Assembly (NCBI GenBank): GCA_026125665.1
Contig: JAHCKS010000002.1
Span: forward strand, 98,917-162,916
Origin: Rubrivivax sp.
GTDB lineage: Bacteria; Pseudomonadota; Gammaproteobacteria; Burkholderiales; Burkholderiaceae_C
DNA length: 64,000 nucleotides
Reading direction: 5' to 3'
Both the position numbers and the translations under genes were made by a program. Positions 1-64,000 of this stretch are shown one piece after another. Each line of letters begins with the position of its first letter. Positions within the stretch are counted from its first letter, which is position 1. The notes beneath the pieces are model-generated. The model ran no database searches, was not told the origin of the DNA, and saw nothing but the letters and a program-made list of their open reading frames with translations.

Positions 1-1
1 C

Positions 2-457
2 ACGCGCGACACCACCTCGAGGACCAAGGCGCTGCTGGAGGCCGAGGGGTTCAAGACGGCCGTGCTGCGCGCAAGTGTGGAGGCTGCCAGGCGCGAGGAC
101 TGGTTGCTCGAGCAGGTCGACCGGGGCGTGGACGTGATCGTCACCAACCCCGAGCTCGTCAAGACGGGCCTGGACATGCTCGAGTTCCCGACCATCGTCT
201 TCATGCAAAGCGGCTACAACGTCTACACCCTGCAGCAAGCAAGCCGCCGCAGCTGGCGCATCGGCCAGAAGTTGCCCGTGGACGTGCACTTCCTCGGCTA
301 CGAGGGGTGCGCGCAGATGGAGTGCCTGCGGCTGATGGCCGCCAAGATCGCCGTGTCGCAAAGCACCTCGGGCGACATGCCCGACTCGGGGCTGGAGATC
401 CTGAACCAGGCGGGGGATTCGGTGGAAGTGGCGTTGGCCAAGCAGCTGCTGCAGTAG
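2..457 (+). CDS. SF2/SNF2-like helicase, C-terminal fragment (5' end outside window)
   Basis: The reading frame is open from base 2 and ends at the stop at 455-457, so the window holds only the last ~151 residues of a larger protein. The visible part carries late superfamily-2 helicase motifs: TNPELVKTGLD, a motif V-like stretch, and QASRRSWRIGQ, the motif VI arginine-finger segment, which is typical of SNF2-like ATPases. Such proteins translocate on DNA in an ATP-dependent way. About 90 residues follow motif VI, with no recognisable domain. Its role cannot be set because the N-terminal motor and any fused domains are missing. It points toward the defence cassette that follows on the opposite strand, so it is probably part of the same accessory island. 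I am confident of the superfamily but not of the specific family. Confidence 0.7.
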   Translation, partial: TRDTTSRTKALLEAEGFKTAVLRASVEAARREDWLLEQVDRGVDVIVTNPELVKTGLDMLEFPTIVFMQSGYNVYTLQQASRRSWRIGQKLPVDVHFLGYEGCAQMECLRLMAAKIAVSQSTSGDMPDSGLEILNQAGDSVEVALAKQLLQ

Positions 458-499
458 ATGCGGACGGTGCTCCTCCTCGCTGAGCACCTTGGCTCAAAA

Positions 500-521
500 C
501 CCCCGGGGCTTGCCCTGGGGG
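500..521 (-). terminator. Hairpin terminator of the minus-strand Shango-like cassette
   Basis: CCCCC-GGGG pairs with CCC-T-GGGGG around a CTTG loop; one G-T wobble interrupts the stem. Read on the minus strand the stem is followed by TTTTG, so it fits a factor-independent terminator about 95 bases after the stop of the nuclease-helicase gene. It also lies about 45 bases after the plus-strand helicase stop, so it may separate both converging transcripts. Confidence 0.5.
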
Positions 522-614
522 CTCCTTCGGTCCGATCGCGCGGCAAGTGGCGCGAGCGCTGCCGGGCGCCGTTGACAGGCCATACCGCATGCAGTTGGCC
601 CGCCACTCAGGCAA

Positions 615-3600
615 CTATCGCGCGGCCAGTTCTCGAAACCGACACATTCCATTGGCCCACCGCATTTGCTCCGGCGTCCGGCAATTCGGCGCAAACAGCC
701 TCGGGCTGGCCACAACGATGACGGAACATCGCGCACGACTGGTCGCAACGTTGAATCGATGCGGGTCATACAGGAATGCCATGCCCCGCGGGGCGTCCTC
801 GGGGGATGAGCTGGTGCAGGAGTAGACGACGATAGGTGCCTCCTGGCCCTGAAACCTGTCCACCGTGCCGACCCTGGTCACACCACGCTTCGCGAGCACG
901 CCTCTGAGCGCACTTACCTGCGCGTTGTAGGGTGCGACGACCAAGATGTCGTCGGCCCCCAGCGCCCGCGTTGCTCCGGAGTGATCGGTCCAGCTGTGGC
1001 CCTGCTGAAGAAGCGACTGCACGATCCGATCGATCTCCAGGATCTCCTCGCTTGCATGCGCCTGATTACCCTCGTGCTCGACCTCTACAAGGTGCAATCC
1101 AGCACCGGTGTACCTCGTCGGTCCCGCGACAGATTGGCGTTCTAGTCCGCTTGCTGGCGACAGTCGTCCTTCGTAGTACATCTCTGACGTGAACGTGCAG
1201 ATCGCGGGATGCAGCCTGTAGGTCGAGTCCAGGAAGAGGCCCTGTTCCTCGTCCAGCGTTGCCTTTCCAGCTCCGATCAAGTGCACCAACGCGGCGACGT
1301 CTGCCCCTTCCTCATGAGCGCCCCGTTGCGGCTGCTCAAGCTGCTGCGGGTCTCCCAACATCACCAGATTCGTGGCCGACCTCGCCGCCGCTAAGGCGTG
1401 AGCCAATGCCAACTGTCCGGCCTCGTCCACGAACAGATAGTCGAGGCGCTCGGTGGCCTCGTCGAGCGCCCAGAGCCAAACCGTTCCGCCAACAACCGTC
1501 CCTGGTGCACTGGCACCCAGTGCCGCCTGTGGCGACTTGACGTACTCGATGCCGTCTGGCGGGACCTCGTCATGCTTGTGAACGAGCCTTGGACAGGCAT
1601 GTCCAGTCGACTCAGCAGCTTCACGCACCGCCGTCAGCAGGTTGTCGATCACCTTGTGGCTGACTGCTGTAACACCGACCCTCTTTCCCGCCGCTGCGAG
1701 TTCGAGGATGGCTCGCCCGCCATTGAATGTCTTGCCACAGCCGGGTGGCCCTTGAACGGGGAGGACCCCGGCGTCAAGGTCTCTACATAGACGCACCAGC
1801 GCGTGGGCCGTGGATTCACCTGGCATCCGAAGCGCGCCGCCCCGCCCAGACCTCCGCCTTGGCAGCCGACGAAGCAACAGGTCGGTCGCAGAACGGTACG
1901 GGACGGGGTCAACGACGCCGGGATTGCAGACGGACTCGGCAAAGCCAAGGAGCGCCGACTCGAGGACCTTCGCGCCGACGACCTGGTCGCGGAACACGAC
2001 CGTCGGGTACGCTCCGGCCACATCGCCGATGCTAAGAACGACGGTCCGGTTGACTAGGTCGATCTCCTCGACCTGTGCCGTGCTGCCGGTTTCGCCCCGT
2101 GGGTCCTCGGCGAGCACGAAGTGCACCTTGTCCCCCAGTGCAACGGCCGTTTCCTGATGCGGGAAGCGAAATCGGCAGCGGGCGTTTCTCTGGCGCGCCT
2201 GCTTCGGAAGCGTCTCGACGAACTGCAGTCCGGCGAGCATCTCTCGTTCCTCCAGGTGGTCGCCGGGTGGTAGCTCACGCAGGCGGAAGTACTCCCACCA
2301 TGCGTTCTTCTCCTCCTGTCGGAAGTAGCCCAACAGGGCCGCAAGCAGGGCGCGACCGCGCTGTTCGTCCGTTCGGCTGGCGCTGTCCTCCGGCAGATCG
2401 CCGACCAGCGCCGCGCGGAGGTCGGCAATCCGTTGGTCGCGCTCGCTCACTCTCTCGCTGGGCGCGGGATCACCAACCACAGGCCTGGCGACCGTTTCAC
2501 CACGAGTCACGGCGTCCGAACGTCGCTCCTCCAGCCAGTCTCGCAAAGCCGCGGTCGAGCGGCAGTCGTCGAGGTTGTACAGCGCAACACGCTCCGTCGT
2601 TTCATCGGAGACGCTCTCGTTCAGCTCCAGGGCGATCTCGAGATCGCGGCGTGCAGTCGCAGCCTCACGCAGCTCGATGCGCCTGACAAATCCGTACACG
2701 GGCTCCAGCTCTTTGAGGCCATAGCGCTCGACGCCAACACACAGTGACTCTCGGACGACAGCGTGGAGGTCGACGAACCGTCGGCCACGCAGCAGGCGAT
2801 CAAGTTGCTCCCCTCGGCTCGCGTGACGGGCACTGAGTCGCTTCAGCGCGCTCGGTTCGTAGGCCCCGTAGTGATAGATGTGCATCGAGGGGTGCTGGGC
2901 CAGGCGTTCGAGCGCCATGTCGAGGAACAACTCCAACGCCGACTTTTCCTGAGCCGCGTCGAACGCCCAGTGCTGCCCGGGAACCAGCGCTCCCGCCGGG
3001 TCACGCACACAGTAGCCTGTCAGGTACTCCAGGCCAGCCGGTCCCGCGAACGGATCACCTTCGAAGTCGAGGAAGACATCGCCCTCGGAGGGCTCAGGTA
3101 GACGAGCAAGGCCCCTCCCGGGAGCGCAAGGGAGCAGCTCCATCGCCGGCACCGCCAACTGCCGACTCTGAAGTTGAAGTCTGGCCTGTCGGCCCAGGCG
3201 CAAGTAGGTGTCCGCGTTGCCGCGAACGGGCTCCCTCAGGGGCAGTCTCCCCTCGGCGTGCGCTATGTCTGACAGCGTCAGGAGCCTTTGCGCCTCAAAC
3301 TCTCGCCGATGCGACGTGCGGATGCCTGCAATGAGTGACGGATGGTCGTCACGCCTGCGCTGCGAGTCACAGGTCAACCAGTACTTGCACACGTCGCAAT
3401 GCTCCACCGGCTCGGGGTAGGTGCTCGGAGGGGGCGAGGCCGATGCCGCCTCGAGCAGCTGTCCTCGGGCGTGTCGGTAATACGCGGCGAACTCCGCAGT
3501 TCGATACGTCTCCCGCGCATGAGGTGTCACTACATGGAAGCGCTCGGGCTGGACGCCCTGGAGTGCCTCCAGTAGCTCGCAGTACGTGCACAGCTGGAGA

Positions 3601-3998
3601 ACGGTCCCACCCTTCGTCTCCCGCGCCAGCTTGGTGTCGACCGGTTCGTAGATGTGTCGCATCGGCCCCGTTGCGCTCAAATCCACTCGCAGGAGAACAT
3701 CAACCGTTCCGATGAACTCGTCGTTCGACAGCGGTGCCTGCACGATGGCGTCGTAGCCTGCGTCCATCGCTTGGCGGGTAAGCGCTACGTCGTGAAGCCC
3801 ACGCAAGTCAAGGATCCGCCGGCCCTCCCTTCGCAGCGCTTCCACATAGGCGTCTTCGTGTCGCCGCCCTCTTTCGATCAACGCGTCGAGCCGGGGGTCA
3901 GCTCGGTACTCCACGGTCAGCGTTCCAGCCCGACGCTGCCGTTCCAGTTGCGTCAAGTGTCGGCACGCGAGGTGCCCCGCCAACAGCGTCGGCGTCAT
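615..3998 (-). CDS. TM0106-type RecB-like nuclease / RNase H-like / SF1 helicase fusion, fourth gene of Shango-like cassette
   Basis: Numbered from the ATG at 3998 (1127 aa). Residues ~1-215 look like a Fe-S-stapled PD-(D/E)XK nuclease: Cys12, the acidic D100 and VDTK (D121, K123) core, then Cys201, Cys204 and Cys210, spaced as in AddB/Cas4-type iron staples. Residues ~310-490 carry DEDD-type RNase H-fold motifs (DFEGD at ~311, HYGAYEP, YNLDDC). The C-terminal half is an SF1 Upf1/Dna2-like helicase: GPPGCGKT at ~750, DEAGQ at ~858, GDPQQLEQP, TVDRFQGQE and TSRARC. It is expected to unwind and degrade DNA. It follows the Lhr-like helicase gene by about 20 bases in what looks like one operon. 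A GTG at 4019 is an alternative start just after the upstream stop. No catalytic residue appears lost. Confidence 0.85.
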   Translation of the reverse strand: MTPTLLAGHLACRHLTQLERQRRAGTLTVEYRADPRLDALIERGRRHEDAYVEALRREGRRILDLRGLHDVALTRQAMDAGYDAIVQAPLSNDEFIGTVDVLLRVDLSATGPMRHIYEPVDTKLARETKGGTVLQLCTYCELLEALQGVQPERFHVVTPHARETYRTAEFAAYYRHARGQLLEAASASPPPSTYPEPVEHCDVCKYWLTCDSQRRRDDHPSLIAGIRTSHRREFEAQRLLTLSDIAHAEGRLPLREPVRGNADTYLRLGRQARLQLQSRQLAVPAMELLPCAPGRGLARLPEPSEGDVFLDFEGDPFAGPAGLEYLTGYCVRDPAGALVPGQHWAFDAAQEKSALELFLDMALERLAQHPSMHIYHYGAYEPSALKRLSARHASRGEQLDRLLRGRRFVDLHAVVRESLCVGVERYGLKELEPVYGFVRRIELREAATARRDLEIALELNESVSDETTERVALYNLDDCRSTAALRDWLEERRSDAVTRGETVARPVVGDPAPSERVSERDQRIADLRAALVGDLPEDSASRTDEQRGRALLAALLGYFRQEEKNAWWEYFRLRELPPGDHLEEREMLAGLQFVETLPKQARQRNARCRFRFPHQETAVALGDKVHFVLAEDPRGETGSTAQVEEIDLVNRTVVLSIGDVAGAYPTVVFRDQVVGAKVLESALLGFAESVCNPGVVDPVPYRSATDLLLRRLPRRRSGRGGALRMPGESTAHALVRLCRDLDAGVLPVQGPPGCGKTFNGGRAILELAAAGKRVGVTAVSHKVIDNLLTAVREAAESTGHACPRLVHKHDEVPPDGIEYVKSPQAALGASAPGTVVGGTVWLWALDEATERLDYLFVDEAGQLALAHALAAARSATNLVMLGDPQQLEQPQRGAHEEGADVAALVHLIGAGKATLDEEQGLFLDSTYRLHPAICTFTSEMYYEGRLSPASGLERQSVAGPTRYTGAGLHLVEVEHEGNQAHASEEILEIDRIVQSLLQQGHSWTDHSGATRALGADDILVVAPYNAQVSALRGVLAKRGVTRVGTVDRFQGQEAPIVVYSCTSSSPEDAPRGMAFLYDPHRFNVATSRARCSVIVVASPRLFAPNCRTPEQMRWANGMCRFRELAAR

Positions 3999-4021
3999 CG
4001 GCAGAGTCGGCGTACCCACGG

Positions 4022-6301
4022 CTAGGCGGCCGTGGCCGGAGCCCCTGCCGGGGCCTTCGAGCCAGGATTGATGCGATGCGCAAGCCGGCGAGCCCAAAGA
4101 AGGCCCTCGTCAAGATCGAGGCAAAGGCTTGCGTAGGCTCTTCGCAGCAGGGAGTCTGGGAGCGCCCAGTCCCACTTCTCTCGCAGGAGATTACGGACAT
4201 CAGCCAGCAACAGGTCAAACGGCGGCATGTCGTCGACAGCCGCATCGACGAGCGCATCCAGTACGTCTTCCGCCGAGCGCTCACCCTTGTGGACCTCAAC
4301 ACCCGGACCGCTAGCTGCAGCAACGAAGCCACGGCGCATGAGGATGCACGCCAGTGCTTCGTTGCCGGCGTCGCCGAGCCAAGTCAGCAGGAGCACCTGC
4401 CGGCCCTGGTCCAGCAGGACCTCCTCGGCCAGGTGGCGGGAAGCGTAGTAGGTCCTGGCCTCGATCAGGAAGCGGGCGGCAACCTCGTCGAGATACGGAG
4501 GCGGTCTGTCCTGTGACTCCAGCAGTTCTCGCATCCGCTGCCGGACTCGCGTGTGTGTTCGGCCCGTTCCTCCAGAGAACAGCGGCGGAGTGCCCCCGCC
4601 GGACCGCACAACAAAGATCGTCTTGCGCTGATCGTCGACTTCCTCGACGAGCCACGTCTTGCCCGCAAACAGGATCCGCTGTCCAACGGCCAGCACCTGA
4701 GACACCGGAAGAGTGCCAAGCGGCCTTCCGCCGGCAACGATGCGAAACTCTTCTTCGGCGGCGAACGCTGCATAGAAGTCGTAGTGGTTGACGAGCTTCT
4801 CGCCCACCCTTCCATGCAAGAGCAGCCCGGACGACTCTTGCATGACAAGCTCATTCTGACCGAGCTGACGGATCAGGTCGGCAAACGCTTCCTTGGAAAG
4901 GCCGGCGAATGGAGCTTCAGGGTGGCACAAGAGGCCATACAGCTGCCCTATGGTGGCGCCACCGTTCTGGGCGATGTGCGAGAGCACCTGCTGCACGAGC
5001 GTCGAGAGATGCTCGCCGCTGGCCCCCGGTGGCTCAAACCAGCCCTCGAGTAGTAGCGAGATCATCGCTGTCATCTGCAGCGTGCCAAGCCGCAGTTCGG
5101 TTGCGAGCGAGGCGCCTGGCCCGATAGCCTGCTCGATGCAGTATCCGCGAAGGACGGCCGGTTCGCCTTTACGCCGTCCGGACCTCCCCAGCCGCTGGCG
5201 AAGGCTCGCAACCGAAGGGGGCGGCCCAATCTGAGCCACGCTCTTGACCGCTCCGATGTCGATACCTAGCTCAAGCGAGTTCGTGCATATCGCGGAGGCC
5301 GGGTGCTCGCTCTGCTTCAGGGCCGCCTCGGTCTCGGAGCGGATCTCCTTGGACAGGCTGCCGTGATGTGGCCAGAACTCGTTGGGGACCTGCTGCTTCT
5401 TGGCCAGTTGGCCCAGCAAGTACGTGTACCGCTCAACTTCGCGGCGGGAATTCGGGAAGACCAGGTTGTTGGACCCGCGCAGGCTCTTGAAGAGGTGCGA
5501 CGCGATGGCGGCGGGCGTGACGGGTTCGCGCTGGTCCTCTTCCTTGTCCCCATCGGACGCCTCCGCGCCGTCGTGCTCATCCTTGACAACCAAGGGCTCC
5601 TCGTAACCTTTGACCAGTACTTTCAACTCCGCCCCGCCAGTCTTCGACTCGACGATCGAGACTGTCTTCCCGTTGCCCGGACGAAGGAACTCTGCGGCGA
5701 GTCCCATGTCGCCCAGGGTCGCGGAGAGGCCAACGCGTGGCACGGCTCTCCCAAGGACCCGATCGATCCGGTGCATCAGCGCCTGCAGCTGTTTGCCGCG
5801 CTCAGCCCCGATGAACGCGTGCAGTTCATCAACGACAAAGAACGCTAGCCGCTCGAAGACGGCGGCCAATGATGTTCCACGCGTGCAGAGCATCGCCTCC
5901 AGCGACTCTGGCGTGATGAGCAGAACCCCGTGCCGCTTGCTTCTGAAGCGGGCCTTCGTCGATGAGGGGATGTCGCCGTGCCAGGGCCACACCGGAATCT
6001 CCAGCTGCTCACAGAGCCGATCGAGCCGGCCAAATTGATCGTTGATCAGCGCCTTGAGTGGACTGATGTACACGATCAGTCCCGACGTGTCGGCACGTAG
6101 CAGGTAGGTCAGGGCAGGGAGGAACGCAGCCTCGGTCTTGCCCGTCGCCGTGGCGGCCGCGACGATGACGTCACGATCAGCATTGACGATCAGCGGGATC
6201 GCGGCTTCCTGCGCATCCCGCAGTGACTCCCATCCTTCAGCCCAGATGAAGCGCTGAATGCGCTCATCCAGAAGATGGAACGACGAACTTTCCGTCGACA
6301 T
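4022..6301 (-). CDS. sngC: Lhr-like DEAD/DEAH-box helicase, Shango SngC-like
   Basis: A 759-residue SF2 helicase. Visible motifs are TATGKTE (Walker A, residues 51-57), SPLKALIND (Ia), TPESLEAML, VDELH (Walker B, ~157-161), GLSATLGD (III), a TNSLELGIDIG motif V and RQRLGRSGRR motif VI. The spacing and the long C-terminal half resemble Lhr-like helicases, the class found as BrxHI in BREX and as the helicase of Shango. It should translocate on nucleic acid, probably processing phage DNA. It lies 18 bases after the ATPase gene, and the TerB gene precedes that; this order (TerB, ATPase, helicase) is what supports the SngC assignment. The symbol rests on architecture, not on a database match. Confidence 0.8.
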   Translation of the reverse strand: MSTESSSFHLLDERIQRFIWAEGWESLRDAQEAAIPLIVNADRDVIVAAATATGKTEAAFLPALTYLLRADTSGLIVYISPLKALINDQFGRLDRLCEQLEIPVWPWHGDIPSSTKARFRSKRHGVLLITPESLEAMLCTRGTSLAAVFERLAFFVVDELHAFIGAERGKQLQALMHRIDRVLGRAVPRVGLSATLGDMGLAAEFLRPGNGKTVSIVESKTGGAELKVLVKGYEEPLVVKDEHDGAEASDGDKEEDQREPVTPAAIASHLFKSLRGSNNLVFPNSRREVERYTYLLGQLAKKQQVPNEFWPHHGSLSKEIRSETEAALKQSEHPASAICTNSLELGIDIGAVKSVAQIGPPPSVASLRQRLGRSGRRKGEPAVLRGYCIEQAIGPGASLATELRLGTLQMTAMISLLLEGWFEPPGASGEHLSTLVQQVLSHIAQNGGATIGQLYGLLCHPEAPFAGLSKEAFADLIRQLGQNELVMQESSGLLLHGRVGEKLVNHYDFYAAFAAEEEFRIVAGGRPLGTLPVSQVLAVGQRILFAGKTWLVEEVDDQRKTIFVVRSGGGTPPLFSGGTGRTHTRVRQRMRELLESQDRPPPYLDEVAARFLIEARTYYASRHLAEEVLLDQGRQVLLLTWLGDAGNEALACILMRRGFVAAASGPGVEVHKGERSAEDVLDALVDAAVDDMPPFDLLLADVRNLLREKWDWALPDSLLRRAYASLCLDLDEGLLWARRLAHRINPGSKAPAGAPATAA

Positions 6302-6319
6302 CTGTGCGCGCCCGGCTCG

Positions 6320-7624
6320 TCACAGCTTGAAGGAAGTGAACTCGTCACCTTCCTCGGCGCTTGCGACGTGGTCCGCCGCGCCGCCCGTGTCTGGCGAAAC
6401 CTCGATGCCGCCCAGGAGCTCCTGCCAGGACGTTCCGGCGTTCTGCTCGAGCACGGCCAGCATATTGATGAAGGCGGTAATCGTCGTGCGGGGAGTGCGA
6501 AAGTAGGTGTCTCCGATACGCTTTGAGCAGTGCTCCATGAAGCTGAAGATGCCTTGATCCGGAAGAAGGAACCGGGACGGATCCCCGAAAGCATAGACGG
6601 CGCGAATCTTCTGCAAGAGGACATAGAAGTCCTCAGGCGTCAGGCTCGAAAGTCGAACCACCGGACCGGTGAAGTCGACCAGGTTGTTCGCTGCGAAGCT
6701 GTTGCCGGCGAGCCGACTTTGGAGGGCGGGATAGCTGTAGAGGCCGCGGCGGGTGTCGAGTAGGAACTCGGGTGTACCGCCGAGGACAAACCCGAGGCCG
6801 ACTGCGGCCCCTTGAAGGGAGTCGTTCAGGATGCGCAGAATCTGCTCATAGTTCGCGCTGCGCGCCTGCGTATTGGCTAGCTTGTAGAGGTTGACGAGTT
6901 CGTCGAGGCACACGAGGAAGCCGGCGAAGCCGGCCAGCCGCACGAAGCGGGCAAACAGCTTCAGCTGGTCGTACACGGCGGCGTCGTCGACGATCGTGCG
7001 CACGCCGAGCGCCTGCTTGGCATCGGTCCTGGTTGTGAACTCGCCGCGCAACCAGCGAATGGCGTCGACCTTCAGTTGCTCGTTCCCGTCCTCGTGGCCA
7101 CGGCAATAGGCTGCGATGACGTCGGCAAAGTCGTAACCGTTGACGAGCTCTGTCAGCTGGTTCAGCCTTTCACGCAACACGACCTCGGTCGGCTGCCGAT
7201 TGACCTTCGCGTCTGCCTTCGCCGTTGCGATGAACTTCTCGACGACGCCAGCGAGCGCGCCTCCTTCCGGCTTCGCGCGCGTTGAGAGGCTGCGCATCAG
7301 TTCAGCGTAGAGCGACCTCGCCTGGCCGCCCGACGCATGCAGGCGCCTGTCCGGGTTGAGGTCGGCTGTGGCGACAGCCAACCTCTTCTCGAGCGCAACC
7401 GCGCGAACGAGGTTCAGGAAGAACGTCTTGCCAGCGCCGTACTCGCCGATGACAACGCGGAACGCGGACCCGCCGTCGCCTAGACGATCTATGTCGGTCA
7501 CAAGAGTCGCGATCTCGCGGGCGCGCCCGACCTGAATGAGGTGCTGCCCGGCGCGTGGCACGACACCGGCGCGGAGCGACTGGATTACGGCGTCGCGGTC
7601 CCTGGGTCGGATGGCTGTGCTCAT
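6320..7624 (-). CDS. sngB: P-loop ATPase (DUF2791/BrxD-like), Shango SngB-like
   Basis: A 434-residue ATP-binding protein with Walker A GEYGAGKT (residues 60-67), and a hydrophobic strand ending in CLDELVNLY as Walker B. The fold and motif context resemble the DUF2791 ATPases (BrxD of BREX type 2) and the ATPase of Shango. These are AAA/STAND-like ATPases thought to load or regulate the partner helicase. Its start overlaps the stop of the TerB gene by four bases (ATGA), so the two are translationally coupled. Nearly the whole protein aligns in my reading with this ATPase type, with no extra domain. The alternative is a BREX-derived fragment, but no pglZ, brxC or methylase gene is present here. 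Confidence 0.8.
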   Translation of the reverse strand: MSTAIRPRDRDAVIQSLRAGVVPRAGQHLIQVGRAREIATLVTDIDRLGDGGSAFRVVIGEYGAGKTFFLNLVRAVALEKRLAVATADLNPDRRLHASGGQARSLYAELMRSLSTRAKPEGGALAGVVEKFIATAKADAKVNRQPTEVVLRERLNQLTELVNGYDFADVIAAYCRGHEDGNEQLKVDAIRWLRGEFTTRTDAKQALGVRTIVDDAAVYDQLKLFARFVRLAGFAGFLVCLDELVNLYKLANTQARSANYEQILRILNDSLQGAAVGLGFVLGGTPEFLLDTRRGLYSYPALQSRLAGNSFAANNLVDFTGPVVRLSSLTPEDFYVLLQKIRAVYAFGDPSRFLLPDQGIFSFMEHCSKRIGDTYFRTPRTTITAFINMLAVLEQNAGTSWQELLGGIEVSPDTGGAADHVASAEEGDEFTSFKL

Positions 7625-10008
7625 GCTTCCAGCTTCTCGAGAAGTTCGGGGTTGACTGTTATCGGGTCCTCGCCCTCTGCGAACGGGACGTCATGTTTGT
7701 TGTAGGCGGCCTCGTTGAGCGTCTCCATGGCACCACCCACCATCAGATCCAGGTCGGCGGCAGCGTCGCCGAGCTCTTCCCTTGTCCATTCCGGACGCGA
7801 CAGCAGCAACCGAGCCAATGCACTGTGCGCTTCATCGAGGCCAAGCAGACTAGAAGGCGGCGTGTCCGGCTCGACTTCGGAGTCGACCTCAGGCAGTGCG
7901 AGAGCCGGCGGGTCTTCTTCCTTGAAGATGTTCGCCAACATGGCGGATACCGCCTCGGTGTCCTTCTGCAGGGCTGCAATGCGCGCGGGGTCCAGTCTGA
8001 AGCCGGCCGCCTCGACGTTTACGGCACCCATTGCAGCATCTGGCGCGGCCCCGGCCGCCACTGCGTGCACATCAGAGAACACCTTTCGGGGCTCGACGCC
8101 GAGCGCCTTGTAGACTTTCTCGAGCATTCTGACTTCGGTTGGCGAAGTCGCTCCATCAGACTGCGCCACCGTGGCCATGAAGGTAGCAATCGTCTCTCTC
8201 GCCGCGGAGTCGAGCGGCTCCAGCTTCTTCTTCAGCGCCGTGAGAGACGCTGGCGCCATCATCAGCAGCCGAAGATGAGCCAGTAGCCTGCGGATGTGGT
8301 CGGGTGTGAGATGGGTCCACGCCTGCACCTGCCGTCGTAGGTGACTCATCTCGTCTACGGTGAACTCGCCATCGGCTGCGGCTACTGCGGAGGCCAGCTG
8401 AAGCGTCAATGCCGCCGCCTGGTACGCGGGTGTGGCGCGGCTGGTCATCTCGCCCGGCGGAACGGCGAACAGCACAACCTTCTCGTCCGGCTTCGGCAGC
8501 TTCGCGCCACCTAGAACATCCGGCTCGATTCCAATGTTGAGAGACTCTAGTGCGCGCGCCAGCGCCAGCGTCTTCTCCTTGGTCAGCGCTTTGGTGGCGT
8601 CCAGACTGGCGAGCAGCTGCTGGAAGGTCACGCAGACCATGCCACTGCCCATGCGTGCCTTGAGGGCAAGCAACACCTTCTGCGCGCCTTCGGGCCAAAG
8701 GGTGGCCGGTAGGTAGAGGAGCCCTTCAAGCGCGTACCGCGCCTCCGGGTTCCTGCCGACGAGTCGGCTGTACGACTCCAGGTCCTTTGTTGTCGCTTCC
8801 ACGACGGCCTGAAGCTTCTTCACAGGCGCCGTCAGTACCGTGATGTCCGGCGTTTCGCCAAAGGTTAAGCGCAGCTCGTCGTATCCGCGGAAGCCGGCCG
8901 AAGACGGACGGTGCACGTGCTTCAGCTTGGTCCTGTTCCTCGGCAGGACGATGCCGTCTCCGAAGACTTCCTGGTACTTGCGAACGAAGAGCTTGTCGAA
9001 CTCATCGCCGCAGCGTGTTGCCGGTGTGCGCAAGTAGGCTGCTGGGTCGAGCTTCGCCCAGGCGAGCGCGAGTTGGGCCGGCACCGGCGCCTGGTCGACG
9101 GCGGCTTGGCCCAGCGCGACGCGAACGTACAGCGGCAGCTCGTCGGTCTTCGGAAAGGCCGGAACCGGCTTGAGGTATGCCTTCTCCGGATGTTCAGCCA
9201 GTGACACCCAGTCAAGGAGCGAGCTCGCGTACTTCAGAAAGGAGCCTGACTTGTGCCCGTAGATGTCCAGCAAGCGACGCAATTCGGTGGCGATGGTCGG
9301 CCAGTCTGCCTTCGCCGTGTCGTCCTTCGCAGCATCCAGGATGCCTCTGCGCTCCAACCCATAGAAGTAGAGGAAAACGTAGCCGATGTCTGCCGCAGGG
9401 TCACTGCGGCCGCTGACAAGCCAGTTCAGGTATGCGCGACGCGCCGTCGCCGGAATGTCGGAATAGCTCGGCCAGTACCCCATCTGGCGCTCGGTGTAGT
9501 CGCCGTGCGTCGCCACAGACTTCGATGGATCGATGAGACAGGGGTCGTTGGCACCTGTCGGTGTCGGCAGGGACGTCCCGAGGTAGACGAGCCCACCCGG
9601 AATCGTCAGGCCGGCCACGATGAAGGAGTCGCCCGCCGGAACCCACTTGGCTCTTCCGAAGCCAGTGGGCGCCGCGGGGATGCGAAAGGGCACCGCCGGC
9701 GTCGTGCCGTTCCTCACGACCACGGGCACCTCGTCGCGGACGACGGTCTTGGGCGCCGGGGCGCCTTCCCCTGAGGCTGGCCTCGCCCTAGCCCGACTCG
9801 TCATCGGCGAACCGGGAGGCGTCGCGGGCGCTGCTCTCCCCACCGGCGCATCCTTCGACCTCACGTAGAGATAGACGATGATGCCCAAGACTCCGAGTGT
9901 GCCCAACGCAAGCCATACCTCACGAGGTACAGATGCGATCAGTACCAGAAGCCCCAGAGCTGCGGCTCCGACGACCTTGCTAGAGGCCGGCGCCTTCTTC
10001 CTCGGCAC
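7621..10008 (-). CDS. sngA: Membrane-anchored TerB-domain protein, Shango SngA-like
   Basis: A 795-residue protein opening with two hydrophobic stretches (about residues 11-50) that should anchor it in the inner membrane, followed by a low-complexity linker. The region from about 120 to 450 fits a TerB N-terminal (TerB-N) domain. A central alpha-helical TerB-like segment has paired acidic motifs (VAAADGEFTVDEM and VAQSDGATSPTE) of the metal-binding TerB type. The remainder fits a TerB-C domain. TerB proteins are known from tellurite-resistance operons, but this domain order next to an ATPase and a helicase is that of Shango. It is the first gene of the cassette; its promoter must lie in the 530-base gap upstream. 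The membrane anchor suggests a sensor or scaffold role, which is inference. Confidence 0.8.
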   Translation of the reverse strand: MPRKKAPASSKVVGAAALGLLVLIASVPREVWLALGTLGVLGIIVYLYVRSKDAPVGRAAPATPPGSPMTSRARARPASGEGAPAPKTVVRDEVPVVVRNGTTPAVPFRIPAAPTGFGRAKWVPAGDSFIVAGLTIPGGLVYLGTSLPTPTGANDPCLIDPSKSVATHGDYTERQMGYWPSYSDIPATARRAYLNWLVSGRSDPAADIGYVFLYFYGLERRGILDAAKDDTAKADWPTIATELRRLLDIYGHKSGSFLKYASSLLDWVSLAEHPEKAYLKPVPAFPKTDELPLYVRVALGQAAVDQAPVPAQLALAWAKLDPAAYLRTPATRCGDEFDKLFVRKYQEVFGDGIVLPRNRTKLKHVHRPSSAGFRGYDELRLTFGETPDITVLTAPVKKLQAVVEATTKDLESYSRLVGRNPEARYALEGLLYLPATLWPEGAQKVLLALKARMGSGMVCVTFQQLLASLDATKALTKEKTLALARALESLNIGIEPDVLGGAKLPKPDEKVVLFAVPPGEMTSRATPAYQAAALTLQLASAVAAADGEFTVDEMSHLRRQVQAWTHLTPDHIRRLLAHLRLLMMAPASLTALKKKLEPLDSAARETIATFMATVAQSDGATSPTEVRMLEKVYKALGVEPRKVFSDVHAVAAGAAPDAAMGAVNVEAAGFRLDPARIAALQKDTEAVSAMLANIFKEEDPPALALPEVDSEVEPDTPPSSLLGLDEAHSALARLLLSRPEWTREELGDAAADLDLMVGGAMETLNEAAYNKHDVPFAEGEDPITVNPELLEKLEA

Positions 10009-10538
10009 TCGTCTTCTCTCCCTTGCCTAGCTGCCTCGTCAGCGAGGTCAACCGCCTGCCCAGCCATCGATCGGTCCGGTCCCAGACATGAGGCGCCGAT
10101 CAGCCGCGCGGCGGCCTTGGCTGCGGCCCATCAGTCATAGAGCCGCAGCTACTCCGGGCCATGTCGCTTTCAGCCCATACTGACATGTACCCGCGAGCCG
10201 CGAATATGTGGGCTAGGGGTTCTGCCTAGAGAGGGACGTGAAGTCCTCCGCAAGTTACCGGAGCTGGCTCGGGAAGAGAACCTTTCGACTGCTCCGCAGC
10301 GGTTGCTGCCGGTGACAGTTGGCGGGCGTACTCACGCTCATCACCATCAAGCCGCCGCTCGACGAATTCACCGGCACTTCCCGAACGGCGGCTGCATGAG
10401 GTGCACCTACCCCCGGCCGCGGCAATGCGACTCACCCCGGGGCCCTATCCCCGCTCACGCGGGGCAACCAACGCGGCGACCAGAGAAGGCGCTCCAAGGC
10501 CACCGCTCAGGTGGGGCTCGGCCCCCTTTCTTTGGGGC
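10009..10538. other. 530-base intergenic region upstream of the Shango-like cassette
   Basis: No coding region with plausible composition was found here on either strand. It must hold the promoter for the minus-strand TerB gene, although no clear -35/-10 pair stands out. It also holds a lone type I-E-like repeat at 10444-10470 and a hairpin at 10520-10539 next to the stop of the metalloprotease gene. The boundary between two defence modules makes it a plausible recombination joint. Confidence 0.5.
10444..10470. repeat. Solitary type I-E-like CRISPR repeat look-alike
   Basis: TATCCCCGCTCACGCGGGG followed by CAACC closely resembles the reverse orientation of type I-E repeats, with CCCCGC and GCGGGG arms (10449-10454, 10459-10464) and a TCAC loop. 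I found only this one copy; there is no second copy at 60-61 base spacing and no cas gene in the window. It may be a relic, an anti-repeat-like element or a chance hairpin. Confidence 0.35.
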
Positions 10539-10539
10539 C
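10520..10539 (-). terminator. Hairpin at the end of the ImmA/IrrE operon
   Basis: GGCCCC (10520-10525) pairs with GGGGCC (10534-10539) around an eight-base loop and overlaps the stop codon of the metalloprotease gene. No T-run follows on the minus strand, so termination is only suggested. A second small stem (GGGGC/GCCCC, 10513-10525) overlaps it. Confidence 0.25.
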
Positions 10540-11411
10540 TACCGCCCGCCTAACGGCCTCCGCGGCACGTAGGAGCCCGACGACGTGTACCGGCGGTTGC
10601 CGACACTTGGATCGAACTTCGCGTAGAGCATCGCTTCGGTAGCCAAGTAGATCAGCACCAGTGCCGTGTCCCCGGTCGACTGGATGCACTGCTCCAGCAC
10701 TTCGTACTCGCCGGCATCGTCGTTCGTGAACCAGACGTCGGCCGACTGCTTCCCCAGCCGCGCACACGCCTTGCCGTCCTGCAGCAGGTCGTAGGTGAAG
10801 GACTCCTCCTCCACGGCGTCTCGCAGCCACCAGCGTTTCGGTACATCGCTGGCGGCGACGTGCCAGCGCCGCCCAGCCTTGCCGTAGCAGGCCACGATCA
10901 CCGGCAGCGTGCTGATGTTGACCAAGCGAATGGCGGTGGCGAGCCTGCTTGTGTCGAATGCTTTGGCGATCTCGTCGATCTCAGCGAAGCCCGGCCTCTT
11001 GGTGGCCGCTACAGCGGGGTTGAAGAGCGCGCTTGGCATCAACAGGTGGGAAGCGAACGTGTCGGCCTGCTTCTCGACGTCGCGGTTCGCCTGCAGGTTC
11101 TGATCGGGTTCGTCCACCCGGCAGCGGAACGAACGGCCGCGATGGAGCCTCCAGTGGCCGAGCTCGTGGGCTATCGAAAAGCGTTCCCGCCCACGGATCG
11201 AGTTCGGCCTGATGGTCGCGGTCGCTTGGTCCTTGTACCCAACCAACGTGGCCTCGCAGCCATCGAGGAGGTCGTAGACGACTTCGACCCCGGCGTCGTA
11301 GGCGATGGCGTCGACGTCGATCTCGTCGGGCGTGGTGATGCCCAGTTCGTCAATCAAGTCCTCGGCCTGCTTGCCTGGGGTCACGCTACTTGCCGCTGTC
11401 GCCGGGCGCAT
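10539..11411 (-). CDS. ImmA/IrrE-family zinc metallopeptidase (CapP-like)
   Basis: A 290-residue protein with the zincin motif HELGH (residues 82-86) in the context SIAHELGHWRLH, and a downstream EKQADTFASHLLMP segment that supplies the third zinc ligand; both are hallmarks of COG2856 ImmA/IrrE peptidases. The first ~70 residues match the family's N-terminal part; the C-terminal ~120 residues form an extra, unassigned domain. These peptidases cleave repressors after DNA damage or phage signals. CapP, which activates some CBASS operons by cutting the repressor CapH, is of this type. The start overlaps the upstream gene by 26 bases. Here the partner is a sigma-like protein rather than an obvious CapH, so the substrate is unknown. 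Confidence 0.8.
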   Translation of the reverse strand: MRPATAASSVTPGKQAEDLIDELGITTPDEIDVDAIAYDAGVEVVYDLLDGCEATLVGYKDQATATIRPNSIRGRERFSIAHELGHWRLHRGRSFRCRVDEPDQNLQANRDVEKQADTFASHLLMPSALFNPAVAATKRPGFAEIDEIAKAFDTSRLATAIRLVNISTLPVIVACYGKAGRRWHVAASDVPKRWWLRDAVEEESFTYDLLQDGKACARLGKQSADVWFTNDDAGEYEVLEQCIQSTGDTALVLIYLATEAMLYAKFDPSVGNRRYTSSGSYVPRRPLGGR

Positions 11412-11790
11412 CTTTCTCCATTAGGTGCAGGAGTTGGTTGTAGGCCCGCAGCACGTCTTCATCCGACATCTCGCTGAGCTGCCTGGCGGCCATCGTGAAT
11501 CTTGGGTCGTTTTGCGCCAACCGCAGGAATTCGCGGGCCTGCAATGCTGTTGCCGTCGCCGCGGGCGGTTCCGGGGGAGGCGAACGCCGCCGTGCCTCGA
11601 CAGCCGTCTTGGCTGCGGCAAGACGGCGCTTCCCGGCATCGGCAACGGCCTTCGCAAGCATGGCGCGGCCCTGCGCAAGCACCAGTGCCGGATCCTCTCC
11701 AGCAAGCACCTGCTCGTCCGTCATGCCGATCAGCTCGTCGGTCAAGGCGTCCAGCAGCGTGTCGGGCGCGACCTTCCTATGCGTCGTCAT
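11386..11790 (-). CDS. Hypothetical protein, middle gene of divergent regulator operon
   Basis: A 134-residue mostly alpha-helical, Ala-rich protein. It has a Pro-rich break around residue 75 (SPPPEPPAA) and a C-terminal helical segment with the phrase MSDEDVLRAYNQLLHLMEK. I recognise no family. The start overlaps the end of the sigma-like gene by 14 bases, and its end overlaps the metallopeptidase start, so all three are probably made from one transcript. A plausible role is an anti-sigma or adaptor protein that the protease removes, but nothing in the sequence proves this. Confidence 0.6.
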   Translation of the reverse strand: MTTHRKVAPDTLLDALTDELIGMTDEQVLAGEDPALVLAQGRAMLAKAVADAGKRRLAAAKTAVEARRRSPPPEPPAATATALQAREFLRLAQNDPRFTMAARQLSEMSDEDVLRAYNQLLHLMEKDAPGDSGK

Positions 11791-12412
11791 CTTTGTCGCT
11801 CCAGTCTGGACGGAAATCGCGGATTCGGCGCAGGAAACGCTGCCGAACCGCCTCGAATCGTTTCTGGTCCCACCCGAGTTCTTTTGCCGCTTCGCCGCCG
11901 CGCAGGCCCATCGCCCAGGCCGTCGCCAGCAGCTGAATCTCCTCGTCCCCGGCGAAGGCCTTGTCCATCGCCGCGGCGGTTTCGAACACTGCGACCTGGG
12001 TAAGGAGATCTGCCACCGCCGTGCCAGCCACGGCAGGGGCCCCGCTCTCGCGCTCCAGTTTGTCGACGTGGTCGACTTCGTCCTGCTCGAATGGCGAAGC
12101 CTGGTCGCTCTCCCGCTCGTTCGAGGCGATGCTGTGCATCACCTTGGCGAGCATGGTCACGGGGTGCACCCCAACAAGGCACGTGCGCTCGCCGGCCAGC
12201 ATCTTGGTCATGGCTTCTTGGAGCAGATCGTTCCAGGCCCAGCCAACCAGGCCGAGCGCTTTGACCGAAGCGATGGTCCGCAGCCGGGCCCAGTCGGCGC
12301 CGGTGAACGCATCCAACTCGGCCCGGATGTCGGCAGTCGTCTTGCGTAGGTTCGGCTCATGTTCGTCGGGCATCGACAGCAGCTCCTCCCCTAAGACTGG
12401 CGAGCCAGCCAT
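11777..12412 (-). CDS. Sigma-70-like (ECF-type) transcription factor candidate
   Basis: A 211-residue protein. The segment NDLLQEAMTKMLAGE around residues 60-75 and the following helix (VTMLAKVMHSIASNERE) resemble sigma region 2, in which DLxQEA is typical. The C-terminal stretch (LRGGEAAKELGWDQKRFEAV, ~165-185) looks like the region 4 helix-turn-helix, ending RFLRRIRDF. It is divergent from the CD-NTase gene, with 116 bases between their starts, so it probably controls that interval. An internal ATG at 12373 is an alternative start. It may be a degenerate sigma-like DNA-binding protein rather than a true sigma factor. Confidence 0.55.
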   Translation of the reverse strand: MAGSPVLGEELLSMPDEHEPNLRKTTADIRAELDAFTGADWARLRTIASVKALGLVGWAWNDLLQEAMTKMLAGERTCLVGVHPVTMLAKVMHSIASNERESDQASPFEQDEVDHVDKLERESGAPAVAGTAVADLLTQVAVFETAAAMDKAFAGDEEIQLLATAWAMGLRGGEAAKELGWDQKRFEAVRQRFLRRIRDFRPDWSDKDDDA

Positions 12413-12528
12413 GCCGGACGCACCGGCACGAACATCTTCTCGCTGGCCGCGTACAACGTGCGCGCCTCGCCAGTCTATAGGCCCGAACGGCCGGGACTGC
12501 CCTGACCTATTGCCATACGAGGAACCTG

Positions 12529-14103
12529 ATGCTGCTGTTTCCTGCTTCCGGGCAAGTCCCGTCGCCTGCCGCCGGCAGGATCGGCTTCACCGCCGCGGCC
12601 TCCGACTTCCTGGAGCAGCTGGCCCGCCAGCTTGACGTCCCCCCGGGCCGCTACGAGGAAGCCAAGCGCCGCTACGAGTCCGTCGGCTCCTGGCTCAACC
12701 GCGACGAGTCGACGCTCAAGGAGTTCGACCCCGACGTCTACGTGCAAGGGTCGTTTCGCCTGGGCACGCCCATCCGCCCGGTCAACTCGGACGAGCACTA
12801 CGACATCGACCTGGTGTGCGAACTGACGCTGCGCAAGCATGAAGTCAGCCAGAAGGAGCTCAAGCGCCGCTTGGGGCTCGAGATGAAACTCTACGCCGAG
12901 CGCTACGGCATGGAGCCGCCGGAAGATGCGCGCCGCTGCTGGACTCTGCAGCACAGCGATGGCGTCCAGTTCCACCTCGATGCCCTTCCCGCCATTCCCG
13001 ACGGCGCGGCCAAGCGCCAGCTGCTGGAGCGGTACCAGCTTTCTGCCGCCTGGGCGGACAGCGCGATCGCGATCACCGACAGGAAGCACCCGGGCTACGA
13101 GCAGATCCAGTCCAACTGGCCACACAGCAACCCGCGCGGCTTCACCCTGTGGTTCCGCAGCCGGATGAAGGTCAGCTTCCGCAAGCGCCGCGAGGCCATG
13201 GCCCTCGAAGCCAAGGCAAGCGTCGAGGACGTGCCGACCTACCGCGTCAAGACGCCGCTGCAGCAGTCCATCCAGATCCTCAAGCACCACCGCGACGTGA
13301 TGTTCGAGCACGACGGCGACGACAAGCCCATCTCGATCATCATCACCACTCTGGCCGCCTCGGCGTATGGCGAGCAGGCGACCGTGGCTGAAGCCCTCGG
13401 GGCGATCTTGATGGGCATGGAGACCCACATCCAGTACGTCCGCGACCGCGTGTACATCCTGAACCCCACCGACCCGACTGAGAACTTCGCGGACAAGTGG
13501 GCCGAGAGACCGCAGTGCCGCGAGAAGTTCTTCAAGTGGCTGAACAGGGCGAAGGCTGATTTCGCGCGTCTTGGTGCCCTCAGCGACCGCAAGATGCTGG
13601 CCGAGACCGCGGACCGCTTCGTGGGCAGCCGCGTGGCCGCCGCGGCGGGCAACGCGATCAAGCCGAAGCTGACACTCGATGTGCTTCGCCCCCGCGCAAT
13701 TGCCGCACTCAGGGCGGTGCACAAGGAGGCACCGCCCTGGAGCCCGATGATGAACGGCCACGCCTCGATCGATAAGGCAACCTGGACCGGGCGCGGTTTC
13801 TCGCGCCCGATCGGGTTCAAGAGCGACGGCCAGCCGCTCATGAAGGGCGCCTCGCTGAACTTTGTCGCCAGCACCGACGTGCCGGCGCCCTACGACGTCT
13901 ACTGGCAGGTGGTCAACACCGGCAGGGAAGCCGAGTTGGCCGGCCAGCTGCGCGGCGGGTTCAACGACGGCTCGGTGACGCGTGGCCCAATCAACCGCCA
14001 CGAGACCACCAAGTACAGCGGCTCCCACACGATCGAGTGCTTCATCGTCAAGAACGGCTACTTGGCGGCGCGCAGCGGAGTCTTCATTGTCAACATCCAG
14101 TGA
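12529..14103 (+). CDS. CD-NTase with C-terminal AGS-C sensor domain (CBASS cyclic-nucleotide synthase)
   Basis: A 524-residue nucleotidyltransferase of the cGAS/DncV-like superfamily. The catalytic core shows GS at residues 74-75 in VQGSFRLGT, the metal-binding pair in YDIDLV (D92, D94), and a third Asp in FHLDALP (D151). The last ~110 residues, from YDVYWQVVNTG to the end, match the AGS-C domain, which accompanies SMODS-type nucleotidyltransferases and is thought to sense nucleotides. On phage infection it should make a cyclic di- or trinucleotide. It is followed five bases later by a SAVED effector. No Cap2/Cap3, HORMA or TRIP13 gene is present, so it fits a minimal, type I-like CBASS. Confidence 0.88.
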   Translation: MLLFPASGQVPSPAAGRIGFTAAASDFLEQLARQLDVPPGRYEEAKRRYESVGSWLNRDESTLKEFDPDVYVQGSFRLGTPIRPVNSDEHYDIDLVCELTLRKHEVSQKELKRRLGLEMKLYAERYGMEPPEDARRCWTLQHSDGVQFHLDALPAIPDGAAKRQLLERYQLSAAWADSAIAITDRKHPGYEQIQSNWPHSNPRGFTLWFRSRMKVSFRKRREAMALEAKASVEDVPTYRVKTPLQQSIQILKHHRDVMFEHDGDDKPISIIITTLAASAYGEQATVAEALGAILMGMETHIQYVRDRVYILNPTDPTENFADKWAERPQCREKFFKWLNRAKADFARLGALSDRKMLAETADRFVGSRVAAAAGNAIKPKLTLDVLRPRAIAALRAVHKEAPPWSPMMNGHASIDKATWTGRGFSRPIGFKSDGQPLMKGASLNFVASTDVPAPYDVYWQVVNTGREAELAGQLRGGFNDGSVTRGPINRHETTKYSGSHTIECFIVKNGYLAARSGVFIVNIQ

Positions 14104-14108
14104 GCGGC

Positions 14109-15251
14109 ATGGAACCCAACCTGCTCGACCGGCTTCTCGGCCATCCCCTGCTGAAGCGCGTCTTCGACTTCGCTTTGCGGCCCCGCAATGTGGGCCTGAA
14201 GCTGGTCGCCGGCGGTGTCGCCATCCTTGTTGCAGCCGCTGCCGGAGAGTTCGCCTTCGACCTGGCATACGTTGATCCCGGCAGCGGAACGCGTCTCAGC
14301 TTCAAGTCCGGAGAAGGCGCGCCGGCGATGATCATTTCGGCCGCCGTGGCCGTTGGCGCGATGCTGATATGCGTCGGCGCACTTGTCGCGATCTACGACC
14401 TCATCGTCACCCGGCGCAGGGAAGCCAGGAAGAAGAACGTGATCGTCGAGTTGCGGGGCCTGCATTCAGGGCCAAGTTCTCCGCCAACGCCGGCGGCCAT
14501 CGGGCTTGCGCCAGTAGCCGTCCAGAACGTGCCCATCGACTTCAGGCCGCAAGCCGAGGGGAAGCTGGTCGATCCCGAAGTGGCTTTGCAGAAGCTCGAC
14601 GCGTTGACGCCGACCATCGCTGCCGCGATCGCCGGTCGCGACGAAACGGACGTCACGGTCGCCATCGGCGGCCTAGCTGCGACGCCCGTTCTGTTCCTGG
14701 CGGGCATGCTTATGGACGACGAGGCGCATGTTGTTCTGTACGACTGGGATCGCGAGCAACGCGCGTGGCGCGGTCTCGACGGCATGGATGATGGCAAGCG
14801 CGCGCTCGCCGTCGACTACTCCACCCTGCCGATCGGGGCCAAACGAGCTGTGCTTGCCCTGTCCCTTTCCTACGCCGTCGACGAAGACGCACTGAAGCGC
14901 CGATTCAGCGCCGAAGCCGCGATCGTCCACATGCGAATCGAAGACCCGCTCGTCAACAAGTTCTGGTCCATGACCAAGCAGGGGGCGATCGCCAAGTCCT
15001 TCATCGAGACGGTGCAGCAGTTGTTGCATCGTGGCGTCCAGCGGCTCGACCTCATCATTGCCGCCCCGGCGAGCTTGTCGATTCGGCTTGGGATGGTGTA
15101 CGACAGGCGCCTACTTCCGGATGTCACTGTGCACCAGTACGAGAAGTCGACGGCGTCTGGCTATCCCTGGTCACTCAAAATGCCGACGCACGGCTTGACC
15201 CGTGCCACTGTTGAGCGAGCGCCACACGCAGGAACCACAACGACTGCATGA
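14109..15251 (+). CDS. cap14: Two-TM SAVED-domain CBASS effector (Cap14-like)
   Basis: A 380-residue protein starting at the ATG six bases after the CD-NTase stop. Two transmembrane helices are clear (about residues 30-52 and 75-98), followed by a basic RRREARKK stop-transfer segment. The C-terminal half is a SAVED domain: the final part shows the usual LGMVYDRRLLPDVTVHQYEK strand-loop pattern and YPWSLKMP. SAVED domains bind the cyclic oligonucleotide made by the CD-NTase; 2TM-SAVED proteins are inner-membrane effectors that disrupt the membrane and abort infection. A short Thr-rich tail ends the protein. It is the last gene of the CBASS pair. Confidence 0.85.
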   Translation: MEPNLLDRLLGHPLLKRVFDFALRPRNVGLKLVAGGVAILVAAAAGEFAFDLAYVDPGSGTRLSFKSGEGAPAMIISAAVAVGAMLICVGALVAIYDLIVTRRREARKKNVIVELRGLHSGPSSPPTPAAIGLAPVAVQNVPIDFRPQAEGKLVDPEVALQKLDALTPTIAAAIAGRDETDVTVAIGGLAATPVLFLAGMLMDDEAHVVLYDWDREQRAWRGLDGMDDGKRALAVDYSTLPIGAKRAVLALSLSYAVDEDALKRRFSAEAAIVHMRIEDPLVNKFWSMTKQGAIAKSFIETVQQLLHRGVQRLDLIIAAPASLSIRLGMVYDRRLLPDVTVHQYEKSTASGYPWSLKMPTHGLTRATVERAPHAGTTTTA

Positions 15252-15683
15252 GGTCTGGCGCACGCTCGCTGATGGCCGGCAAGATGCTGTATCGCAGCGC
15301 GTTGGCTCAGACGCAGGTCCAGGCTGTGGGCATCGATGCCCATCTCGCCTGCGCCGGCGCCCGGGAGCTGTTCGGAGCTGTACTCGCGCCTTGCGAGCGT
15401 CTGCTTCCTCTGGGCTGCGGCCCGTCGCGCGAGCGGGCTCGAGTGGGTCGTTCGGAAGGTGCAGCGGTCATCTGACCTACGGACTCACCGAGGGCGGCTT
15501 CCGGCCGCGGCTGTTACTCGACCGCCAAGTCTCAGCGACAGCAGCCAGTCTAAGGCGGGCTAAGCGGTCGCTGTCAGATTGAAGAGCCGCAGCTGCCGGA
15601 GCTCCTCCGGTCCGAAGCGCGTATCCAGCGCTCGTCGGCGCGCAACGGAAGGCGACAGCCATCCCTTCGGCCAGAATCGCGCT
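15252..15683. other. 432-base region with no supported gene
   Basis: Open frames here lack a sensible start, conserved motif or ribosome-binding site. The words GAGCCGCAGCT at ~15589-15599 also occur at ~10140-10150, upstream of the Shango-like cassette, a short repeat that could mark flanking material of the defence block but may be chance. The promoter for the downstream HTH gene should be here. Confidence 0.4.
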
Positions 15684-16112
15684 ATGCCCAACATCGCTCA
15701 ACTCCTGAGGGAAGAAGTCTCCCGGGTCGCCCGGAAGCAATCGCGTGCAGAGGTCGCCTCGCTCAGGCGCACGGTGGCTAGGCAGCGCTCGGACGTCGCC
15801 GCGCTGAAGCGGCAGGTCGCAGACCTGACGCAAAAACTGTCCGCGATGCAGAAGCAGCGCCGTAGTGTGGCCCCTGAGCCGGAGACGCCGATGGCGGCGG
15901 TGCGCTTCAGCGCCAAAGGCCTGGCGTCGCATCGCCGGCGGCTGGGGCTGTCGGCCGCCGAGCTGGGGCGGATGTTCGGCGTCAGCGGGCAGACGATCTA
16001 CATCTGGGAGTCGGGTCGGGCTCGGCCGCGTCCGGGCCACATGCCGGCCATTGCTGCGTTGCGCACCCTCGGGCGCAAGCAGGCAGCGGCCGTGCTGGCC
16101 AGCCTTCCGTAG
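15684..16112 (+). CDS. HTH (XRE-type) DNA-binding protein with N-terminal coiled coil
   Basis: A 142-residue protein. Residues ~15-60 form a charged, heptad-like coiled coil (RKQSRAEVASLRRTVARQRS and on). From about residue 78, SAKGLASHRRRLGLSAAELG followed by FGVSGQTIYIWESGRARPR is a classic helix-turn-helix of the XRE type. A Pro-rich, Ala-rich end follows. It is probably an oligomeric regulator of the accessory region or a nucleoid-type protein. The ATG at 15684 is chosen because the longer open frame upstream has no motif. The next gene begins 24 bases downstream. Confidence 0.75.
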   Translation: MPNIAQLLREEVSRVARKQSRAEVASLRRTVARQRSDVAALKRQVADLTQKLSAMQKQRRSVAPEPETPMAAVRFSAKGLASHRRRLGLSAAELGRMFGVSGQTIYIWESGRARPRPGHMPAIAALRTLGRKQAAAVLASLP

Positions 16113-16136
16113 GCAGCCAGCTCGGCCCTTCGCCCG

Positions 16137-16523
16137 ATGAAGCTCACGCCCTACCTCCAGGTCGACGACATCGCCTTTTCGGCCAGCCCGGCCGAGCTGA
16201 TGTCGCGCAAGGGTTCGCCGGCGGTGAGGGGCCGCAGCGCCGTGGGGCTGGAAGAAATGGACTATGGCGACTGCGTCTACCGCTTCCAGGACAACGGGCG
16301 CCTCGAGGAGGTGACGCGCCAAGTCTCGGTGATCCAGCTGCCGCAGGCGGCCGTACCCGTGGGGTTCCTCGCCGCGTTCCTGCGTGAACAGGACCCCTCG
16401 GCGTTCGAACGGGGCGGGTTCATCGTGAGCCCACGGTTCGGGCTGGCCTTCGCGCCGGAGTCGCCGGGCTGGGTGACGGCCTTGGCCGAGCACTGCATCG
16501 AGACTTGGCGTTCGATGCGCTGA
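16137..16523 (+). CDS. Hypothetical protein (128 aa)
   Basis: A soluble protein without signal peptide or membrane segment. It opens with MKLTPYLQVDDIAFSASPAE and contains a YRFQDNGRLEEVT segment that looks like a beta-hairpin pair. The length and mixed alpha/beta pattern resemble small immunity or cargo proteins found in mobile elements, but I recognise no family. It lies 24 bases after the HTH gene and may share its transcript. Function is unknown. Confidence 0.6.
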   Translation: MKLTPYLQVDDIAFSASPAELMSRKGSPAVRGRSAVGLEEMDYGDCVYRFQDNGRLEEVTRQVSVIQLPQAAVPVGFLAAFLREQDPSAFERGGFIVSPRFGLAFAPESPGWVTALAEHCIETWRSMR

Positions 16524-16846
16524 AGACTCCAAGATTCGCGGAGAATGGTGTCTTCGCAGCAGCGCCTGCCCTGGCCCCACCAGGCATCAGTGGCGCTGGT
16601 CTCTTGAAGGCCCGCACCGGCCTCGAGCCCAACCGGCTCGAAGGTGCCGCCCGACCGGCGTCAATGGTCGCCTGAACCGCGCTGGCCTTCCGAGAGGCGC
16701 GGTAGCCCTCGGCGCGAAAGCGCCGAGGGCTCGAAGGTTCGGTCGTTCGATCGACCTCTGACTTCTTCCCTCAACCCTTGGCCGGGCCGATGCACCCGGC
16801 CGGGTCGCATGGTCCGGGCCGCTTCTTTGTCAAGGAGCCGTTCACC
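16524..16846. other. 323-base non-coding region upstream of ardB
   Basis: No gene was found. It contains the perfect 12-base-pair hairpin at 16704-16731 and the ribosome-binding site AAGGAG at ~16832 for the antirestriction gene. The hairpin is about 115 bases before the start codon, so it could act as an upstream terminator or leader structure. Confidence 0.5.
16704..16731. repeat. Perfect 12-bp stem with GAAA tetraloop
   Basis: AGCCCTCGGCGC (16704-16715) is exactly complementary to GCGCCGAGGGCT (16720-16731) around GAAA (16716-16719). A GNRA-type loop on a long GC stem makes a very stable RNA. No T-run follows in the plus direction, so it is not a standard terminator. It lies in the leader region of the ardB gene. 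Confidence 0.6.
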
Positions 16847-17374
16847 ATGACCATCGCCAACTCCGCCGCCGCCGGGCCGAACTCGGCGGCCGCATCGCTC
16901 ACTTCTCCGGCCGCCACCGAGGGCGTCGTGGCCGGCCTCGTTCCGGACAGTGCGCGCCTGGGCTTCCTGCCCAAGCACTTCGGCTCGCGCCGCTACCTCA
17001 GGGGCGAGATCGCCGTCTACAACTGGATGGGCGCGCTGTGCCCCGACTACCGCGGCGGCTACTGGGAGTTCCTGGAGCTGAGCAACGGCAGCTTCTACAT
17101 GAGGCCCGCCGACTGCCCACCCCGAGCCGCTCCACCCGGCTGCCCAACCGGTGCCTCGGCCGCCGCACGGCCCCACCGCATGCTCGTGCGCGTGGAAAGC
17201 AACGGCTTCGAGGGCGACGTGTCCGCCGATGCCGCAGGCATCATCGCCACGCTCTTCGCGCTGAACTACCTCGTGTGCGGCGGCGCCGAAGAGCTCACCG
17301 ACAAGTACTACGCGCTGCGCGAGTTCGCGTTGCGTCATCCGGAGAGCGCCTCGATCCTGGGCGCGATCGACTGA
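16847..17374 (+). CDS. ardB: ArdB/KlcA-family antirestriction protein
   Basis: A 175-residue protein matching the ArdB/KlcA antirestriction family: LGFLPKHFG near residue 45, then VYNWMGALCPDYRGGYWEF and LSNGSFYMRP, the family's signature core. ArdB proteins block type I restriction of incoming DNA without directly inhibiting the enzyme's DNA binding, and are carried by conjugative plasmids and ICEs. The start at 16847 is preceded by AAGGAG nine bases upstream. A 14-residue insertion rich in Pro and Ala (around PPRAAPPGCPTG) splits the usual core. The presence of an antirestriction gene argues that this segment is or was transmissible. Confidence 0.85.
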   Translation: MTIANSAAAGPNSAAASLTSPAATEGVVAGLVPDSARLGFLPKHFGSRRYLRGEIAVYNWMGALCPDYRGGYWEFLELSNGSFYMRPADCPPRAAPPGCPTGASAAARPHRMLVRVESNGFEGDVSADAAGIIATLFALNYLVCGGAEELTDKYYALREFALRHPESASILGAID

Positions 17375-17385
17375 AGGCCGCGACG

Positions 17386-17763
17386 ATGAACGCCATCACG
17401 CTGGACTTCAGCCGCGCAGCCCGCAAGCTGCACTTCAACACCGGGCGCTGGTACACCGCGCTCGGGCAGCGTATCGCCGCCTGGGTGGTGCCGGCGGTGG
17501 GCGAGGCCTGCTACGACGCGGCCTGCTTCGTCGACTTCGACCGCGACATCACCGGGTACTTCCCGATCCAGGTCACGGGCAACTTCGACACCCCGGCCGC
17601 GCTCGCGCGCCACGTGGTGCACATGTATGACCAGGGCCAGTACCGGCTCGGGGCGTTTCATGGCATCCACGAGCACATCGGCGCGGTGCGCGCGCTCGGC
17701 TACGAGGCGTTCGCCGCCCAGTGCGACGCGCACGAGGTCCGCAAGGCCGACCTTGCACTTTGA
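17386..17763 (+). CDS. Hypothetical mobile-element protein (125 aa)
   Basis: A soluble protein starting 11 bases after the ardB stop and so probably in its transcript. It contains GRWYTALGQRIAAWVVP and a FVDFDRDITGYFPI segment. Aromatic and Tyr residues are spaced along the whole length. I do not recognise a family. Its fixed position behind an antirestriction gene suggests a role in establishment or stability of the element, which is inference. Confidence 0.6.
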   Translation: MNAITLDFSRAARKLHFNTGRWYTALGQRIAAWVVPAVGEACYDAACFVDFDRDITGYFPIQVTGNFDTPAALARHVVHMYDQGQYRLGAFHGIHEHIGAVRALGYEAFAAQCDAHEVRKADLAL

Positions 17764-17922
17764 CTGACCGACGCTAGACCCCGGCAAGTGGCCCGGGCCT
17801 GCGACACCAGCTCGCAGCCCCGGACGCCGCGCCGGAACCTTCTCAACCCAACCGCCGGGAGCACGCGCCCGGCTGGGTGCGTGCGCCCCGACTTCGTCCA
17901 TCAACGAAAGAGGAGCCACTCC

Positions 17923-18459
17923 ATGGCAATCCACAAGGGCGAGGGCGCCGGCCGCACTCGGCAGCCGGCCGGCCTCGGTCATCTCAACACGGCGTTGCGC
18001 CGCTACTTCGTCCCCCGCGGCGATCGGAAGCCCTCGCGCGATGCGCCGGCGGCCATTGCACCGATCGTGAAGTCGCTCGGCGGCAAGGCTTGGCACATCC
18101 TGCTGCACGGACCAACGACCCTCGTCGACTCCTCTCGGCGTGAACATGCCGTGCTGAGCATCTCGATTCCGGCGCGCGGCTACATCCCCGACGTTTTCGT
18201 GCAGTTCGAGCACGAGGTGCAACACCTTGCGCTGTCCGACGACAAGGCCATTGTCCAGGGCGTGATGCGGCTGCTACGCCAACGCGGCTACGAGGGCCCG
18301 GACTTCGACCGTGCCGAGCTCGGCATGCAGCGGCGCAATTCCATCGCGCTGGAGCCGCCGGCAGCCTTCCGGCAGTGGGTGACCGGTCGTTTTGGCTGGG
18401 TCGACCTCAGTGTCGATCCGGATCCGCGGGTCGAGCGCCGCGCTCGCCTGCAAGGCTGA
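17923..18459 (+). CDS. Hypothetical mobile-element protein (178 aa)
   Basis: A soluble protein with a good AGGAG ribosome-binding site seven bases before the ATG. It has a basic, flexible N-terminus and a central hydrophobic strand region (HAVLSISIPARGYIPDVFVQ), followed by a helical HEVQHLALSDDKAIVQGV segment. Two Trp and an Arg-rich tail end it. No signal peptide and no known motif are seen. It lies in the block of unknowns between ardB and the DNA methyltransferase gene. Confidence 0.6.
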   Translation: MAIHKGEGAGRTRQPAGLGHLNTALRRYFVPRGDRKPSRDAPAAIAPIVKSLGGKAWHILLHGPTTLVDSSRREHAVLSISIPARGYIPDVFVQFEHEVQHLALSDDKAIVQGVMRLLRQRGYEGPDFDRAELGMQRRNSIALEPPAAFRQWVTGRFGWVDLSVDPDPRVERRARLQG

Positions 18460-18485
18460 CGAGGGCCGACACGGGAGTCATTCAC

Positions 18486-18809
18486 ATGTCCGATTCATCG
18501 TCTTCTGCAGCGGCGCCGGTCGACACGCTTCAGCAGGTTTGGCTGGTGCACGGCAGCACCAAGGGCGAAGCCTGGATCGACGCCGCCTACGTCGACATGG
18601 GCCTGGCTGTCGCAGCCGCTGTCGAGGAAGCGAGGCAGTGGAGCAGCAGCTTCGCGGTCAACCCCGCAGCTGTCGCCGCGGAGCTGTACGCAGGCCGCGC
18701 CGCCCTGATCGGCGGCGACGGTTCCGAGATCTGGATCAGCGTCGAGCCCGTCGAGATGCGGCGCAGCGCGCAAGCGGGCGACCCGGGCCGAACGACGGCC
18801 GCCGAGTAG
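18486..18809 (+). CDS. Hypothetical small protein (107 aa)
   Basis: A small acidic protein, probably soluble. A beta-strand-like start (LQQVWLVHGSTKGEAWIDA) is followed by an Ala-rich helix and a C-terminal strand (EIWISVEPVEMRR). The gene begins 26 bases after the previous one, so the two are probably co-transcribed. No family recognised. It could be an immunity or accessory protein of the element. Confidence 0.55.
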   Translation: MSDSSSSAAAPVDTLQQVWLVHGSTKGEAWIDAAYVDMGLAVAAAVEEARQWSSSFAVNPAAVAAELYAGRAALIGGDGSEIWISVEPVEMRRSAQAGDPGRTTAAE

Positions 18810-18833
18810 CCCACGTTCTTCAACATCAATTCA

Positions 18834-18859
18834 CCCCGCGAGGTGCACCTCTCGCGGGG
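18834..18859. repeat. Nine-base-pair hairpin before the methyltransferase gene
   Basis: CCCCGCGAG (18834-18842) pairs with CTCGCGGGG (18851-18859) around an eight-base loop. It sits between the small hypothetical gene and the methyltransferase start at 18899. Without a T-run it could be a terminator or a leader structure for the methyltransferase. Confidence 0.45.
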
Positions 18860-18898
18860 CGCTCCCTCGTGGGGTTCAACTTCTGAAAGCGAACCCCC

Positions 18899-20395
18899 AT
18901 GAAAGTGCAACATGCACTCCTTCGACGCCTGGGCGAGCATCGCGGCTCGCCGAGGCTCTACCTGGACACACCGGCACTTGCGGCCGCCGGCTTCAGCGTC
19001 GGCGCCGCCTGGTCCATCGAGATGGACGCGAGGGCGCACCGGCTCACCCTGCGGGTGTGTGGCGCAGAGGCGTCGTCGCCTGCTCCCCAATCACGCAAGG
19101 TGTCCGGCAAGCGCCGCGGCGCCCGCGTGGTGCCGGTGATCGACCTGAACGGGGCAGACCACCTGCGTGGCTTCGTCGAGCTCGGCGGCGTCGTCCGCAT
19201 CATCTTGTGCGCCGGCGTGATCTTCGTCCTGGCGGCCGCGTCGGCCCTGCGGGCGCGCCGGCGGGCCGATCGGCTGCTGGCCAAGGCACGTTGCGGCGAG
19301 CCGCTGCTGTGCGCCGGCATCGCGTTCGGAGCCGGCGTTGCGAGCAAGGCGCTGCACGAAGGCCTTGCCGCCGCCGGTGTACGCTCTCGGCTCGCATTGG
19401 CCAACGAGGCCAGCGAGGTGTACCTGGACATCGCGCGAGCGGCCAACAAGGCGGTGACCGCGGCGGCCACGACGGCGGCCATGCCGATGCAGGAGCTGGC
19501 CCGCGACGCGTGGCTGCTGGCTCAGGTGCCCGCGATCGACATCCTCGAGGCGGGCATCCCCTGTTCGGGCGCCTCCAGAGCGGGTGTGGCCAAGCGTGGC
19601 CTCGCCAAGATGGAGGATCACCCGCTTGTGGGCCACCTGATCGGGGCAGCCATCGAGTTGATCGCGACGCTGCAGCCGGCCATCGTGCTCGTGGAGAACG
19701 TGGTGGACTACCGGTCGAGCGCGAGCGCGGCCATCCTGCGCGGCTGGCTGCGCGATGCCGGCTACGCCATCGCCGAGGCCGAGCTCGACGCCAGCGAGTT
19801 TGGAAGCCTCGAGCGCCGCGTGCGGTGGTTTCTGGTTGCGTCGCCGCCCGAACTCGGGTTGTCGTTTAGCAACCTGCAACAGGACCCGCAGACCACGAAC
19901 CGAGCAGAGCGGCTGGCCGACATCCTCGAGCCCATCGGGCCCGACGACCCGCGCTGGCACACCGTGGACTACCTCAAGCACAAGGCCGAGCGCGACACCG
20001 CTGCCGGCAAGCACTTCGCCATGCAGGTGGTCGAACTGAGCGCAACGCACGTCCCGACGCTTCGCAAGGGCTACCACAAGGGCGGATCGACCGACCCGCG
20101 GCTCGCGCACCCGAGCGACCCTTCGCGCTCGCGCCTGCTGACCGCAGCCGAACACGCGAGGATCAAGGGGATCGATGCGGCCTTGATCGACGGCGTGCCC
20201 GAAACGATCGGGCACCAGATCTGCGGTCAGGCGGTGGACACGCGGCCCGTGCAGGCCATTGGCCGCCGGATCGCCATGGCGCTGCGGGCTGCAGCCGCGT
20301 CTCAACGGGCCACTGGTGGCCAGCGCTCCGTGGCAGCCCCGTTCGGGGCTTCAACCTCTGCGCCGGCCGCGCTTGACGTGCCGATCGCCGCCTAG
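18899..20395 (+). CDS. Orphan C5-cytosine DNA methyltransferase with extra N-terminal domain
   Basis: A 498-residue protein in two parts. Residues ~1-45 (LYLDTPALAAAGFSVGAAW and on) resemble a small SymE/AbrB-like beta domain; a hydrophobic stretch around residues 95-115 follows. From ~135 the C5-methyltransferase motifs appear: the SAM-binding CAGIAFGAG (motif I), catalytic PCS in GIPCSGAS (IV), ENV (VI), and ERRVRWFLVA (VIII-like). It should methylate cytosine in a specific DNA sequence, protecting the element from restriction. No partner endonuclease gene is visible, so it is an orphan modification enzyme. It follows the antirestriction block. Confidence 0.75.
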   Translation: MKVQHALLRRLGEHRGSPRLYLDTPALAAAGFSVGAAWSIEMDARAHRLTLRVCGAEASSPAPQSRKVSGKRRGARVVPVIDLNGADHLRGFVELGGVVRIILCAGVIFVLAAASALRARRRADRLLAKARCGEPLLCAGIAFGAGVASKALHEGLAAAGVRSRLALANEASEVYLDIARAANKAVTAAATTAAMPMQELARDAWLLAQVPAIDILEAGIPCSGASRAGVAKRGLAKMEDHPLVGHLIGAAIELIATLQPAIVLVENVVDYRSSASAAILRGWLRDAGYAIAEAELDASEFGSLERRVRWFLVASPPELGLSFSNLQQDPQTTNRAERLADILEPIGPDDPRWHTVDYLKHKAERDTAAGKHFAMQVVELSATHVPTLRKGYHKGGSTDPRLAHPSDPSRSRLLTAAEHARIKGIDAALIDGVPETIGHQICGQAVDTRPVQAIGRRIAMALRAAAASQRATGGQRSVAAPFGASTSAPAALDVPIAA

Positions 20396-20410
20396 GGCGC
20401 TATGGAAGAG

Positions 20411-20449
20411 ACAAGGCCACGACACCCTGCCCGGGTGCGTGGCCTTTGT
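20411..20449. terminator. Hairpin between converging genes
   Basis: ACAAGGCCACG pairs with CGTGGCCTTTGT, with an inner CACCC/GGGTG stem. It lies 15 bases past the methyltransferase stop and before the minus-strand coiled-coil gene end, so it can terminate both transcripts. Confidence 0.55.
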
Positions 20450-20501
20450 CGCCTCCGGGTGTCCGACCTGCGTCGAACTCCGGGCGCGCCGCGTGCGTTC
20501 G

Positions 20502-20696
20502 TCAGTCTCCCTTGATCTTCTTCACCAGCGCCGCTCCGGTCAGAAGCTCGAGCTGCGCCTCGAGGCGGATGACGCGCGCCGTCAGGTCCTCGATGCGCTG
20601 CTGCTGAGTCTTCATCGCCTCGGACTGCCGGTAGACCTTGTCCTCGAGCTTGATCATGGAGGTCAGCGCGCCCCAGACCTTGTCGGTGACGCCCAT
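20502..20696 (-). CDS. Small coiled-coil protein (64 aa)
   Basis: A 64-residue protein whose middle (about residues 20-50) is a strong heptad coiled coil (SEAMKTQQQRIEDLTARVIR). The start codon shares one base with the stop codon of the ribbon-helix-helix gene, so the two are translationally coupled. Such a pair resembles small plasmid maintenance or conjugation proteins. It has no signal peptide. Function unknown. Confidence 0.6.
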   Translation of the reverse strand: MGVTDKVWGALTSMIKLEDKVYRQSEAMKTQQQRIEDLTARVIRLEAQLELLTGAALVKKIKGD

Positions 20697-20995
20697 CAGG
20701 CGACCTTGCGGTGGGGCTGCTTGGCAGCCTTGGCCTGCATGGCGTCGATGCGCTTGTTGCTGGCATCGATGAACGCCAGGGCATCGTCGATGGAAGCGCC
20801 GGCGCGGTCGGCCGCGGCCTTCGCGGCATCGGCCAGCGAAGCGAGCTCGGCATCCTCCTCGCGCGATTCGTACTCGAAGGCGCCGCGGCGCATCAGCTCG
20901 GAGACCGGAAGCCCCAGCCTCTTCGCCTTCGCGGCAATCGCCTTCTTGTCCTGAGCCGTGGCTTGAACCACGATGCGTTCAACAGCGGCAGCCAT
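20696..20995 (-). CDS. Ribbon-helix-helix (MobC/CopG-like) DNA-binding protein
   Basis: A 99-residue protein starting at the ATG at 20995 (MAAAVERIVVQ). Residues 4-40 fit a ribbon-helix-helix: beta strand RIVVQAT, helix KKAIAAKAKRLG, turn LPVSELMRRGAFEY. The rest is helical. RHH proteins bind palindromic operators as dimers, often repressing their own operon or acting at a plasmid oriT. The perfect palindrome at 21030-21052 lies about 35 bases upstream and overlaps a TACAAT -10-like element in the minus direction, supporting autoregulation. Confidence 0.7.
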   Translation of the reverse strand: MAAAVERIVVQATAQDKKAIAAKAKRLGLPVSELMRRGAFEYESREEDAELASLADAAKAAADRAGASIDDALAFIDASNKRIDAMQAKAAKQPHRKVA

Positions 20996-21029
20996 CGTGT
21001 TGCAGCCCATCCACACAAGTGGACTTCAT

Positions 21030-21052
21030 TGTACATGGACACCGCATGTACA
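21030..21052 (-). promoter_or_regulatory. Palindromic operator over a TACAAT -10-like box
   Basis: TGTACATG and CATGTACA arms flank seven bases (GACACCG). On the minus strand a TACAAT hexamer starts inside the arm nearest the RHH gene. The arrangement is that of a self-repressing ribbon-helix-helix operon. Confidence 0.6.
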
Positions 21053-21183
21053 TGCGCAGATCCCAACGTCGGCCACTCCGGCCCGGGATGTCTTCCAAGC
21101 CGCGTAGCTCGGGGGCCTCGCCGCCGCACGCCGGGGCGTTGGGCAGGGCGCGCGGAGAAGGCGCCAGCTCCACGCAGCCGTCG

Positions 21184-21567
21184 TCACCGCAGCAGCCTGA
21201 CGTCGACCCGGACCCGGCCGCTCGACTTGTTGCTCCACATCCAGCAGTAGTGCTCTTGTACGGCGACTCGCAACGTATCCTGCCCGGCGCTCACCTGAGC
21301 CTGCTTGGCCGGGAACTCGGCAGCCTTGCCGACGTGGTAGTGGATGTTGAAGTCCACCGGCGCGGAAGCCTCGAACTCCCATCGGATGGTGGCGCCCAGA
21401 TCCAGCTCGCCGCAGACCTCGACGAACTTGCCCGCATCGACCTCGGCGCTGTGCGCGAAGCGCCCATCGGGCCCCCAGTTGATCTCGACGATGTGGCCGG
21501 CGGCGCGGGCCGGCGCCCCAAGGGCGGCGGCCGCGGCGGCCGCCAGGGCAACTACGGCCTTGCGCAT
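21184..21567 (-). CDS. Secreted hypothetical protein of the copper region (127 aa)
   Basis: A 127-residue protein with a signal peptide (MRKAVVALAAAAAAALGAPARA) cleaved before AGH. The mature part holds VDFNIHYHVGKA and, near the end, EHYCWMWSNKS. These His, Cys, Met and Trp residues could form a metal site, and the arrangement resembles beta-sandwich proteins that bind metals. It is transcribed next to the CusF-like genes. The start at 21567 is set by the signal peptide. Family not recognised. Confidence 0.65.
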   Translation of the reverse strand: MRKAVVALAAAAAAALGAPARAAGHIVEINWGPDGRFAHSAEVDAGKFVEVCGELDLGATIRWEFEASAPVDFNIHYHVGKAAEFPAKQAQVSAGQDTLRVAVQEHYCWMWSNKSSGRVRVDVRLLR

Positions 21568-21651
21568 GTCGGGTTCCTTCCCTCCGTGGTTGGCGGCGAT
21601 GGGCCGCAAAGTGATCGATCTTGCCGCGCTCGAGGGCCTCGAACGGAGTGC

Positions 21652-21939
21652 TCAATTCGACTCGATCACGGTGACAACGTAACTGTCCCCCTGGTCGAGC
21701 GCTTTGAATCGCACCTTGTCGCCTGGCCGAAGCGAATCGAGCTGGATCCAGTACTTGGTCGCGAACACCATCGTCATCGGAGGCAACGAGAGGCTGGGGA
21801 TGCCGGCGTGAGCCAGCGTGATGCATCCGGCCTCTTCGCCAACAGCGACGACTTCGCCCTCGATCAGCTCCAGGCGGGCCCGCGCTTGGCGGGCCTCGGC
21901 AGCCCTGACAAGGACGGTCGTCAGCTTCTTGCTCAGCAT
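21652..21939 (-). CDS. CusF-like copper-binding protein without recognisable signal peptide
   Basis: A 95-residue protein containing the CusF-type beta-barrel pattern. Copper ligands of CusF are His36, Met47 and Met49; here HAGIPSL is followed by PPMTMVF, keeping the His and the two Met, with Leu in place of the cation-pi Trp44. The body has the GDKVRF segment typical of the family. The N-terminus (MLSKKLTTVLVRAAEARQ) lacks a convincing signal peptide. It lies just downstream of a second CusF-like gene, so the two are a tandem duplication. Confidence 0.7.
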   Translation of the reverse strand: MLSKKLTTVLVRAAEARQARARLELIEGEVVAVGEEAGCITLAHAGIPSLSLPPMTMVFATKYWIQLDSLRPGDKVRFKALDQGDSYVVTVIESN

Positions 21940-21987
21940 GCCGTTCCTGGCGCCTTGCGGTGCCCGGGGGAGCGCCGATGCCGCGTG

Positions 21988-22332
21988 CTAGTTGCGCACG
22001 ACCTGCAGCGCGGTAATCGTGAACTTGCCAGCCTCGTTGACCGCCGTGAACTTCACTTTGTCGCCGGGCTTCACCTTGTCGAGCATGGCCTTGTCGCGCA
22101 CGACGAAGACCATCGTCATGGCTGGCATGTCCAGGCTCTTGATTTCAGCGTGTTTGAGGGTGATCTTCGCCGCTTCGGCGTCAACCTTGCGGACCTCGCC
22201 GTCGGTCATCTCAGTGGCCGAGGTGGTCGTGGCCGCCGGATGATGGCCGGAGTGCTCGTCTGTCTTCTGCTGCGCCTGGGCCGGCGCCGCTGTGGAGACG
22301 AGGAAGAAAACGAGGCAAAGCGCAGTCTTCAT
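21988..22332 (-). CDS. cusF: Periplasmic CusF-like copper chaperone
   Basis: A 114-residue protein with a clear signal peptide ending in PAQAQ, then a His-rich segment (HSGHHPA) and the CusF core. The ligand pattern is HAEIKSL followed by MPAMTMVF: His, two Met, and a Met at the position of CusF Trp44. GDKVKFTAV marks the final strands. CusF binds Cu(I)/Ag(I) in the periplasm and hands it to an efflux complex. No CusCBA genes are in this window. The start is the ATG at 22332. Confidence 0.8.
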   Translation of the reverse strand: MKTALCLVFFLVSTAAPAQAQQKTDEHSGHHPAATTTSATEMTDGEVRKVDAEAAKITLKHAEIKSLDMPAMTMVFVVRDKAMLDKVKPGDKVKFTAVNEAGKFTITALQVVRN

Positions 22333-22406
22333 TGAGAATCCCTCTCTCGTTTCAACGACAAGAGCAATACAGGCCCGAACCAAGGTTCGGCGATCGCTGC
22401 CATCTG

Positions 22407-22937
22407 TCAGTGTTTGTGTCCTGAGTGTCCACCAACGGTTGCCCCTGTCGCCGCAACAACCTTGATCTTGCCGACCATGCCTGCCTGGTAGTGGCCGGCG
22501 ATCAGGCATGCGAAGTCGAAGTCGCCTGCCCGATTGAAGTGCCAGACGATCTCGCCCGTCTTGCCCGGGCCGACGTGCGCCATGTAGGGTTCGTCGTGCT
22601 CCATGTTGGGAAACTTCACCATGAGTGCCGCGTGCTCGTTGAGATCCGGCTTGGTTCCAAGCACGAACTCGTGCATTACCTGGCCCGAATTGCGGATGAC
22701 AAACCTGACCGTCTCCCCCTGACGCACCTCGATGGCATCGGGCGTGAAACGCATGTTGTCCGTCATGCCTACTTGGATGACTCTCTTGACCGCCTTGAGG
22801 TCGCCCGCGATGCCCCAGGCCTTCTGCTCCTTCTTGATCGCGCCGGGCTTCTTGCCGTGGTCGTCGTTGTTGTGTGCGAAGGCGCCGGCTGGTGCAAGCA
22901 GTAGCGCGGCCGCGAGTGTGCGTCTGAGGGTGTTCAT
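22407..22937 (-). CDS. Periplasmic cupredoxin
   Basis: A 176-residue protein with a signal peptide (MNTLRRTLAAALLLAPAGAFA) and a plastocyanin/azurin-like copper site: His in GQVMHEFVLG, then Cys, His and Met in FACLIAGHYQAGMVG. It is a soluble periplasmic blue-copper protein, likely a copper carrier or electron donor. The upstream frame is longer, but the ATG at 22937 is the one that gives a signal peptide. It resembles the second cupredoxin at 39740-40273, so the region has two copies. It is part of the minus-strand cluster with the CusF-like genes. Confidence 0.85.
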   Translation of the reverse strand: MNTLRRTLAAALLLAPAGAFAHNNDDHGKKPGAIKKEQKAWGIAGDLKAVKRVIQVGMTDNMRFTPDAIEVRQGETVRFVIRNSGQVMHEFVLGTKPDLNEHAALMVKFPNMEHDEPYMAHVGPGKTGEIVWHFNRAGDFDFACLIAGHYQAGMVGKIKVVAATGATVGGHSGHKH

Positions 22938-23105
22938 AGGTCGCTGTGCCATTCTTCCTGAGTGGGTTGGGTCGAGGGCGTCGGCGCAGGCCGGCTGGTG
23001 GTCCTGCAGCACATGGGTTCCTCGTGAGAACGAAGTCGGTTCCGCACCGGATAGCGGCGCGTGCCAACTAACGACTACGGCCGCCCTGCGATGCGCGACG
23101 GGCGA

Positions 23106-23585
23106 TCAGGCGAGGATCAGCCGGGGTGGCTGATGCGGAACGTCGAGGATCACGCCGACAAAGCACGCGTCCTCGAGGGCCGCGATGCAGGAGCCAAGCT
23201 CTGCTCGCGGCGCCGGCGCGGGGTCGAAGGCCGGTGCCGCCGCGGCGCAGCATGGCGCACATGCGTTGCACTTCAGCTTGCCCGCCTTGCCGAGAGACTT
23301 CGACAGGTCGTCGGTCGACGGCTTCGGCGCGCCACCCTGCGTCTGCACGTCAGCTGAAGGCGGGTCAGCGATGACCACAACTTGCGAACTGCCGTCCTGG
23401 CTGGCGGCCACGGCGGGGTCTGCGGCATGGTGGGCAACGGTCTGCGGCAAGCCGGGAGAGGCGGCGCTGGCCTCCACGCCATGATGCCCGGGGCCGCATC
23501 CGAGCGCGCTCACGGCCGCCACTCCCTTCAGTGGGGTGACTGCAGCCACAAGCCAGATCAGAAGGAGGCGCGCAGTACTACGCAC
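23106..23585 (-). CDS. Secreted Cys/His-rich copper-associated protein
   Basis: A 159-residue protein with an N-terminal hydrophobic signal or anchor and a low-complexity middle containing His (GPGHHGVE and AHHAAD). A compact Cys cluster, KCNACAPCC, lies around residue 104. It resembles the poorly defined, DUF2946/CopL-like secreted proteins found near copper operons. It is divergent from the response regulator at 23761. Metal binding by the Cys cluster is plausible but untested. Confidence 0.55.
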   Translation of the reverse strand: MRSTARLLLIWLVAAVTPLKGVAAVSALGCGPGHHGVEASAASPGLPQTVAHHAADPAVAASQDGSSQVVVIADPPSADVQTQGGAPKPSTDDLSKSLGKAGKLKCNACAPCCAAAAPAFDPAPAPRAELGSCIAALEDACFVGVILDVPHQPPRLILA

Positions 23586-23760
23586 ACAGAGACTCTACTC
23601 CAAGCCGGCCAAGCCGCGTAACCGAGTCCGCCGAGCATCGGTCACACGATGCCGGCCCAGGCGCATACCTACGCATCGCCCCAACTGGCCGTGCCATGCG
23701 GTGGACGGGTAGCCGACCTGGTGTCCAATCGCTACCTGATGTCTGGTTGAACGGTTCGCG

Positions 23761-24447
23761 ATGAGAGTCCTTGTGATCGACGACGAGGTGCGCCTTGCAG
23801 ACTACCTGCGCAAGGGGCTGTCGGAGAGCGGCTACGTCGTGGACGTGGCCCACGACGGGATCGACGGCCTGCACTTCGCCGTGGAGGGGGTCTACGACCT
23901 GATCGTGCTCGACGTGATGTTGCCAGGTCGCGACGGCTTTGAGGTGCTTGCTGAGCTGCGCAAGAGACGCAGGACCCCAGTCTTGATGCTTACGGCTCGG
24001 GACGCTGTCGAAGACAAGGTGAAGGGATTGACGACCGGAGCCGACGACTACCTGGTCAAGCCGTTCTCGTTCTCCGAACTTCTCGCTCGAGTGCAGGCGT
24101 TACTGCGACGCGGTGGAGGCTACGGCGAGGGGCGCCTTCCCGACAGCCTTCGCCTGGCGGACCTGGAAGTCGACCTCCTGCGGCGGAAGGCGACGCGTGG
24201 CGGCAAGCGGCTCGACCTCACACCGAGGGAGTTCAATCTGCTGGTGCTGCTGCTCCGACGCCGCAACGAGGTGCTTTCGCGCACCCTCATCGCCGAGCAG
24301 GTGTGGGACATCAACTTCGACAGCGACACCAACGTCGTCGACGTAGCCGTCCGGCGGCTGCGTGCGAAGCTGGACGAACCGTTCGGGACCAAGCTGATTC
24401 ACACGGTTCGAGGGATGGGCTATGTGATGGAGGAGCGCAGCGAGTGA
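23761..24447 (+). CDS. OmpR-family copper response regulator (CopR/CusR-like), copy 1
   Basis: A 228-residue response regulator. The receiver has the acidic pair in VIDDEV, the phosphoacceptor Asp in [12 protein letters not shown] and the conserved Lys in LVKPFSF. The C-terminal half is an OmpR/PhoB winged helix ([15 protein letters not shown], then [16 protein letters not shown] and GMGYVME). It overlaps the histidine kinase gene by four bases. The copper-gene neighbours suggest it senses copper, as CusR/CopR do. Confidence 0.88.
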
Positions 24448-25832
24448 CTGCAACTACCCCTGCGCCGAGAGCCTACTCGCTCGGCAAGCGCCTGTCCGCC
24501 TGGCTGGCCGTGCAGGGCCTGCTGGCTGCGCTCGCCGTGTCTGCGGCGGTCTACGCCGTCAACATGTGGGTGTTACAGAGCCGCCAGCAGGAGGAGCTCT
24601 CGTTGAAGCAGGACGTCATCCGTCATGCGCTCGGCGAGGCATCCGCAAGCGCAGTGGCCGACGAACTGCGACACAAACTCAAGGACTTCCTCGCAGGCCA
24701 TGAAGACCTCGCGCTGTCCATAACGTCGCTTGATGGATCAGCCGTCCTTTTCAGCGCTCCGTCAACGCTCGACCAGCGACGCGCCGCCTCGGCAAACCGA
24801 TACGAAGAGGTGACGTGGCAGGACGCGTGGCCCGCGGCCGCGGCCGGTGGCGTTCGGGTGGTCCTGGGGCTCGACGTCGGCCGCGACGACGAGCTGCTCA
24901 GCCAACTCGCATGGACTTTGCTGGTGGCATCGCTGGCTGGCGCGGCCGTGGTCAGCGTCACGGGGTACCTGCTCGTGCGTGCCGGCCTGCGACCGGTACG
25001 TTCTCTGGCTGCCCAGCTCGATAAGGTGGCGCTGGAGAAAGCGGGTCTGCGGCTGGACGGAGCTGGCCAGCCTTTGGAGCTGCGTCCGCTGGTCGAACGC
25101 TTCAACGCTCTGCTGACGCGTGCAGAGCACGCCTACACCCAACTCGAGGGCTTCAACGCCGACGTGGCGCATGAGCTGCGCACGCCGCTCACGACTCTGA
25201 TCGGCTCGAGTGAACTGGCCTTGCGGCGGGATCGCCCGGCCGAAGAGCTGCGCGACGTGATCGCCGGGAATCTGGAGGACCTGAGGCGCCTGGCCATCAT
25301 CGTCAGCGACATGCTGTTCCTGTCGCAGGCCGATCATGGCGCTTCCGCGCGCCGCGTGCCGGTGAACAGCTTGCAGGCCGCGTTGAGCGACATCATCGAG
25401 TACCACGAGGCAGCATTGCTCGACCGGGGGCTGTCCGCCAGCACTCATGGCGACGCGGCGGGCGCCTTCGATTTGCCCTTGTTGCGGCGCGCGCTGTCCA
25501 ACCTGCTGAGCAACGCGACACGCCATGCAGCGCCACGCTCGGCTGTCCGCGTACGGATCGAATGTGCAGGCGACCGCGCGCGCATCTGGGTGGAGAACGA
25601 GGGCAAGCCGATCGCGGACGAACACCTACCCCGCTTGTTCGATCGCTTCTACAGAGTGGAGCGGTCAAGGCAACAGCGCGGCGGCCCCAACTACGGTCTT
25701 GGCCTGGCCATCGTCGCTGCTGTCGCGCGCATGCACCAGGGCGCACCGTTCGCCAGATCGTCCGGTGGCGTCACTGCGATTGGACTGGAAGTACCCTCGG
25801 GCCCATCGGCGGGCCTCGCTAGCGGCGCGTGA
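24444..25832 (+). CDS. Sensor histidine kinase (CopS/CusS-like), copy 1
   Basis: A 462-residue sensor kinase read from GTG at 24444, whose ribosome-binding site GGAGGAG lies inside the preceding gene. Two transmembrane helices (about residues 15-37 and 155-180) flank a periplasmic sensor loop. HAMP is followed by the H-box [11 protein letters not shown]-box [10 protein letters not shown] and G-box [10 protein letters not shown]. It should phosphorylate the response regulator encoded just before it. The gene overlaps the opposite-strand methyltransferase by 14 bases at its 3' end. Confidence 0.85.
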
Positions 25833-26553
25833 GTCGGCGGCGCAGCTTGGCCGCGGCGACGCGGCCGAGGCGTACGAGGCCGAGCTTGAACGACCCGGAT
25901 TCCCCCGTGCCGGCCAGCATCTCGTAAAGCTTCGGGTGGACGATGTCGAGCGGTGCCGGGCCAGCGGCTAGGCGCAGCCGTTCGGCCGTCGCTTGCTCGG
26001 CGAACAGGAGCAAGTTCTGGCGGAACCAGAACGGCAACCGCTCGTCAGTCCAGATCAGGCCACGCAGGGCATCGACGGCCTCGTAGCCGTGCTTCGCGAA
26101 CAGCGGCGCCCAGTGGCTGGGATAGGCACCGTACCGCTGGTTGATCATGTCCTGGTCGGGAATGGCCGCCGAGAAGGCGATGACCGGTGCGTGCCGCACG
26201 AGGCTGGCAACGAGCACGTCGTGCTCGGGAAAGTAGCCGCCGACTTCGAGGCACAGCGCCAGGTCGAAGCGGCGCCCCAGGTCGAGCGGCTTGCTGACGT
26301 CGCAACGCTGCACGAGGTTCGGCTCGACGACGAGCAGCGAGTCGGCGAACGCCGGCGCGTCCACGCCCAGCACATCGTGCACGCCGGCGCGTTGGAACGC
26401 CCGCATGAAGCTGCCCACGCCGCAGCCGACGTCGAGCACGCTGGCAGGACGGACCGCGTCGAGCAGCAGCGGGACCAAGACAGCCGCAGCCGCCGCCGAG
26501 CCGAGCGGTCCGTCAAGGTCGCGGTACAAGTCGCCAAGATGCTCGAGTTCCAT
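25819..26553 (-). CDS. SAM-dependent methyltransferase (244 aa)
   Basis: A class I methyltransferase with SAM-binding motif I VLDVGCGVGSF about residue 40 and the acidic LGVDAP motif II. It is longer at the C-terminus than simple small-molecule methyltransferases and ends in a very basic KLRRRLTRR tail. Substrate unknown. It lies between two two-component systems and does not obviously belong to the copper genes. The ATG at 26553 is chosen because the longer upstream frame is low-complexity sequence. Confidence 0.75.
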   Translation of the reverse strand: MELEHLGDLYRDLDGPLGSAAAAAVLVPLLLDAVRPASVLDVGCGVGSFMRAFQRAGVHDVLGVDAPAFADSLLVVEPNLVQRCDVSKPLDLGRRFDLALCLEVGGYFPEHDVLVASLVRHAPVIAFSAAIPDQDMINQRYGAYPSHWAPLFAKHGYEAVDALRGLIWTDERLPFWFRQNLLLFAEQATAERLRLAAGPAPLDIVHPKLYEMLAGTGESGSFKLGLVRLGRVAAAKLRRRLTRR

Positions 26554-26632
26554 CAGTCGACGTCGCTTGCGAGACACGTCTGGATTGACATGTGGCGAGT
26601 CTGGCAACGGCGCGGCAAGTCCCGACCTAGCC

Positions 26633-28180
26633 TCATCCCGACGCCGGACGCGGTGGAACTCGCGCCGACACGCAGTGCTCGACCCCGGGTGGCGCCAACG
26701 CGTGCGATTCGAGAGGGACGGCACATGGAACGTCGACGCTACTCGTTGCGCCGCCTCGCAGGCGGCTCGTTCGAGCGTTCGGCCCCGTGGCCGTGGCCGA
26801 CCGTGGCCGCGGCGACACGTCGGCCAACTCACTGTCGGCTCCTGGCAAGGTCAGCCCGACCCGGTTGGATTGGTCGAGGCGGTCGGCGAACACCGATCCG
26901 CCGTGCATCCTTGCGATTGCGGCCACGATGGCCAACCCCAAGCCATGCCCCCCTTGTCCCCGCGATCGCGACGCGTCCACACGGTAGAAGCGCTCGAACA
27001 TCCGGACGCGTACCTGCGACGGTATCTCCGGCCCTGGGTTCAGGACGCTGACTGCGACGAGGCCGCCGTCGGCTTCAATGTGGAGGCGAACCCTCTCGCC
27101 GGCAGGCGCGTGCGCGATGGCATTGGTCAGGAGATTGACAAGGGCGCGACGCACGAGAGGGGGGTTGCAGTTCGCGTCCGCGTCGCCGACCCGCTCCGCA
27201 GCGACACCGGCCTCCCGCAGCATGGCGTCGCAATATCGCACCGCCTTGTCGGCTTCGACCCCCAGCGCCACCCTTTCCAGCCCCTCGGCCCGGTCGCCGC
27301 GATCTGCACGCGAGAGGAAGAGCATGTCGTTGACAAGCGCGTTCAGCAACTGCAGCTCCTCGAGGTTGGAGCTGAGGAGTTCTCGAAGCTCCTCGTGCGT
27401 CCTCGGCGACGACAGCCCCACCTGGGCGCCCGTGATCAGCGAAGCCAACGGTGTGCGCAGTTCGTGCGCCACGTTCGCATTGAAGGCCTGCAAGTGACCG
27501 TAGGCGTCTTCGAGACGATCGAGCGCGTGGTTGAACGCTTCGACCAGGCCCGTCAGCTCGGCTCCATCGGGCGGAGTCGTCAATCGCCGTCCGATCGCTC
27601 GGGGCGAGATGCCGCGCGCCTGGGCCGACAGGCGTGACACGGGCCTCAGGCAGCGGCGGATGGCCAGCCAGCTCAGCAGGACGGTCGAGGCAACTCCCAA
27701 GGCGCAGATGAGAACCAGGGTGGTGAGATGCGAACGCAAGAGCTTTTCGCGGGCGCCCGACTCGAGTGCCACCCGCACTCGACCACCCGGCCACGGCGAC
27801 GCGGAAGGAAGGGGAGCCTCTGCGACATCAGCGCGGACACCTGACGGCAGCCGCGGCTCCCGGGAAGCATCCCCCGCAGCGGGGGCGCCGTACGCCGGCG
27901 GCCCGGCCTCCGGCAAGAGCCAGATGTGAAGCCCCTCGTGACCGATGCGCAGGTCGTCGAGGTGATGGAAGAGCGCCGCAGGGTCACCGGTACGAGTGGC
28001 CTCGTCGACGAAGTGCAGCGCAACAGCGACCTTGCCGGACAATCGGATTCGGTCCGCCTCGATCAGCTCCGACCTCAAGGCGGCTTGCAGCACCGCTCCC
28101 GCGGCCGAGAAGACAGCGAGTGCCACCAGCCCGAGACCGACGGTCAACCGGGCGGCCATCGAAGGGTGGCGCCAGGTCAT
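26633..28180 (-). CDS. Sensor histidine kinase (CopS/CusS-like), copy 2, with long C-terminal tail
   Basis: A 515-residue sensor kinase. Two transmembrane segments (about residues 10-32 and 155-178) flank a periplasmic loop. The kinase core is H-box [11 protein letters not shown]-box [10 protein letters not shown] and G-box [12 protein letters not shown]. The catalytic domain normally ends near the GLTLPGA segment; about 70 extra residues follow, rich in Arg, Ser and Pro, with no known domain. They may be real or reflect a lost stop codon. It overlaps the response regulator gene by four bases and should pair with it. Confidence 0.82.
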
Positions 28181-28878
28181 CGCTGCTGTGCCGCTTCGCC
28201 GCGGCCGAGTTCGAGTACGTACCCCATTCCACGAACCGTGTGCAGCAGCTTGGTCGGGAACGGATCGTCCAGTTTCGCGCGCAGCCGCCGGATCGCGACC
28301 TCGACGACGTTCGAGTCGCCGTCGAAGTTCATGTCCCAGACCTGCTCCGTCAGCACCGTGCGTGACATCACCTCCCCGCGGTGCCGCAACAGCACTGACA
28401 GGAGCGCGTACTCCTGCGCCGTCAGCTCCAACCGAATGCCGGCCCGTGAGGCGCGCCGCCGCGTGGTGTCCAGCTCCAGGTCACCAAGCACGAGTCGGTC
28501 GGACTCCAGGGGTGTTCGCGGGCCGCCCCGGCGAAGCACGGCCTGGATGCGAGCCAGCAGCTCCGTGAAGACGAACGGCTTGACGAGATAGTCGTCAGCC
28601 CCGGCGCGAAGACCTCGCACGCGATCCTCGACGCTGTCGGCCGCGGTCAACATGATGACCGGCGTGCCCTTGCGCCGCCTGAGTGCCTCGAGAAGCGCGA
28701 ACCCGTCGAGGCCCGGAAGCATGACGTCCAGCACGATGAGGTCGTAGTCGCCCTCGGTCGCCATGTGGCGCCCGTCGATGCCGTCCTTGGCGACATCGAC
28801 GACATAGCCGCTTTCGGCGAGCCCGCGGCGCAGGTGGCCGGCGAACTTGGCGTTGTCTTCGACGACGAGAACTCGCAT
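28177..28878 (-). CDS. OmpR-family copper response regulator, copy 2
   Basis: A 233-residue response regulator with [10 protein letters not shown] in the receiver, the phosphoacceptor Asp in [12 protein letters not shown], Lys in LVKPFVF, and an OmpR-type winged helix ([31 protein letters not shown]). It is a close paralogue of the regulators at 23761 and 35965. The ATG at 28878 gives the standard N-terminus. It overlaps the histidine kinase gene that follows. Probably copper-responsive by context. Confidence 0.85.
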
Positions 28879-28931
28879 CGGGCGTCCCGCGGTAACTGGT
28901 GCGCCGGCGGCGGCAAGCTGACCCACATCGA

Positions 28932-30485
28932 CTAGGCGGCCAAGGCCATGCGCAGCGGTTGCCGCGCGTGGAACGCCCACTTCGTGCCGAGGCGCAGCGA
29001 ATGCAAAGTGGACGATGTGGCTTCGGCGAAGAACATCTCCTCGTGGCCCCCGTGCCGCCCCAGCAGCTGGCGCATGCGCACGGAGCGTCTGCGCAGATCA
29101 CCCTCGAACGGCGCGCCGTCCTGCCGCGCCTGCTCGAAGAAGGCAGCACCTCGACGCAAGTGCTCGCCGGCTTGCGCGGTCAGTGCCGGGACGGCGCGCG
29201 GCGCCGACAGCTTGGCCTGGGTGATGAAGGGATTGGCACCCACGACCAACCCCCAGGCGCGGCGACCGGCGACCAGGTCCACGCTCAGTGCCTCCAGCTT
29301 GGTCAGGCCAAAGTCGCGCGCAACGCGCAGCCTCCAGGCTATCCACGGGTCGTCGCGCCGGATGGCGTCGATCACGAGGGCGGCGTCCTCTTCGTTGCCG
29401 GCCACGGGCAGCACGAGCGAACGAAGCAGCCTTGCGGCGTGCGTGTCGCCGCTTGCGGCAGCCTCGTGCAGCCAATGGATGCCTCGCTCCGACTCGTGCA
29501 GCGCGCCGGCTCCGCGCAGCGTGAGGGCCCCCAGCCAACGCCGGGCCACCACGTCGCCGCCGACCGCCGCCTTCTCGAGGAAGAAGCGCGCCATCTGCGG
29601 ATTGGCCACCGAGGAGTGGTTGTCCGAGTGCACGCGGTACAGATGCATCCATGCCTCTTGCTCGCCGGCATCGGCGGCACGCAGAAGCAGCGCGGCACCC
29701 TTGCGCATGTTCTGTCCGGGCACCAGTGCGGCAGCGCGCAACGCGCCGTGGTCGATGCCGCAATAGGCGCGGCCCAGCAGCAGCGCCGCCGCAGTGCGGC
29801 CGCGCTGCAAGCAGCTTTCCAGGACCTGCTCGACAGCCGTGCTCGGTGCCTCGAGCCAAAAGCCCGCCATGGCCTGCCCGTGTTCGAGCCCTTGGCAAAC
29901 GCAATCGGCAAGCTCTGTCGTCATGCGCGGACACAAGGCAAGCAACGCGTCGAGAGCCCTCGACAGCAGCTCCACGTCGGTCCCTCGCAGCGCCTCGTAG
30001 GCAGCCTGCGTCAACAGCGCCAGAGCATCGATGCCTGCATGCCCCGCGAGGGCATGCAGAACGCGCTGCGATGTCACCCGAGGCGGCAAGTTCGCCGCGA
30101 GGTGTGCCACCGCCGCTGGCGCGGCGGCGTGTCCGGCTTCGGCGGCGACGCGCAGCCATGGCTCGGCTTCGACAGCGTCGCGACGCGTGAGACACAGCCA
30201 GAGCCCCAGCTTGACGCACGCGCCCGGCGACCCGACGCGGGCCGCTGACCGCAGGGCGGGCAGTTGGTTCAAACGCACGATCTCATGCAAGGGCAGCGCC
30301 TCGGCGATGACACACGAGGCCTGCTCCGAGCAGGCCACCGAAGGATGGGTCAGGTAGTCCAAACCCGTCACGAAGTGGCGCGGGAACCCCTCGGCCCCCA
30401 GAAGGTAACGCCGACCCACTTCGCAGCGCGCTTCGGCGTCGCCGTGCCGAACCCTGACCAGCAAGTGGATGTCCTGCCTTCGCAT
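28932..30485 (-). CDS. Sel1-repeat-like (TPR-like) protein
   Basis: A 517-residue protein made of short helical repeats of the Sel1/TPR-like type: [53 protein letters not shown] and [16 protein letters not shown] follow each other. Such proteins act as scaffolds in signalling or membrane-associated complexes. No signal peptide is clear. It lies directly upstream (in its own transcription direction) of the regulator-kinase pair, 53 bases before the response regulator. The start is placed at the ATG at 30485. The function here is unknown. Confidence 0.65.
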
Positions 30486-30899
30486 CGTCGTCTCCAACAT
30501 CTCGTGGCGCGCGCAACGCAACGGGGCCGACCGCAGGGTGCAGCTCTAGCTGCCCCGCCCCTGTTTCGTCGTCGGGGCACGATAGGAAGGAGGACCTGTC
30601 GCGACGCTGGCCCGCAGATGACGGAACTGTCATCTGGCCCAACTGGAGGGACGGGCCCAGCCCAGCGGCCGCGCGGCTTGCCCATGGCAGGGAGCGCGCG
30701 AGATGAGTGCGCCCCTCCTGTGGGGCTTCGCCCACGGCGGCCCCGGTTTCGGCTGAGGGCGTGCTAGCAGTCCCCGCTCAATTCATGCGGCCCGGCTGGC
30801 CCATTTCGCTGCCGCCACCTAGCCTGCCCTGCGACGCCCTCGACGCCAGGTGCATACGTGGCCGAGTCGTGTCTTTGTCCAACCTCGGAGACCAAGCTC
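30486..30899. other. Divergent intergenic region with a CusR-like box
   Basis: About 414 bases without a supported gene separate the Sel1-like gene (minus) from the porin gene (plus). The TGAC-N6-GTCA palindrome is at 30615-30636. The porin ribosome-binding site GGAG is at ~30887. Confidence 0.5.
30615..30636. promoter_or_regulatory. TGAC-N6-GTCA palindrome (CusR/CopR-like box)
   Basis: CAGATGAC and GTCATCTG form eight-base arms around GGAACT. The core TGAC-N6-GTCA matches the spacing of the Cus/CopR copper box. It stands 130 bases from the Sel1-like start and ~265 from the porin start. Confidence 0.6.
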
Positions 30900-31937
30900 A
30901 TGAAGAAATCCTTGCTCGCGCTCGGCGCGCTTTCCCTGCTGTCCGCCGGCGCATTCGCGCAGTCGTCGGTAACGCTGTTCGGCGTGGTCGACGCCGCGGC
31001 CGGCCAAGTGAAGAACGGCAGCGCCGGCACGGTGAAACGGCTGGCCAGCGGCTCCAACACCACTAGCCGCTTCGGGCTGCGCGGCGTGGAAGACCTGGGC
31101 GGTGGCCTGCGAGCCGCCTTCCACCTCGAGTCCCAGGTCAATGTCGACACGGGTACCGCCGACGCCAACAAGTTCTGGGGGCGCCGCGCCACGGTGAGCT
31201 TGGCCGGCGGCTTCGGCGAGCTGCGCCTGGGCCGCGACTACACGCCCACGGCGTACAACACCTTTGCTGACGAGTTCGGCATCGTCGGCATCGGCTCGCG
31301 CGGCATCTTCAGCTACGGCTTCGGCTCCAACCTCGGCAGCCCGGCAACCACCGTGCTGCGCGTGGACAACTCCATCGGCTACTTCCTGCCGGCGCTGGGC
31401 GGCGTGTACGGGCACTTGCAGGTCGCCGCGGGCGAAGGCGTGGTCGGCAACAAGTACATGGGCGGCCGCCTGGGTTACTCGGGCGGGCCCGTGAACGTGG
31501 CATTCGCCTACGGCAAGACCGAGATCGGCACCGGCATCCCGGACTTCAAGAACTGGAACGTCATGTTCAACATGAAGCTCGGCCCGATGATGCTGTACAC
31601 CCTGTACGACGTGAAGGACTGGGCGCCGCGCGAGACGAAGGACATCTCGGTGGGCGCGGGGATCCCGGTCGGGGTCGGCGAGATCCGCCTCGGCTATACG
31701 CGCGCGGATCGCTCGGGCGGGCCGGTCGGATCGGGCTTTGCCAACGCCGACGACAGCACCAGACTTGGCGTGGGATACGTGCACAACCTGTCCAGGCGCT
31801 CGGCCGTCTACGGCACCTACGGTCGCGTGACGAACAAGGGCGCCGCGCGCAGCTCGGTGATCTACACGCCCCCGGCCGGCATGCTGGGCGGCCAGCCGTC
31901 CTCGGGCATCGAGTTCGGCGTTCGCCACGTTTTCTGA
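30900..31937 (+). CDS. Outer-membrane porin (Gram-negative porin, Burkholderiales type)
   Basis: A 345-residue porin. The signal peptide MKKSLLALGALSLLSAGAFA is followed by QSSVTLFGVVDAA, the typical first beta strand. The body alternates short amphipathic strands and Gly-rich turns, and the last strand ends with aromatic Phe (GVRHVF), needed for BAM recognition. The ATG at 30900 is preceded by a GGAG motif. It lets small solutes cross the outer membrane. Copper resistance genes around it may be co-regulated by metals, but no metal-specific feature is seen. Confidence 0.88.
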   Translation: MKKSLLALGALSLLSAGAFAQSSVTLFGVVDAAAGQVKNGSAGTVKRLASGSNTTSRFGLRGVEDLGGGLRAAFHLESQVNVDTGTADANKFWGRRATVSLAGGFGELRLGRDYTPTAYNTFADEFGIVGIGSRGIFSYGFGSNLGSPATTVLRVDNSIGYFLPALGGVYGHLQVAAGEGVVGNKYMGGRLGYSGGPVNVAFAYGKTEIGTGIPDFKNWNVMFNMKLGPMMLYTLYDVKDWAPRETKDISVGAGIPVGVGEIRLGYTRADRSGGPVGSGFANADDSTRLGVGYVHNLSRRSAVYGTYGRVTNKGAARSSVIYTPPAGMLGGQPSSGIEFGVRHVF

Positions 31938-31950
31938 CGCCATTCACCGT

Positions 31951-31985
31951 TGCCACACGCGCCGCGCTCCGGGCGGCGCGTGGCA
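31951..31985 (+). terminator. Hairpin between the two porin genes
   Basis: TGCCAC...GCGCCGC pairs with GCGGCGC...GTGGCA, with a two-base bulge, immediately after the first porin's stop. It has no T-run. It may end the first porin transcript or form a leader of the second. Confidence 0.4.
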
Positions 31986-32059
31986 CGGGCCGCCCCTTGT
32001 GAAAGAGCAGCGCGCGAGTCGCCATCGCCACGGCGCGCCCCCAACCGAGGCCAGAGAAG

Positions 32060-33088
32060 ATGCGAACAACACGTCGAGCCGCGCTGACCCTGGCCGCAGC
32101 CATTTCGGTCGGCCTGCCGTACGATGCTGCCCAAGCCCAAGCCTCGGTGAAGCTGTACGGTCACGTCGACCTGTCCGTCGGCTCCTTCCAGGACGCCGGT
32201 CGGGCCCGCGTCAAGGAGTTGGCTGGCGGCAAGCTGTCTACGAGCCACGTCGGCTTGTCGGGCAACGAAGATCTCGGCGGCGGGCTGCGCGCGGAGTTCG
32301 TCCTCGAGCAGTTCCTGCGCGCGGACACAGGAACGAGCGGCCGCTTCAACGGCGACGCCTTCTGGTCGCGCAATGCCTTCGTGTCGCTGGGGGCATCTGC
32401 CGGCACCTTGCGCCTTGGTCGAATCACGACGCCTCTCTTCGTGTCGACGTTGATCTTCAATCCGTTCGGTGACTCATTCGGCTTCTCCCCCGCCATCCGC
32501 CAGGTGTTCACACCGGCCACCGGGCAGCCCTTCCTGGGCGACAGCGGTTGGAACAGTGCCGCCCAGTACACGTCGCCCAGCCTGGGCGGGCTCACACTGG
32601 CTGCGATGGTCAACGCCGGCGAAGGCGCGGCCGGGGCAACGGGCGGCAATCTGAGCGCCGCGGCACGGTATTTCGCCGGGCCCGTAGGGGTGGCGGCAAC
32701 GTGGCAGCGCGTCAGGAACGGGGCGGTCGGGGCGCCTGCCGGCTGGAGGGATCAGCAGACGGCACAGCTCGCCGGCTCGTATGACTTCGGGGCGGTGAAG
32801 GCATTCGCGCAGTACACGCGGGTCGATACCGCAGCGGCCGTGTCGACCGACGCCGACATCTACGGGGCTGGAATCGCCGCGCCCGCCGGCAGCGGCCGCA
32901 TCCTGCTGGCTTACGGCCGCGCCAGCGCAGCGCTTGCCGCGGGCGCGGTCACGAGCCAGACCGTAAGCGCCGGCTACAGGCACTCGCTGTCCAGGCGCAC
33001 GGAGCTCTATGCCGTGCTGATGACCGACCGCCTGACGTCGCGAAGCAACGGCAACACGGCGGCAGGGGGCATGTTGCACCGCTTCTGA
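32060..33088 (+). CDS. Outer-membrane porin, second copy
   Basis: A 342-residue porin with a signal peptide ending in AQAQ, then ASVKLYGHVDLSVGS, the usual first strand. The final strand ends in Phe (GMLHRF). It belongs to the same porin class as the upstream copy and follows it by about 120 bases, so the pair looks like a tandem duplication that has diverged. It should allow passage of small solutes through the outer membrane. No evidence of a broken reading frame. Confidence 0.85.
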   Translation: MRTTRRAALTLAAAISVGLPYDAAQAQASVKLYGHVDLSVGSFQDAGRARVKELAGGKLSTSHVGLSGNEDLGGGLRAEFVLEQFLRADTGTSGRFNGDAFWSRNAFVSLGASAGTLRLGRITTPLFVSTLIFNPFGDSFGFSPAIRQVFTPATGQPFLGDSGWNSAAQYTSPSLGGLTLAAMVNAGEGAAGATGGNLSAAARYFAGPVGVAATWQRVRNGAVGAPAGWRDQQTAQLAGSYDFGAVKAFAQYTRVDTAAAVSTDADIYGAGIAAPAGSGRILLAYGRASAALAAGAVTSQTVSAGYRHSLSRRTELYAVLMTDRLTSRSNGNTAAGGMLHRF

Positions 33089-33136
33089 TGCGATGGCGGC
33101 GGCGCGTGGCTCCGGTGGCCGGCGGGCGCCCAGCGG

Positions 33137-33152
33137 ATGACGAATTCGTAAT
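33137..33152 (+). promoter_or_regulatory. Near-match to the TGAC-N6-GTCA box
   Basis: ATGAC and GTAAT flank GAATTC; one base differs from the perfect arms seen at 30615 and 36738. It lies about 110 bases before the DUF4148 gene. Possibly a weaker site for the same regulator. Confidence 0.35.
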
Positions 33153-33264
33153 CGGCCGGCAAGCACCCCGTCGCGGCCGGACTCCTACAGTGACCTCACG
33201 GTGCCGAGTGGCGCCGCAACGGCGCGGGCCCTCCAAGGGGCCGGCCAGTCACCAGGAGTTCATC

Positions 33265-33675
33265 ATGAACATTCGTAACGCTGTGATCGCCCTGCTCGGT
33301 GCCGCCACGTTGCCGGCGCTGGCCAACTCCGGAGTCACTTCTGCGGCCACGGAGGCCGGCTACACCACGCACGCGATGGCGGCCACGAAGACCCGCGCCC
33401 AGGTGATGAGCGAGCTGCTGGCCTGGAAGCGCAACCCCGTCACCGCCGATGGCTGGCGGCAGGTCGATGACGAACGTGGGTGGGTGTACGAAGGTAGGAA
33501 GAGCGAGCAGACCCGCGCCGCCGTGATCGAGGAGATGCTGCAGGCCAAGCGGAACCCGGTGTCGGCCGACGGCTGGCTCAACGTCGGCGGCGAGGCCGGC
33601 GCGATCTTCGTCGGCGCTCAGCCCGAGGACCTCGACCGGCACGCGTCCAGGCGCGCCGCCGCCAGCCGGCGCTGA
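33265..33675 (+). CDS. DUF4148-domain secreted protein
   Basis: A 136-residue protein with a signal peptide (MNIRNAVIALLGAATLPALA). The mature part has two ~30-residue repeats, TRAQVMSELLAWKRNPVTAD and TRAAVIEEMLQAKRNPVSAD, the DUF4148 repeat. These small periplasmic proteins are common in Burkholderiales and respond to metals or stress; their molecular role is unknown. The start is fixed by the signal peptide and the AGGAGT site 8 bases upstream. Confidence 0.78.
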   Translation: MNIRNAVIALLGAATLPALANSGVTSAATEAGYTTHAMAATKTRAQVMSELLAWKRNPVTADGWRQVDDERGWVYEGRKSEQTRAAVIEEMLQAKRNPVSADGWLNVGGEAGAIFVGAQPEDLDRHASRRAAASRR

Positions 33676-33878
33676 ACCCAATGAGCAGCGCGAAGGCGCC
33701 GGCCTGAGGACGCCCCGGCGGCCCATCCCGAGGTCGGCCTTGGCGGGCGCTGTACCTGGGCGTCTCCCGGCGAGTCGGTGACTCCTATGCGCACCGGCAG
33801 CGGGCGAAGCGAGCCGCGTCCGGACATGCCCCGCATCGCACGAGAGCGCCTGCCGCCTGCGGCCGGGCAGTTTCGACG

Positions 33879-34421
33879 ATGAACCTCCTACGACGCCGCA
33901 CCCTGCTCTTCACGCTCAGCGGTACTGCACTACTGACCGCGGGCTGCATGAGCAAGCCGCTGCGGCCCGCCAATGCCGACGGCACGTATTGCTTCCGCAT
34001 CGGCAACAGCCTCCGAGGCAGGCTCACCTGCACGCCGCGGCCGATTCCCTCCGACGCCGTCGAAACCGAGGCCAAGCGCTTCGAACCGGTGCCGGGCAGG
34101 CTCACGATCTACCTGGTTCGCAAGCGCTGGGGCGATGCCATCAACGTCGTGCGCGTCGCCATCGATGGCGCTTCCGCCGTCGACACGGTGCCGGAGTCCT
34201 TCGTGCGCTGGCGTCTGCCCGCCGGCAGACACCACCTCACCGTGACGTGGCCCGAAGGTTCCGCCGCACTGGACATCTCGGGCGTGGCGGGGGAGGTGCT
34301 GTTCGTGGAGGTCATCGGCAGCGTGTGGAGCTGGGGCAGCAACTATCGCCTCGAACCTGGGGACACCGCGGAGTCGCGCCGGCGCGCGATGACGCTGCGG
34401 CTCGTGGCAGATCGGGGGTGA
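33879..34421 (+). CDS. Predicted lipoprotein (DUF2846-like)
   Basis: A 180-residue protein whose N-terminus ends in LLTAGC, a lipobox, so the mature protein should begin with an acylated Cys and attach to a membrane. The mature domain has beta-rich segments such as RLTIYLVRKRWGDAINVVRV and LFVEVIGSVWSW. It resembles DUF2846 proteins. It is alone on the plus strand between the DUF4148 gene and a copper two-component system. Its function is not known. Confidence 0.65.
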   Translation: MNLLRRRTLLFTLSGTALLTAGCMSKPLRPANADGTYCFRIGNSLRGRLTCTPRPIPSDAVETEAKRFEPVPGRLTIYLVRKRWGDAINVVRVAIDGASAVDTVPESFVRWRLPAGRHHLTVTWPEGSAALDISGVAGEVLFVEVIGSVWSWGSNYRLEPGDTAESRRRAMTLRLVADRG

Positions 34422-34571
34422 GACGCGGCGCGGTGCTCGCGTGCCGCTTGCTCCTGTCGCTACGGCACGGACGATGTCTGCCCGCATGCCGCGACCGGCG
34501 ATGGCGCAGCAGTCCTTCGCCTCGACGCCGCTGCCGCGCAGGCCGGGGGCGACGGCGCGCGAGACCGAAGC

Positions 34572-35975
34572 TCAATCAACCGGCAGCCGCAGCCAGAACG
34601 AGTTGCTCCCCGCCTCGGAGCGAACCCCGACCGCGCCGCCATGCGCCTCGGCGATGGCACGCACGATGGCCAGCCCCAGTCCGGCTCCATCCCCGGCGCG
34701 GTGTCGCGACGGGTCGATCCGATAGAAGCGCTCGAACAGATGCGGCACGTGTTCCGGGCCGATCGTGGCGCCCGGGTTCTCGACCTCGATGCGCATGGTC
34801 CGGCCTTCGTCCACGCCGCGCACCGTGACCGCCTCGCCGCGCGGCGTGTGGCGAATCGCATTGCCCACGAGGTTGGTCAACGCGCGCTGCAACATACCGC
34901 GATCGATCCGCAGGGGCGGGCGCTCCGCAGGCCCGGCCTCGAAGCGCAGCGCCACGCCCGCCTCTTCGCTCAAGGCCTCGAAGAAGTCGAACACAGCGCG
35001 CGTCTCGGCCTCGAGATCGGCCTCCCCTTTCTGCAGCCTGCGCCGGGGGTCCTCGGTCTGCGCGAGGAACAACATGTCGCCGATCATCTTGCGCAGGCGG
35101 TCGAGCTCGTCCAAACCTGCGTACAGCACCTCCCTGTAGGCCGCCGCGGGCCGGTCCCGGGCCAGCGCCACCTGAGTCTGCGTGAGCAGGTTCGTCACCG
35201 GCGTGCGCAGCTCGTGGGCGATGTCGGCCGAAAAGTGCGCCAGGCGCTCGAAGCTGCCCTGCAACTGGTCGAGCATGGCGTTGAACGCCGAGACAAGCGT
35301 TGCCAGCTCCACCGGCACCGTCAGCGGATCCAGCCGCGTGTGCAGATGCTCCGACGTGATGCCGCGCACGGTCGCGCTCATGCGCCGGATCGGCGCGTGG
35401 CCCCAGCGCACCGCGATGCACACGGCCAGAACGGCCAGCGAGGTGGCCGCCACTACACCCCACCACAAACCACGGCGCAGCAAGGCCAGGTAGCGTGCAT
35501 GGGCGTCGGTCGCTACGGCTACGAACACCTTCCCGCCGGCCGCATCCGGCAGCACGCTGCCCCGGTACACGTGCGGGCCGTCGGCCCAGGCACGCAGTGC
35601 CCGGCGATCCAGCACCGGTGATGGCTCGGCCCGCCGGGCGAGTTCCAGCAGAGCCGGCGGCGCGCTGACGTAGACCGCCCGCCCCGCAGCGTCGACGACG
35701 CCGAAAAACACACCGTGGTGGCCGGCGACCGCCCTGGCAAGCCGGTCCCGCAGGCCCTCGGGATCCTCCAGCCGCGCTTCGTCTCCGAGCGCGCGCCCCA
35801 GCGACTCCCTCACCGCCAGCAACTCGTCGAAGTCCAGCTGCTCGAAGTGACTCTCGATCGAGCGCGACACGAGCCAGGCGCTGGCCGAGAACACCACCGC
35901 CATCGTCACGCTGACGACCAGCGTGATGCGCAACGCCAGCGACCTCGGGCGCCGGCGGCCGGGGTCACTCGGCAT
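34572..35975 (-). CDS. cusS: Sensor histidine kinase (CusS/CopS-like), copy 3
   Basis: A 467-residue sensor kinase with two transmembrane segments (~13-35 and ~168-190), a HAMP domain, H-box [11 protein letters not shown]-box [10 protein letters not shown], and G-box [11 protein letters not shown]. Heavy-metal sensor kinases of the CusS/CopS type share this layout. It overlaps the response regulator gene by 11 bases. It lies immediately across from copA/copB. The naming is by context; the sensor loop is too divergent to assign a ligand. Confidence 0.8.
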
Positions 35976-36648
35976 CGGGCAGATCCAGCATGTAGCCCAT
36001 GCCGCGCACCGTCTGGATCAGCTTGGGCTCGAAGTCTTCGTCGACCTTCGCTCGCAACCGGCGGATGGCCACATCGATGGCGTTGGAATCGCTGTCGAAG
36101 TTGATGTCCCAGACCTGCGAGGCGATCAACGAGCGCGGCAGCACCTCGCCGCGGCGGCGCGCCAGCAGCTCCAGCAGCGCGAACTCCTTGGCCGTCAGGT
36201 TCAGGCGGCGACCCGCTCGCGTGGCCCGCCGTCGGGGAACGTCCACGACGAGGTCGGCCACTTCCAGTCGCTCGGCCAGCGGCGCCGTCGCGCCACGGCG
36301 CAGCAACGTTCGCACGCGCGCCAGCAGCTCCGAGAAGGCGAACGGCTTGACCAGGTAGTCGTCGGCGCCGGCCTCCAGTCCCTTGACCCGGTCCTCGACG
36401 CCATCGCGCGCCGTGAGGAACAGCACCGGCGTCTGGCGGCCGGCGTCGCGCAGCGCCTTCAGGATGCGCCAGCCGTCCACGTCCGGGAGCATGACGTCCA
36501 GGATCAACAGGTCGTGGTCGCCTGTCATGGCCTGGTGATGCCCGTCCAGGCCGGTGCGGGCCAGGTCGACGACGAAGCCGGCCTCGCCGAGCCCCTGGCG
36601 CAGGTAGTCCGCCGTGATGGCCTCGTCTTCGACAACCAGCAGTTTCAT
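35965..36648 (-). CDS. cusR: OmpR-family copper response regulator (CusR/CopR-like), copy 3
   Basis: A 227-residue response regulator: VVEDEAITA, Asp in [12 protein letters not shown], Lys in LVKPFAF, winged helix [15 protein letters not shown] and [14 protein letters not shown]. It is divergently transcribed from copA; a perfect palindrome of the CusR type lies between their starts at 36738-36755. It is therefore the likeliest regulator of the copAB genes. It is a paralogue of the regulators at 23761 and 28177. Confidence 0.85.
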
Positions 36649-36737
36649 GATCTTCGGTGCTTCGGCCGCGGGCCTCGCGCGGTTGCGTCTGGGTCGGGCA
36701 GGCTACCCAGCCTCGACTATCCGTCACGTTACAGGCT

Positions 36738-36755
36738 CATGACGTACTCGTCATG
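36738..36755. promoter_or_regulatory. TGAC-N6-GTCA palindrome in the cusR/copA intergenic region
   Basis: CATGACG and CGTCATG arms flank TACT, giving the same TGAC-N6-GTCA core as at 30615. It is ~90 bases from the response regulator start and ~70 from copA, so one regulator bound here could control both directions. A further GTCATG sits just downstream at 36761-36766. Confidence 0.65.
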
Positions 36756-36825
36756 TCGATGTCATGTCTTCGTTCCCCGCCGGCCCTCAGCATGTCGACA
36801 TCTGGCAACCCGATCGAGTGAACCC

Positions 36826-38667
36826 ATGACCCACATCGTGAATCCCGCCGCCCTGCACCGTCGACGCTTCGTGCAAGGCTTGGCCGCTGGCGGCGTGCTG
36901 GCAGGGCTGTCGCCGCTCATGCGGCCAGCGCAGGCCGCAGGCTACGCCGCGGCGCGCCCTCCCGTCCCGGTACTGAGCGGCACCGAGTTCAGCCTCGAAG
37001 TGGCAGAGCTGCCGGTGAACTTCACCGGCTCGCCGCGCATGGCCACGGCGATCAACGGTTCGATCCCCGCGCCCACGCTGCGCTGGCGCGAGGGCGACGA
37101 AGTCACGATCCGCGTCACCAACCGCCTGCGCGAGGCCACTTCCATCCACTGGCACGGGATCATCCTGCCGTTCCAGATGGACGGCGTGCCCGGCATCAGC
37201 TTTGCCGGCATCTCCCCCGGCGAGACCTTCACCTACCGCTTCAAGGTCGAGCAGAGCGGCACCTACTGGTACCACTCGCACTCCGGCATGCAGGAGCAGA
37301 CCGGGATGTACGGCGCGATCGTCATCGACCCGCGCGACGGCGGCGGCGCGCGCGCGCCGCGCGACCACGTCGTGCTGCTGTCGGACTGGACCGACGACGA
37401 CCCGATGCGGGTGTTCCACAAGCTCAAGGCCCAGGGCGACTACTACAACATCAACGAGCCAACGGCGATGGACTTCTTCCGCGACGTCTCGGCCAGCGGC
37501 CTCGCGGCCGCGCTGGACAAGCGGCGCATGTGGAACCAGATGCGCATGAGCCCGACCGACCTGGGCGACCTGTCGGCGCGCGCGCTCACCTACCTGATGA
37601 ACGGCACGACTCCGGCCGGCAACTGGACCGGCCTGTTCAAGCCTGGCGAGCGGGTGCGGCTGCGCTTCATCAACGGCGCGGCCAACACGTTCTACGACGT
37701 GCGCATCCCGGGGCTCAAGCTCACCGTCGTGCAGACCGACGGGGTCGACGTCGAGCCGGTGACGGTGGACGAGTTCCGCTTCGGGCCCGGCGAGACCTGC
37801 GACGTGATCGTCCAGCCCAGGGACGAGGCCTACACCGTGTTCGCGCAGTCGATGGAGCGCACGGGTTATGCGCGGGGCACGCTGGCGGTGCGCGCGGGCG
37901 TGCAGGCCCCCGTCCCGAAGCCCGACCCGGTGGTCTGGCTGACCATGGCCGACATGATGGGTGCCATGGACCACGGGGGCATGGCCGGCATGGACCACGG
38001 CCGGATGCCCGGCATGGGTCACGGTCAGATGCAGGGCATGAATCACGGTCAGATGCACGGCATGAACCATGAGCAGATGCAGGGCATGGACCACTCGGCC
38101 ATGGGTCACGGCGCGCCGGCCGCCAATCCCCTGGCGCGCCCCAGCACGACGGCACGCCACGCGCGCACCGAGTACGGGCCCAGCGTCGACATGCGCGTGG
38201 ACATGGCACGCACCAATCTCGACGACCCCGGCATCGGCCTGCGCGACAACGGCCGGCGCGTGCTGACGCTGGCCGACCTGCACACCGTCGGCGGGCCGCT
38301 GGACCCGCGCGGCGCCGAGCGCGAAATCGAACTCCATCTCACGGGCAACATGGAGCGCTACACCTGGTCGTTCGACGGCCTGGCCTTCGGGTCGTCGACG
38401 CCCGTGAGCCTGAACTACGGCGAGCGCGTGCGCATCATCCTGCACAACGACACGATGATGACCCACCCGATGCACCTGCACGGCGTATGGAGCGAGCTGG
38501 AGACCCCCGACGGCCGCTTCCAGGCACGCCGCCACACGATTCCGATCCAGCCGGCGCAGCGCGTGAGCTTCCTCGTCACCGCCGATGCGATGGGCCGCTG
38601 GGCCTGGCACTGCCACCTGCTGCTGCACATGGACGCCGGCATGTTCCGCGAAGTGGTCATCGCATGA
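36826..38667 (+). CDS. copA: Multicopper oxidase CopA (periplasmic, Tat-exported)
   Basis: A 613-residue copper-resistance oxidase. A Tat signal with twin arginines (RRRFVQGLAAGG) precedes the mature domain. The four copper-site motifs are present in order: HWHG, HSHSG, HPMHLHG and HCHLLLHMDAGM. A Met/His-rich segment between residues ~380 and ~430 repeats GMDHG/GMNHG-type units and probably binds additional Cu(I). It oxidises Cu(I) to the less toxic Cu(II) in the periplasm. It overlaps copB by four bases (ATGA) and is divergent from the response regulator. The ATG at 36826 is where the Tat signal begins. Confidence 0.92.
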   Translation: MTHIVNPAALHRRRFVQGLAAGGVLAGLSPLMRPAQAAGYAAARPPVPVLSGTEFSLEVAELPVNFTGSPRMATAINGSIPAPTLRWREGDEVTIRVTNRLREATSIHWHGIILPFQMDGVPGISFAGISPGETFTYRFKVEQSGTYWYHSHSGMQEQTGMYGAIVIDPRDGGGARAPRDHVVLLSDWTDDDPMRVFHKLKAQGDYYNINEPTAMDFFRDVSASGLAAALDKRRMWNQMRMSPTDLGDLSARALTYLMNGTTPAGNWTGLFKPGERVRLRFINGAANTFYDVRIPGLKLTVVQTDGVDVEPVTVDEFRFGPGETCDVIVQPRDEAYTVFAQSMERTGYARGTLAVRAGVQAPVPKPDPVVWLTMADMMGAMDHGGMAGMDHGRMPGMGHGQMQGMNHGQMHGMNHEQMQGMDHSAMGHGAPAANPLARPSTTARHARTEYGPSVDMRVDMARTNLDDPGIGLRDNGRRVLTLADLHTVGGPLDPRGAEREIELHLTGNMERYTWSFDGLAFGSSTPVSLNYGERVRIILHNDTMMTHPMHLHGVWSELETPDGRFQARRHTIPIQPAQRVSFLVTADAMGRWAWHCHLLLHMDAGMFREVVIA

Positions 38668-39674
38668 GGGCGGCCATGAAGCGATCCGGCAGCGACGGCT
38701 CCCCTCGAACACAAGGAAGACATTTGACACTCCCCACGACCCTGAAAGTCGCCGCGCTGGCAGCGACGCTGGCCGCCGGGCCCGTGCTGGCGCAGTCGGC
38801 AGGCCATGCCGGGCACGGCAGCGGCGCGCCGTCCGCAGCATCTGCCGCCGCGTCGGCACCCGCGGCCGGCACGGCCAACCCGAAGCCGCGTGCGGGGATG
38901 GCGGGCATGGACCACGCCGACATGAAGATGCAGGGCGGATCGGCGCCGCCCGACGCGCGCGACCCGCACGCCTACTCGGGCGGCCACACGCTCACGACCG
39001 GCCCCTACCTGATCTCCAAGGAGCGCCTGCTGCGGCTGGGCGACGAGCAGAGCACGGGCTTCTTCTTGGCCGACCGCCTGGAGGCCCAGCGCAGCGACGG
39101 CCAGACCACCGGCGCGTACGAGGTCTTGGCCCGCTATGGCCGCGACTTCAACCGCCTCGTCGTCAAGGCCGAAGGCGAGGTCGTCGGCGGCAAGCTGGAG
39201 GAGTCTCGAACCGAGGCAGTATGGAGTCGTGCCATTGCCACCTACTGGGATGCACAGGTCGGCCTTCGTCACGACACCGGCCCCGGATCCCGCCGCAACT
39301 GGATCGCGTTCGGTGTCGAAGGCCTGGCGCCCTACTGGTTCGAGGTCGACGCCACCGCGTACGTGGGCGAAAGCGGCCGCACTGCCCTGCGACTGAGCGG
39401 CGAGTACGAACTGTTGCTGACGCAGAAACTGATCCTGCAGCCGCGGCTGGAGCTCGCAGCCTACGGCAAGAGCGACCCGGCCAACGGCGTCGGCAAGGGC
39501 CTGTCCACGGCCAATGCCGGCGTCCGCCTGCGCTACGAGTTCACCCGCCAGTTCGCGCCGTACCTCGGCGTGGAGTGGACCGGCCGGTTTGGCGACACCG
39601 CCGACCTGGCACGCGCCGAGGGCCGGCGCACGAGTGACACGCGCGCCGTGGCTGGCCTGCGCTTCTGGTTCTGA
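38664..39674 (+). CDS. copB: Copper resistance outer-membrane protein CopB
   Basis: A 336-residue protein. A signal sequence runs into GHGSGAPS and a Met/His-containing stretch (AGMDHADMKMQGG), then a beta-barrel domain of the CopB type (GDEQSTGFFLADRLEAQ, YWDAQVGLRHDTGPG), ending with Phe (GLRFWF). CopB helps remove or sequester copper at the outer membrane together with CopA. It overlaps copA by four bases, indicating translational coupling. A second ATG at 38676 is possible. Confidence 0.88.
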   Translation: MRAAMKRSGSDGSPRTQGRHLTLPTTLKVAALAATLAAGPVLAQSAGHAGHGSGAPSAASAAASAPAAGTANPKPRAGMAGMDHADMKMQGGSAPPDARDPHAYSGGHTLTTGPYLISKERLLRLGDEQSTGFFLADRLEAQRSDGQTTGAYEVLARYGRDFNRLVVKAEGEVVGGKLEESRTEAVWSRAIATYWDAQVGLRHDTGPGSRRNWIAFGVEGLAPYWFEVDATAYVGESGRTALRLSGEYELLLTQKLILQPRLELAAYGKSDPANGVGKGLSTANAGVRLRYEFTRQFAPYLGVEWTGRFGDTADLARAEGRRTSDTRAVAGLRFWF

Positions 39675-39739
39675 CGTATCACGCGCCGGCGACCTCCCCC
39701 TCAACCGACCCACCACAACCCACCGCAAAGGCACCGTAC

Positions 39740-40273
39740 ATGAACGCACGCACCGTGAAATTCGCCCTCCTTGCCGGGCTGGCGGCTCCCGCTCTAGCTT
39801 TCGCTGCGGGAGAGCACGCCTCAGGCGGCCATGGCGGCGGTCACGGCAACATGATGGGTGGCATGCACGAGGACAAGCCCGGCGGCATGGCGGCGCACGG
39901 TTCCGCGGCCGGCAAGCCAGGCGACCCGGCGAAGGTCAGCCGCACCGTGCCCGTGGAGATGAACGACAACATGCGCTTCACGCCCGCCGAGATCACCGTC
40001 AAGGCCGGCGAGACGATCCGCTTCTTCGTCGTCAACAAGGGCAAGATCCCGCACGAGATGGTGATCGGCACGGCCACCGAGCTCGACGAGCACGCCGAGA
40101 TGATGCGCAAGATGCCCGGCATGAAGCACGCCGAGCCGAACCAGATCAACCTGGCTCCGGGTCAACGCGGCGGCATCGTCTGGACCTTCGACAAGGCCGG
40201 CACCTTCGCATTCGCCTGCCTGGTCCCCGGGCACAAGGAAGCCGGGATGGTGGGCAAGTTCACCGTCAACTGA
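39740..40273 (+). CDS. Periplasmic cupredoxin, second copy
   Basis: A 177-residue blue-copper protein with a signal peptide (ending ALAFA) and a His/Met-rich spacer (HASGGHGGGHGNMMGG). Copper ligands are His in GKIPHEMVIG and Cys, His, Met in FACLVPGHKEAGMVG. It resembles the cupredoxin at 22407 and follows copB by 65 bases. It is probably a periplasmic copper carrier for CopA. It ends nine bases from the MerR gene, which runs toward it. Confidence 0.85.
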   Translation: MNARTVKFALLAGLAAPALAFAAGEHASGGHGGGHGNMMGGMHEDKPGGMAAHGSAAGKPGDPAKVSRTVPVEMNDNMRFTPAEITVKAGETIRFFVVNKGKIPHEMVIGTATELDEHAEMMRKMPGMKHAEPNQINLAPGQRGGIVWTFDKAGTFAFACLVPGHKEAGMVGKFTVN

Positions 40274-40282
40274 CGGCATCCG

Positions 40283-40696
40283 TCATGGCCGCGCGAGGAC
40301 GGCCTCGCCTTCGGTCAGCGACTCGATGATCGGGCACGGCCGGGTCGCGCCCGTCGTGAAGCATTGGTGAAGCAGATCGGCCAGTACCACCTGCATGCGG
40401 GCAAGATCCGCGAGCTTGCCATTGATCTGCGCCAGGCGCGCCGCGGCGATGCCCTGGACCGCGCGTCGGTTTCGGCCGTCCGCAAGGTCGAGCAGTGTGC
40501 CGATCTCCTCCAGGGTGAACCCAACGCCCTGCGCCTTCTTGATGAATCGAATGCGCCGCGCGACATGCTGTGGGTAGCGTCGAAAGCTCGCGCCCGCGTT
40601 CGGAACCGGCAACAGGCGAAGCCGCTGGTAGTAGCGGATGGTCTCGACGCCCACCCCGGCGAGTCGGGCGAGCCCTCCGATGGTGAGCGGCGCCAT
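40283..40696 (-). CDS. MerR-family metalloregulator
   Basis: A 137-residue MerR protein: HTH GGLARLAGVGVETIRYYQRL, dimer helix and a C-terminal metal loop C-X8-C (CFTTGATRPC) followed by PIIESL. MerR has this C-X8-C pattern, while CueR has C-X7-C. A MerR Cys82 equivalent is absent: the TLLDLADGRNRR segment has none, so it may sense copper or another ion differently. The ATG at 40696 is the family start. The mer-like dyads at 40774 and 41401 are likely operators. Confidence 0.8.
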   Translation of the reverse strand: MAPLTIGGLARLAGVGVETIRYYQRLRLLPVPNAGASFRRYPQHVARRIRFIKKAQGVGFTLEEIGTLLDLADGRNRRAVQGIAAARLAQINGKLADLARMQVVLADLLHQCFTTGATRPCPIIESLTEGEAVLARP

Positions 40697-40773
40697 GGCG
40701 CCGGGCCGTGCGGAGTGCTCCGGCCCCCGCTTGCCTGTTCGGCGATGGATCCCTTCATCCATGCAAGCATGAT

Positions 40774-40789
40774 CCGTAGTTCACTACGG
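40774..40789. promoter_or_regulatory. MerR-type dyad upstream of the MerR gene
   Basis: CCGTAGT and ACTACGG are perfect inverted arms two bases apart. The CCGTA-N6-TACGG spacing equals that of the mer operator. It is 78 bases upstream of the MerR start and ~70 before the plus-strand gene at 40860. Confidence 0.6.
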
Positions 40790-40796
40790 CGTCTCG

Positions 40797-40810
40797 TTGA
40801 CGTGCGTCAA
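40797..40810. promoter_or_regulatory. FNR/ANR-type box TTGAC-N4-GTCAA
   Basis: TTGAC-GTGC-GTCAA fits the TTGAY-N4-RTCAA consensus exactly and lies 50 bases before the ATG at 40860, just beyond the MerR dyad. It suggests oxygen control of this interval. Confidence 0.55.
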
Positions 40811-40859
40811 ACGGCTCCGAGAGGCTGCGCATAGCATGGATTGCCTCGAGAGAGTGAAC

Positions 40860-41300
40860 ATGACGCCGTTTCGCCGCACACGAACCCGACGCAGCATCGC
40901 CGCCACGATGCTGCTGTTCTGGCTGTTCGCTCTGGCTTCGTCATGGGCCAACGCGTGCGTCCTGCAGGAACGGCAGACACACGCGCACTCGTCGGCGAGC
41001 GTCGATGAGCCCACCGTCGTGACCGTCTCGGCGGGACATGTCGGCGCAGTGCCGGGGCACTTTGACGGGGCGACCGCGACGGGCGAAACGGTCTGCCTCG
41101 AGGTCTGCGACGCAACGACGCAGACATGCATGCAACCGGACTGGGTGATCGATCTACCCGACTTGGTCCTGGGCCCGCCGGCGTCGCTGGCGTGGGCGCC
41201 TCAGGTCAGGCCGCCCCTGTCGGGCCCGGGGACCACTGCGGCGCCCTCGCCGCGCGCTGCAGTCCCACCGCGAACCCTGTTCTCGCGCCTGGCCTTGTAG
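40860..41300 (+). CDS. Secreted hypothetical copper-region protein (146 aa)
   Basis: A 146-residue protein with an Arg-rich N-terminus (MTPFRRTRTRR) leading into a transmembrane or signal segment (TMLLFWLFALASSWANAC). Several Cys, His and Met residues follow (CLEVCDATTQTCMQPDW). It resembles small secreted proteins that are common next to copper operons (CopL-like). It is divergent from the MerR gene and may share the MerR-controlled interval. The C-terminus is Pro-rich. Function unknown. Confidence 0.55.
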   Translation: MTPFRRTRTRRSIAATMLLFWLFALASSWANACVLQERQTHAHSSASVDEPTVVTVSAGHVGAVPGHFDGATATGETVCLEVCDATTQTCMQPDWVIDLPDLVLGPPASLAWAPQVRPPLSGPGTTAAPSPRAAVPPRTLFSRLAL

Positions 41301-41394
41301 CGCCTCCGGCGGCCCGCTGCTGCCTGCATTGGCAGCAGGCGCCGTGCCGGGCCCAGTGCTCGCCGGCCTCGCGGGCGCTCCCTACCTGCTCAGC

Positions 41395-41425
41395 TTGACT
41401 CCGTACCCGGGTACGGGGTGCAGGC
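41395..41425 (+). promoter_or_regulatory. MerR-type promoter of the Met-rich/P-type ATPase gene set
   Basis: TTGACT (41395-41400) is followed by the perfect dyad CCGTACCC/GGGTACGG (41401-41416). A 19-base spacer would place the -10 at about 41420-41425 (GCAGGC, a poor match). This long spacer with a dyad is the hallmark of MerR-activated promoters; the mer promoter also has TTGACT followed by CCGTA-N6-TACGG. It would drive the genes from 41488 onward. Confidence 0.7.
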
Positions 41426-41487
41426 TTGGAAGGTTCATGACGTTTCCACCACCACTACCACTCTGTCCAACCGATCAGGAGTCCGAC

Positions 41488-42048
41488 ATGACATTCGCAC
41501 GCACGCTTTCGATCATCGCCGTCGCCGCGTCCGCCACGGCGGCGGCGCCGGCCTACGCCGCCGGCGACGACTCGCACGGGGCCCATCACCCCGCCGCAAG
41601 CGCGGACCAGCGCATCGCGCAGGCCACCACGCCTGCGCAGGGGACAGGGGCGGGCACGAGCATGAGCATGGGCGCGGGCGCCCCCGCCACGATGCCCGGC
41701 TACGCCGAGCAGATGAAGGCGATGCAGGCCATGCACGAGAAGATGGTCGCCGCCAAGACGCCGCAGGAGCGCAACGCGCTGATGGCCGAGCAGATGAAGC
41801 TCATGCAGGACGGCATGGCCATGATGGGCCGCATGGGCGGCATGGGCGCCATGGGCGGCGGCATGAGCGGCGGCGCGATGATGGGCGGCGGGCCGGGTGC
41901 GCCGCGCGGCCAGGGCGGCGACACTGCCGCGCGCCCAGGCACGACGGAGCAGCGCATGGACATGATGCAGCAGCGCATGGACATGATGCAGTCGATGATG
42001 CAGATGATGATGGACCGCATGGCGCCGCCCGCGCCGGCCAAGAAGTGA
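41488..42048 (+). CDS. Secreted Met/His-rich protein
   Basis: A 186-residue protein with a signal peptide ending AYAAGD. It has a His patch (HGAHHPA) and an extraordinary Met content: [20 protein letters not shown], then [20 protein letters not shown] near the C-terminus. Such Met clusters bind Cu(I)/Ag(I). It could act as a periplasmic copper sponge. It is the first gene after the MerR-type promoter and is 10 bases before the DUF302 gene, so it probably starts an operon that includes the Cu-ATPase. Confidence 0.7.
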
Positions 42049-42058
42049 GAGGCGGCGC

Positions 42059-42472
42059 ATGAGCTACGGATTCCATTGCGAGCTCCCCGGCCACGACTTC
42101 GCCGCTGCCGTGGCGCGCGTCACCGAGGCGCTGAAGACCGAGGGATTCGGCGTGCTCACCGAGATCGACGTGCAGGCCACGATGAAGGCCAGGCTCGGGG
42201 TCGACGGCCGCCCTTATCGCATCCTCGGTGCTTGCAACCCGCCGCTGGCGCACCGCGTCCTCTCGGCCGATGCCGACATCGGGCTGCTGCTGCCCTGCAA
42301 CGTGGTCGTTCGCGAAGAACCGGACGGGCGGCTCGTCGTCGGCTTCATGGACCCGGTGGCGGTGCTGCAGCTCACCGACAACCCCGAGGTCGCGCAGGTT
42401 GCCCACGAGGTGCGCGAGCGCCTGCAGCGCGTCCGGGCCGCGCTGGCGGCTGCCACGCATCGCAACGGCTGA
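42059..42472 (+). CDS. DUF302-domain protein
   Basis: A 137-residue soluble protein matching DUF302: the core pattern [20 protein letters not shown] and [19 protein letters not shown] is the family's. These proteins often accompany metal or stress genes; the function is unknown and may be ligand binding. No signal peptide. It lies in the MerR-driven gene set with the Cu-ATPase. Confidence 0.8.
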
Positions 42473-42488
42473 CGGAGGGCACGTGCAC

Positions 42489-42761
42489 ATGTTCTACGAA
42501 GGCGGTGGGTTCATGGGGGGCATGCTGGGGGGCATGCACTTCCTGTGGTGGATCTTCTGGATCGCGATCGTGGGCGTCATCGCGTGGGCCATCTGGGGGC
42601 GGGCGCGCGACGTGAAGGCCGCAGAGACGGCGCCGCGCGAGTCGCCCCACGAGACGCCCCACGAGACGCTGAAGCGGCGCCTGGCCAGCGGCGAGTGCAC
42701 GCCAGAGGAGTACGAGAGGCGCAAGGCACTGCTGGATCGCGACCGTGGCGGGGGCGTTTGA
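42489..42761 (+). CDS. SHOCT-domain small membrane protein
   Basis: A 90-residue protein. It begins with a Gly/Met-rich MFYEGGGFMGGMLGGMHF followed by one transmembrane helix (LWWIFWIAIVGVIAWAIWG). The C-terminus (LKRRLASGECTPEEYERRK) is a SHOCT motif. Small SHOCT proteins are common in metal and stress operons. A GTG six bases upstream is an alternative start. The stop codon lies inside the FNR-type box. Confidence 0.75.
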   Translation: MFYEGGGFMGGMLGGMHFLWWIFWIAIVGVIAWAIWGRARDVKAAETAPRESPHETPHETLKRRLASGECTPEEYERRKALLDRDRGGGV

Positions 42762-42771
42762 TCGACGTCAA
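42758..42771 (+). promoter_or_regulatory. FNR/ANR-type box TTGAT-N4-GTCAA
   Basis: TTGAT-CGAC-GTCAA matches the TTGAY-N4-RTCAA pattern. It lies 103 bases before the DUF2933 gene and so could activate an internal promoter for that gene and the Cu-ATPase under low oxygen. Confidence 0.55.
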
Positions 42772-42873
42772 TCCGATGCCATCCTGCGGCGGGCAGCACT
42801 TGACCTTGACCTGCTGACAGGCCCGACGCTTGATTCAACGGCGCCACCAGGCGCCCGAGAGAAAGGAACGAAC

Positions 42874-43149
42874 ATGAGCGCGCACGACCACACTCACGAC
42901 ACGAGCCCGACACCCGCGCAGGGCCAAAGACCCGGAACGCCACTGAGCAAACCGGTGAAGACGGCGCTGCTGATGATCGCCCTGGTGGGTGGCTTCTACC
43001 TGCTGCGCGAGCACTGGAGCCACGTGGCCGGCAACTGGATCTACCTGCTGTTGCTCGCGTGCCCGCTGTTGCATCTCTTCCACGGCCACGGGGGACATGG
43101 CGGCCACGTCGACACGCGTCGCACGGGTACCGACCCGAACAAGGAGTGA
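42874..43149 (+). CDS. DUF2933 membrane protein
   Basis: A 91-residue protein. A polar His-containing N-terminus is followed by the hydrophobic segment [18 protein letters not shown] and a second helix ([20 protein letters not shown]) that ends in a His-rich tail (HGHGGHGGH). This is the DUF2933 layout, commonly found directly upstream of copper P-type ATPases. It may help deliver copper. The Cu-ATPase starts five bases downstream. Confidence 0.75.
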
Positions 43150-43153
43150 CGGG

Positions 43154-45604
43154 ATGGACACGCCAAGACTCCGCCAGCGTGGCCACGAGGCGAAGGAGGG
43201 CGGTCAAGGGGCAGGCTCCCCCGAGCCGACCTACACCTGCCCCATGCACCCGGAGGTGCGGCAGAACGCCCCCGGAAAGTGCCCGAAGTGCGGCATGTTC
43301 CTGGTGCCCGAGGGCAAGGCAGCGGCGCATGGCCAAGCAGGCCAGGCGCACGCCGGGCAGGGACCACATAGCAGCGGCCTAGGCCCTGCCGGCCACGACC
43401 CTCATCGGCACGCGGCAGCGGCATCCGACAAGGCAACAACGGGCGGGGCCTACGACAAGGTGCCCGCGGGCTGGTCGGGTGGCGTCTACACCTGCCCGAT
43501 GCACCCCGAGGTGCGCCAGACCAAGCCCGGCGCCTGCCCCCTGTGCGGCATGGGCCTGCAGCTCGAGGTCGGCTCGGCCGCCAACGACGAAGGCCCGAAC
43601 CCGGAGCTCGTCGACTTCACGCGGCGGCTGTGGGTCGCCACCGTGCTCACGGTGCCGCTCCTCGTGCTCACGATGTCGCCGTACCTGGGCATCACGGCCG
43701 TGCGCGAACTCTTCGGCGAGCACAACTCGATGTGGATCGAACTGGTGCTGTCGACGCCGGTGATCCTGTGGTCAGGCTGGCCCTTCTTCGAACGCGGCTG
43801 GACGTCGTTCCGCACCTGGAACCTCAACATGTTCAGCCTCATCGGCATGGGCGTCGCCGCAGCCTATGTCTACTCGGTGGTGGCGTTGCTCGCACCGGGC
43901 ATCTTTCCGGCGGGTTTCCGTGACCCTGCAACCGGTGCGGTGGGCGTGTACTTCGAAGCGGCCGCGGTGATCGTGACGCTGGTGCTGCTGGGGCAGGTGA
44001 TGGAACTGCGCGCCCGCGAGGGCACCGGCAAGGCGATCCGCGCGCTGCTCGACCTGGCGGCCAAGACGGCGCGTGTCATACGCCGCGACGGCACGGAAGA
44101 GGAGATCCCGCTCGAGCAAGTGCAAGTGGGCGACCGCCTGCGCGTGCGCCCGGGCGACAAGGTGCCGGTGGACGGCACGGTCGTCGACGGCCGCTCGTCC
44201 ATCGACGAGAGCATGATCACCGGCGAGCCGGTGCCGGTGGAGAAGGTGGCCGGCGACAAGGTCACCGGCGCCACGATCAACGGCACCGGCAGCCTGGTGA
44301 TGGAAGCCACGCGGGTCGGCGCCGACACCCTGCTGGCGCAGATCGTCGACATGGTGGCGGCGGCGCAGAAAAGCCGCGCGCCGATCCAGAAGTGGGCCGA
44401 CATGGTGGCCGGCCGCTTCGTGCCGGCGGTGATCGGCATCGCGATCCTCGCCTTCATCGCGTGGGCGCTCTGGGGACCCGCGCCGGCGCTGGCCTACGCG
44501 CTGGTGGCGGCGGTGGCGGTGCTCATCATCGCCTGCCCCTGCGCGCTCGGCCTCGCGACACCGATGTCGATCATGACCGCCACGGGCCGCGGCGCGCAGA
44601 TGGGCGTGCTGATCAAGAACGCCGAGGCGCTGGAGCGCTTCGAGAAGGTCGACACGCTGATCGTCGACAAGACCGGCACGCTCACCGAGGGCAAGCCGAA
44701 GCTCGTGGCGGTGATGCCCGAGCCGGGGCACGACGAAGCCGAGGTGCTGCGCCTGGCCGCGACGCTGGAGAAGGGCTCGGAGCATCCTCTGGCCGAGGCC
44801 ATCGTCCGCGGCGCCGAGGAGCGCGGCGTCAAGCTCGGCGAGGCGCAGGACTTCGAGGCCGTCACCGGCAAGGGTGTGAAGGGCCGTGTCGACGGCAAGG
44901 CGGTTGCGCTGGGCAACCTGAAGCTGGTCAAGGATCTCGGGCTCGACGCCGGCTCGCTGGCCGACAAGGCCAACGCCCGCCGCGACGAAGGCCAGACGGT
45001 CATGTTCGTCGTGCTCGACGGCCGCATCGCCGGCCTCGTGGGCGTCGCCGACCCGGTCAAGGCCAGCACGCCCGAGGCCATCAAGTCGCTACACAAGCTG
45101 GGTTTCCGCATCGTCATGGCCACCGGCGACAACGAGCGCACGGCCAAGGCCGTGGCGGCGCGCCTGGGCATCGACGAGATCCGCGCCGACGTGCTGCCGG
45201 CCGACAAGGCCCGCATCATCCAAGAGCTGCAGTCGCAGGGCCGCAAGGTGGCGATGGCCGGCGACGGCGTGAACGACGCGCCGGCGCTGGCGCAGGCCGA
45301 TGTGGGCATCGCGATGGGCACCGGCGCCGACGTGGCCATCGAAAGCGCCGGCTTCACCCTCGTCAAGGGCGACCTGACGGGCATCGTGCGCGCGCGCCGG
45401 CTGGCCCGCGCGACGATGCGCAACATCCGGCAGAACCTGTTCTTCGCGCTCGTCTACAACGCCGCGGGCGTGCCGGTGGCCGCCGGTGTGCTCTACCCCT
45501 TCTTCGGGCTGCTGATCGGCCCGATCTTCGCGGCCTTCGCGATGAGCGCCTCGTCGCTCTCGGTAGTGCTCAACGCGCTGCGGCTGCGCACGGCGCGGGT
45601 GTAA
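43154..45604 (+). CDS. copA: Copper-translocating P1B-type ATPase with two N-terminal HMBD modules
   Basis: An 816-residue Cu(I) efflux ATPase. Two Cys/Met heavy-metal-binding modules of the YTCPMHPEV type lie at about residues 27-51 and 112-138; no classical CxxC HMA fold is seen. The transport Cys-Pro-Cys lies at ~460 (IACPCALG), the phosphorylated Asp in DKTGT at ~505, HP in SEHPLAEA, and GDGVNDAP at ~703. It pumps Cu(I) from the cytoplasm to the periplasm, where CopA oxidase acts. It shares an apparent operon with the Met-rich, DUF302, SHOCT and DUF2933 genes. The name collides with the oxidase copA. Confidence 0.92.
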
Positions 45605-45608
45605 GGCG

Positions 45609-46199
45609 ATGGACATCGTTGCACACACCCTGTGGGCCGGCGCCGGCATGGCGGTCCTGGCGCGCCGCCGGCCGGTGCGCCCGGCCACCGTGGCGGCGAC
45701 GATGGCGCTGGCCGCGCTGCCCGACCTGTTCCAGATGCTGCCGGTGCTGGCCTGGTGGTGGTTCGGCAGCGGCAGCTTCGAGGCCGTGCGCGCCTTCGCC
45801 ATCGCGATGCCCGGGCAGGAGCCCGTGCTGCCGGCGCTGGTGAAGACGTGGTCGCACGAGCTGCACTGCGCCGCGCACAGTGCGGTCGTCGCCGGCGTCG
45901 TGACGTTGCTGCTGTGGGCCTGGCGTCGCACGCTGTGGATACCGCTGCTTGGCTGGTGGTCGCACATCGTGATCGACGTGTTCACGCATTCGGCGGACTA
46001 CTACGCCTCGCCGGTGCTGTATCCGTTCACCGAACGCGGCTTCGACGGCATCGCCTGGATCACGCCATGGTTCATGGTGCTGAACTACGCGGCGCTCGCG
46101 GCGACGGGCCTGTGGCTGCTTGCGCGCCGGCGGGCGCGGTCGCGATCGTGCCCGCGCGTTCCCGCCGTGGTCCCGCATGGCATCGGAGGCAGGTCATGA
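45609..46199 (+). CDS. Predicted membrane-bound metal-dependent hydrolase (YdjM-like)
   Basis: A 196-residue membrane protein. The N-terminal MDIVAHTLWAGAG gives a metal-ligand His, ALPDLFQMLP an Asp, and a later WWSHIVIDVFTHSADYY supplies paired His and Asp, the pattern of the YdjM-like metal-dependent hydrolases. Three or four transmembrane helices are likely. It begins four bases after the Cu-ATPase stop and overlaps the next gene. Its substrate is unknown, possibly an envelope lipid. Confidence 0.7.
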   Translation: MDIVAHTLWAGAGMAVLARRRPVRPATVAATMALAALPDLFQMLPVLAWWWFGSGSFEAVRAFAIAMPGQEPVLPALVKTWSHELHCAAHSAVVAGVVTLLLWAWRRTLWIPLLGWWSHIVIDVFTHSADYYASPVLYPFTERGFDGIAWITPWFMVLNYAALAATGLWLLARRRARSRSCPRVPAVVPHGIGGRS

Positions 46200-46846
46200 G
46201 CGGCAACGCTCCCGCCTACGGCCTGTGGATGCTCGTGATCGTGAACTCGGCGATCTTCCTGATGTTCGCCTTCAGCTTCGCCAGGCCGCAGTCGAAGCGC
46301 GACTGGCGCAGCTTCGGCGCCTTTGCCGCCTTCGTCGTCGCGCTGTTCGTCGAGATGTACGGCTTCCCGCTGACGATCTATCTGCTCTCGGGCTGGCTGC
46401 AGACGCGCTACCCGGGCCTGGACCTGCTGTCGCACGACTCGGGCCACCTGTGGTCCACGCTGCTCGGCGAAAAGGGCGACCCGCACTTCGGCGTGCTGCA
46501 CATCGCCAGCTATGCGCTGCTCATCGGCGGCTTCTACCTGCTGTCCAACGCGTGGAACGTGCTCTATCGCGCCCAGCGCGAGCACCAGCTCGCCACCAGC
46601 GGGCCGTACGCGCGCATCCGCCACCCGCAGTACGTGGGCTTCGTGTTGATCCTGCTCGGCTTCCTCTTGCAGTGGCCGACGCTGCTGACGCTCGTGATGT
46701 TCCCGGTGCTGCTCGTCATGTACGCGCGGCTGTGCACGATCGAGGAGCGGGAGATGCGCCTGCAGTTCGGCGCCGCGTTCGACGCCTACGCCGCGCGCAC
46801 GCCTCGATTCATCCCGCACCTGCGCCGGCAGGCGCCGGCCGCTTGA
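46196..46846 (+). CDS. ICMT-type isoprenylcysteine / phospholipid methyltransferase family membrane protein
   Basis: A 216-residue membrane protein with four or more helices. The C-terminal half carries the ICMT/PEMT pattern: ATSGPYARIRHPQYVGFVLI followed by IEEREMRLQFGAAF. These enzymes methylate a membrane substrate using SAM; in bacteria the substrate is usually unknown. It overlaps the preceding gene by four bases. It sits between copper efflux and electron-transfer genes, a common context for this family in proteobacteria. Confidence 0.78.
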   Translation: MSGNAPAYGLWMLVIVNSAIFLMFAFSFARPQSKRDWRSFGAFAAFVVALFVEMYGFPLTIYLLSGWLQTRYPGLDLLSHDSGHLWSTLLGEKGDPHFGVLHIASYALLIGGFYLLSNAWNVLYRAQREHQLATSGPYARIRHPQYVGFVLILLGFLLQWPTLLTLVMFPVLLVMYARLCTIEEREMRLQFGAAFDAYAARTPRFIPHLRRQAPAA

Positions 46847-46873
46847 GGCGCCTGGCCGACGCGAGCCACCACC

Positions 46874-47314
46874 ATGAAGCTGCGGGTGTCGTTCTCCGAG
46901 TTGCTCGTCGCGGGCATCGTCGTCACCGGCATCGGCCTTGCCGGGTGGCAGGTGTTCGGCAGCCGTGCCGGCACCGGCCCGTCGCCCGCCCTCACGATCC
47001 GCGTGCCCGCCTTGTCCACGCAAGCGACGGCCGGCAAGAACGCCTTCGACGCCAACTGCGCGCAGTGCCACGGCGCCAACGGCTCCGGCACCGACAAGGG
47101 CCCACCGCTCGTGCACGACATCTACAACCCCGGACACCACGCGGACGAGTCGTTCCACCGCGCCGTGCGCCAAGGCGTGCGGCAGCACCACTGGCCATTC
47201 GGCGACATGCCGGCGCAGCCACAGGTCTCGAAAGCGCAGATCGAGGACATCGTGCGCTACGTGCGCGAGTTGCAGCAGGCCAACGGCATCGTGTCCCGCC
47301 CGCATCGGATGTGA
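46874..47314 (+). CDS. Membrane-anchored cytochrome c
   Basis: A 146-residue protein with an N-terminal uncleaved or signal-like helix (LLVAGIVVTGIGLAGWQVF). A single haem motif CAQCH lies at residues 62-66, followed by a GDMPAQP-like axial Met region near 115. It is a class I cytochrome c of the small electron-carrier type. It starts 27 bases after the ICMT-like gene. It could pass electrons to the terminal oxidase or to the copper oxidation system. Confidence 0.85.
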   Translation: MKLRVSFSELLVAGIVVTGIGLAGWQVFGSRAGTGPSPALTIRVPALSTQATAGKNAFDANCAQCHGANGSGTDKGPPLVHDIYNPGHHADESFHRAVRQGVRQHHWPFGDMPAQPQVSKAQIEDIVRYVRELQQANGIVSRPHRM

Positions 47315-47368
47315 GCACCGATCCATGACCACCCTCGCCGGTCTCGACCGGCCTACGGAGCCATCGAC

Positions 47369-48355
47369 ATGAAGACCACCCCCATCCTCGCCAGCCTGGG
47401 TACGGCGCTGGCGCTGTACGCCACGGCCGCGAGCGCGGCACCCACCGTCTACATCCCTCTGGGCTCGGGCAATCAGGTGATCGCCGTCGACGCCGCCACC
47501 GACCGCATCACCGCCACCTATGACAACGTGATCGATGCCCACGGACTGGTGGCCACGCCGGACGGCGAGTACCTGATCGCCGGCAGCGTCAAGGAGACGC
47601 CGGCGAAGGAGGGCTCGACGAGCGGCCCGGTCAGCCAGCTGCATCTGGTGCATCCGGCGCACCGGCACGTGATGCAGACGATCGCCGTCACCGGCTGGAC
47701 GCACCACCAGGCCATCACGCCCGACGGTCGTTACGTCATCTCGACACACCCGACCCGGGGCAACGTCAGCGTCGTCGACCTGCAGAGCAACCAGGTCGTG
47801 AAGACGATTGCCACCGGGCCGGTGCCGAACTACACCGTCGTCACCCGCGACGGGTCACGCGCCTTCGTCAGCAACAGCGGGAGCGGCAACATCACGGAGA
47901 TCGACCTGAAGACGTGGGCCGTGCGCCGCACACTGCAGGCCGGGCCGGCACCCGAGCATCTGGTGCTCTCGGCCGACGAGGGCACGGTCTATGCCCTCAA
48001 CCCGCGGGCGGGTTCGGTCACCGCGGTGTCGGTGCAAAGCGGCAAGACCGTCAGGAGCTTCATGCTCGGCGGCACGCTGCATGGGCTGGACATCGGCACC
48101 GATGGTCGGCGGCTGTTCGTCAGCGACCTGGCCGGCAACCGGCTGATCGCCCTCGACCCGCGCGACGGCTCCCGGCGCGAGCTCGCACTGTCACCCGATC
48201 CGTACCACCTCAACACGATCCAGGGCACGAACAAGGTCTACGTGTCCAGCCGAAGCGACCCCGTGATCTGGGTCGTGAACCAGGACAGCTTGACTCTCGT
48301 GGGGACGATCAGGCTGCCCGGCGGCGCCGGTCATCAGATGGCCGTGGTGCGTTGA
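47369..48355 (+). CDS. Periplasmic YVTN/YncE-type beta-propeller protein
   Basis: A 328-residue protein with a signal peptide (ATAASAAP). The mature protein is built of repeated ~40-residue blades: VYIPLGSGNQVIAVDAATD, HLVHPAHRHVMQTIAVTG, GNVSVVDLQSNQVVKTI, ITEIDLKTWAVRRTL and so on. This is the YncE-like seven-bladed fold. Such periplasmic propellers bind proteins, metals or DNA, and occur with cytochromes. It follows the cytochrome c by 54 bases. The ligand is unknown. Confidence 0.75.
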   Translation: MKTTPILASLGTALALYATAASAAPTVYIPLGSGNQVIAVDAATDRITATYDNVIDAHGLVATPDGEYLIAGSVKETPAKEGSTSGPVSQLHLVHPAHRHVMQTIAVTGWTHHQAITPDGRYVISTHPTRGNVSVVDLQSNQVVKTIATGPVPNYTVVTRDGSRAFVSNSGSGNITEIDLKTWAVRRTLQAGPAPEHLVLSADEGTVYALNPRAGSVTAVSVQSGKTVRSFMLGGTLHGLDIGTDGRRLFVSDLAGNRLIALDPRDGSRRELALSPDPYHLNTIQGTNKVYVSSRSDPVIWVVNQDSLTLVGTIRLPGGAGHQMAVVR

Positions 48356-48371
48356 ACGGGGAAGCACCGCC

Positions 48372-48647
48372 ATGAAGCACACCGAACCCGAAAGAGACTT
48401 CAAGGACCCCGTCTGCGGCATGCGGGTCAACCGGCTGACCGCCGTGGCTGAAGCGGAGCATGGCCACAAGCACTACTACTTCTGCGCTACCGAATGCCGC
48501 GACGCCTTCCTCGCCAACCCGTCCAAGTACCTGCCGCGGCACCGTCAGCACGGCGTGCGTCCGCGCTCCGACGCAACGCAGGTCGACGAGGTCGCGAACC
48601 ACGACGTTGGTGCCGAACAGTCGCCGAACCCAGTTCGGTCCGACTGA
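48372..48647 (+). CDS. YHS-domain protein
   Basis: A 91-residue cytoplasmic protein with a YHS domain: DPVCGMRV near the start, and FCATECRDAFLANPSKYL. YHS domains bind metal ions, often copper, through the paired Cys residues. It starts 16 bases after the beta-propeller gene, so it probably shares that transcript. The C-terminus (~35 residues) is disordered. It may buffer copper for the nearby ATPase. Confidence 0.82.
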   Translation: MKHTEPERDFKDPVCGMRVNRLTAVAEAEHGHKHYYFCATECRDAFLANPSKYLPRHRQHGVRPRSDATQVDEVANHDVGAEQSPNPVRSD

Positions 48648-48684
48648 GGCTTCGGCACCGAGGCTGACGAAGGAACACCACGCC

Positions 48685-49917
48685 ATGCCCGCAGCAAACG
48701 CCGGCGGCGCAGCGATGCAAAGACCCGAGCGCACCTCCGGCCTGCTGACGGTCGCTGCCATGGTGGTCGCGATCGTCATGGCGAACTCGCCGCTGAAGCC
48801 GGTCTACGACGCGGTCCACCACACGTCGGTCGGCCTGAGCGTTGGCGCATGGCAGATCGAGCGGCCGCTGATCCTCTGGATCAACGAGGGCCTGCTGGTG
48901 TTCTTCTTCGTCCTCGTCGCGCTCGAGATCAAGCGCGAGGTGCTCGTCGGCCACCTGGCCTCCAGGGCGCGCGCGGCTCTGCCCCTGGCCGCGGCGGTCG
49001 GCGGGATGGTCGTGCCGGCGGCGGTGTACCTGGCCCTCAACGGGCAAGACGCCGCCGCCGCGCGCGGCTGGCCAATCCCGATGGCTACCGACACGGTCCT
49101 GGCGCTGGCCGCGCTGCACGCGCTCGGCGCGCGGGTTCCCGCGGCCGTCGTGGCCTTCCTGACGGCATCGGCGATCTTCGACGACCTCGGGGCCATCGCG
49201 GTGCTGGCGCTGCTGTTCTCGCAGTCCATCTCGCTGCCGGCCCTGCTGGCCGCGATCGCCGCAACGCTGGCGCTCCTGCTGCTCAACCGGCTCAGCATGT
49301 CCAGGCTGTCGGCCTACCTTCTGGGGGGGCTGGCTCTTTGGGCCGCCGTGCTGGCCTCCGGTATCCATGCCACGGTGGCCGGCTTCATCATCGGTCTGGC
49401 CGTGCCGCTGCGGACCCGCGGCCCCGCGCGCTCGCCGCTGCGCGCGCTCGAGCACGGTCTCAGGCCCTGGGTCGCACTGGTCATCGTGCCCGTGTTCGCG
49501 CTGTTCAACGCCGGGATCCGGCTGGTCGACCTGGCGCCAGGCACGGTGTCCGTGGCGGTCGTGGCCGGAACGGTCGCCGCACTCGTGATCGGCAAGCCCG
49601 CGGGCATCCTGGGCGCGGCCTGGCTGGCGTCACGCCTGGGCCTGGCGCAGCGCCCGCCGGGCGTCCAGTGGCGCCACATCGCCGGCGCAGCGCTGCTGGC
49701 CGGCATCGGCTTCACGATGAGTCTGTTCTTTGCCGGCTTGGCCTTCGGGCCGCGCGATGCCCTGACCGCGTCGGCGACGCTCGGCGTGATGCTCGGGTCC
49801 TTGCTTTCCGCCGGCGCCGGCCTCGCCTTCTTGACTGTCGTCGCCGCGCACCCGGACCGGCGCCACAAGTCAGTGCCCAACGCGGCCGTCAGTGCCACTC
49901 CGAAGGAACCCCGATGA
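48685..49917 (+). CDS. nhaA: NhaA-type Na+/H+ antiporter
   Basis: A 410-residue antiporter with about eleven to twelve transmembrane helices. The NhaA signature is present: PMATDTVLALAALHALGAR, followed by AIFDDLGAIAV, whose two Asp correspond to the ion-binding pair (Asp163/Asp164 in E. coli). Charged residues later in GIGFTMSLFFAGLAFG are also conserved. It exchanges sodium for protons across the inner membrane. It overlaps the DUF3141 gene by four bases. It opens the plus-strand stress gene train. Confidence 0.9.
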   Translation: MPAANAGGAAMQRPERTSGLLTVAAMVVAIVMANSPLKPVYDAVHHTSVGLSVGAWQIERPLILWINEGLLVFFFVLVALEIKREVLVGHLASRARAALPLAAAVGGMVVPAAVYLALNGQDAAAARGWPIPMATDTVLALAALHALGARVPAAVVAFLTASAIFDDLGAIAVLALLFSQSISLPALLAAIAATLALLLLNRLSMSRLSAYLLGGLALWAAVLASGIHATVAGFIIGLAVPLRTRGPARSPLRALEHGLRPWVALVIVPVFALFNAGIRLVDLAPGTVSVAVVAGTVAALVIGKPAGILGAAWLASRLGLAQRPPGVQWRHIAGAALLAGIGFTMSLFFAGLAFGPRDALTASATLGVMLGSLLSAGAGLAFLTVVAAHPDRRHKSVPNAAVSATPKEPR

Positions 49918-51617
49918 ACCCGACCGACGCGTCCACCGGCAGTGAATCGCCGCGCATTCCATGGGCCTCGTATGGCCTCGACGCGCTGTGGCGTGCCACC
50001 GAAATGGTGGAGACCCTGCGCCAGCGCGCGATCAACATGGCCGAACACGAGGCTGCCGGCATGCCCCCGCTGCTGCACTTCGAGTCCGAGCCGGTCGCCG
50101 ATGGGCACGAGCTGGACCCGCCGTGCAACTACCGCCTGCTGCGCGTGACGCGCTGCGGCACCGACGCGCTCGAACGCTACGTGCGAAAGGACGCGGCGCC
50201 GGTGATGGTGGTCGACCCGCGCGCCGGGCACGGGCCCGGCATCGGTGGGTTCAAGCGCGACTCCGAGGTCGGCATGGCGCTGCGCGAGGGTCATCCCGTC
50301 TACTTCGTGGTCTTCGACCCCGAGCCAGTCGAGGGCCAGACGCTGGGCGCGGTCCTGCGCACGCTGGCCGCCTTCATCGACCTCGTCACCCAGCGCCATC
50401 GCAACCGCCCGCCCATCGTCTACGGCAACTGCCAGGGCGGCTGGGCGCTCACGCTCGCGCTGTCGCACTGCCGGCATCGCGCGGGTCTGGCGGTGCTGAA
50501 CGGGTCGCCGCTGTCCTACTGGGCAGGTGGGCGCGGCATCAATCCGATGCGCCTGCTCGGCGGCTTCAGTGGCGGCGTGTGGCCTGCGCACTGGGCCGCC
50601 GACCTCGGCGGCGGCAGCTTCGACGGCGCGTGGCTGGTGCAGAACTTCGAAGGTCTGCGTCCGGAGGGCGTGTTCCGCAAGTACGACACCTTGTTCGCGC
50701 AGCCAGAGGCCGAGCGCGAGCGCTTTCTCGAATTCGAGCGCTGGTGGAACGGCTTCTACTTCCTTGGCCGCGACGAGATCGTCACCATCACGCGCGACCT
50801 GTTCGTCGGCAACCTTCTCGAGGACGGGCAGATGCAGGTCGATGCCCACTGCCGTGCCGACCTGCGGCGTATCCGCACACCGCTGGTCGTCTTCAGCTCG
50901 TATGGCGACAACATCACGCCGCCGCACCAGGCACTCGGCTGGCTGCCGTCGGTGTACCCGACGACCGAGGCACTGGTCGCTGCCGGGCAGCGTGTCGTCT
51001 ACCTGACACACCGCGACGTCGGTCACCTAGGCATCTTCGTGTCCGCAGGCGTGGCGCGGCGCGAGCACCGCGCCATCCTGCACCACGCCCAGAAGATCCA
51101 GGCGCTGGCCCCGGGGCTGTACGAAATGCTGCTCGACGAGACCAGCGGCGCCGACGACGCACCGCCGGCGCGCTTCGAGCCGAGACGGGTGGAGGACCTC
51201 CCCTTCGATTCGGCACCTGCCGGGTTCGACCGCGTGAAGGCCCTGTCGGAATGGCTCGAGTCGATGTACGCGCAGTACACGTCTCCGATTGTGCAATCGG
51301 CCGTCAGGCCCGAGCTGGCGCGCGCGCTGCGCGATGCGCACCCGATGCGCCTGAGCCGCAAGCTCTGGACAGAGCAGGCGATGCCGGCGCTGGCCTGGCT
51401 GCCCTGGCTGCGCGCCTCGCTGCAGGCGCTCGGGGCCGCCGATCCCGCACGCGCCGACAACCCCTGGTACCGATTCGAGCGCATCGCAGCCGACGCAACC
51501 GCCGACGCGTGGACCGCCTGGCGAACGATGCGCGATCTGTGGGCCGAGGCGCTCTTCACGCAGCTCTACACGACGCCGTCGCCGCTGGACCTGCTGCCTG
51601 GCGAGGCCCCGAAATGA
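49914..51617 (+). CDS. DUF3141 alpha/beta-hydrolase with PHA-synthase-like nucleophile
   Basis: A 567-residue cytoplasmic protein of the DUF3141 family. A PhaC-like nucleophile box, YGNCQGGWA, puts the catalytic Cys at ~residue 173. The Asp of the triad is in FSSYGDNITPPH and the His in HRDVGHLGIF. The N-terminus carries IPWASYGLDALWRAT. DUF3141 proteins are related to polyhydroxyalkanoate synthase and are often found in low-oxygen gene clusters; a PHA-related activity is plausible but not shown. It overlaps nhaA by four bases and the next small gene by four. Confidence 0.82.
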   Translation: MNPTDASTGSESPRIPWASYGLDALWRATEMVETLRQRAINMAEHEAAGMPPLLHFESEPVADGHELDPPCNYRLLRVTRCGTDALERYVRKDAAPVMVVDPRAGHGPGIGGFKRDSEVGMALREGHPVYFVVFDPEPVEGQTLGAVLRTLAAFIDLVTQRHRNRPPIVYGNCQGGWALTLALSHCRHRAGLAVLNGSPLSYWAGGRGINPMRLLGGFSGGVWPAHWAADLGGGSFDGAWLVQNFEGLRPEGVFRKYDTLFAQPEAERERFLEFERWWNGFYFLGRDEIVTITRDLFVGNLLEDGQMQVDAHCRADLRRIRTPLVVFSSYGDNITPPHQALGWLPSVYPTTEALVAAGQRVVYLTHRDVGHLGIFVSAGVARREHRAILHHAQKIQALAPGLYEMLLDETSGADDAPPARFEPRRVEDLPFDSAPAGFDRVKALSEWLESMYAQYTSPIVQSAVRPELARALRDAHPMRLSRKLWTEQAMPALAWLPWLRASLQALGAADPARADNPWYRFERIAADATADAWTAWRTMRDLWAEALFTQLYTTPSPLDLLPGEAPK

Positions 51618-51808
51618 AGAGTGCGACATGGACCCGCCGCGCGCTCTTCTGGGCCGTCGGACTCGCGGGTCTGACGCTGCTGGCCGTCGAGCATCGCGCC
51701 GATGCGTGGGGGATCGGCGTGCATGTCCTGCTGCTGGCGGCCTGTGTGGTGTTGCTTTGGCTGCTGCTCCAGTTCGATGACGCCCCCGGCCGTGACAACG
51801 ACCACTGA
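51614..51808 (+). CDS. Small two-helix membrane protein (64 aa)
   Basis: A 64-residue protein with two hydrophobic segments (RRALFWAVGLAGLTLLAV and VHVLLLAACVVLLWLLLQF) and an acidic tail. It starts at the ATG overlapping the DUF3141 stop. It is too short for recognisable function. It may be a companion of the hydrolase or a membrane-stress peptide. Confidence 0.6.
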   Translation: MKSATWTRRALFWAVGLAGLTLLAVEHRADAWGIGVHVLLLAACVVLLWLLLQFDDAPGRDNDH

Positions 51809-51828
51809 ACGACGAGGAGCACCTTCGA

Positions 51829-52608
51829 GTGCTGCATATCGACTTGAAAGGGCGGCGCGGGCTGATCGTCGGCGTTGCCAACGCCGAGAGCCTGGCCTGG
51901 GCCGCGGCGCGGCAGATGCGCGCCTCCGGGGCCGAGATCGCGCTGACCTACCTGAACGACAAGGCGCGCCCGCATGTCGAGCCGCTGGCGCGCGAGGCCG
52001 ACGCACTGCTGCTGCCCTGCGACGTGACGCGCGCGGGAGAGCTGTCCGCCGTCTTCGACGCCTTGCGCAGGCACTGGGGGCGGCTCGACTTTCTCCTGCA
52101 CTCCATCGCCTCCGCGCCCAAGGTGGACCTGCGCGCGCCGCTCGTCGACAGCTCAGCCGAGGGCTTCGCCGAGGCCATGCTCGTGTCCTGCCACTCGCTG
52201 GTGCAGATGGCCCGGCTCGCGCGGCCGCTGATGCGTGCGGGTGGCAGCCTCACCGCGCTGAGCTTCTACGGCGCCGAGAAGGTCGTCGAGCACTACGGCC
52301 TGATGGGGCCCGTCAAGGCCGCGCTCGAGGCGTCGGTGCGCTACCTGGCGCACGAGCTCGGCCCCAGTGGCATCCGCGTCAACGCCATTTCGGCCGGGCC
52401 GGTGCGCACGCGCGCGGCCTCGGGCATCGTGCACTTCGACGAACTGCTCGCCGATGCCGCGCGACGCTCGCCGCTGCGGCGCACCGTGCAGGCCGACGAG
52501 GTCGGCCAGGTGGCGCTGATGCTCTGCAGCCCCTACGCCTCGGGCATCACCGGCGAGGTGGTGCACGTGGACGCGGGATTTCATGTCGAAGGCATGGTGT
52601 TCCATTGA
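51829..52608 (+). CDS. fabI: FabI-like enoyl-ACP reductase (SDR)
   Basis: A 259-residue short-chain dehydrogenase of the FabI class: the nucleotide-binding IVGVANAESLAWAAA, catalytic region FYGAEKVVEHYGLMGPVKAA (Tyr-X6-Lys) and GPVRTRAASG. It reduces enoyl-ACP with NADH. It is read from GTG at 51829, with GAGGAG nine bases upstream. Being in a stress cluster, it may be a second, specialised copy used at low oxygen or for membrane lipid adjustment; a housekeeping fabI cannot be checked here. Confidence 0.85.
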   Translation: MLHIDLKGRRGLIVGVANAESLAWAAARQMRASGAEIALTYLNDKARPHVEPLAREADALLLPCDVTRAGELSAVFDALRRHWGRLDFLLHSIASAPKVDLRAPLVDSSAEGFAEAMLVSCHSLVQMARLARPLMRAGGSLTALSFYGAEKVVEHYGLMGPVKAALEASVRYLAHELGPSGIRVNAISAGPVRTRAASGIVHFDELLADAARRSPLRRTVQADEVGQVALMLCSPYASGITGEVVHVDAGFHVEGMVFH

Positions 52609-52660
52609 ACGCTCGACAACGAAACGAGCCGGCACCGACCAACCTCGTGGAGATGCATCG

Positions 52661-53356
52661 ATGCAAGCGAAGGATGTCATGACGACCGCGGTCGTCACCG
52701 TGGGCCCCGATACGCCCGTCACCGAGATCGCACAGCGGCTCGTCGAGCGGCGGATCAGCGCCGTCCCGGTCGTCGATGATGATGGGCGGCCGTTGGGCAT
52801 CGTCAGCGAAGGCGACCTGATGCGGCGCCCGGAAATCGAGGGCCAGCGCCATCCTTCTTGGTGGCTGGCGCTGGTGGCGGACCCGGTCGACAAGGCGATC
52901 GAGTACCTGAAGGCGCATGGCGGCCAGGCACACGAGGTGATGACGCGCACGCTCGTCAGCGTCGACGAAGATGCCTCGCTCGAGCAGATCGCTGCGCTGC
53001 TCGAGAAGCACGGGATCAAGCGCGTGCCGGTGCTGCGCGACGGCAAACTCGTCGGCATCGTCAGCCGTGCCGATCTGCTGCGCGGCGTCGCGGTGCGGCA
53101 GGGCGCGCCGCAACTTTCGGCAGACGTCGCCGGGTTGCGCGAACGTGTCGCCGCGGAGATCAGCGCCACCGGCGTTCGCGGCGAGTTCGTGAACGTCATC
53201 GTTTCCGGCGGAGTCGTGTCCCTATGGGGCGCGACGTTCTCGGACGAGGAGCGCGAAGCCGCGGGGCTTGCCGCCTCGCGAGCGGCGGGCATTCGCCGCG
53301 TCGAGAACAACCTCGGTGTCTTCACGCCATCGACGCGCACCATGTTGTGGGAGTAG
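52661..53356 (+). CDS. CBS-pair / BON domain protein
   Basis: A 231-residue protein with two CBS motifs (VMTTAVVTVGPDTPVTEIA and VMTRTLVSVDEDASLEQIA) making one Bateman module, followed by a C-terminal BON-like domain (FVNVIVSGGVVSLWGATFSD). CBS modules bind adenine nucleotides and sense energy state. The ATG at 52661 has a GGAG motif nine bases upstream. It is probably an energy-sensing regulator in the stress cluster. Confidence 0.83.
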   Translation: MQAKDVMTTAVVTVGPDTPVTEIAQRLVERRISAVPVVDDDGRPLGIVSEGDLMRRPEIEGQRHPSWWLALVADPVDKAIEYLKAHGGQAHEVMTRTLVSVDEDASLEQIAALLEKHGIKRVPVLRDGKLVGIVSRADLLRGVAVRQGAPQLSADVAGLRERVAAEISATGVRGEFVNVIVSGGVVSLWGATFSDEEREAAGLAASRAAGIRRVENNLGVFTPSTRTMLWE

Positions 53357-53397
53357 TCCCATGGCAGCTGCGCCGTCACATCTGAAGGGGTTGCACC

Positions 53398-54456
53398 ATG
53401 CCCGAATACCAGCCTGAAGACTTCGTCGACGAGCTGCGCAGGCGCGCCGCCGAGCTGGGCGGCCGACGCATCGCCATCTATGCCGTGGGCGCGCTGCTGT
53501 TGTTCGCCCTGTGGTCGACCTGGTTCACGGTACAGCCCGAGGAGACCGGCATCGTGCAGCGCTTCGGCGCGGTCTCGCGCACCGTGAGTCCGGGTCTGCA
53601 CTTTAAGTTTCCCGTCGGAATCGAGAGCGTCCGGTTCGTGCCCACGGCGCGGGTCCTGAAGGAGGAGTTCGGGTTCGGCACGGCCTTCGCTGGCACGAGC
53701 GGGCGCACGCAGTACGCAGGCGACAGGAAGGCCTTCAAGGATGTGTCGCTGATGCTCACCGGAGACCTGAACGTCATCGACGTGCAGTGGATCGTGCAGT
53801 ACCGGATCGAGGACCCCGTGCGCTATCTCTTCTGGGTCCGCGAGCCCCAGCAGACCATCCGGGACGTTGCCGAGGCGGTCATGCGCCGGGTCGTGGGCAA
53901 CCGGCTGGGCAGCGACGTCCTCACCGTGGGCCGGGTGGCGGTGTCCACCGAAGTCAAGGAGGAGATGCAGAAGATCCTCGGCGAGTACGAAACGGGCGTT
54001 CGCCTGGTGACGGTGGAGCTGCAGGACGTGACGCCACCGGACCCGGTCAAGCCTGCCTTCAACGAGGTGAACGAGGCGCGCCAGGACCGCGAGCGCACGA
54101 TCAACCAGGCGCAGGAACAGGCCAATCGGGAGATTCCCAAGGCGCGCGGCGAAGCGGCGCGCACCATCACCGAGGCGGATGGTTATGCCGTCGAGCGGGT
54201 CAACCGCGCCAACGGCGAGGCGGCCCGGTTCCGGGCGGTGCTCGCCGAGTACGTGCGTGCTCCGGAAGTCACGCGGCGGCGGCTGTACCTCGAGGCCGTG
54301 GGTACGGTCCTGCCCGAGGCCGGCGCGCTGTACGTCGTCGATGGCGACCAGAAGGCCCTGCTGCCCTGGCTGCGCCTGGAGTCGGGGCAGCCGACAGGCC
54401 CAGCTGGCAAGGGCAGCGGCACGGCAGAAGCCGTCAAGGAAGGGAAGCAACCATGA
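53398..54456 (+). CDS. hflK: HflK-like SPFH-domain membrane protein
   Basis: A 352-residue SPFH/band-7 protein. A single N-terminal transmembrane segment (IAIYAVGALLLFALWSTWF) is followed by the prohibitin-like core (PEETGIVQRFGAVSRTVSPG, LNVIDVQWIVQYRIED). A coiled-coil tail from ~230 is rich in Glu/Gln/Ala (RTINQAQEQANREIPKARGE). HflK forms a complex with HflC that restrains FtsH protease in the inner membrane. It overlaps the next gene by four bases. The genome presumably also has a housekeeping hflKC copy. Confidence 0.85.
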   Translation: MPEYQPEDFVDELRRRAAELGGRRIAIYAVGALLLFALWSTWFTVQPEETGIVQRFGAVSRTVSPGLHFKFPVGIESVRFVPTARVLKEEFGFGTAFAGTSGRTQYAGDRKAFKDVSLMLTGDLNVIDVQWIVQYRIEDPVRYLFWVREPQQTIRDVAEAVMRRVVGNRLGSDVLTVGRVAVSTEVKEEMQKILGEYETGVRLVTVELQDVTPPDPVKPAFNEVNEARQDRERTINQAQEQANREIPKARGEAARTITEADGYAVERVNRANGEAARFRAVLAEYVRAPEVTRRRLYLEAVGTVLPEAGALYVVDGDQKALLPWLRLESGQPTGPAGKGSGTAEAVKEGKQP

Positions 54457-55430
54457 GGCAATCACTGACCGTCGGCCTGGCGCTCCTCGCGCTCGGCACC
54501 GTCGTCGCCTTCTCCGAGACCTTCTACACGCTGGAGGAAGGCGAGCAGGCGGTCATCGTCCAGTTCGGGCGACCCGTGGGAGCGCCCGTCACGGATGCCG
54601 GGCTGCACTTGAAGCTTCCGTTCGTGCAGGAGGCGCGCCGCTTCGAGAAGCGCCTGCTGGTGTGGGACGGCGACCCGAACCAGATTCCCACCAAAGGGCG
54701 GGAGTTCATCTGGGTCGATACCACGGCCCGCTGGCGCATCGCCGACGCGCGCAAGTTCCTCGAAAGCGTCGCCACCGAGGCCGGCGCCCGTTCGCGCCTG
54801 AACGACATCATCGACTCGGTGGTGCGCGACCAGGTCTCCGGCAGCGAGCTCGTCGAACTGGTGCGCAGCGCCTCCTGGGAAGTGCCGAAGGGCGAAGTGC
54901 TGGAGGAGGTTCCGGCCGAGGTGCGCGAGGAGCTGAAGAAGGAGGTGGTGCGTGGACGCGAGGAGATCACGAGAACGATCCTGGCCGAGGCGCGCAAGGT
55001 CATGCCCCAATACGGCATCGAGCTCGTGGACGTGCGCATCAAGCGGCTGGACTACATCGAAAGCGTGCGCGAGAAGGTGTACGCCCGGATGACCTCGGAG
55101 CGCAAGCGCATCGCCGCGCGGTTCCGCTCGGAAGGCGAAGGCCGCAGCGCCGAGATCCTCGGCACGATGGAGAAGGAGCTGCGACAGATCCGCTCCACCG
55201 CCTACCGGCAGGTGCAGGAAACAAGGGGCAAGGCCGATGCGCTGGCCACGCGCATCTACGGGGCGGCGTACGGCGCCGACCCGGAGTTCTATGCCTTCGC
55301 GCGGACGCTGGAGACGTACAAGGAGGGCAAGCACGGGAACTCGGTGGTCATCCTCACTACCGACAGCGACTACTACCGCTACCTGAAGCGCTCCGGCATG
55401 GCACCGGCAGCCCGGTCGACTCCGCGGTGA
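54453..55430 (+). CDS. hflC: HflC-like SPFH-domain membrane protein
   Basis: A 325-residue SPFH protein of the HflC type: N-terminal helix (LTVGLALLALGTVVAF), then EEGEQAVIVQFGRPVG and a long coiled-coil region (ARMTSERKRIAARFRSEGEG). The final part contains EFYAFARTLETYKE. Its start overlaps the hflK-like stop by four bases. HflC pairs with HflK to form the FtsH-regulating ring; the ftsH gene itself lies 7 kb downstream in the same cluster. Confidence 0.85.
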   Translation: MRQSLTVGLALLALGTVVAFSETFYTLEEGEQAVIVQFGRPVGAPVTDAGLHLKLPFVQEARRFEKRLLVWDGDPNQIPTKGREFIWVDTTARWRIADARKFLESVATEAGARSRLNDIIDSVVRDQVSGSELVELVRSASWEVPKGEVLEEVPAEVREELKKEVVRGREEITRTILAEARKVMPQYGIELVDVRIKRLDYIESVREKVYARMTSERKRIAARFRSEGEGRSAEILGTMEKELRQIRSTAYRQVQETRGKADALATRIYGAAYGADPEFYAFARTLETYKEGKHGNSVVILTTDSDYYRYLKRSGMAPAARSTPR

Positions 55431-55467
55431 CGGGTCCGATGAATCCGTTCCGTCAGGGCAGCGCAGA

Positions 55468-58428
55468 ATGAACCCGGGCATGCTCCTCGCCGGTGCGCTC
55501 TTCGACATGGACGGCGTGCTCACCCGCACCGCGGCCATGCACGCCGCGGCGTGGAAGGAGCTGTTCGACGATTTCCTGCGGCGCCGCGCGGCACCCGGCG
55601 GCCGAGCGTGGCGCCCCTTCGACGCCGACGCCGACTATCGAGCCTACGTCGACGGCAAACCGCGCCGCGAGGGCGTGCGCAGCTTCATCGCCTCGCGCCA
55701 CATCGAGCTGCCAGAGGGCGAGGGTGACGCTGCGCCCGAGGCAGACACGGTGGTCGGTCTGGGCCAGCGCAAGGATGCGCTGTTCGAAGCGCGACTGCGC
55801 CGCGAAGGGGTGCAGACGTTCGCGACGACGCTGGCACTGGTGCGTGCGCTGCGCGCACACGGCGTGAAGACCGCAGTGGTCACGTCAAGCCGCCATGGGC
55901 GCGGGATCCTCGCCGCCGCGGGCATCGACGCGCTGTTCGACGCGCGCATCGACGGCCTCGACATCGAGGCTCGCGCTCTGCGCGGCAAGCCCGATCCCGA
56001 TGCGTTTCTGGCCGCTGCCGCCGCACTCGGCGTGCCTGCCGAACGTTGCGCGGTCTTCGAGGACGCGAGTGCCGGCGTCGAGGCCGGGCGGCGCGGCGGA
56101 TTTGGGCTGGTCGTGGGCGTCGATCGCGGCGGCAACCGCCGGGCACTCGCCGAACACGGGGCCGATCTGGTGGTCGACGACCTGGCCGCACTGGGTGTCG
56201 AGCAGCTCGAAGCGCGCCTGCGCGCCGCCGCGCGCGCACCGGTGCGCAGCGGCGTCGCGTGGCGGGTCGAGCAGGAAGGATTCGACCGCGCCCGCGAGCA
56301 CGCGATGGAGAGCCTGTTCGCGGTCGGCAACGGTTACCTCGGTGTGCGCGGCGCGCTGGACAGTCCGCTCGCCGGCTCGCAGGGTGATCTCTTCATCGCG
56401 GGGATCTACGACCGAAAACGCCCGGAGCTGCCGTATTCGGAGCCAGAGTTCCTCGATCGCGGACGCGGCGACTACGCGTACAGCGAGATCGTTCCGCTGC
56501 CGTTTCCGTTTGGCGTGCGCATCTCGGCAGCGGGCCAGAACCTCGACCTCGCCGGCACACGCTGGCGCGCGCAGCGCCGCGTGCTCGATCTCGCGCAAGG
56601 CGTGCTGCACACCGAGGCCGAGTTCGATGGCGGCGACGGTGGCCGTGTGCGACTGCGCGCGCGCCGCTGCGCGTCGCTTGCCGATCCGCACCTGCTGGTG
56701 CAGGAGGTGGTCGTCGAAGCCGACGCCGAGATCACGCTCGACACTTCGCTCATCGTGCCTGGCCTGCTCGACCGGCACCCGCATCTGGTGCCGCTCGACG
56801 TGGGAGAGGAAACGGCGACGATCGAACGACTGTGCTTCCGCACCCGGGCATCGGGCTACGAGATCTGTATCGCCGCGCGAACGACTCTGGTGGGCAGCGG
56901 CCGCGACGGTACGCGCTGGACAGTGGCAGCGCAGGCGGGAACGCCGCTGGCTCTGCGGCGCTACGTGGTGGTGTTCAGCAGCCGCGACGTCGCAGACCCT
57001 CACGCTGCAGCCGCGGCGCGCGTGCGCGAACTGCGCTGGGACGACTTCGATGCCGCCTTCGCTACCCATGCCGCACGCTGGGACGAGCTCTGGGACCAGG
57101 CGGACATCCGCGTCGCCGGCGCAGCGGCAGCGGAGCAAGCGCTGCGCTTCAACAGCTACCACCTGCTGATCGCCGCCGGCACCGACCCGCGCGTCTCGGT
57201 CGGCGCCCGCTCGCTGACCGGCCGGGCCTACGAAGGGCACGTCTTCTGGGACGTGGAGATCTTCATGCTGCCGTTCTACCTGCACGTCGCGCCCGAGCGC
57301 GCGCGCAGCCTAATGCTGTACCGCTTCCACACCCTCGCCGGGGCGCGCCGACGGGCGTGCGAGCTGGGTTTTCGCGGCGCCTGCTACGCGTGGGAGTCGA
57401 CGGTGACCGGCGATGACGCCACGCCGCGCGCGATCTGGCTGAAGACGACGGGCAAGGAGATACCGATCTTCACCGGGACGCAGCAGGTGCACGTCACCGC
57501 CGACGTCGCCTACGGCCTGTGCCGCTACTGGGAAGCCACCGGTGACGCAGCCCTGATGCGCGACGCGGGCGCCGAGATCCTGGTCGAGACGGCGCGCTTC
57601 TGGGCCAGCCGGGTCACCGCGGAGGGCGCGCGGTATCACATCCGCGGAGTGGTCGGGCCCGACGAATACCACCACTCGGTCAACGACAACGCCTACACGA
57701 ACTGGATGGCGCGCCACAACCTGCAGCAGGCCGCGCGCGCCTGCGCCTGGCTGGCGCGCGAGCACCGCGCGCAGTGGGGGGCGCTGGCCGAGCGCTGCGC
57801 ACTCGGCCGCAACGAACCCGACGAGTGGCGCGAAACAGCCAGCGGGCTTTTCTGCCCCGGCCCCGATGCACGCGGCGTGATCGAGCAGTTCGAAGGCTTC
57901 TTCGATCTCGGCGACTACGCCCTTGCCGATGACGAGCGCTTCAGGCCGCCGGTCAGCCGGCTCTTCGAGTGGGACCGCATCAACCGGTTGAAGGTCATCA
58001 AGCAGGCCGACGTGCTGATGCTGATGCACCTGTTCCCGGATGCCTTCCCACGGGAGGTGGTGGCGGCCAACTACCGCTACTACGAGCCGCTGACCGACCA
58101 TGGCAGCAGCCTGTCGCCGGCGATCCATGCCGCCATCGCCGCGCGGCTCGGGCTGCGAGAGGACGCTGAGCGCTACTGGCGCCAGAGCCTCTGGCTCGAC
58201 CTTTCGAACAAGATGGGAAACAGCGTGCTCGGCGTGCACCCGGCGGCGATGGGTGGCGCCTGGCAGGCGCTGGTGTTCGGATTTCTCGATGTCCGCCTCG
58301 ACGAGGACGGCGCGCATGCCGGGGACGGCGCGTACCTGCTGGAAGGCTGCGATGCGGTCACCTTCTCGCTAGCGTATCGCGGGCAGCGGCACGCGCTGAA
58401 CGTGGCGCGAAGGGAGCCAGCGCGATGA
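55468..58428 (+). CDS. Beta-phosphoglucomutase / GH65 disaccharide phosphorylase fusion
   Basis: A 986-residue bifunctional enzyme. Residues ~8-250 are a HAD beta-phosphoglucomutase: nucleophile D13 with D15 in FDMDGVLT, and later VVTSSRHG and CAVFEDASAG motifs. From ~265 the rest is a glycoside hydrolase 65 phosphorylase, with the catalytic Glu in GPDEYHHSV (~residue 733). It should split trehalose, maltose or kojibiose with phosphate and convert beta-glucose-1-phosphate to glucose-6-phosphate. It starts 37 bases after the HflC-like gene. It overlaps the USP gene by four bases. Confidence 0.9.
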   Translation: MNPGMLLAGALFDMDGVLTRTAAMHAAAWKELFDDFLRRRAAPGGRAWRPFDADADYRAYVDGKPRREGVRSFIASRHIELPEGEGDAAPEADTVVGLGQRKDALFEARLRREGVQTFATTLALVRALRAHGVKTAVVTSSRHGRGILAAAGIDALFDARIDGLDIEARALRGKPDPDAFLAAAAALGVPAERCAVFEDASAGVEAGRRGGFGLVVGVDRGGNRRALAEHGADLVVDDLAALGVEQLEARLRAAARAPVRSGVAWRVEQEGFDRAREHAMESLFAVGNGYLGVRGALDSPLAGSQGDLFIAGIYDRKRPELPYSEPEFLDRGRGDYAYSEIVPLPFPFGVRISAAGQNLDLAGTRWRAQRRVLDLAQGVLHTEAEFDGGDGGRVRLRARRCASLADPHLLVQEVVVEADAEITLDTSLIVPGLLDRHPHLVPLDVGEETATIERLCFRTRASGYEICIAARTTLVGSGRDGTRWTVAAQAGTPLALRRYVVVFSSRDVADPHAAAAARVRELRWDDFDAAFATHAARWDELWDQADIRVAGAAAAEQALRFNSYHLLIAAGTDPRVSVGARSLTGRAYEGHVFWDVEIFMLPFYLHVAPERARSLMLYRFHTLAGARRRACELGFRGACYAWESTVTGDDATPRAIWLKTTGKEIPIFTGTQQVHVTADVAYGLCRYWEATGDAALMRDAGAEILVETARFWASRVTAEGARYHIRGVVGPDEYHHSVNDNAYTNWMARHNLQQAARACAWLAREHRAQWGALAERCALGRNEPDEWRETASGLFCPGPDARGVIEQFEGFFDLGDYALADDERFRPPVSRLFEWDRINRLKVIKQADVLMLMHLFPDAFPREVVAANYRYYEPLTDHGSSLSPAIHAAIAARLGLREDAERYWRQSLWLDLSNKMGNSVLGVHPAAMGGAWQALVFGFLDVRLDEDGAHAGDGAYLLEGCDAVTFSLAYRGQRHALNVARREPAR

Positions 58429-59366
58429 CAGCACCCCCGCAAGGCACCATGAAGACCTTCGGCTCGATCCTGCTGCCGCTGGACGGCTCGGCGAGCGGGG
58501 CGCAAGGCATCGGTTGCGCGGCCTGGCTGGCCGACCAGCTCGGCGCGACGCTGCATGTGTTGAGCGCGACACCGAAGCCCTTGCCGCCGGCGCAGGCACT
58601 CGAGGAGCTGCGGGTGCCCGAACGGCAGCGCGCGCGCGTCTCGCTGCACCAGCCCGCGGCCGATCCGCCAAGCGCGGTGCTCGAGGCGATTCGCGCGCAC
58701 GCCGTCGATCTCGTCGTGATCAGCGCCCGTGGCGAGTCGGCGCGAGCGGGCGACGAACTGGCCGGGCTGGTCGGCCACGTGGCACGCGCGGTCATCGAAC
58801 AGAGCGACGCACCCGTCGTGCTGCTGCCGCCGCGCTACCGCGAAGCGCTGCCCTGGGAGTCGATCCTGGTGCCGACCAGCGGCGAAGCCGCCGCGGACGA
58901 GGCGATCGTGGTTGCCGTGCGCCTGGCGCATGCGATCGGGCTGAAGGTGGTGGTGGCGCATTGCGTCGATCACGCCGCCGAAGCCGAAGCGGCGGCGCTG
59001 TCGTCGTACGCGGACGCGCCGCACCACGAGTACCCGCGCCGGCTGCAGGAAATGCTCGACCGCGCCGTGGCCTGTTGCTCGCGCGAGCAGTGCAGCAGGG
59101 TCGGGGATGTCGTGATGTGCCGCGGCGAGGTGACGCAGGAAGTAATAGAGCTTGTCCGGAAGAGACGGAGCAGCTTGGTCGCGCTCGGCTGGCACGGCGA
59201 CTTCGCCACCGGGCATGCCCAGGTCGTGAAGCGGCTTCTCGGCGCGCTGACCTGCCCGCTGCTGATGGTCACGGCGGTGGATCGCGCGCCGTTCGCACTG
59301 CACGTCGGTGACACGCTCGAAGCGCGGGCGGCGTCCGGCGCGCCCCGGCCACTGTCGCAGCCGTGA
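58425..59366 (+). CDS. uspA: Universal stress protein with two USP domains
   Basis: A 313-residue tandem universal stress protein. The first domain runs from SILLPLDGSA; the nucleotide-binding end (GHVARAVIEQSDAPVVLLPP) closes it. A second domain begins with ESILVPTSGEAAADEA. USPs are induced in stationary phase and low oxygen and bind ATP. The ATG at 58425 overlaps the previous stop; a Met at 58449 begins MKTFGS and is the more usual start. It is central to the stress cluster. Confidence 0.85.
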   Translation: MTAPPQGTMKTFGSILLPLDGSASGAQGIGCAAWLADQLGATLHVLSATPKPLPPAQALEELRVPERQRARVSLHQPAADPPSAVLEAIRAHAVDLVVISARGESARAGDELAGLVGHVARAVIEQSDAPVVLLPPRYREALPWESILVPTSGEAAADEAIVVAVRLAHAIGLKVVVAHCVDHAAEAEAAALSSYADAPHHEYPRRLQEMLDRAVACCSREQCSRVGDVVMCRGEVTQEVIELVRKRRSSLVALGWHGDFATGHAQVVKRLLGALTCPLLMVTAVDRAPFALHVGDTLEARAASGAPRPLSQP

Positions 59367-59416
59367 GCCCCGTGGGCACTGGACTTCACATCGAAAGCAC
59401 CGGTCTTCCATTGAAC

Positions 59417-61216
59417 ATGCGCATCCTGGCCCTGAACGCCGGCAGTTCCACACTGAAGGCAGGCGTGTTCGACATGCCTTCGGCGCACGCTCTGGTCGAA
59501 GTCACCGTCGACTGCGGCGTGATCGACGACGCCGCGCTCGACCGCATCGAGCAGCGCCTCGCCGACGCAGGAATCGCCGTGAAGACGCTCGACGCGGTGG
59601 CCCATCGGGTGGCGCACGGCGGGCCGCGGCTGCGCGAGGCGGTGCGCATCGACGACGAGGCCGAGCGCGAGATCGAACGCGCGGCGGTCTGGGTGCCGCA
59701 GCACAACCCGGTGGCGCTGGCCGGCATCCGGCTCGCGCGCCGGCGCTGGCCCGGCCTCGCGCAGGTGGCCGTGTTCGACACGACGTTCCATGCCACCTTG
59801 CCCGAGCACGCCGCGTTGTATGCGGTGCCGCAGGCGTGGCGCGACGCCGGAGTGCGGCGCTACGGCTTCCACGGCATGGCGCACCAGCACGTGATGGAAG
59901 CCGCCGCCGCCGCGCTCGAGCGCGACGCGAACACGCTGCGCATCGTCAGCTGCCACATCGGCAACGGCGCGAGCGTTTGCGCGATCGATCGCGGCCGCTC
60001 GGTCGACACGTCGATGGGCCTGACGGCGCTCGAGGGGCTGATCATGGGCACGCGCAGCGGCGACGTCGACCCGGGAGCCGTCCTCTTCGTCTCCAAGCAC
60101 CTCGGGCTGGCAGCAGCCGAGGTCGAGCGGGCGCTGTACGAGGACAGCGGCCTCAAGGCCTTGTCCGGCGCCGGCGGCGACCTGCGCGACGTCGAACGCC
60201 GCGCCGCCGAAGGCCACGCCGACGCACAGACAGCGCTGCGGGCCTACGCCTACCGGGTGCGCAAGACGATCGGCGCCTACGCAGCCGCGCTGGGCGGCAT
60301 CGACGTGCTGGCCTTCACCGGTGGCGCCGGCGAGAACTCGCCCGCGCTGCGCCGGCGCATCGTCGACGGCCTGGAGTTCCTCGGCGTGCGGCTCGACGAG
60401 GACCGCAACAACGCCTATCGGGCGGCCGAGACGCCCATGGCGGCGCTGCAGCCGGACAACGCGCCGGTCGTGGTGCTGGCCGTGCACGCCGAGGAGCAGG
60501 CGATGATCGCCCGCGCGGCGCAGGGCGCGCTGAGCGGGGGCTCGGTGCCGGCAACCGCACCGGTGGCGATCCCGGTGGCGGTGTCGGCGCATCACGTCCA
60601 CCTGACGCAGGAAACCGTCGAGAGGCTCTTCGGTGCCGGGCACGCGCTGCAGGTCCGGCAGCCGCTGACTCAGCCGGGCTTCTGGGCGGCCGAGGAGACT
60701 GTCGCGGTGGCCGGGCCGCGCGGGCGGCTCGAGCGCGTACGCGTGCTCGGCCCCTGCCGCAGCCGCAACCAGATCGAGCTGAGCCGCACCGAGGCCATTC
60801 GCCTCGGCATCGACGCACCGCTGCGCCTGTCCGGGCATCTGGACGGCACACCGGAGGTGACCTTGATCGGTCCTTCCGGCAGCGTCCGCACCGACGGCGC
60901 CATCGTCGCGCAGCGGCATCTGCACCTCGCGCCGGCCGACGCGGCGCGCCTGGGCGTCGAGGCCGGCCAGGAAGTCGACCTGGAACTCGACACTGCGCGC
61001 GCCACCGTGCTGCGGCACGTGGCGCTGCGCCTGGCCGACGACGCGGTGCTCGAGGTGCACCTCGACACCGACGAAGCCAACGCGGCAGGCCTGAGCGGCG
61101 ACGCGGAAGGCGTGCTGCGACGTTGCCCAGGCTGCGCGGCCCGGCTGCGCGCCGTTCATCCCACCGCGGCGCACTGCGCGCCGACTGCTCGAGGAGCTCG
61201 CAATGATCAGACGTGA
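59417..61216 (+). CDS. ackA-pduL: Acetate kinase fused to a PduL phosphotransacylase
   Basis: A 599-residue fusion (start ATG 59417; a GTG at 59363 would add 18 residues and overlap the USP stop). The N-terminal ~385 residues are acetate kinase: LALNAGSSTLKAGVFD, the HGG, GFHG, and GNGAS motifs. From ~395 a PduL-type phosphate acyltransferase follows: VSAHHVHLTQETVERLF, PGFWAAEETVAVAGPRG, the zinc-ligand QRHLHLAP and HLDTDEANA. Together they convert acetyl-CoA via acetyl-phosphate to acetate and ATP in one polypeptide. The thiolase gene overlaps its end by 14 bases. Confidence 0.85.
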   Translation: MRILALNAGSSTLKAGVFDMPSAHALVEVTVDCGVIDDAALDRIEQRLADAGIAVKTLDAVAHRVAHGGPRLREAVRIDDEAEREIERAAVWVPQHNPVALAGIRLARRRWPGLAQVAVFDTTFHATLPEHAALYAVPQAWRDAGVRRYGFHGMAHQHVMEAAAAALERDANTLRIVSCHIGNGASVCAIDRGRSVDTSMGLTALEGLIMGTRSGDVDPGAVLFVSKHLGLAAAEVERALYEDSGLKALSGAGGDLRDVERRAAEGHADAQTALRAYAYRVRKTIGAYAAALGGIDVLAFTGGAGENSPALRRRIVDGLEFLGVRLDEDRNNAYRAAETPMAALQPDNAPVVVLAVHAEEQAMIARAAQGALSGGSVPATAPVAIPVAVSAHHVHLTQETVERLFGAGHALQVRQPLTQPGFWAAEETVAVAGPRGRLERVRVLGPCRSRNQIELSRTEAIRLGIDAPLRLSGHLDGTPEVTLIGPSGSVRTDGAIVAQRHLHLAPADAARLGVEAGQEVDLELDTARATVLRHVALRLADDAVLEVHLDTDEANAAGLSGDAEGVLRRCPGCAARLRAVHPTAAHCAPTARGARNDQT

Positions 61217-62387
61217 GGTCGTGTTGTGCGCGGCGGTCCGCACCGCCATCGGAACCTACAGCGGAACGCTGAAGGACATGCCGGCCGTCGAACTGGGCGC
61301 CGTCGCGATCCGCGAGGCGCTGCGCCGAAGCGGCATCGGCGACGAGCATGTCAAAGCGCTCGTCATGGGCCACGTGATCCAGGCCGGTGCGGGCATGAAC
61401 CCGGCGCGGCAGGCCGGGATCAAGGCCGGGCTGCCGGTCGAGGTGCCGGCCATGACGGTCAATCGCGTCTGCGGCTCGGGGGCCCAGGCGGTGGTCTGCG
61501 CCGCGCTCGAGGTGCTCGCTGGCTCGGCGGATTGCGTGGTGGCCGGCGGCATGGAGAACATGGACCAGGCGCCGTACCTGCTGCCGCAAGGGCGCTGGGG
61601 CGCACGCATGGGCGATGCCGCGGTCCTCGACAGCATGCTGCGCGACGGCCTGAACGACGCCTTCAGCAGCCGGCACTCCGGCTGGCACACCGAGGATCTG
61701 GTGCTGCGCCTGGGCATCACGCGCGACGACCAGGACCGCTGGGCGCTGCGCTCGCAGCAGCGTTTTGCGGCGGCACAGGCGGCCGGCGACTTCGACGCCG
61801 AGACCGTCGCCGTGCAGGTGCAGGGCCGCAAGGGCCCGGTGAGCTTCGCGCGCGACGAACACAACCGGCCCGACACGACGATGGAGTCGCTTGCGCGGCT
61901 CAAGCCGGCGTTCCGCAAGGAGGGCACGATCACCGCGGGCAACGCACCGGGCCTGAACAGCGGTGCCGCGGCGATGATCGTCGCCGACCGCGCCTGGGCC
62001 GAGGCGCACGACCTGCCGGTGCAGGCGCGCCTCGTCGCCCACGGCATCGGCGCGGTGGATCCGAACCTCTTCGGTCTCGGGCCCCTTCCGGCCGTGCGGC
62101 AGGCGCTGGCGCGCGCCGGCTGGTCGGTGGCCGACGTGGACCGCGTCGAGATCAACGAGGCCTTTGCCGCGATCGCGCTGGCCTGCCAGCGCCAGCTGGG
62201 CTTCGCCGAGGATGTCGTCAACGTCGAAGGTGGCGCGATCGCCCACGGGCACCCGATAGGCGCCACCGGCGCGGTGCTGACCACACGGCTGCTGCACGCC
62301 ATGCAGCGCGCCGGACTGCGCCGCGGCATCGTCACGCTGTGCATCGGCGGAGGGCAGGCCGTGGCGCTGGCGATCGAACGGGTCTGA
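61203..62387 (+). CDS. phaA: Acetyl-CoA acetyltransferase (thiolase)
   Basis: A 394-residue thiolase. The acyl-enzyme Cys is in NRVCGSGAQ at about residue 88. The C-terminal motifs NEAFAAIAL, GGAIAHGHPIGATGA (catalytic His) and LCIGGGQAVAL (second Cys) are all present. It condenses two acetyl-CoA or cleaves acetoacetyl-CoA. It is the upstream step for PHB, acetoacetate or beta-oxidation. It overlaps the kinase-PduL gene by 14 bases and has a GAGGAG ribosome-binding site. With PduL it competes for or replenishes acetyl-CoA. Confidence 0.88.
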   Translation: MIRREVVLCAAVRTAIGTYSGTLKDMPAVELGAVAIREALRRSGIGDEHVKALVMGHVIQAGAGMNPARQAGIKAGLPVEVPAMTVNRVCGSGAQAVVCAALEVLAGSADCVVAGGMENMDQAPYLLPQGRWGARMGDAAVLDSMLRDGLNDAFSSRHSGWHTEDLVLRLGITRDDQDRWALRSQQRFAAAQAAGDFDAETVAVQVQGRKGPVSFARDEHNRPDTTMESLARLKPAFRKEGTITAGNAPGLNSGAAAMIVADRAWAEAHDLPVQARLVAHGIGAVDPNLFGLGPLPAVRQALARAGWSVADVDRVEINEAFAAIALACQRQLGFAEDVVNVEGGAIAHGHPIGATGAVLTTRLLHAMQRAGLRRGIVTLCIGGGQAVALAIERV

Positions 62388-62411
62388 GACACCACCGCGA
62401 CCGCAACTCCC

Positions 62412-64000
62412 ATGGACAAGAAACAAGCCTTCTCGCTCTGGTACCTGCTCGCCGCGTTCGTGGTGCTGATCCTGATCCAGGACCTGAGCGCCAACCGGCA
62501 CACGCAGACGCTGAGCTACAGCGAGTTCAAGCAGGCGCTCGCGGCGGGCAATGTCGGCGACGTGGTCATCGCCGACGGCATCGCAACCGGCAAGCTCAAA
62601 GCCGACGGGCTCGACCAGATCCTGCCCAGGGAGAAGGTCGAAGCTCTCCAGCGCATCGGCGGCGAGCACGCCTTCGCGACCGTCCTGCTCGATGACCCGG
62701 GTCTCGTGGCCCAGCTCGACGCCGCCAAGGTGCGATACGGCACCGTCCGGCAGAGCAAGTGGCTGGGCGCGCTGGTGTCGTGGGTGGCGCCGGCGCTGGT
62801 CTTCTTCGGCATCTGGTGGCTGCTGATGAAGCGCATCGGCGGTGGCATGGGCCACGGCGGGCTGATGGAGATCGGCAAGAGCAAGGCCAAGGTCTACATG
62901 CAGACCGACACCGGCGTCAGCTTCAAGGACGTCGCCGGCATCGACGAGGCGCGCGAGGAGCTGATGGAGGTGGTCGAGTTCCTGAAGAACCCCGAGCGCT
63001 ACCGGCGCCTGGGCGGCAAGATCCCCAAAGGGGTGCTGATCGTCGGCGCGCCGGGCACCGGCAAGACGCTGCTGGCCAAGGCGGTAGCCGGCGAGGCGGG
63101 CGTGCCCTTCCTGTCGCTCAGCGGCTCCGAGTTCGTCGAGATGTTCGTCGGCGTGGGCGCGGCGCGCGTGCGCGACCTGTTCGAGCAGGCGGCGGCCAAG
63201 GCACCGTGCATCGTCTTCATCGACGAGCTCGACGCGCTGGGCAAGGCGCGTGGCGTGGGCATGACCGGTGGCCACGAGGAGCACGAGCAGACGCTGAACC
63301 AGTTGCTGGTCGAGATGGACGGCTTCGACACCAATCGCGGCGTCATCATCATGGCGGCGACCAACCGGCCCGAGATCCTCGATCCGGCCCTGCTGCGGCC
63401 GGGCCGCTTCGACCGTCACGTGGCCATCGACCGGCCCGACCTGAACGGCCGCCGGCAGATCCTCGAAGTGCACGTCAAGCACGTCAAGCTCGCGGGCGAT
63501 GTCGAACTCGCCGCGCTGGCCGCGCGCACGCCCGGCTTTGCCGGTGCCGACCTCGCCAACCTCGTCAACGAGGCCACGCTGCGCGCCGCCAAGCGCGACA
63601 AGCCCGCGGTCGAGATGGCCGACTTCGACGAGGCGCTCGACCGCATCGTCGCCGGCCTGGAGAAGAAGAACCGGGTCATGAACCCGACCGAGCGCAAGTT
63701 CGTGGCCTTCCACGAGGCCGGGCACGCCGTGGTGGCGGAGATGCGCAAGAACACCGATCGCGTCTCCAAGGTGTCGATCATCCCGCGCGGCATTGCCGCG
63801 CTCGGCTACACGCAGCAGTCGCCCACCGAGGACCGCTACCTGATGCGCAGGAGCGAGCTGCTCGACCGCATCGACGTGCTGCTCGGCGGCCGGGTGGCCG
63901 AGATGCTGGTGTTCGGCGACGTGTCCACGGGCGCCGAGAACGACCTGCAGCGCGCCACCGACATGGCGCGCCACATGGTCACCCACTACGGGATGAGCGA
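62412..64000 (+). CDS. ftsH: ATP-dependent zinc metalloprotease FtsH (3' end outside window)
   Basis: The first ~529 residues of FtsH are visible and the frame is still open at the window end. A first transmembrane helix ([17 protein letters not shown]), a periplasmic loop and a second helix ([19 protein letters not shown]) precede the AAA domain: Walker A GAPGTGKT, Walker [11 protein letters not shown] and the SRH. The protease zinc motif HEAGH lies at about residue 435. FtsH degrades misfolded membrane proteins. It shares the cluster with HflK/HflC-like genes that would regulate it. Confidence 0.93.

Follow-up and report, generated by a model that had tools for sequence, protein, structure and literature searches.

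A Dna2-like nuclease-helicase gene behind a canonical Shango operon in Rubrivivax sp.: a probable accessory to a known defence system

What is a gene for a Dna2-like nuclease-helicase doing directly behind a Shango anti-phage operon? The question is raised by a locus at one end of the stretch of Rubrivivax sp. DNA that we analysed at its full length of 64,000 nucleotides (henceforth the window), where a fourth gene, here named g4, follows sngA, sngB and sngC. The answer that we favour, and consider fairly probable, is that a canonical Shango operon is accompanied by a separately mobile, probably co-transcribed Dna2-like accessory gene, the whole lying in a defence island.

As originally predicted, four open reading frames lie end to end on the minus strand. 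The first, sngA (7621..10008), encodes a TerB_N/TerB/TerB_C protein of 795 residues; it is followed by sngB (6320..7624), for a P-loop ATPase of the BrxC/BrxD family (434 residues), and by sngC (4022..6301), for a DEAD/DEAH helicase of the SngC/BrxHI kind (759 residues). The last, g4 (615..3998, 1127 residues), combines a TM0106/Cas4-like Fe-S PD-(D/E)XK nuclease, a DEDDy RNase H-like domain and an SF1 helicase of UPF1/DNA2-like type. That the first three form the Shango core in the order SngA-B-C was borne out by PADLOC models for SngA (E = 1.6e-105), SngB (1.2e-174) and SngC (1.6e-265, with BrxHI at 1.6e-113), and by Pfam: TerB_N (3.5e-69), TerB_C (4.1e-34) and TerB (1e-12) in SngA, BrxC_BrxD (2.9e-148) in SngB, DEAD and Helicase_C in SngC. 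SngA had been described as a TerB membrane protein. The TerB part is well founded, while the membrane label has as its sole basis a hydrophobic N-terminal stretch picked out by eye. Adjacent, on one strand and in the order A-B-C, the three genes display all the Shango features tested, so that the system, by its sequence, is Shango: complete, canonical and already known. The same order occurs in 73 of 80 genome loci (the best 80 of 567 SngB relatives); among the seven others, L075, L097 and L143 are cut by contig ends and L130, L131, L139 and L145 are uncut. Pfam matched no nuclease domain in SngA, SngB or SngC, PDB sequence searches with SngB and SngA gave no match, and a query of viral contigs with SngA only gave no relative. 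SngC is placed in one group with the BrxHI, DruE and DpdJ helicases (PMC12278908, in the text available). The Shango of PA14 has the same three genes, on one strand, with tight spacing and matching profiles. According to the accessible part of PMC10250203, which also cites an E. coli report of Shango, the three PA14 genes give phage protection alone, and a 'large multi-domain helicase' gene that adjoins them is absent from the three-gene construct. In our locus, by comparison, sngABC is followed by g4.

The g4 frame as listed opens at a TTG at 4097, within sngC, and the range 615-4097 corresponds to a 1160-residue reading. The alignment with its homologues starts close to the ATG at 3998, and we therefore take g4 to encode 1127 residues and to begin 23 nt past the sngC stop; a sngC-g4 fusion, to which the overlapping TTG start might have pointed, was rejected on the same alignment. 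The expectation that g4 would be packed directly behind sngC is thus correct (same strand, 23-nt spacing). A scan of positions 1-12600 found eight terminator-like sites where 8.4 are expected by chance, one of them inside the sngC end (4121-4105) and none in the 23-nt gap, and a promoter scan stayed at chance level. The GC3 of g4 (0.738) is close to that of sngA-C (0.755-0.802), which fits co-residence. Because g4 is set directly behind sngC, these two genes are likely to be transcribed together, and from spacing alone we infer that g4 is probably co-transcribed with the Shango operon.

The cassette ends, on the side of g4, at a convergent frame on the plus strand (2..457), the C-terminal end of an SNF2-type helicase with a weak Helicase_C match; the frame numbers 853 residues in all, starts outside the window and shows SNF2-rel_dom when taken whole (L002, the part of the same genome to the left of the window). 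Together, L002 and positions 1-457 carry DUF3577, a DUF6094 methyltransferase and the SNF2 helicase beside the defence genes, a set that we take to resemble integrative elements of the PFGI-1/clc kind. On the other side, between Shango and a CBASS pair and on the Shango strand, lies a group (10539-12412, minus) made of a CapP-like ImmA/IrrE peptidase (PADLOC capP, 6.1e-62) and two smaller frames, one of which overlaps capP; this group may regulate Shango or CBASS. The CBASS pair (12529-15251, plus; PADLOC) consists of a nucleotide cyclase and a SAVED-2TM effector, whose listed frames overlap by 67 bases. Farther along, the window carries copper resistance genes (34575-49914: CusS-type kinase, CopA-type multicopper oxidase, copper P-type ATPase) with NhaA. 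A region on the plus strand (55387-63998) opens at 55387 with a GH65-type frame that has a beta-phosphoglucomutase-like N-terminal domain, contains at 59312-61213 one frame joining an acetate/propionate kinase (residues 77-402) to a phosphate propanoyltransferase (420-597), and has an FtsH frame at 62388.

What kind of protein is encoded by g4? The original prediction had it as a fusion, in some 1127 residues, of an Fe-S nuclease, a DEDD RNase H-like domain and an SF1 helicase, and the domain models agree. In the numbering of the 1160-residue reading, TIGR03491 (TM0106 RecB-like nuclease) spans residues 37-522 with 206.6 bits, for a cut-off of 97.45 (E = 6.7e-61), the RNase H-like domain (PF13482, RNase_H_2, 4.4e-17) lies at 341-522, and the SF1 helicase domains (AAA_11/AAA_12, the latter at 1.4e-29) occupy about 776-1131. 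Twenty active-site or Fe-S positions are invariant in all ten aligned relatives (alignment A2): the cysteines C12, C201, C204 and C210; H47, D100, E118, D121, K123, Q135 and Y139 in the nuclease; D311, E313, D410, Y474 and D478 in the RNase H-like domain; and G755, K756, D858 and E859 in the helicase. The motif names attached to these conserved residues (nuclease, RNase H-like, helicase) follow general usage. With its active-site residues intact, g4 looks catalytically competent. A second alignment (A3, eight rows, of which L152 is cut at the N-terminus) keeps the four cysteines except in L150. This relative, on a viral contig, lacks all four Fe-S cysteines and retains the nuclease, RNase H-like and helicase residues.

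The predicted structure (mean pLDDT 71.6, pTM 0.45) has Dna2 as its top PDB match in Foldseek (5ean, E = 3.4e-18), and a Cas4 chain fits it with a TM-score of 0.60 normalised by target; whole-chain TM-scores are low (0.15-0.16), so that the placement of the domains is not established by the model. Sequence-profile searches return SMUBP-2, UPF1 and Dna2 (Dna2 at 1.7e-24). A four-cysteine Fe-S PD-(D/E)XK nuclease and a UPF1/DNA2-like SF1 helicase are thus found in one chain, and on these matches g4 is a Dna2-like nuclease-helicase of the TM0106 family. It shares with Dna2 an Fe-S RecB/Cas4-like nuclease placed N-terminal to a UPF1-like SF1 helicase, and differs from it by the additional RNase H-like domain between the two. 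Within the family of TM0106 RecB-like nucleases with a DNA2/NAM7-type helicase (TIGR03491 with AAA_11/AAA_12), g4 covers the whole length, and its identity to other complete members, whether from plasmids, viral contigs or genomes, is roughly 34-47%; what sets it apart is its collinear placement behind sngC, found in no other locus examined. No PADLOC model matched g4 over its full length. The best matches were to Mokosh (MkoA, 1.9e-36; MkoC, 5.3e-31), and since they cover the C-terminal part of the SF1 helicase (867-1144 and 949-1142), an assignment to Mokosh was rejected; Cas4 models matched the nuclease weakly (E = 0.002). The helicase of CoCoNuT systems was likewise discarded as a candidate: in the part of PMC11090510 available, the UPF1-like CnuH is described and RecB or Cas4 goes unmentioned. 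The literature searched, with most subscription papers outside its coverage, mentions TM0106 or TIGR03491 in two corrosion papers only, and among the matches listed there no title or opening of an abstract links Shango to a TM0106-type nuclease.

Is g4, then, a component of Shango? Counting how often a g4-type gene comes next to Shango homologues had been set beforehand as a test. We drew Shango loci from the organism's own class, plasmids (9 fetched of 678 records with SngA), viral contigs, genome contigs and a phylum sample. The genome contigs are the best 80 of 567 SngB relatives and therefore lean towards near relatives of the window's SngB. After removal of six duplicates, 107 other distinct SngB loci remained, with sngA and sngC adjoining in 97 and long enough flanks (3.5 kb or more upstream, 3 kb or more downstream) in 69; weak SngA matches without SngB (genomes G305 and G154; loci L051 and L052) and a weak SngB match inside a 1705-residue frame (G626) were left out. 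The count came to two of 107, both divergent, with none collinear in an operon with sngABC. One is L146, a metagenome-assembled genome of Acidobacteriota, in which a g4 relative within the fetched flank diverges from sngA. The other, G658, is pieced together across a contig break: one contig starts with the N-terminal part of SngA (TerB_N and SngA models) and a divergent g4, and a second starts with the remainder of SngA, followed by sngB and sngC; judging from the SngA match positions, 119-263 and 294-794, the two contigs appear to meet within sngA. A third candidate (L115) has, about 2 kb behind sngC, an SF1 helicase relative that is 25% identical over the helicase part only, and it was not counted as g4. 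The closest Shango relatives (L073, L068, L069 and L071, with SngB 81-85% identical) have no g4 over more than 7 kb past sngC, and in the 79 loci with a BLASTN match, from the best 80 of 567, similarity is confined to 4088-9687, that is, inside sngA-sngC. Nor did any other gene recur as a partner of Shango in 101 neighbourhoods (within 5 kb; six of the 107 have no neighbour frame), the commonest neighbour being an integrase (6/101) and the next families appearing three times at most.

In a phylum sample of 398 genomes, g4 occurs in 17 and SngB in 12 (including one weak match); both figures include the window's genome. Three hold both genes (G000, G658 and G944), which leaves, once the window's genome is set aside, two observed for about 0.4 expected (16 x 11 / 397), an excess that is a hint from very small numbers. 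Among 49 genomes selected for Shango, those of 50 of the 80 genome-contig loci, one (G1020, the genome of L146) has a full-length g4, and a partial relative in G1015 was not counted; one in 49 against 17 in 398 is no enrichment, the Shango genomes spanning several phyla and the two samples being unmatched by phylum. The genome counts for g4 and SngB may be low, as first-look candidates were scored in part for the phylum sample, the Shango genomes and the Acidobacteriota. What speaks most strongly for a functional tie is adjacency: where both are present, g4 adjoins Shango in three genomes of four (G000, G658 and G1020), or in two of three without the window, small numbers in which the window's own locus is included; in G944 the two are on separate contigs. 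Even so few cases suggest something other than free shuffling. In L146 and G658, moreover, g4 and sngA may share a divergent promoter region, and co-regulation could be what is selected. From the loci compared, the tie between g4 and Shango is a loose one, and g4 cannot be taken as a general Shango component, as it is found in 2/107 loci, is not enriched in Shango genomes and does not recur in the operon. Of the original prediction of a Shango with an added fourth gene, there remains the presence of sngABC and of g4 packed behind it; membership of g4 in the system was not upheld, given no collinear case in 107, near relatives devoid of g4 and a PA14 trio sufficient by itself (PMC10250203, in the part seen).

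Looking outwards from g4 itself shows what other company it keeps. We clustered 38 matches with their neighbours within 7 kb, and retained 33 loci of full or nearly full length, including L152, cut by its contig end, and the split L061; partial loci (L024, L028, L153, L224 and L230) fall outside the 33, and the plasmid sample amounts to 7 fetched of 53 records. The most frequent defence neighbour is an McrB-like (AAA_5) and McrC pair, present at nine of the 33 (McrC being PF10117 in the three members scanned). In seven the arrangement is collinear and close, g4 coming first in L054, L055, L154, L219, L220 and L227 and last in L215. These sets span several lineages, and they possibly represent a form of type IV restriction that has a dedicated DNA-degrading enzyme. 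McrBC accompanies 6 of the 18 g4 loci of the unselected phylum sample as against 1 of 18 for Shango, and 101 Shango neighbourhoods (within 5 kb) gave no match to the McrB and McrC models used for g4. The window's g4, by contrast, has no McrBC next to it, its neighbours being Shango and the SNF2-type frame. The link with McrBC is labile, and neighbourhoods turn over fast, since the g4 proteins of L220 and L221 are 96% identical and only L220 has McrBC beside it. Other neighbours are varied: in L214 (genome G944) g4 is convergent with BREX brxL, 118 bp away, with pglZ behind brxL; an HmaA helicase lies 27 bp from g4 in L218; L063 has a DrmD-like helicase and a TmtA-like protein; HerA-type genes are found in L061, L062 and L064 (one cluster, scanned in L064), and SIR2 is annotated in L061 and L062. 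A regulator family (a WYL protein in the member scanned, L222) occurs near ten g4 loci, L061 has dinB and imuA/error-prone polymerase genes, and relatives of g4 are carried on plasmids and viral contigs. Neither Shango nor McrBC was seen beside 16 further Acidobacteriota loci (fetched out of 17 places, G1208 being left out; three are partial and several are on short contigs). Together with the labile McrBC link, these loci mean that a defence role of g4 is not general.

A tree of 34 g4 proteins puts the window's copy on a long branch within a well-supported clade of 13 rows, which includes the copy of G658 and the McrBC-linked copy of L215 and excludes that of L146. Across all 34 rows, three changes are needed for the Shango label of three linked copies, and eight for the McrBC label of nine. 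Part of these changes may be losses, so that separate pairings of g4 with its partners are likely from the tree and not proved by it. The change of neighbours would also be what points to mobility of the gene.

How do the possible readings compare? A true four-gene variant of Shango, in which SngABC would recruit g4 for a DNA-degradation step absent from the core, would account for the shared strand and the 23-nt spacing, for g4 next to sngA in two more loci (L146 and G658) and for adjacency in three of the four genomes holding both. We nevertheless judge it unlikely, because those two are the only other loci out of 107 and both are divergent, because g4 shows no excess in Shango genomes (1/49 against 17/398, samples unmatched by phylum), because three linked copies require three label changes, which losses could explain in part, and because three genes are enough in PA14 (PMC10250203, as far as available). 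Another reading makes of g4 a gene of DNA repair or end resection with no defence role, lodged behind sngC by an accident of island assembly. Dna2 as top fold match, the polymerase genes of L061 and the 16 Acidobacteriota loci without Shango or McrBC alongside would suit it. The collinear McrBC-g4 arrangement in 7/33 loci, where McrBC appears in 0/101 Shango neighbourhoods, argues against it, as do the WYL-type regulator family near ten g4 loci and the presence of g4 on plasmids and viral contigs, and we hold it to be quite improbable.

We thus return to the reading of a Shango operon with a mobile accessory. In this arrangement SngABC would act by itself, like the three-gene construct of PA14 (PMC10250203, in the accessible text). 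The g4 protein would engage DNA at ends or gaps and travel along single-stranded DNA by means of its SF1 motor; cutting of the strand so unwound would fall to the Fe-S nuclease, and trimming of ends to the RNase H-like domain. Its substrate would be invading DNA opened or cut by the adjoining system, most commonly McrBC among the loci seen, and Shango here. Shango can do without g4; what g4 may bring to it is a step of destruction.

A broader proposal can be put forward tentatively, and we would sooner doubt it than assert it: TM0106-type nuclease-helicases might be a plug-in module for DNA degradation, captured repeatedly by unrelated immune systems that open or cut foreign DNA and would rely on this one Dna2-like enzyme to destroy it. 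The captors would be McrBC in several lineages and Shango, apparently on more than one occasion; BREX, HmaA and HerA are further neighbours. Recurring as it does beside McrBC and other defence genes, the g4 family is a candidate for an accessory common to several bacterial immune systems, and the locus of Rubrivivax sp., with its Dna2-like enzyme set behind Shango, lends itself to asking whether this system can take on a step of DNA destruction.
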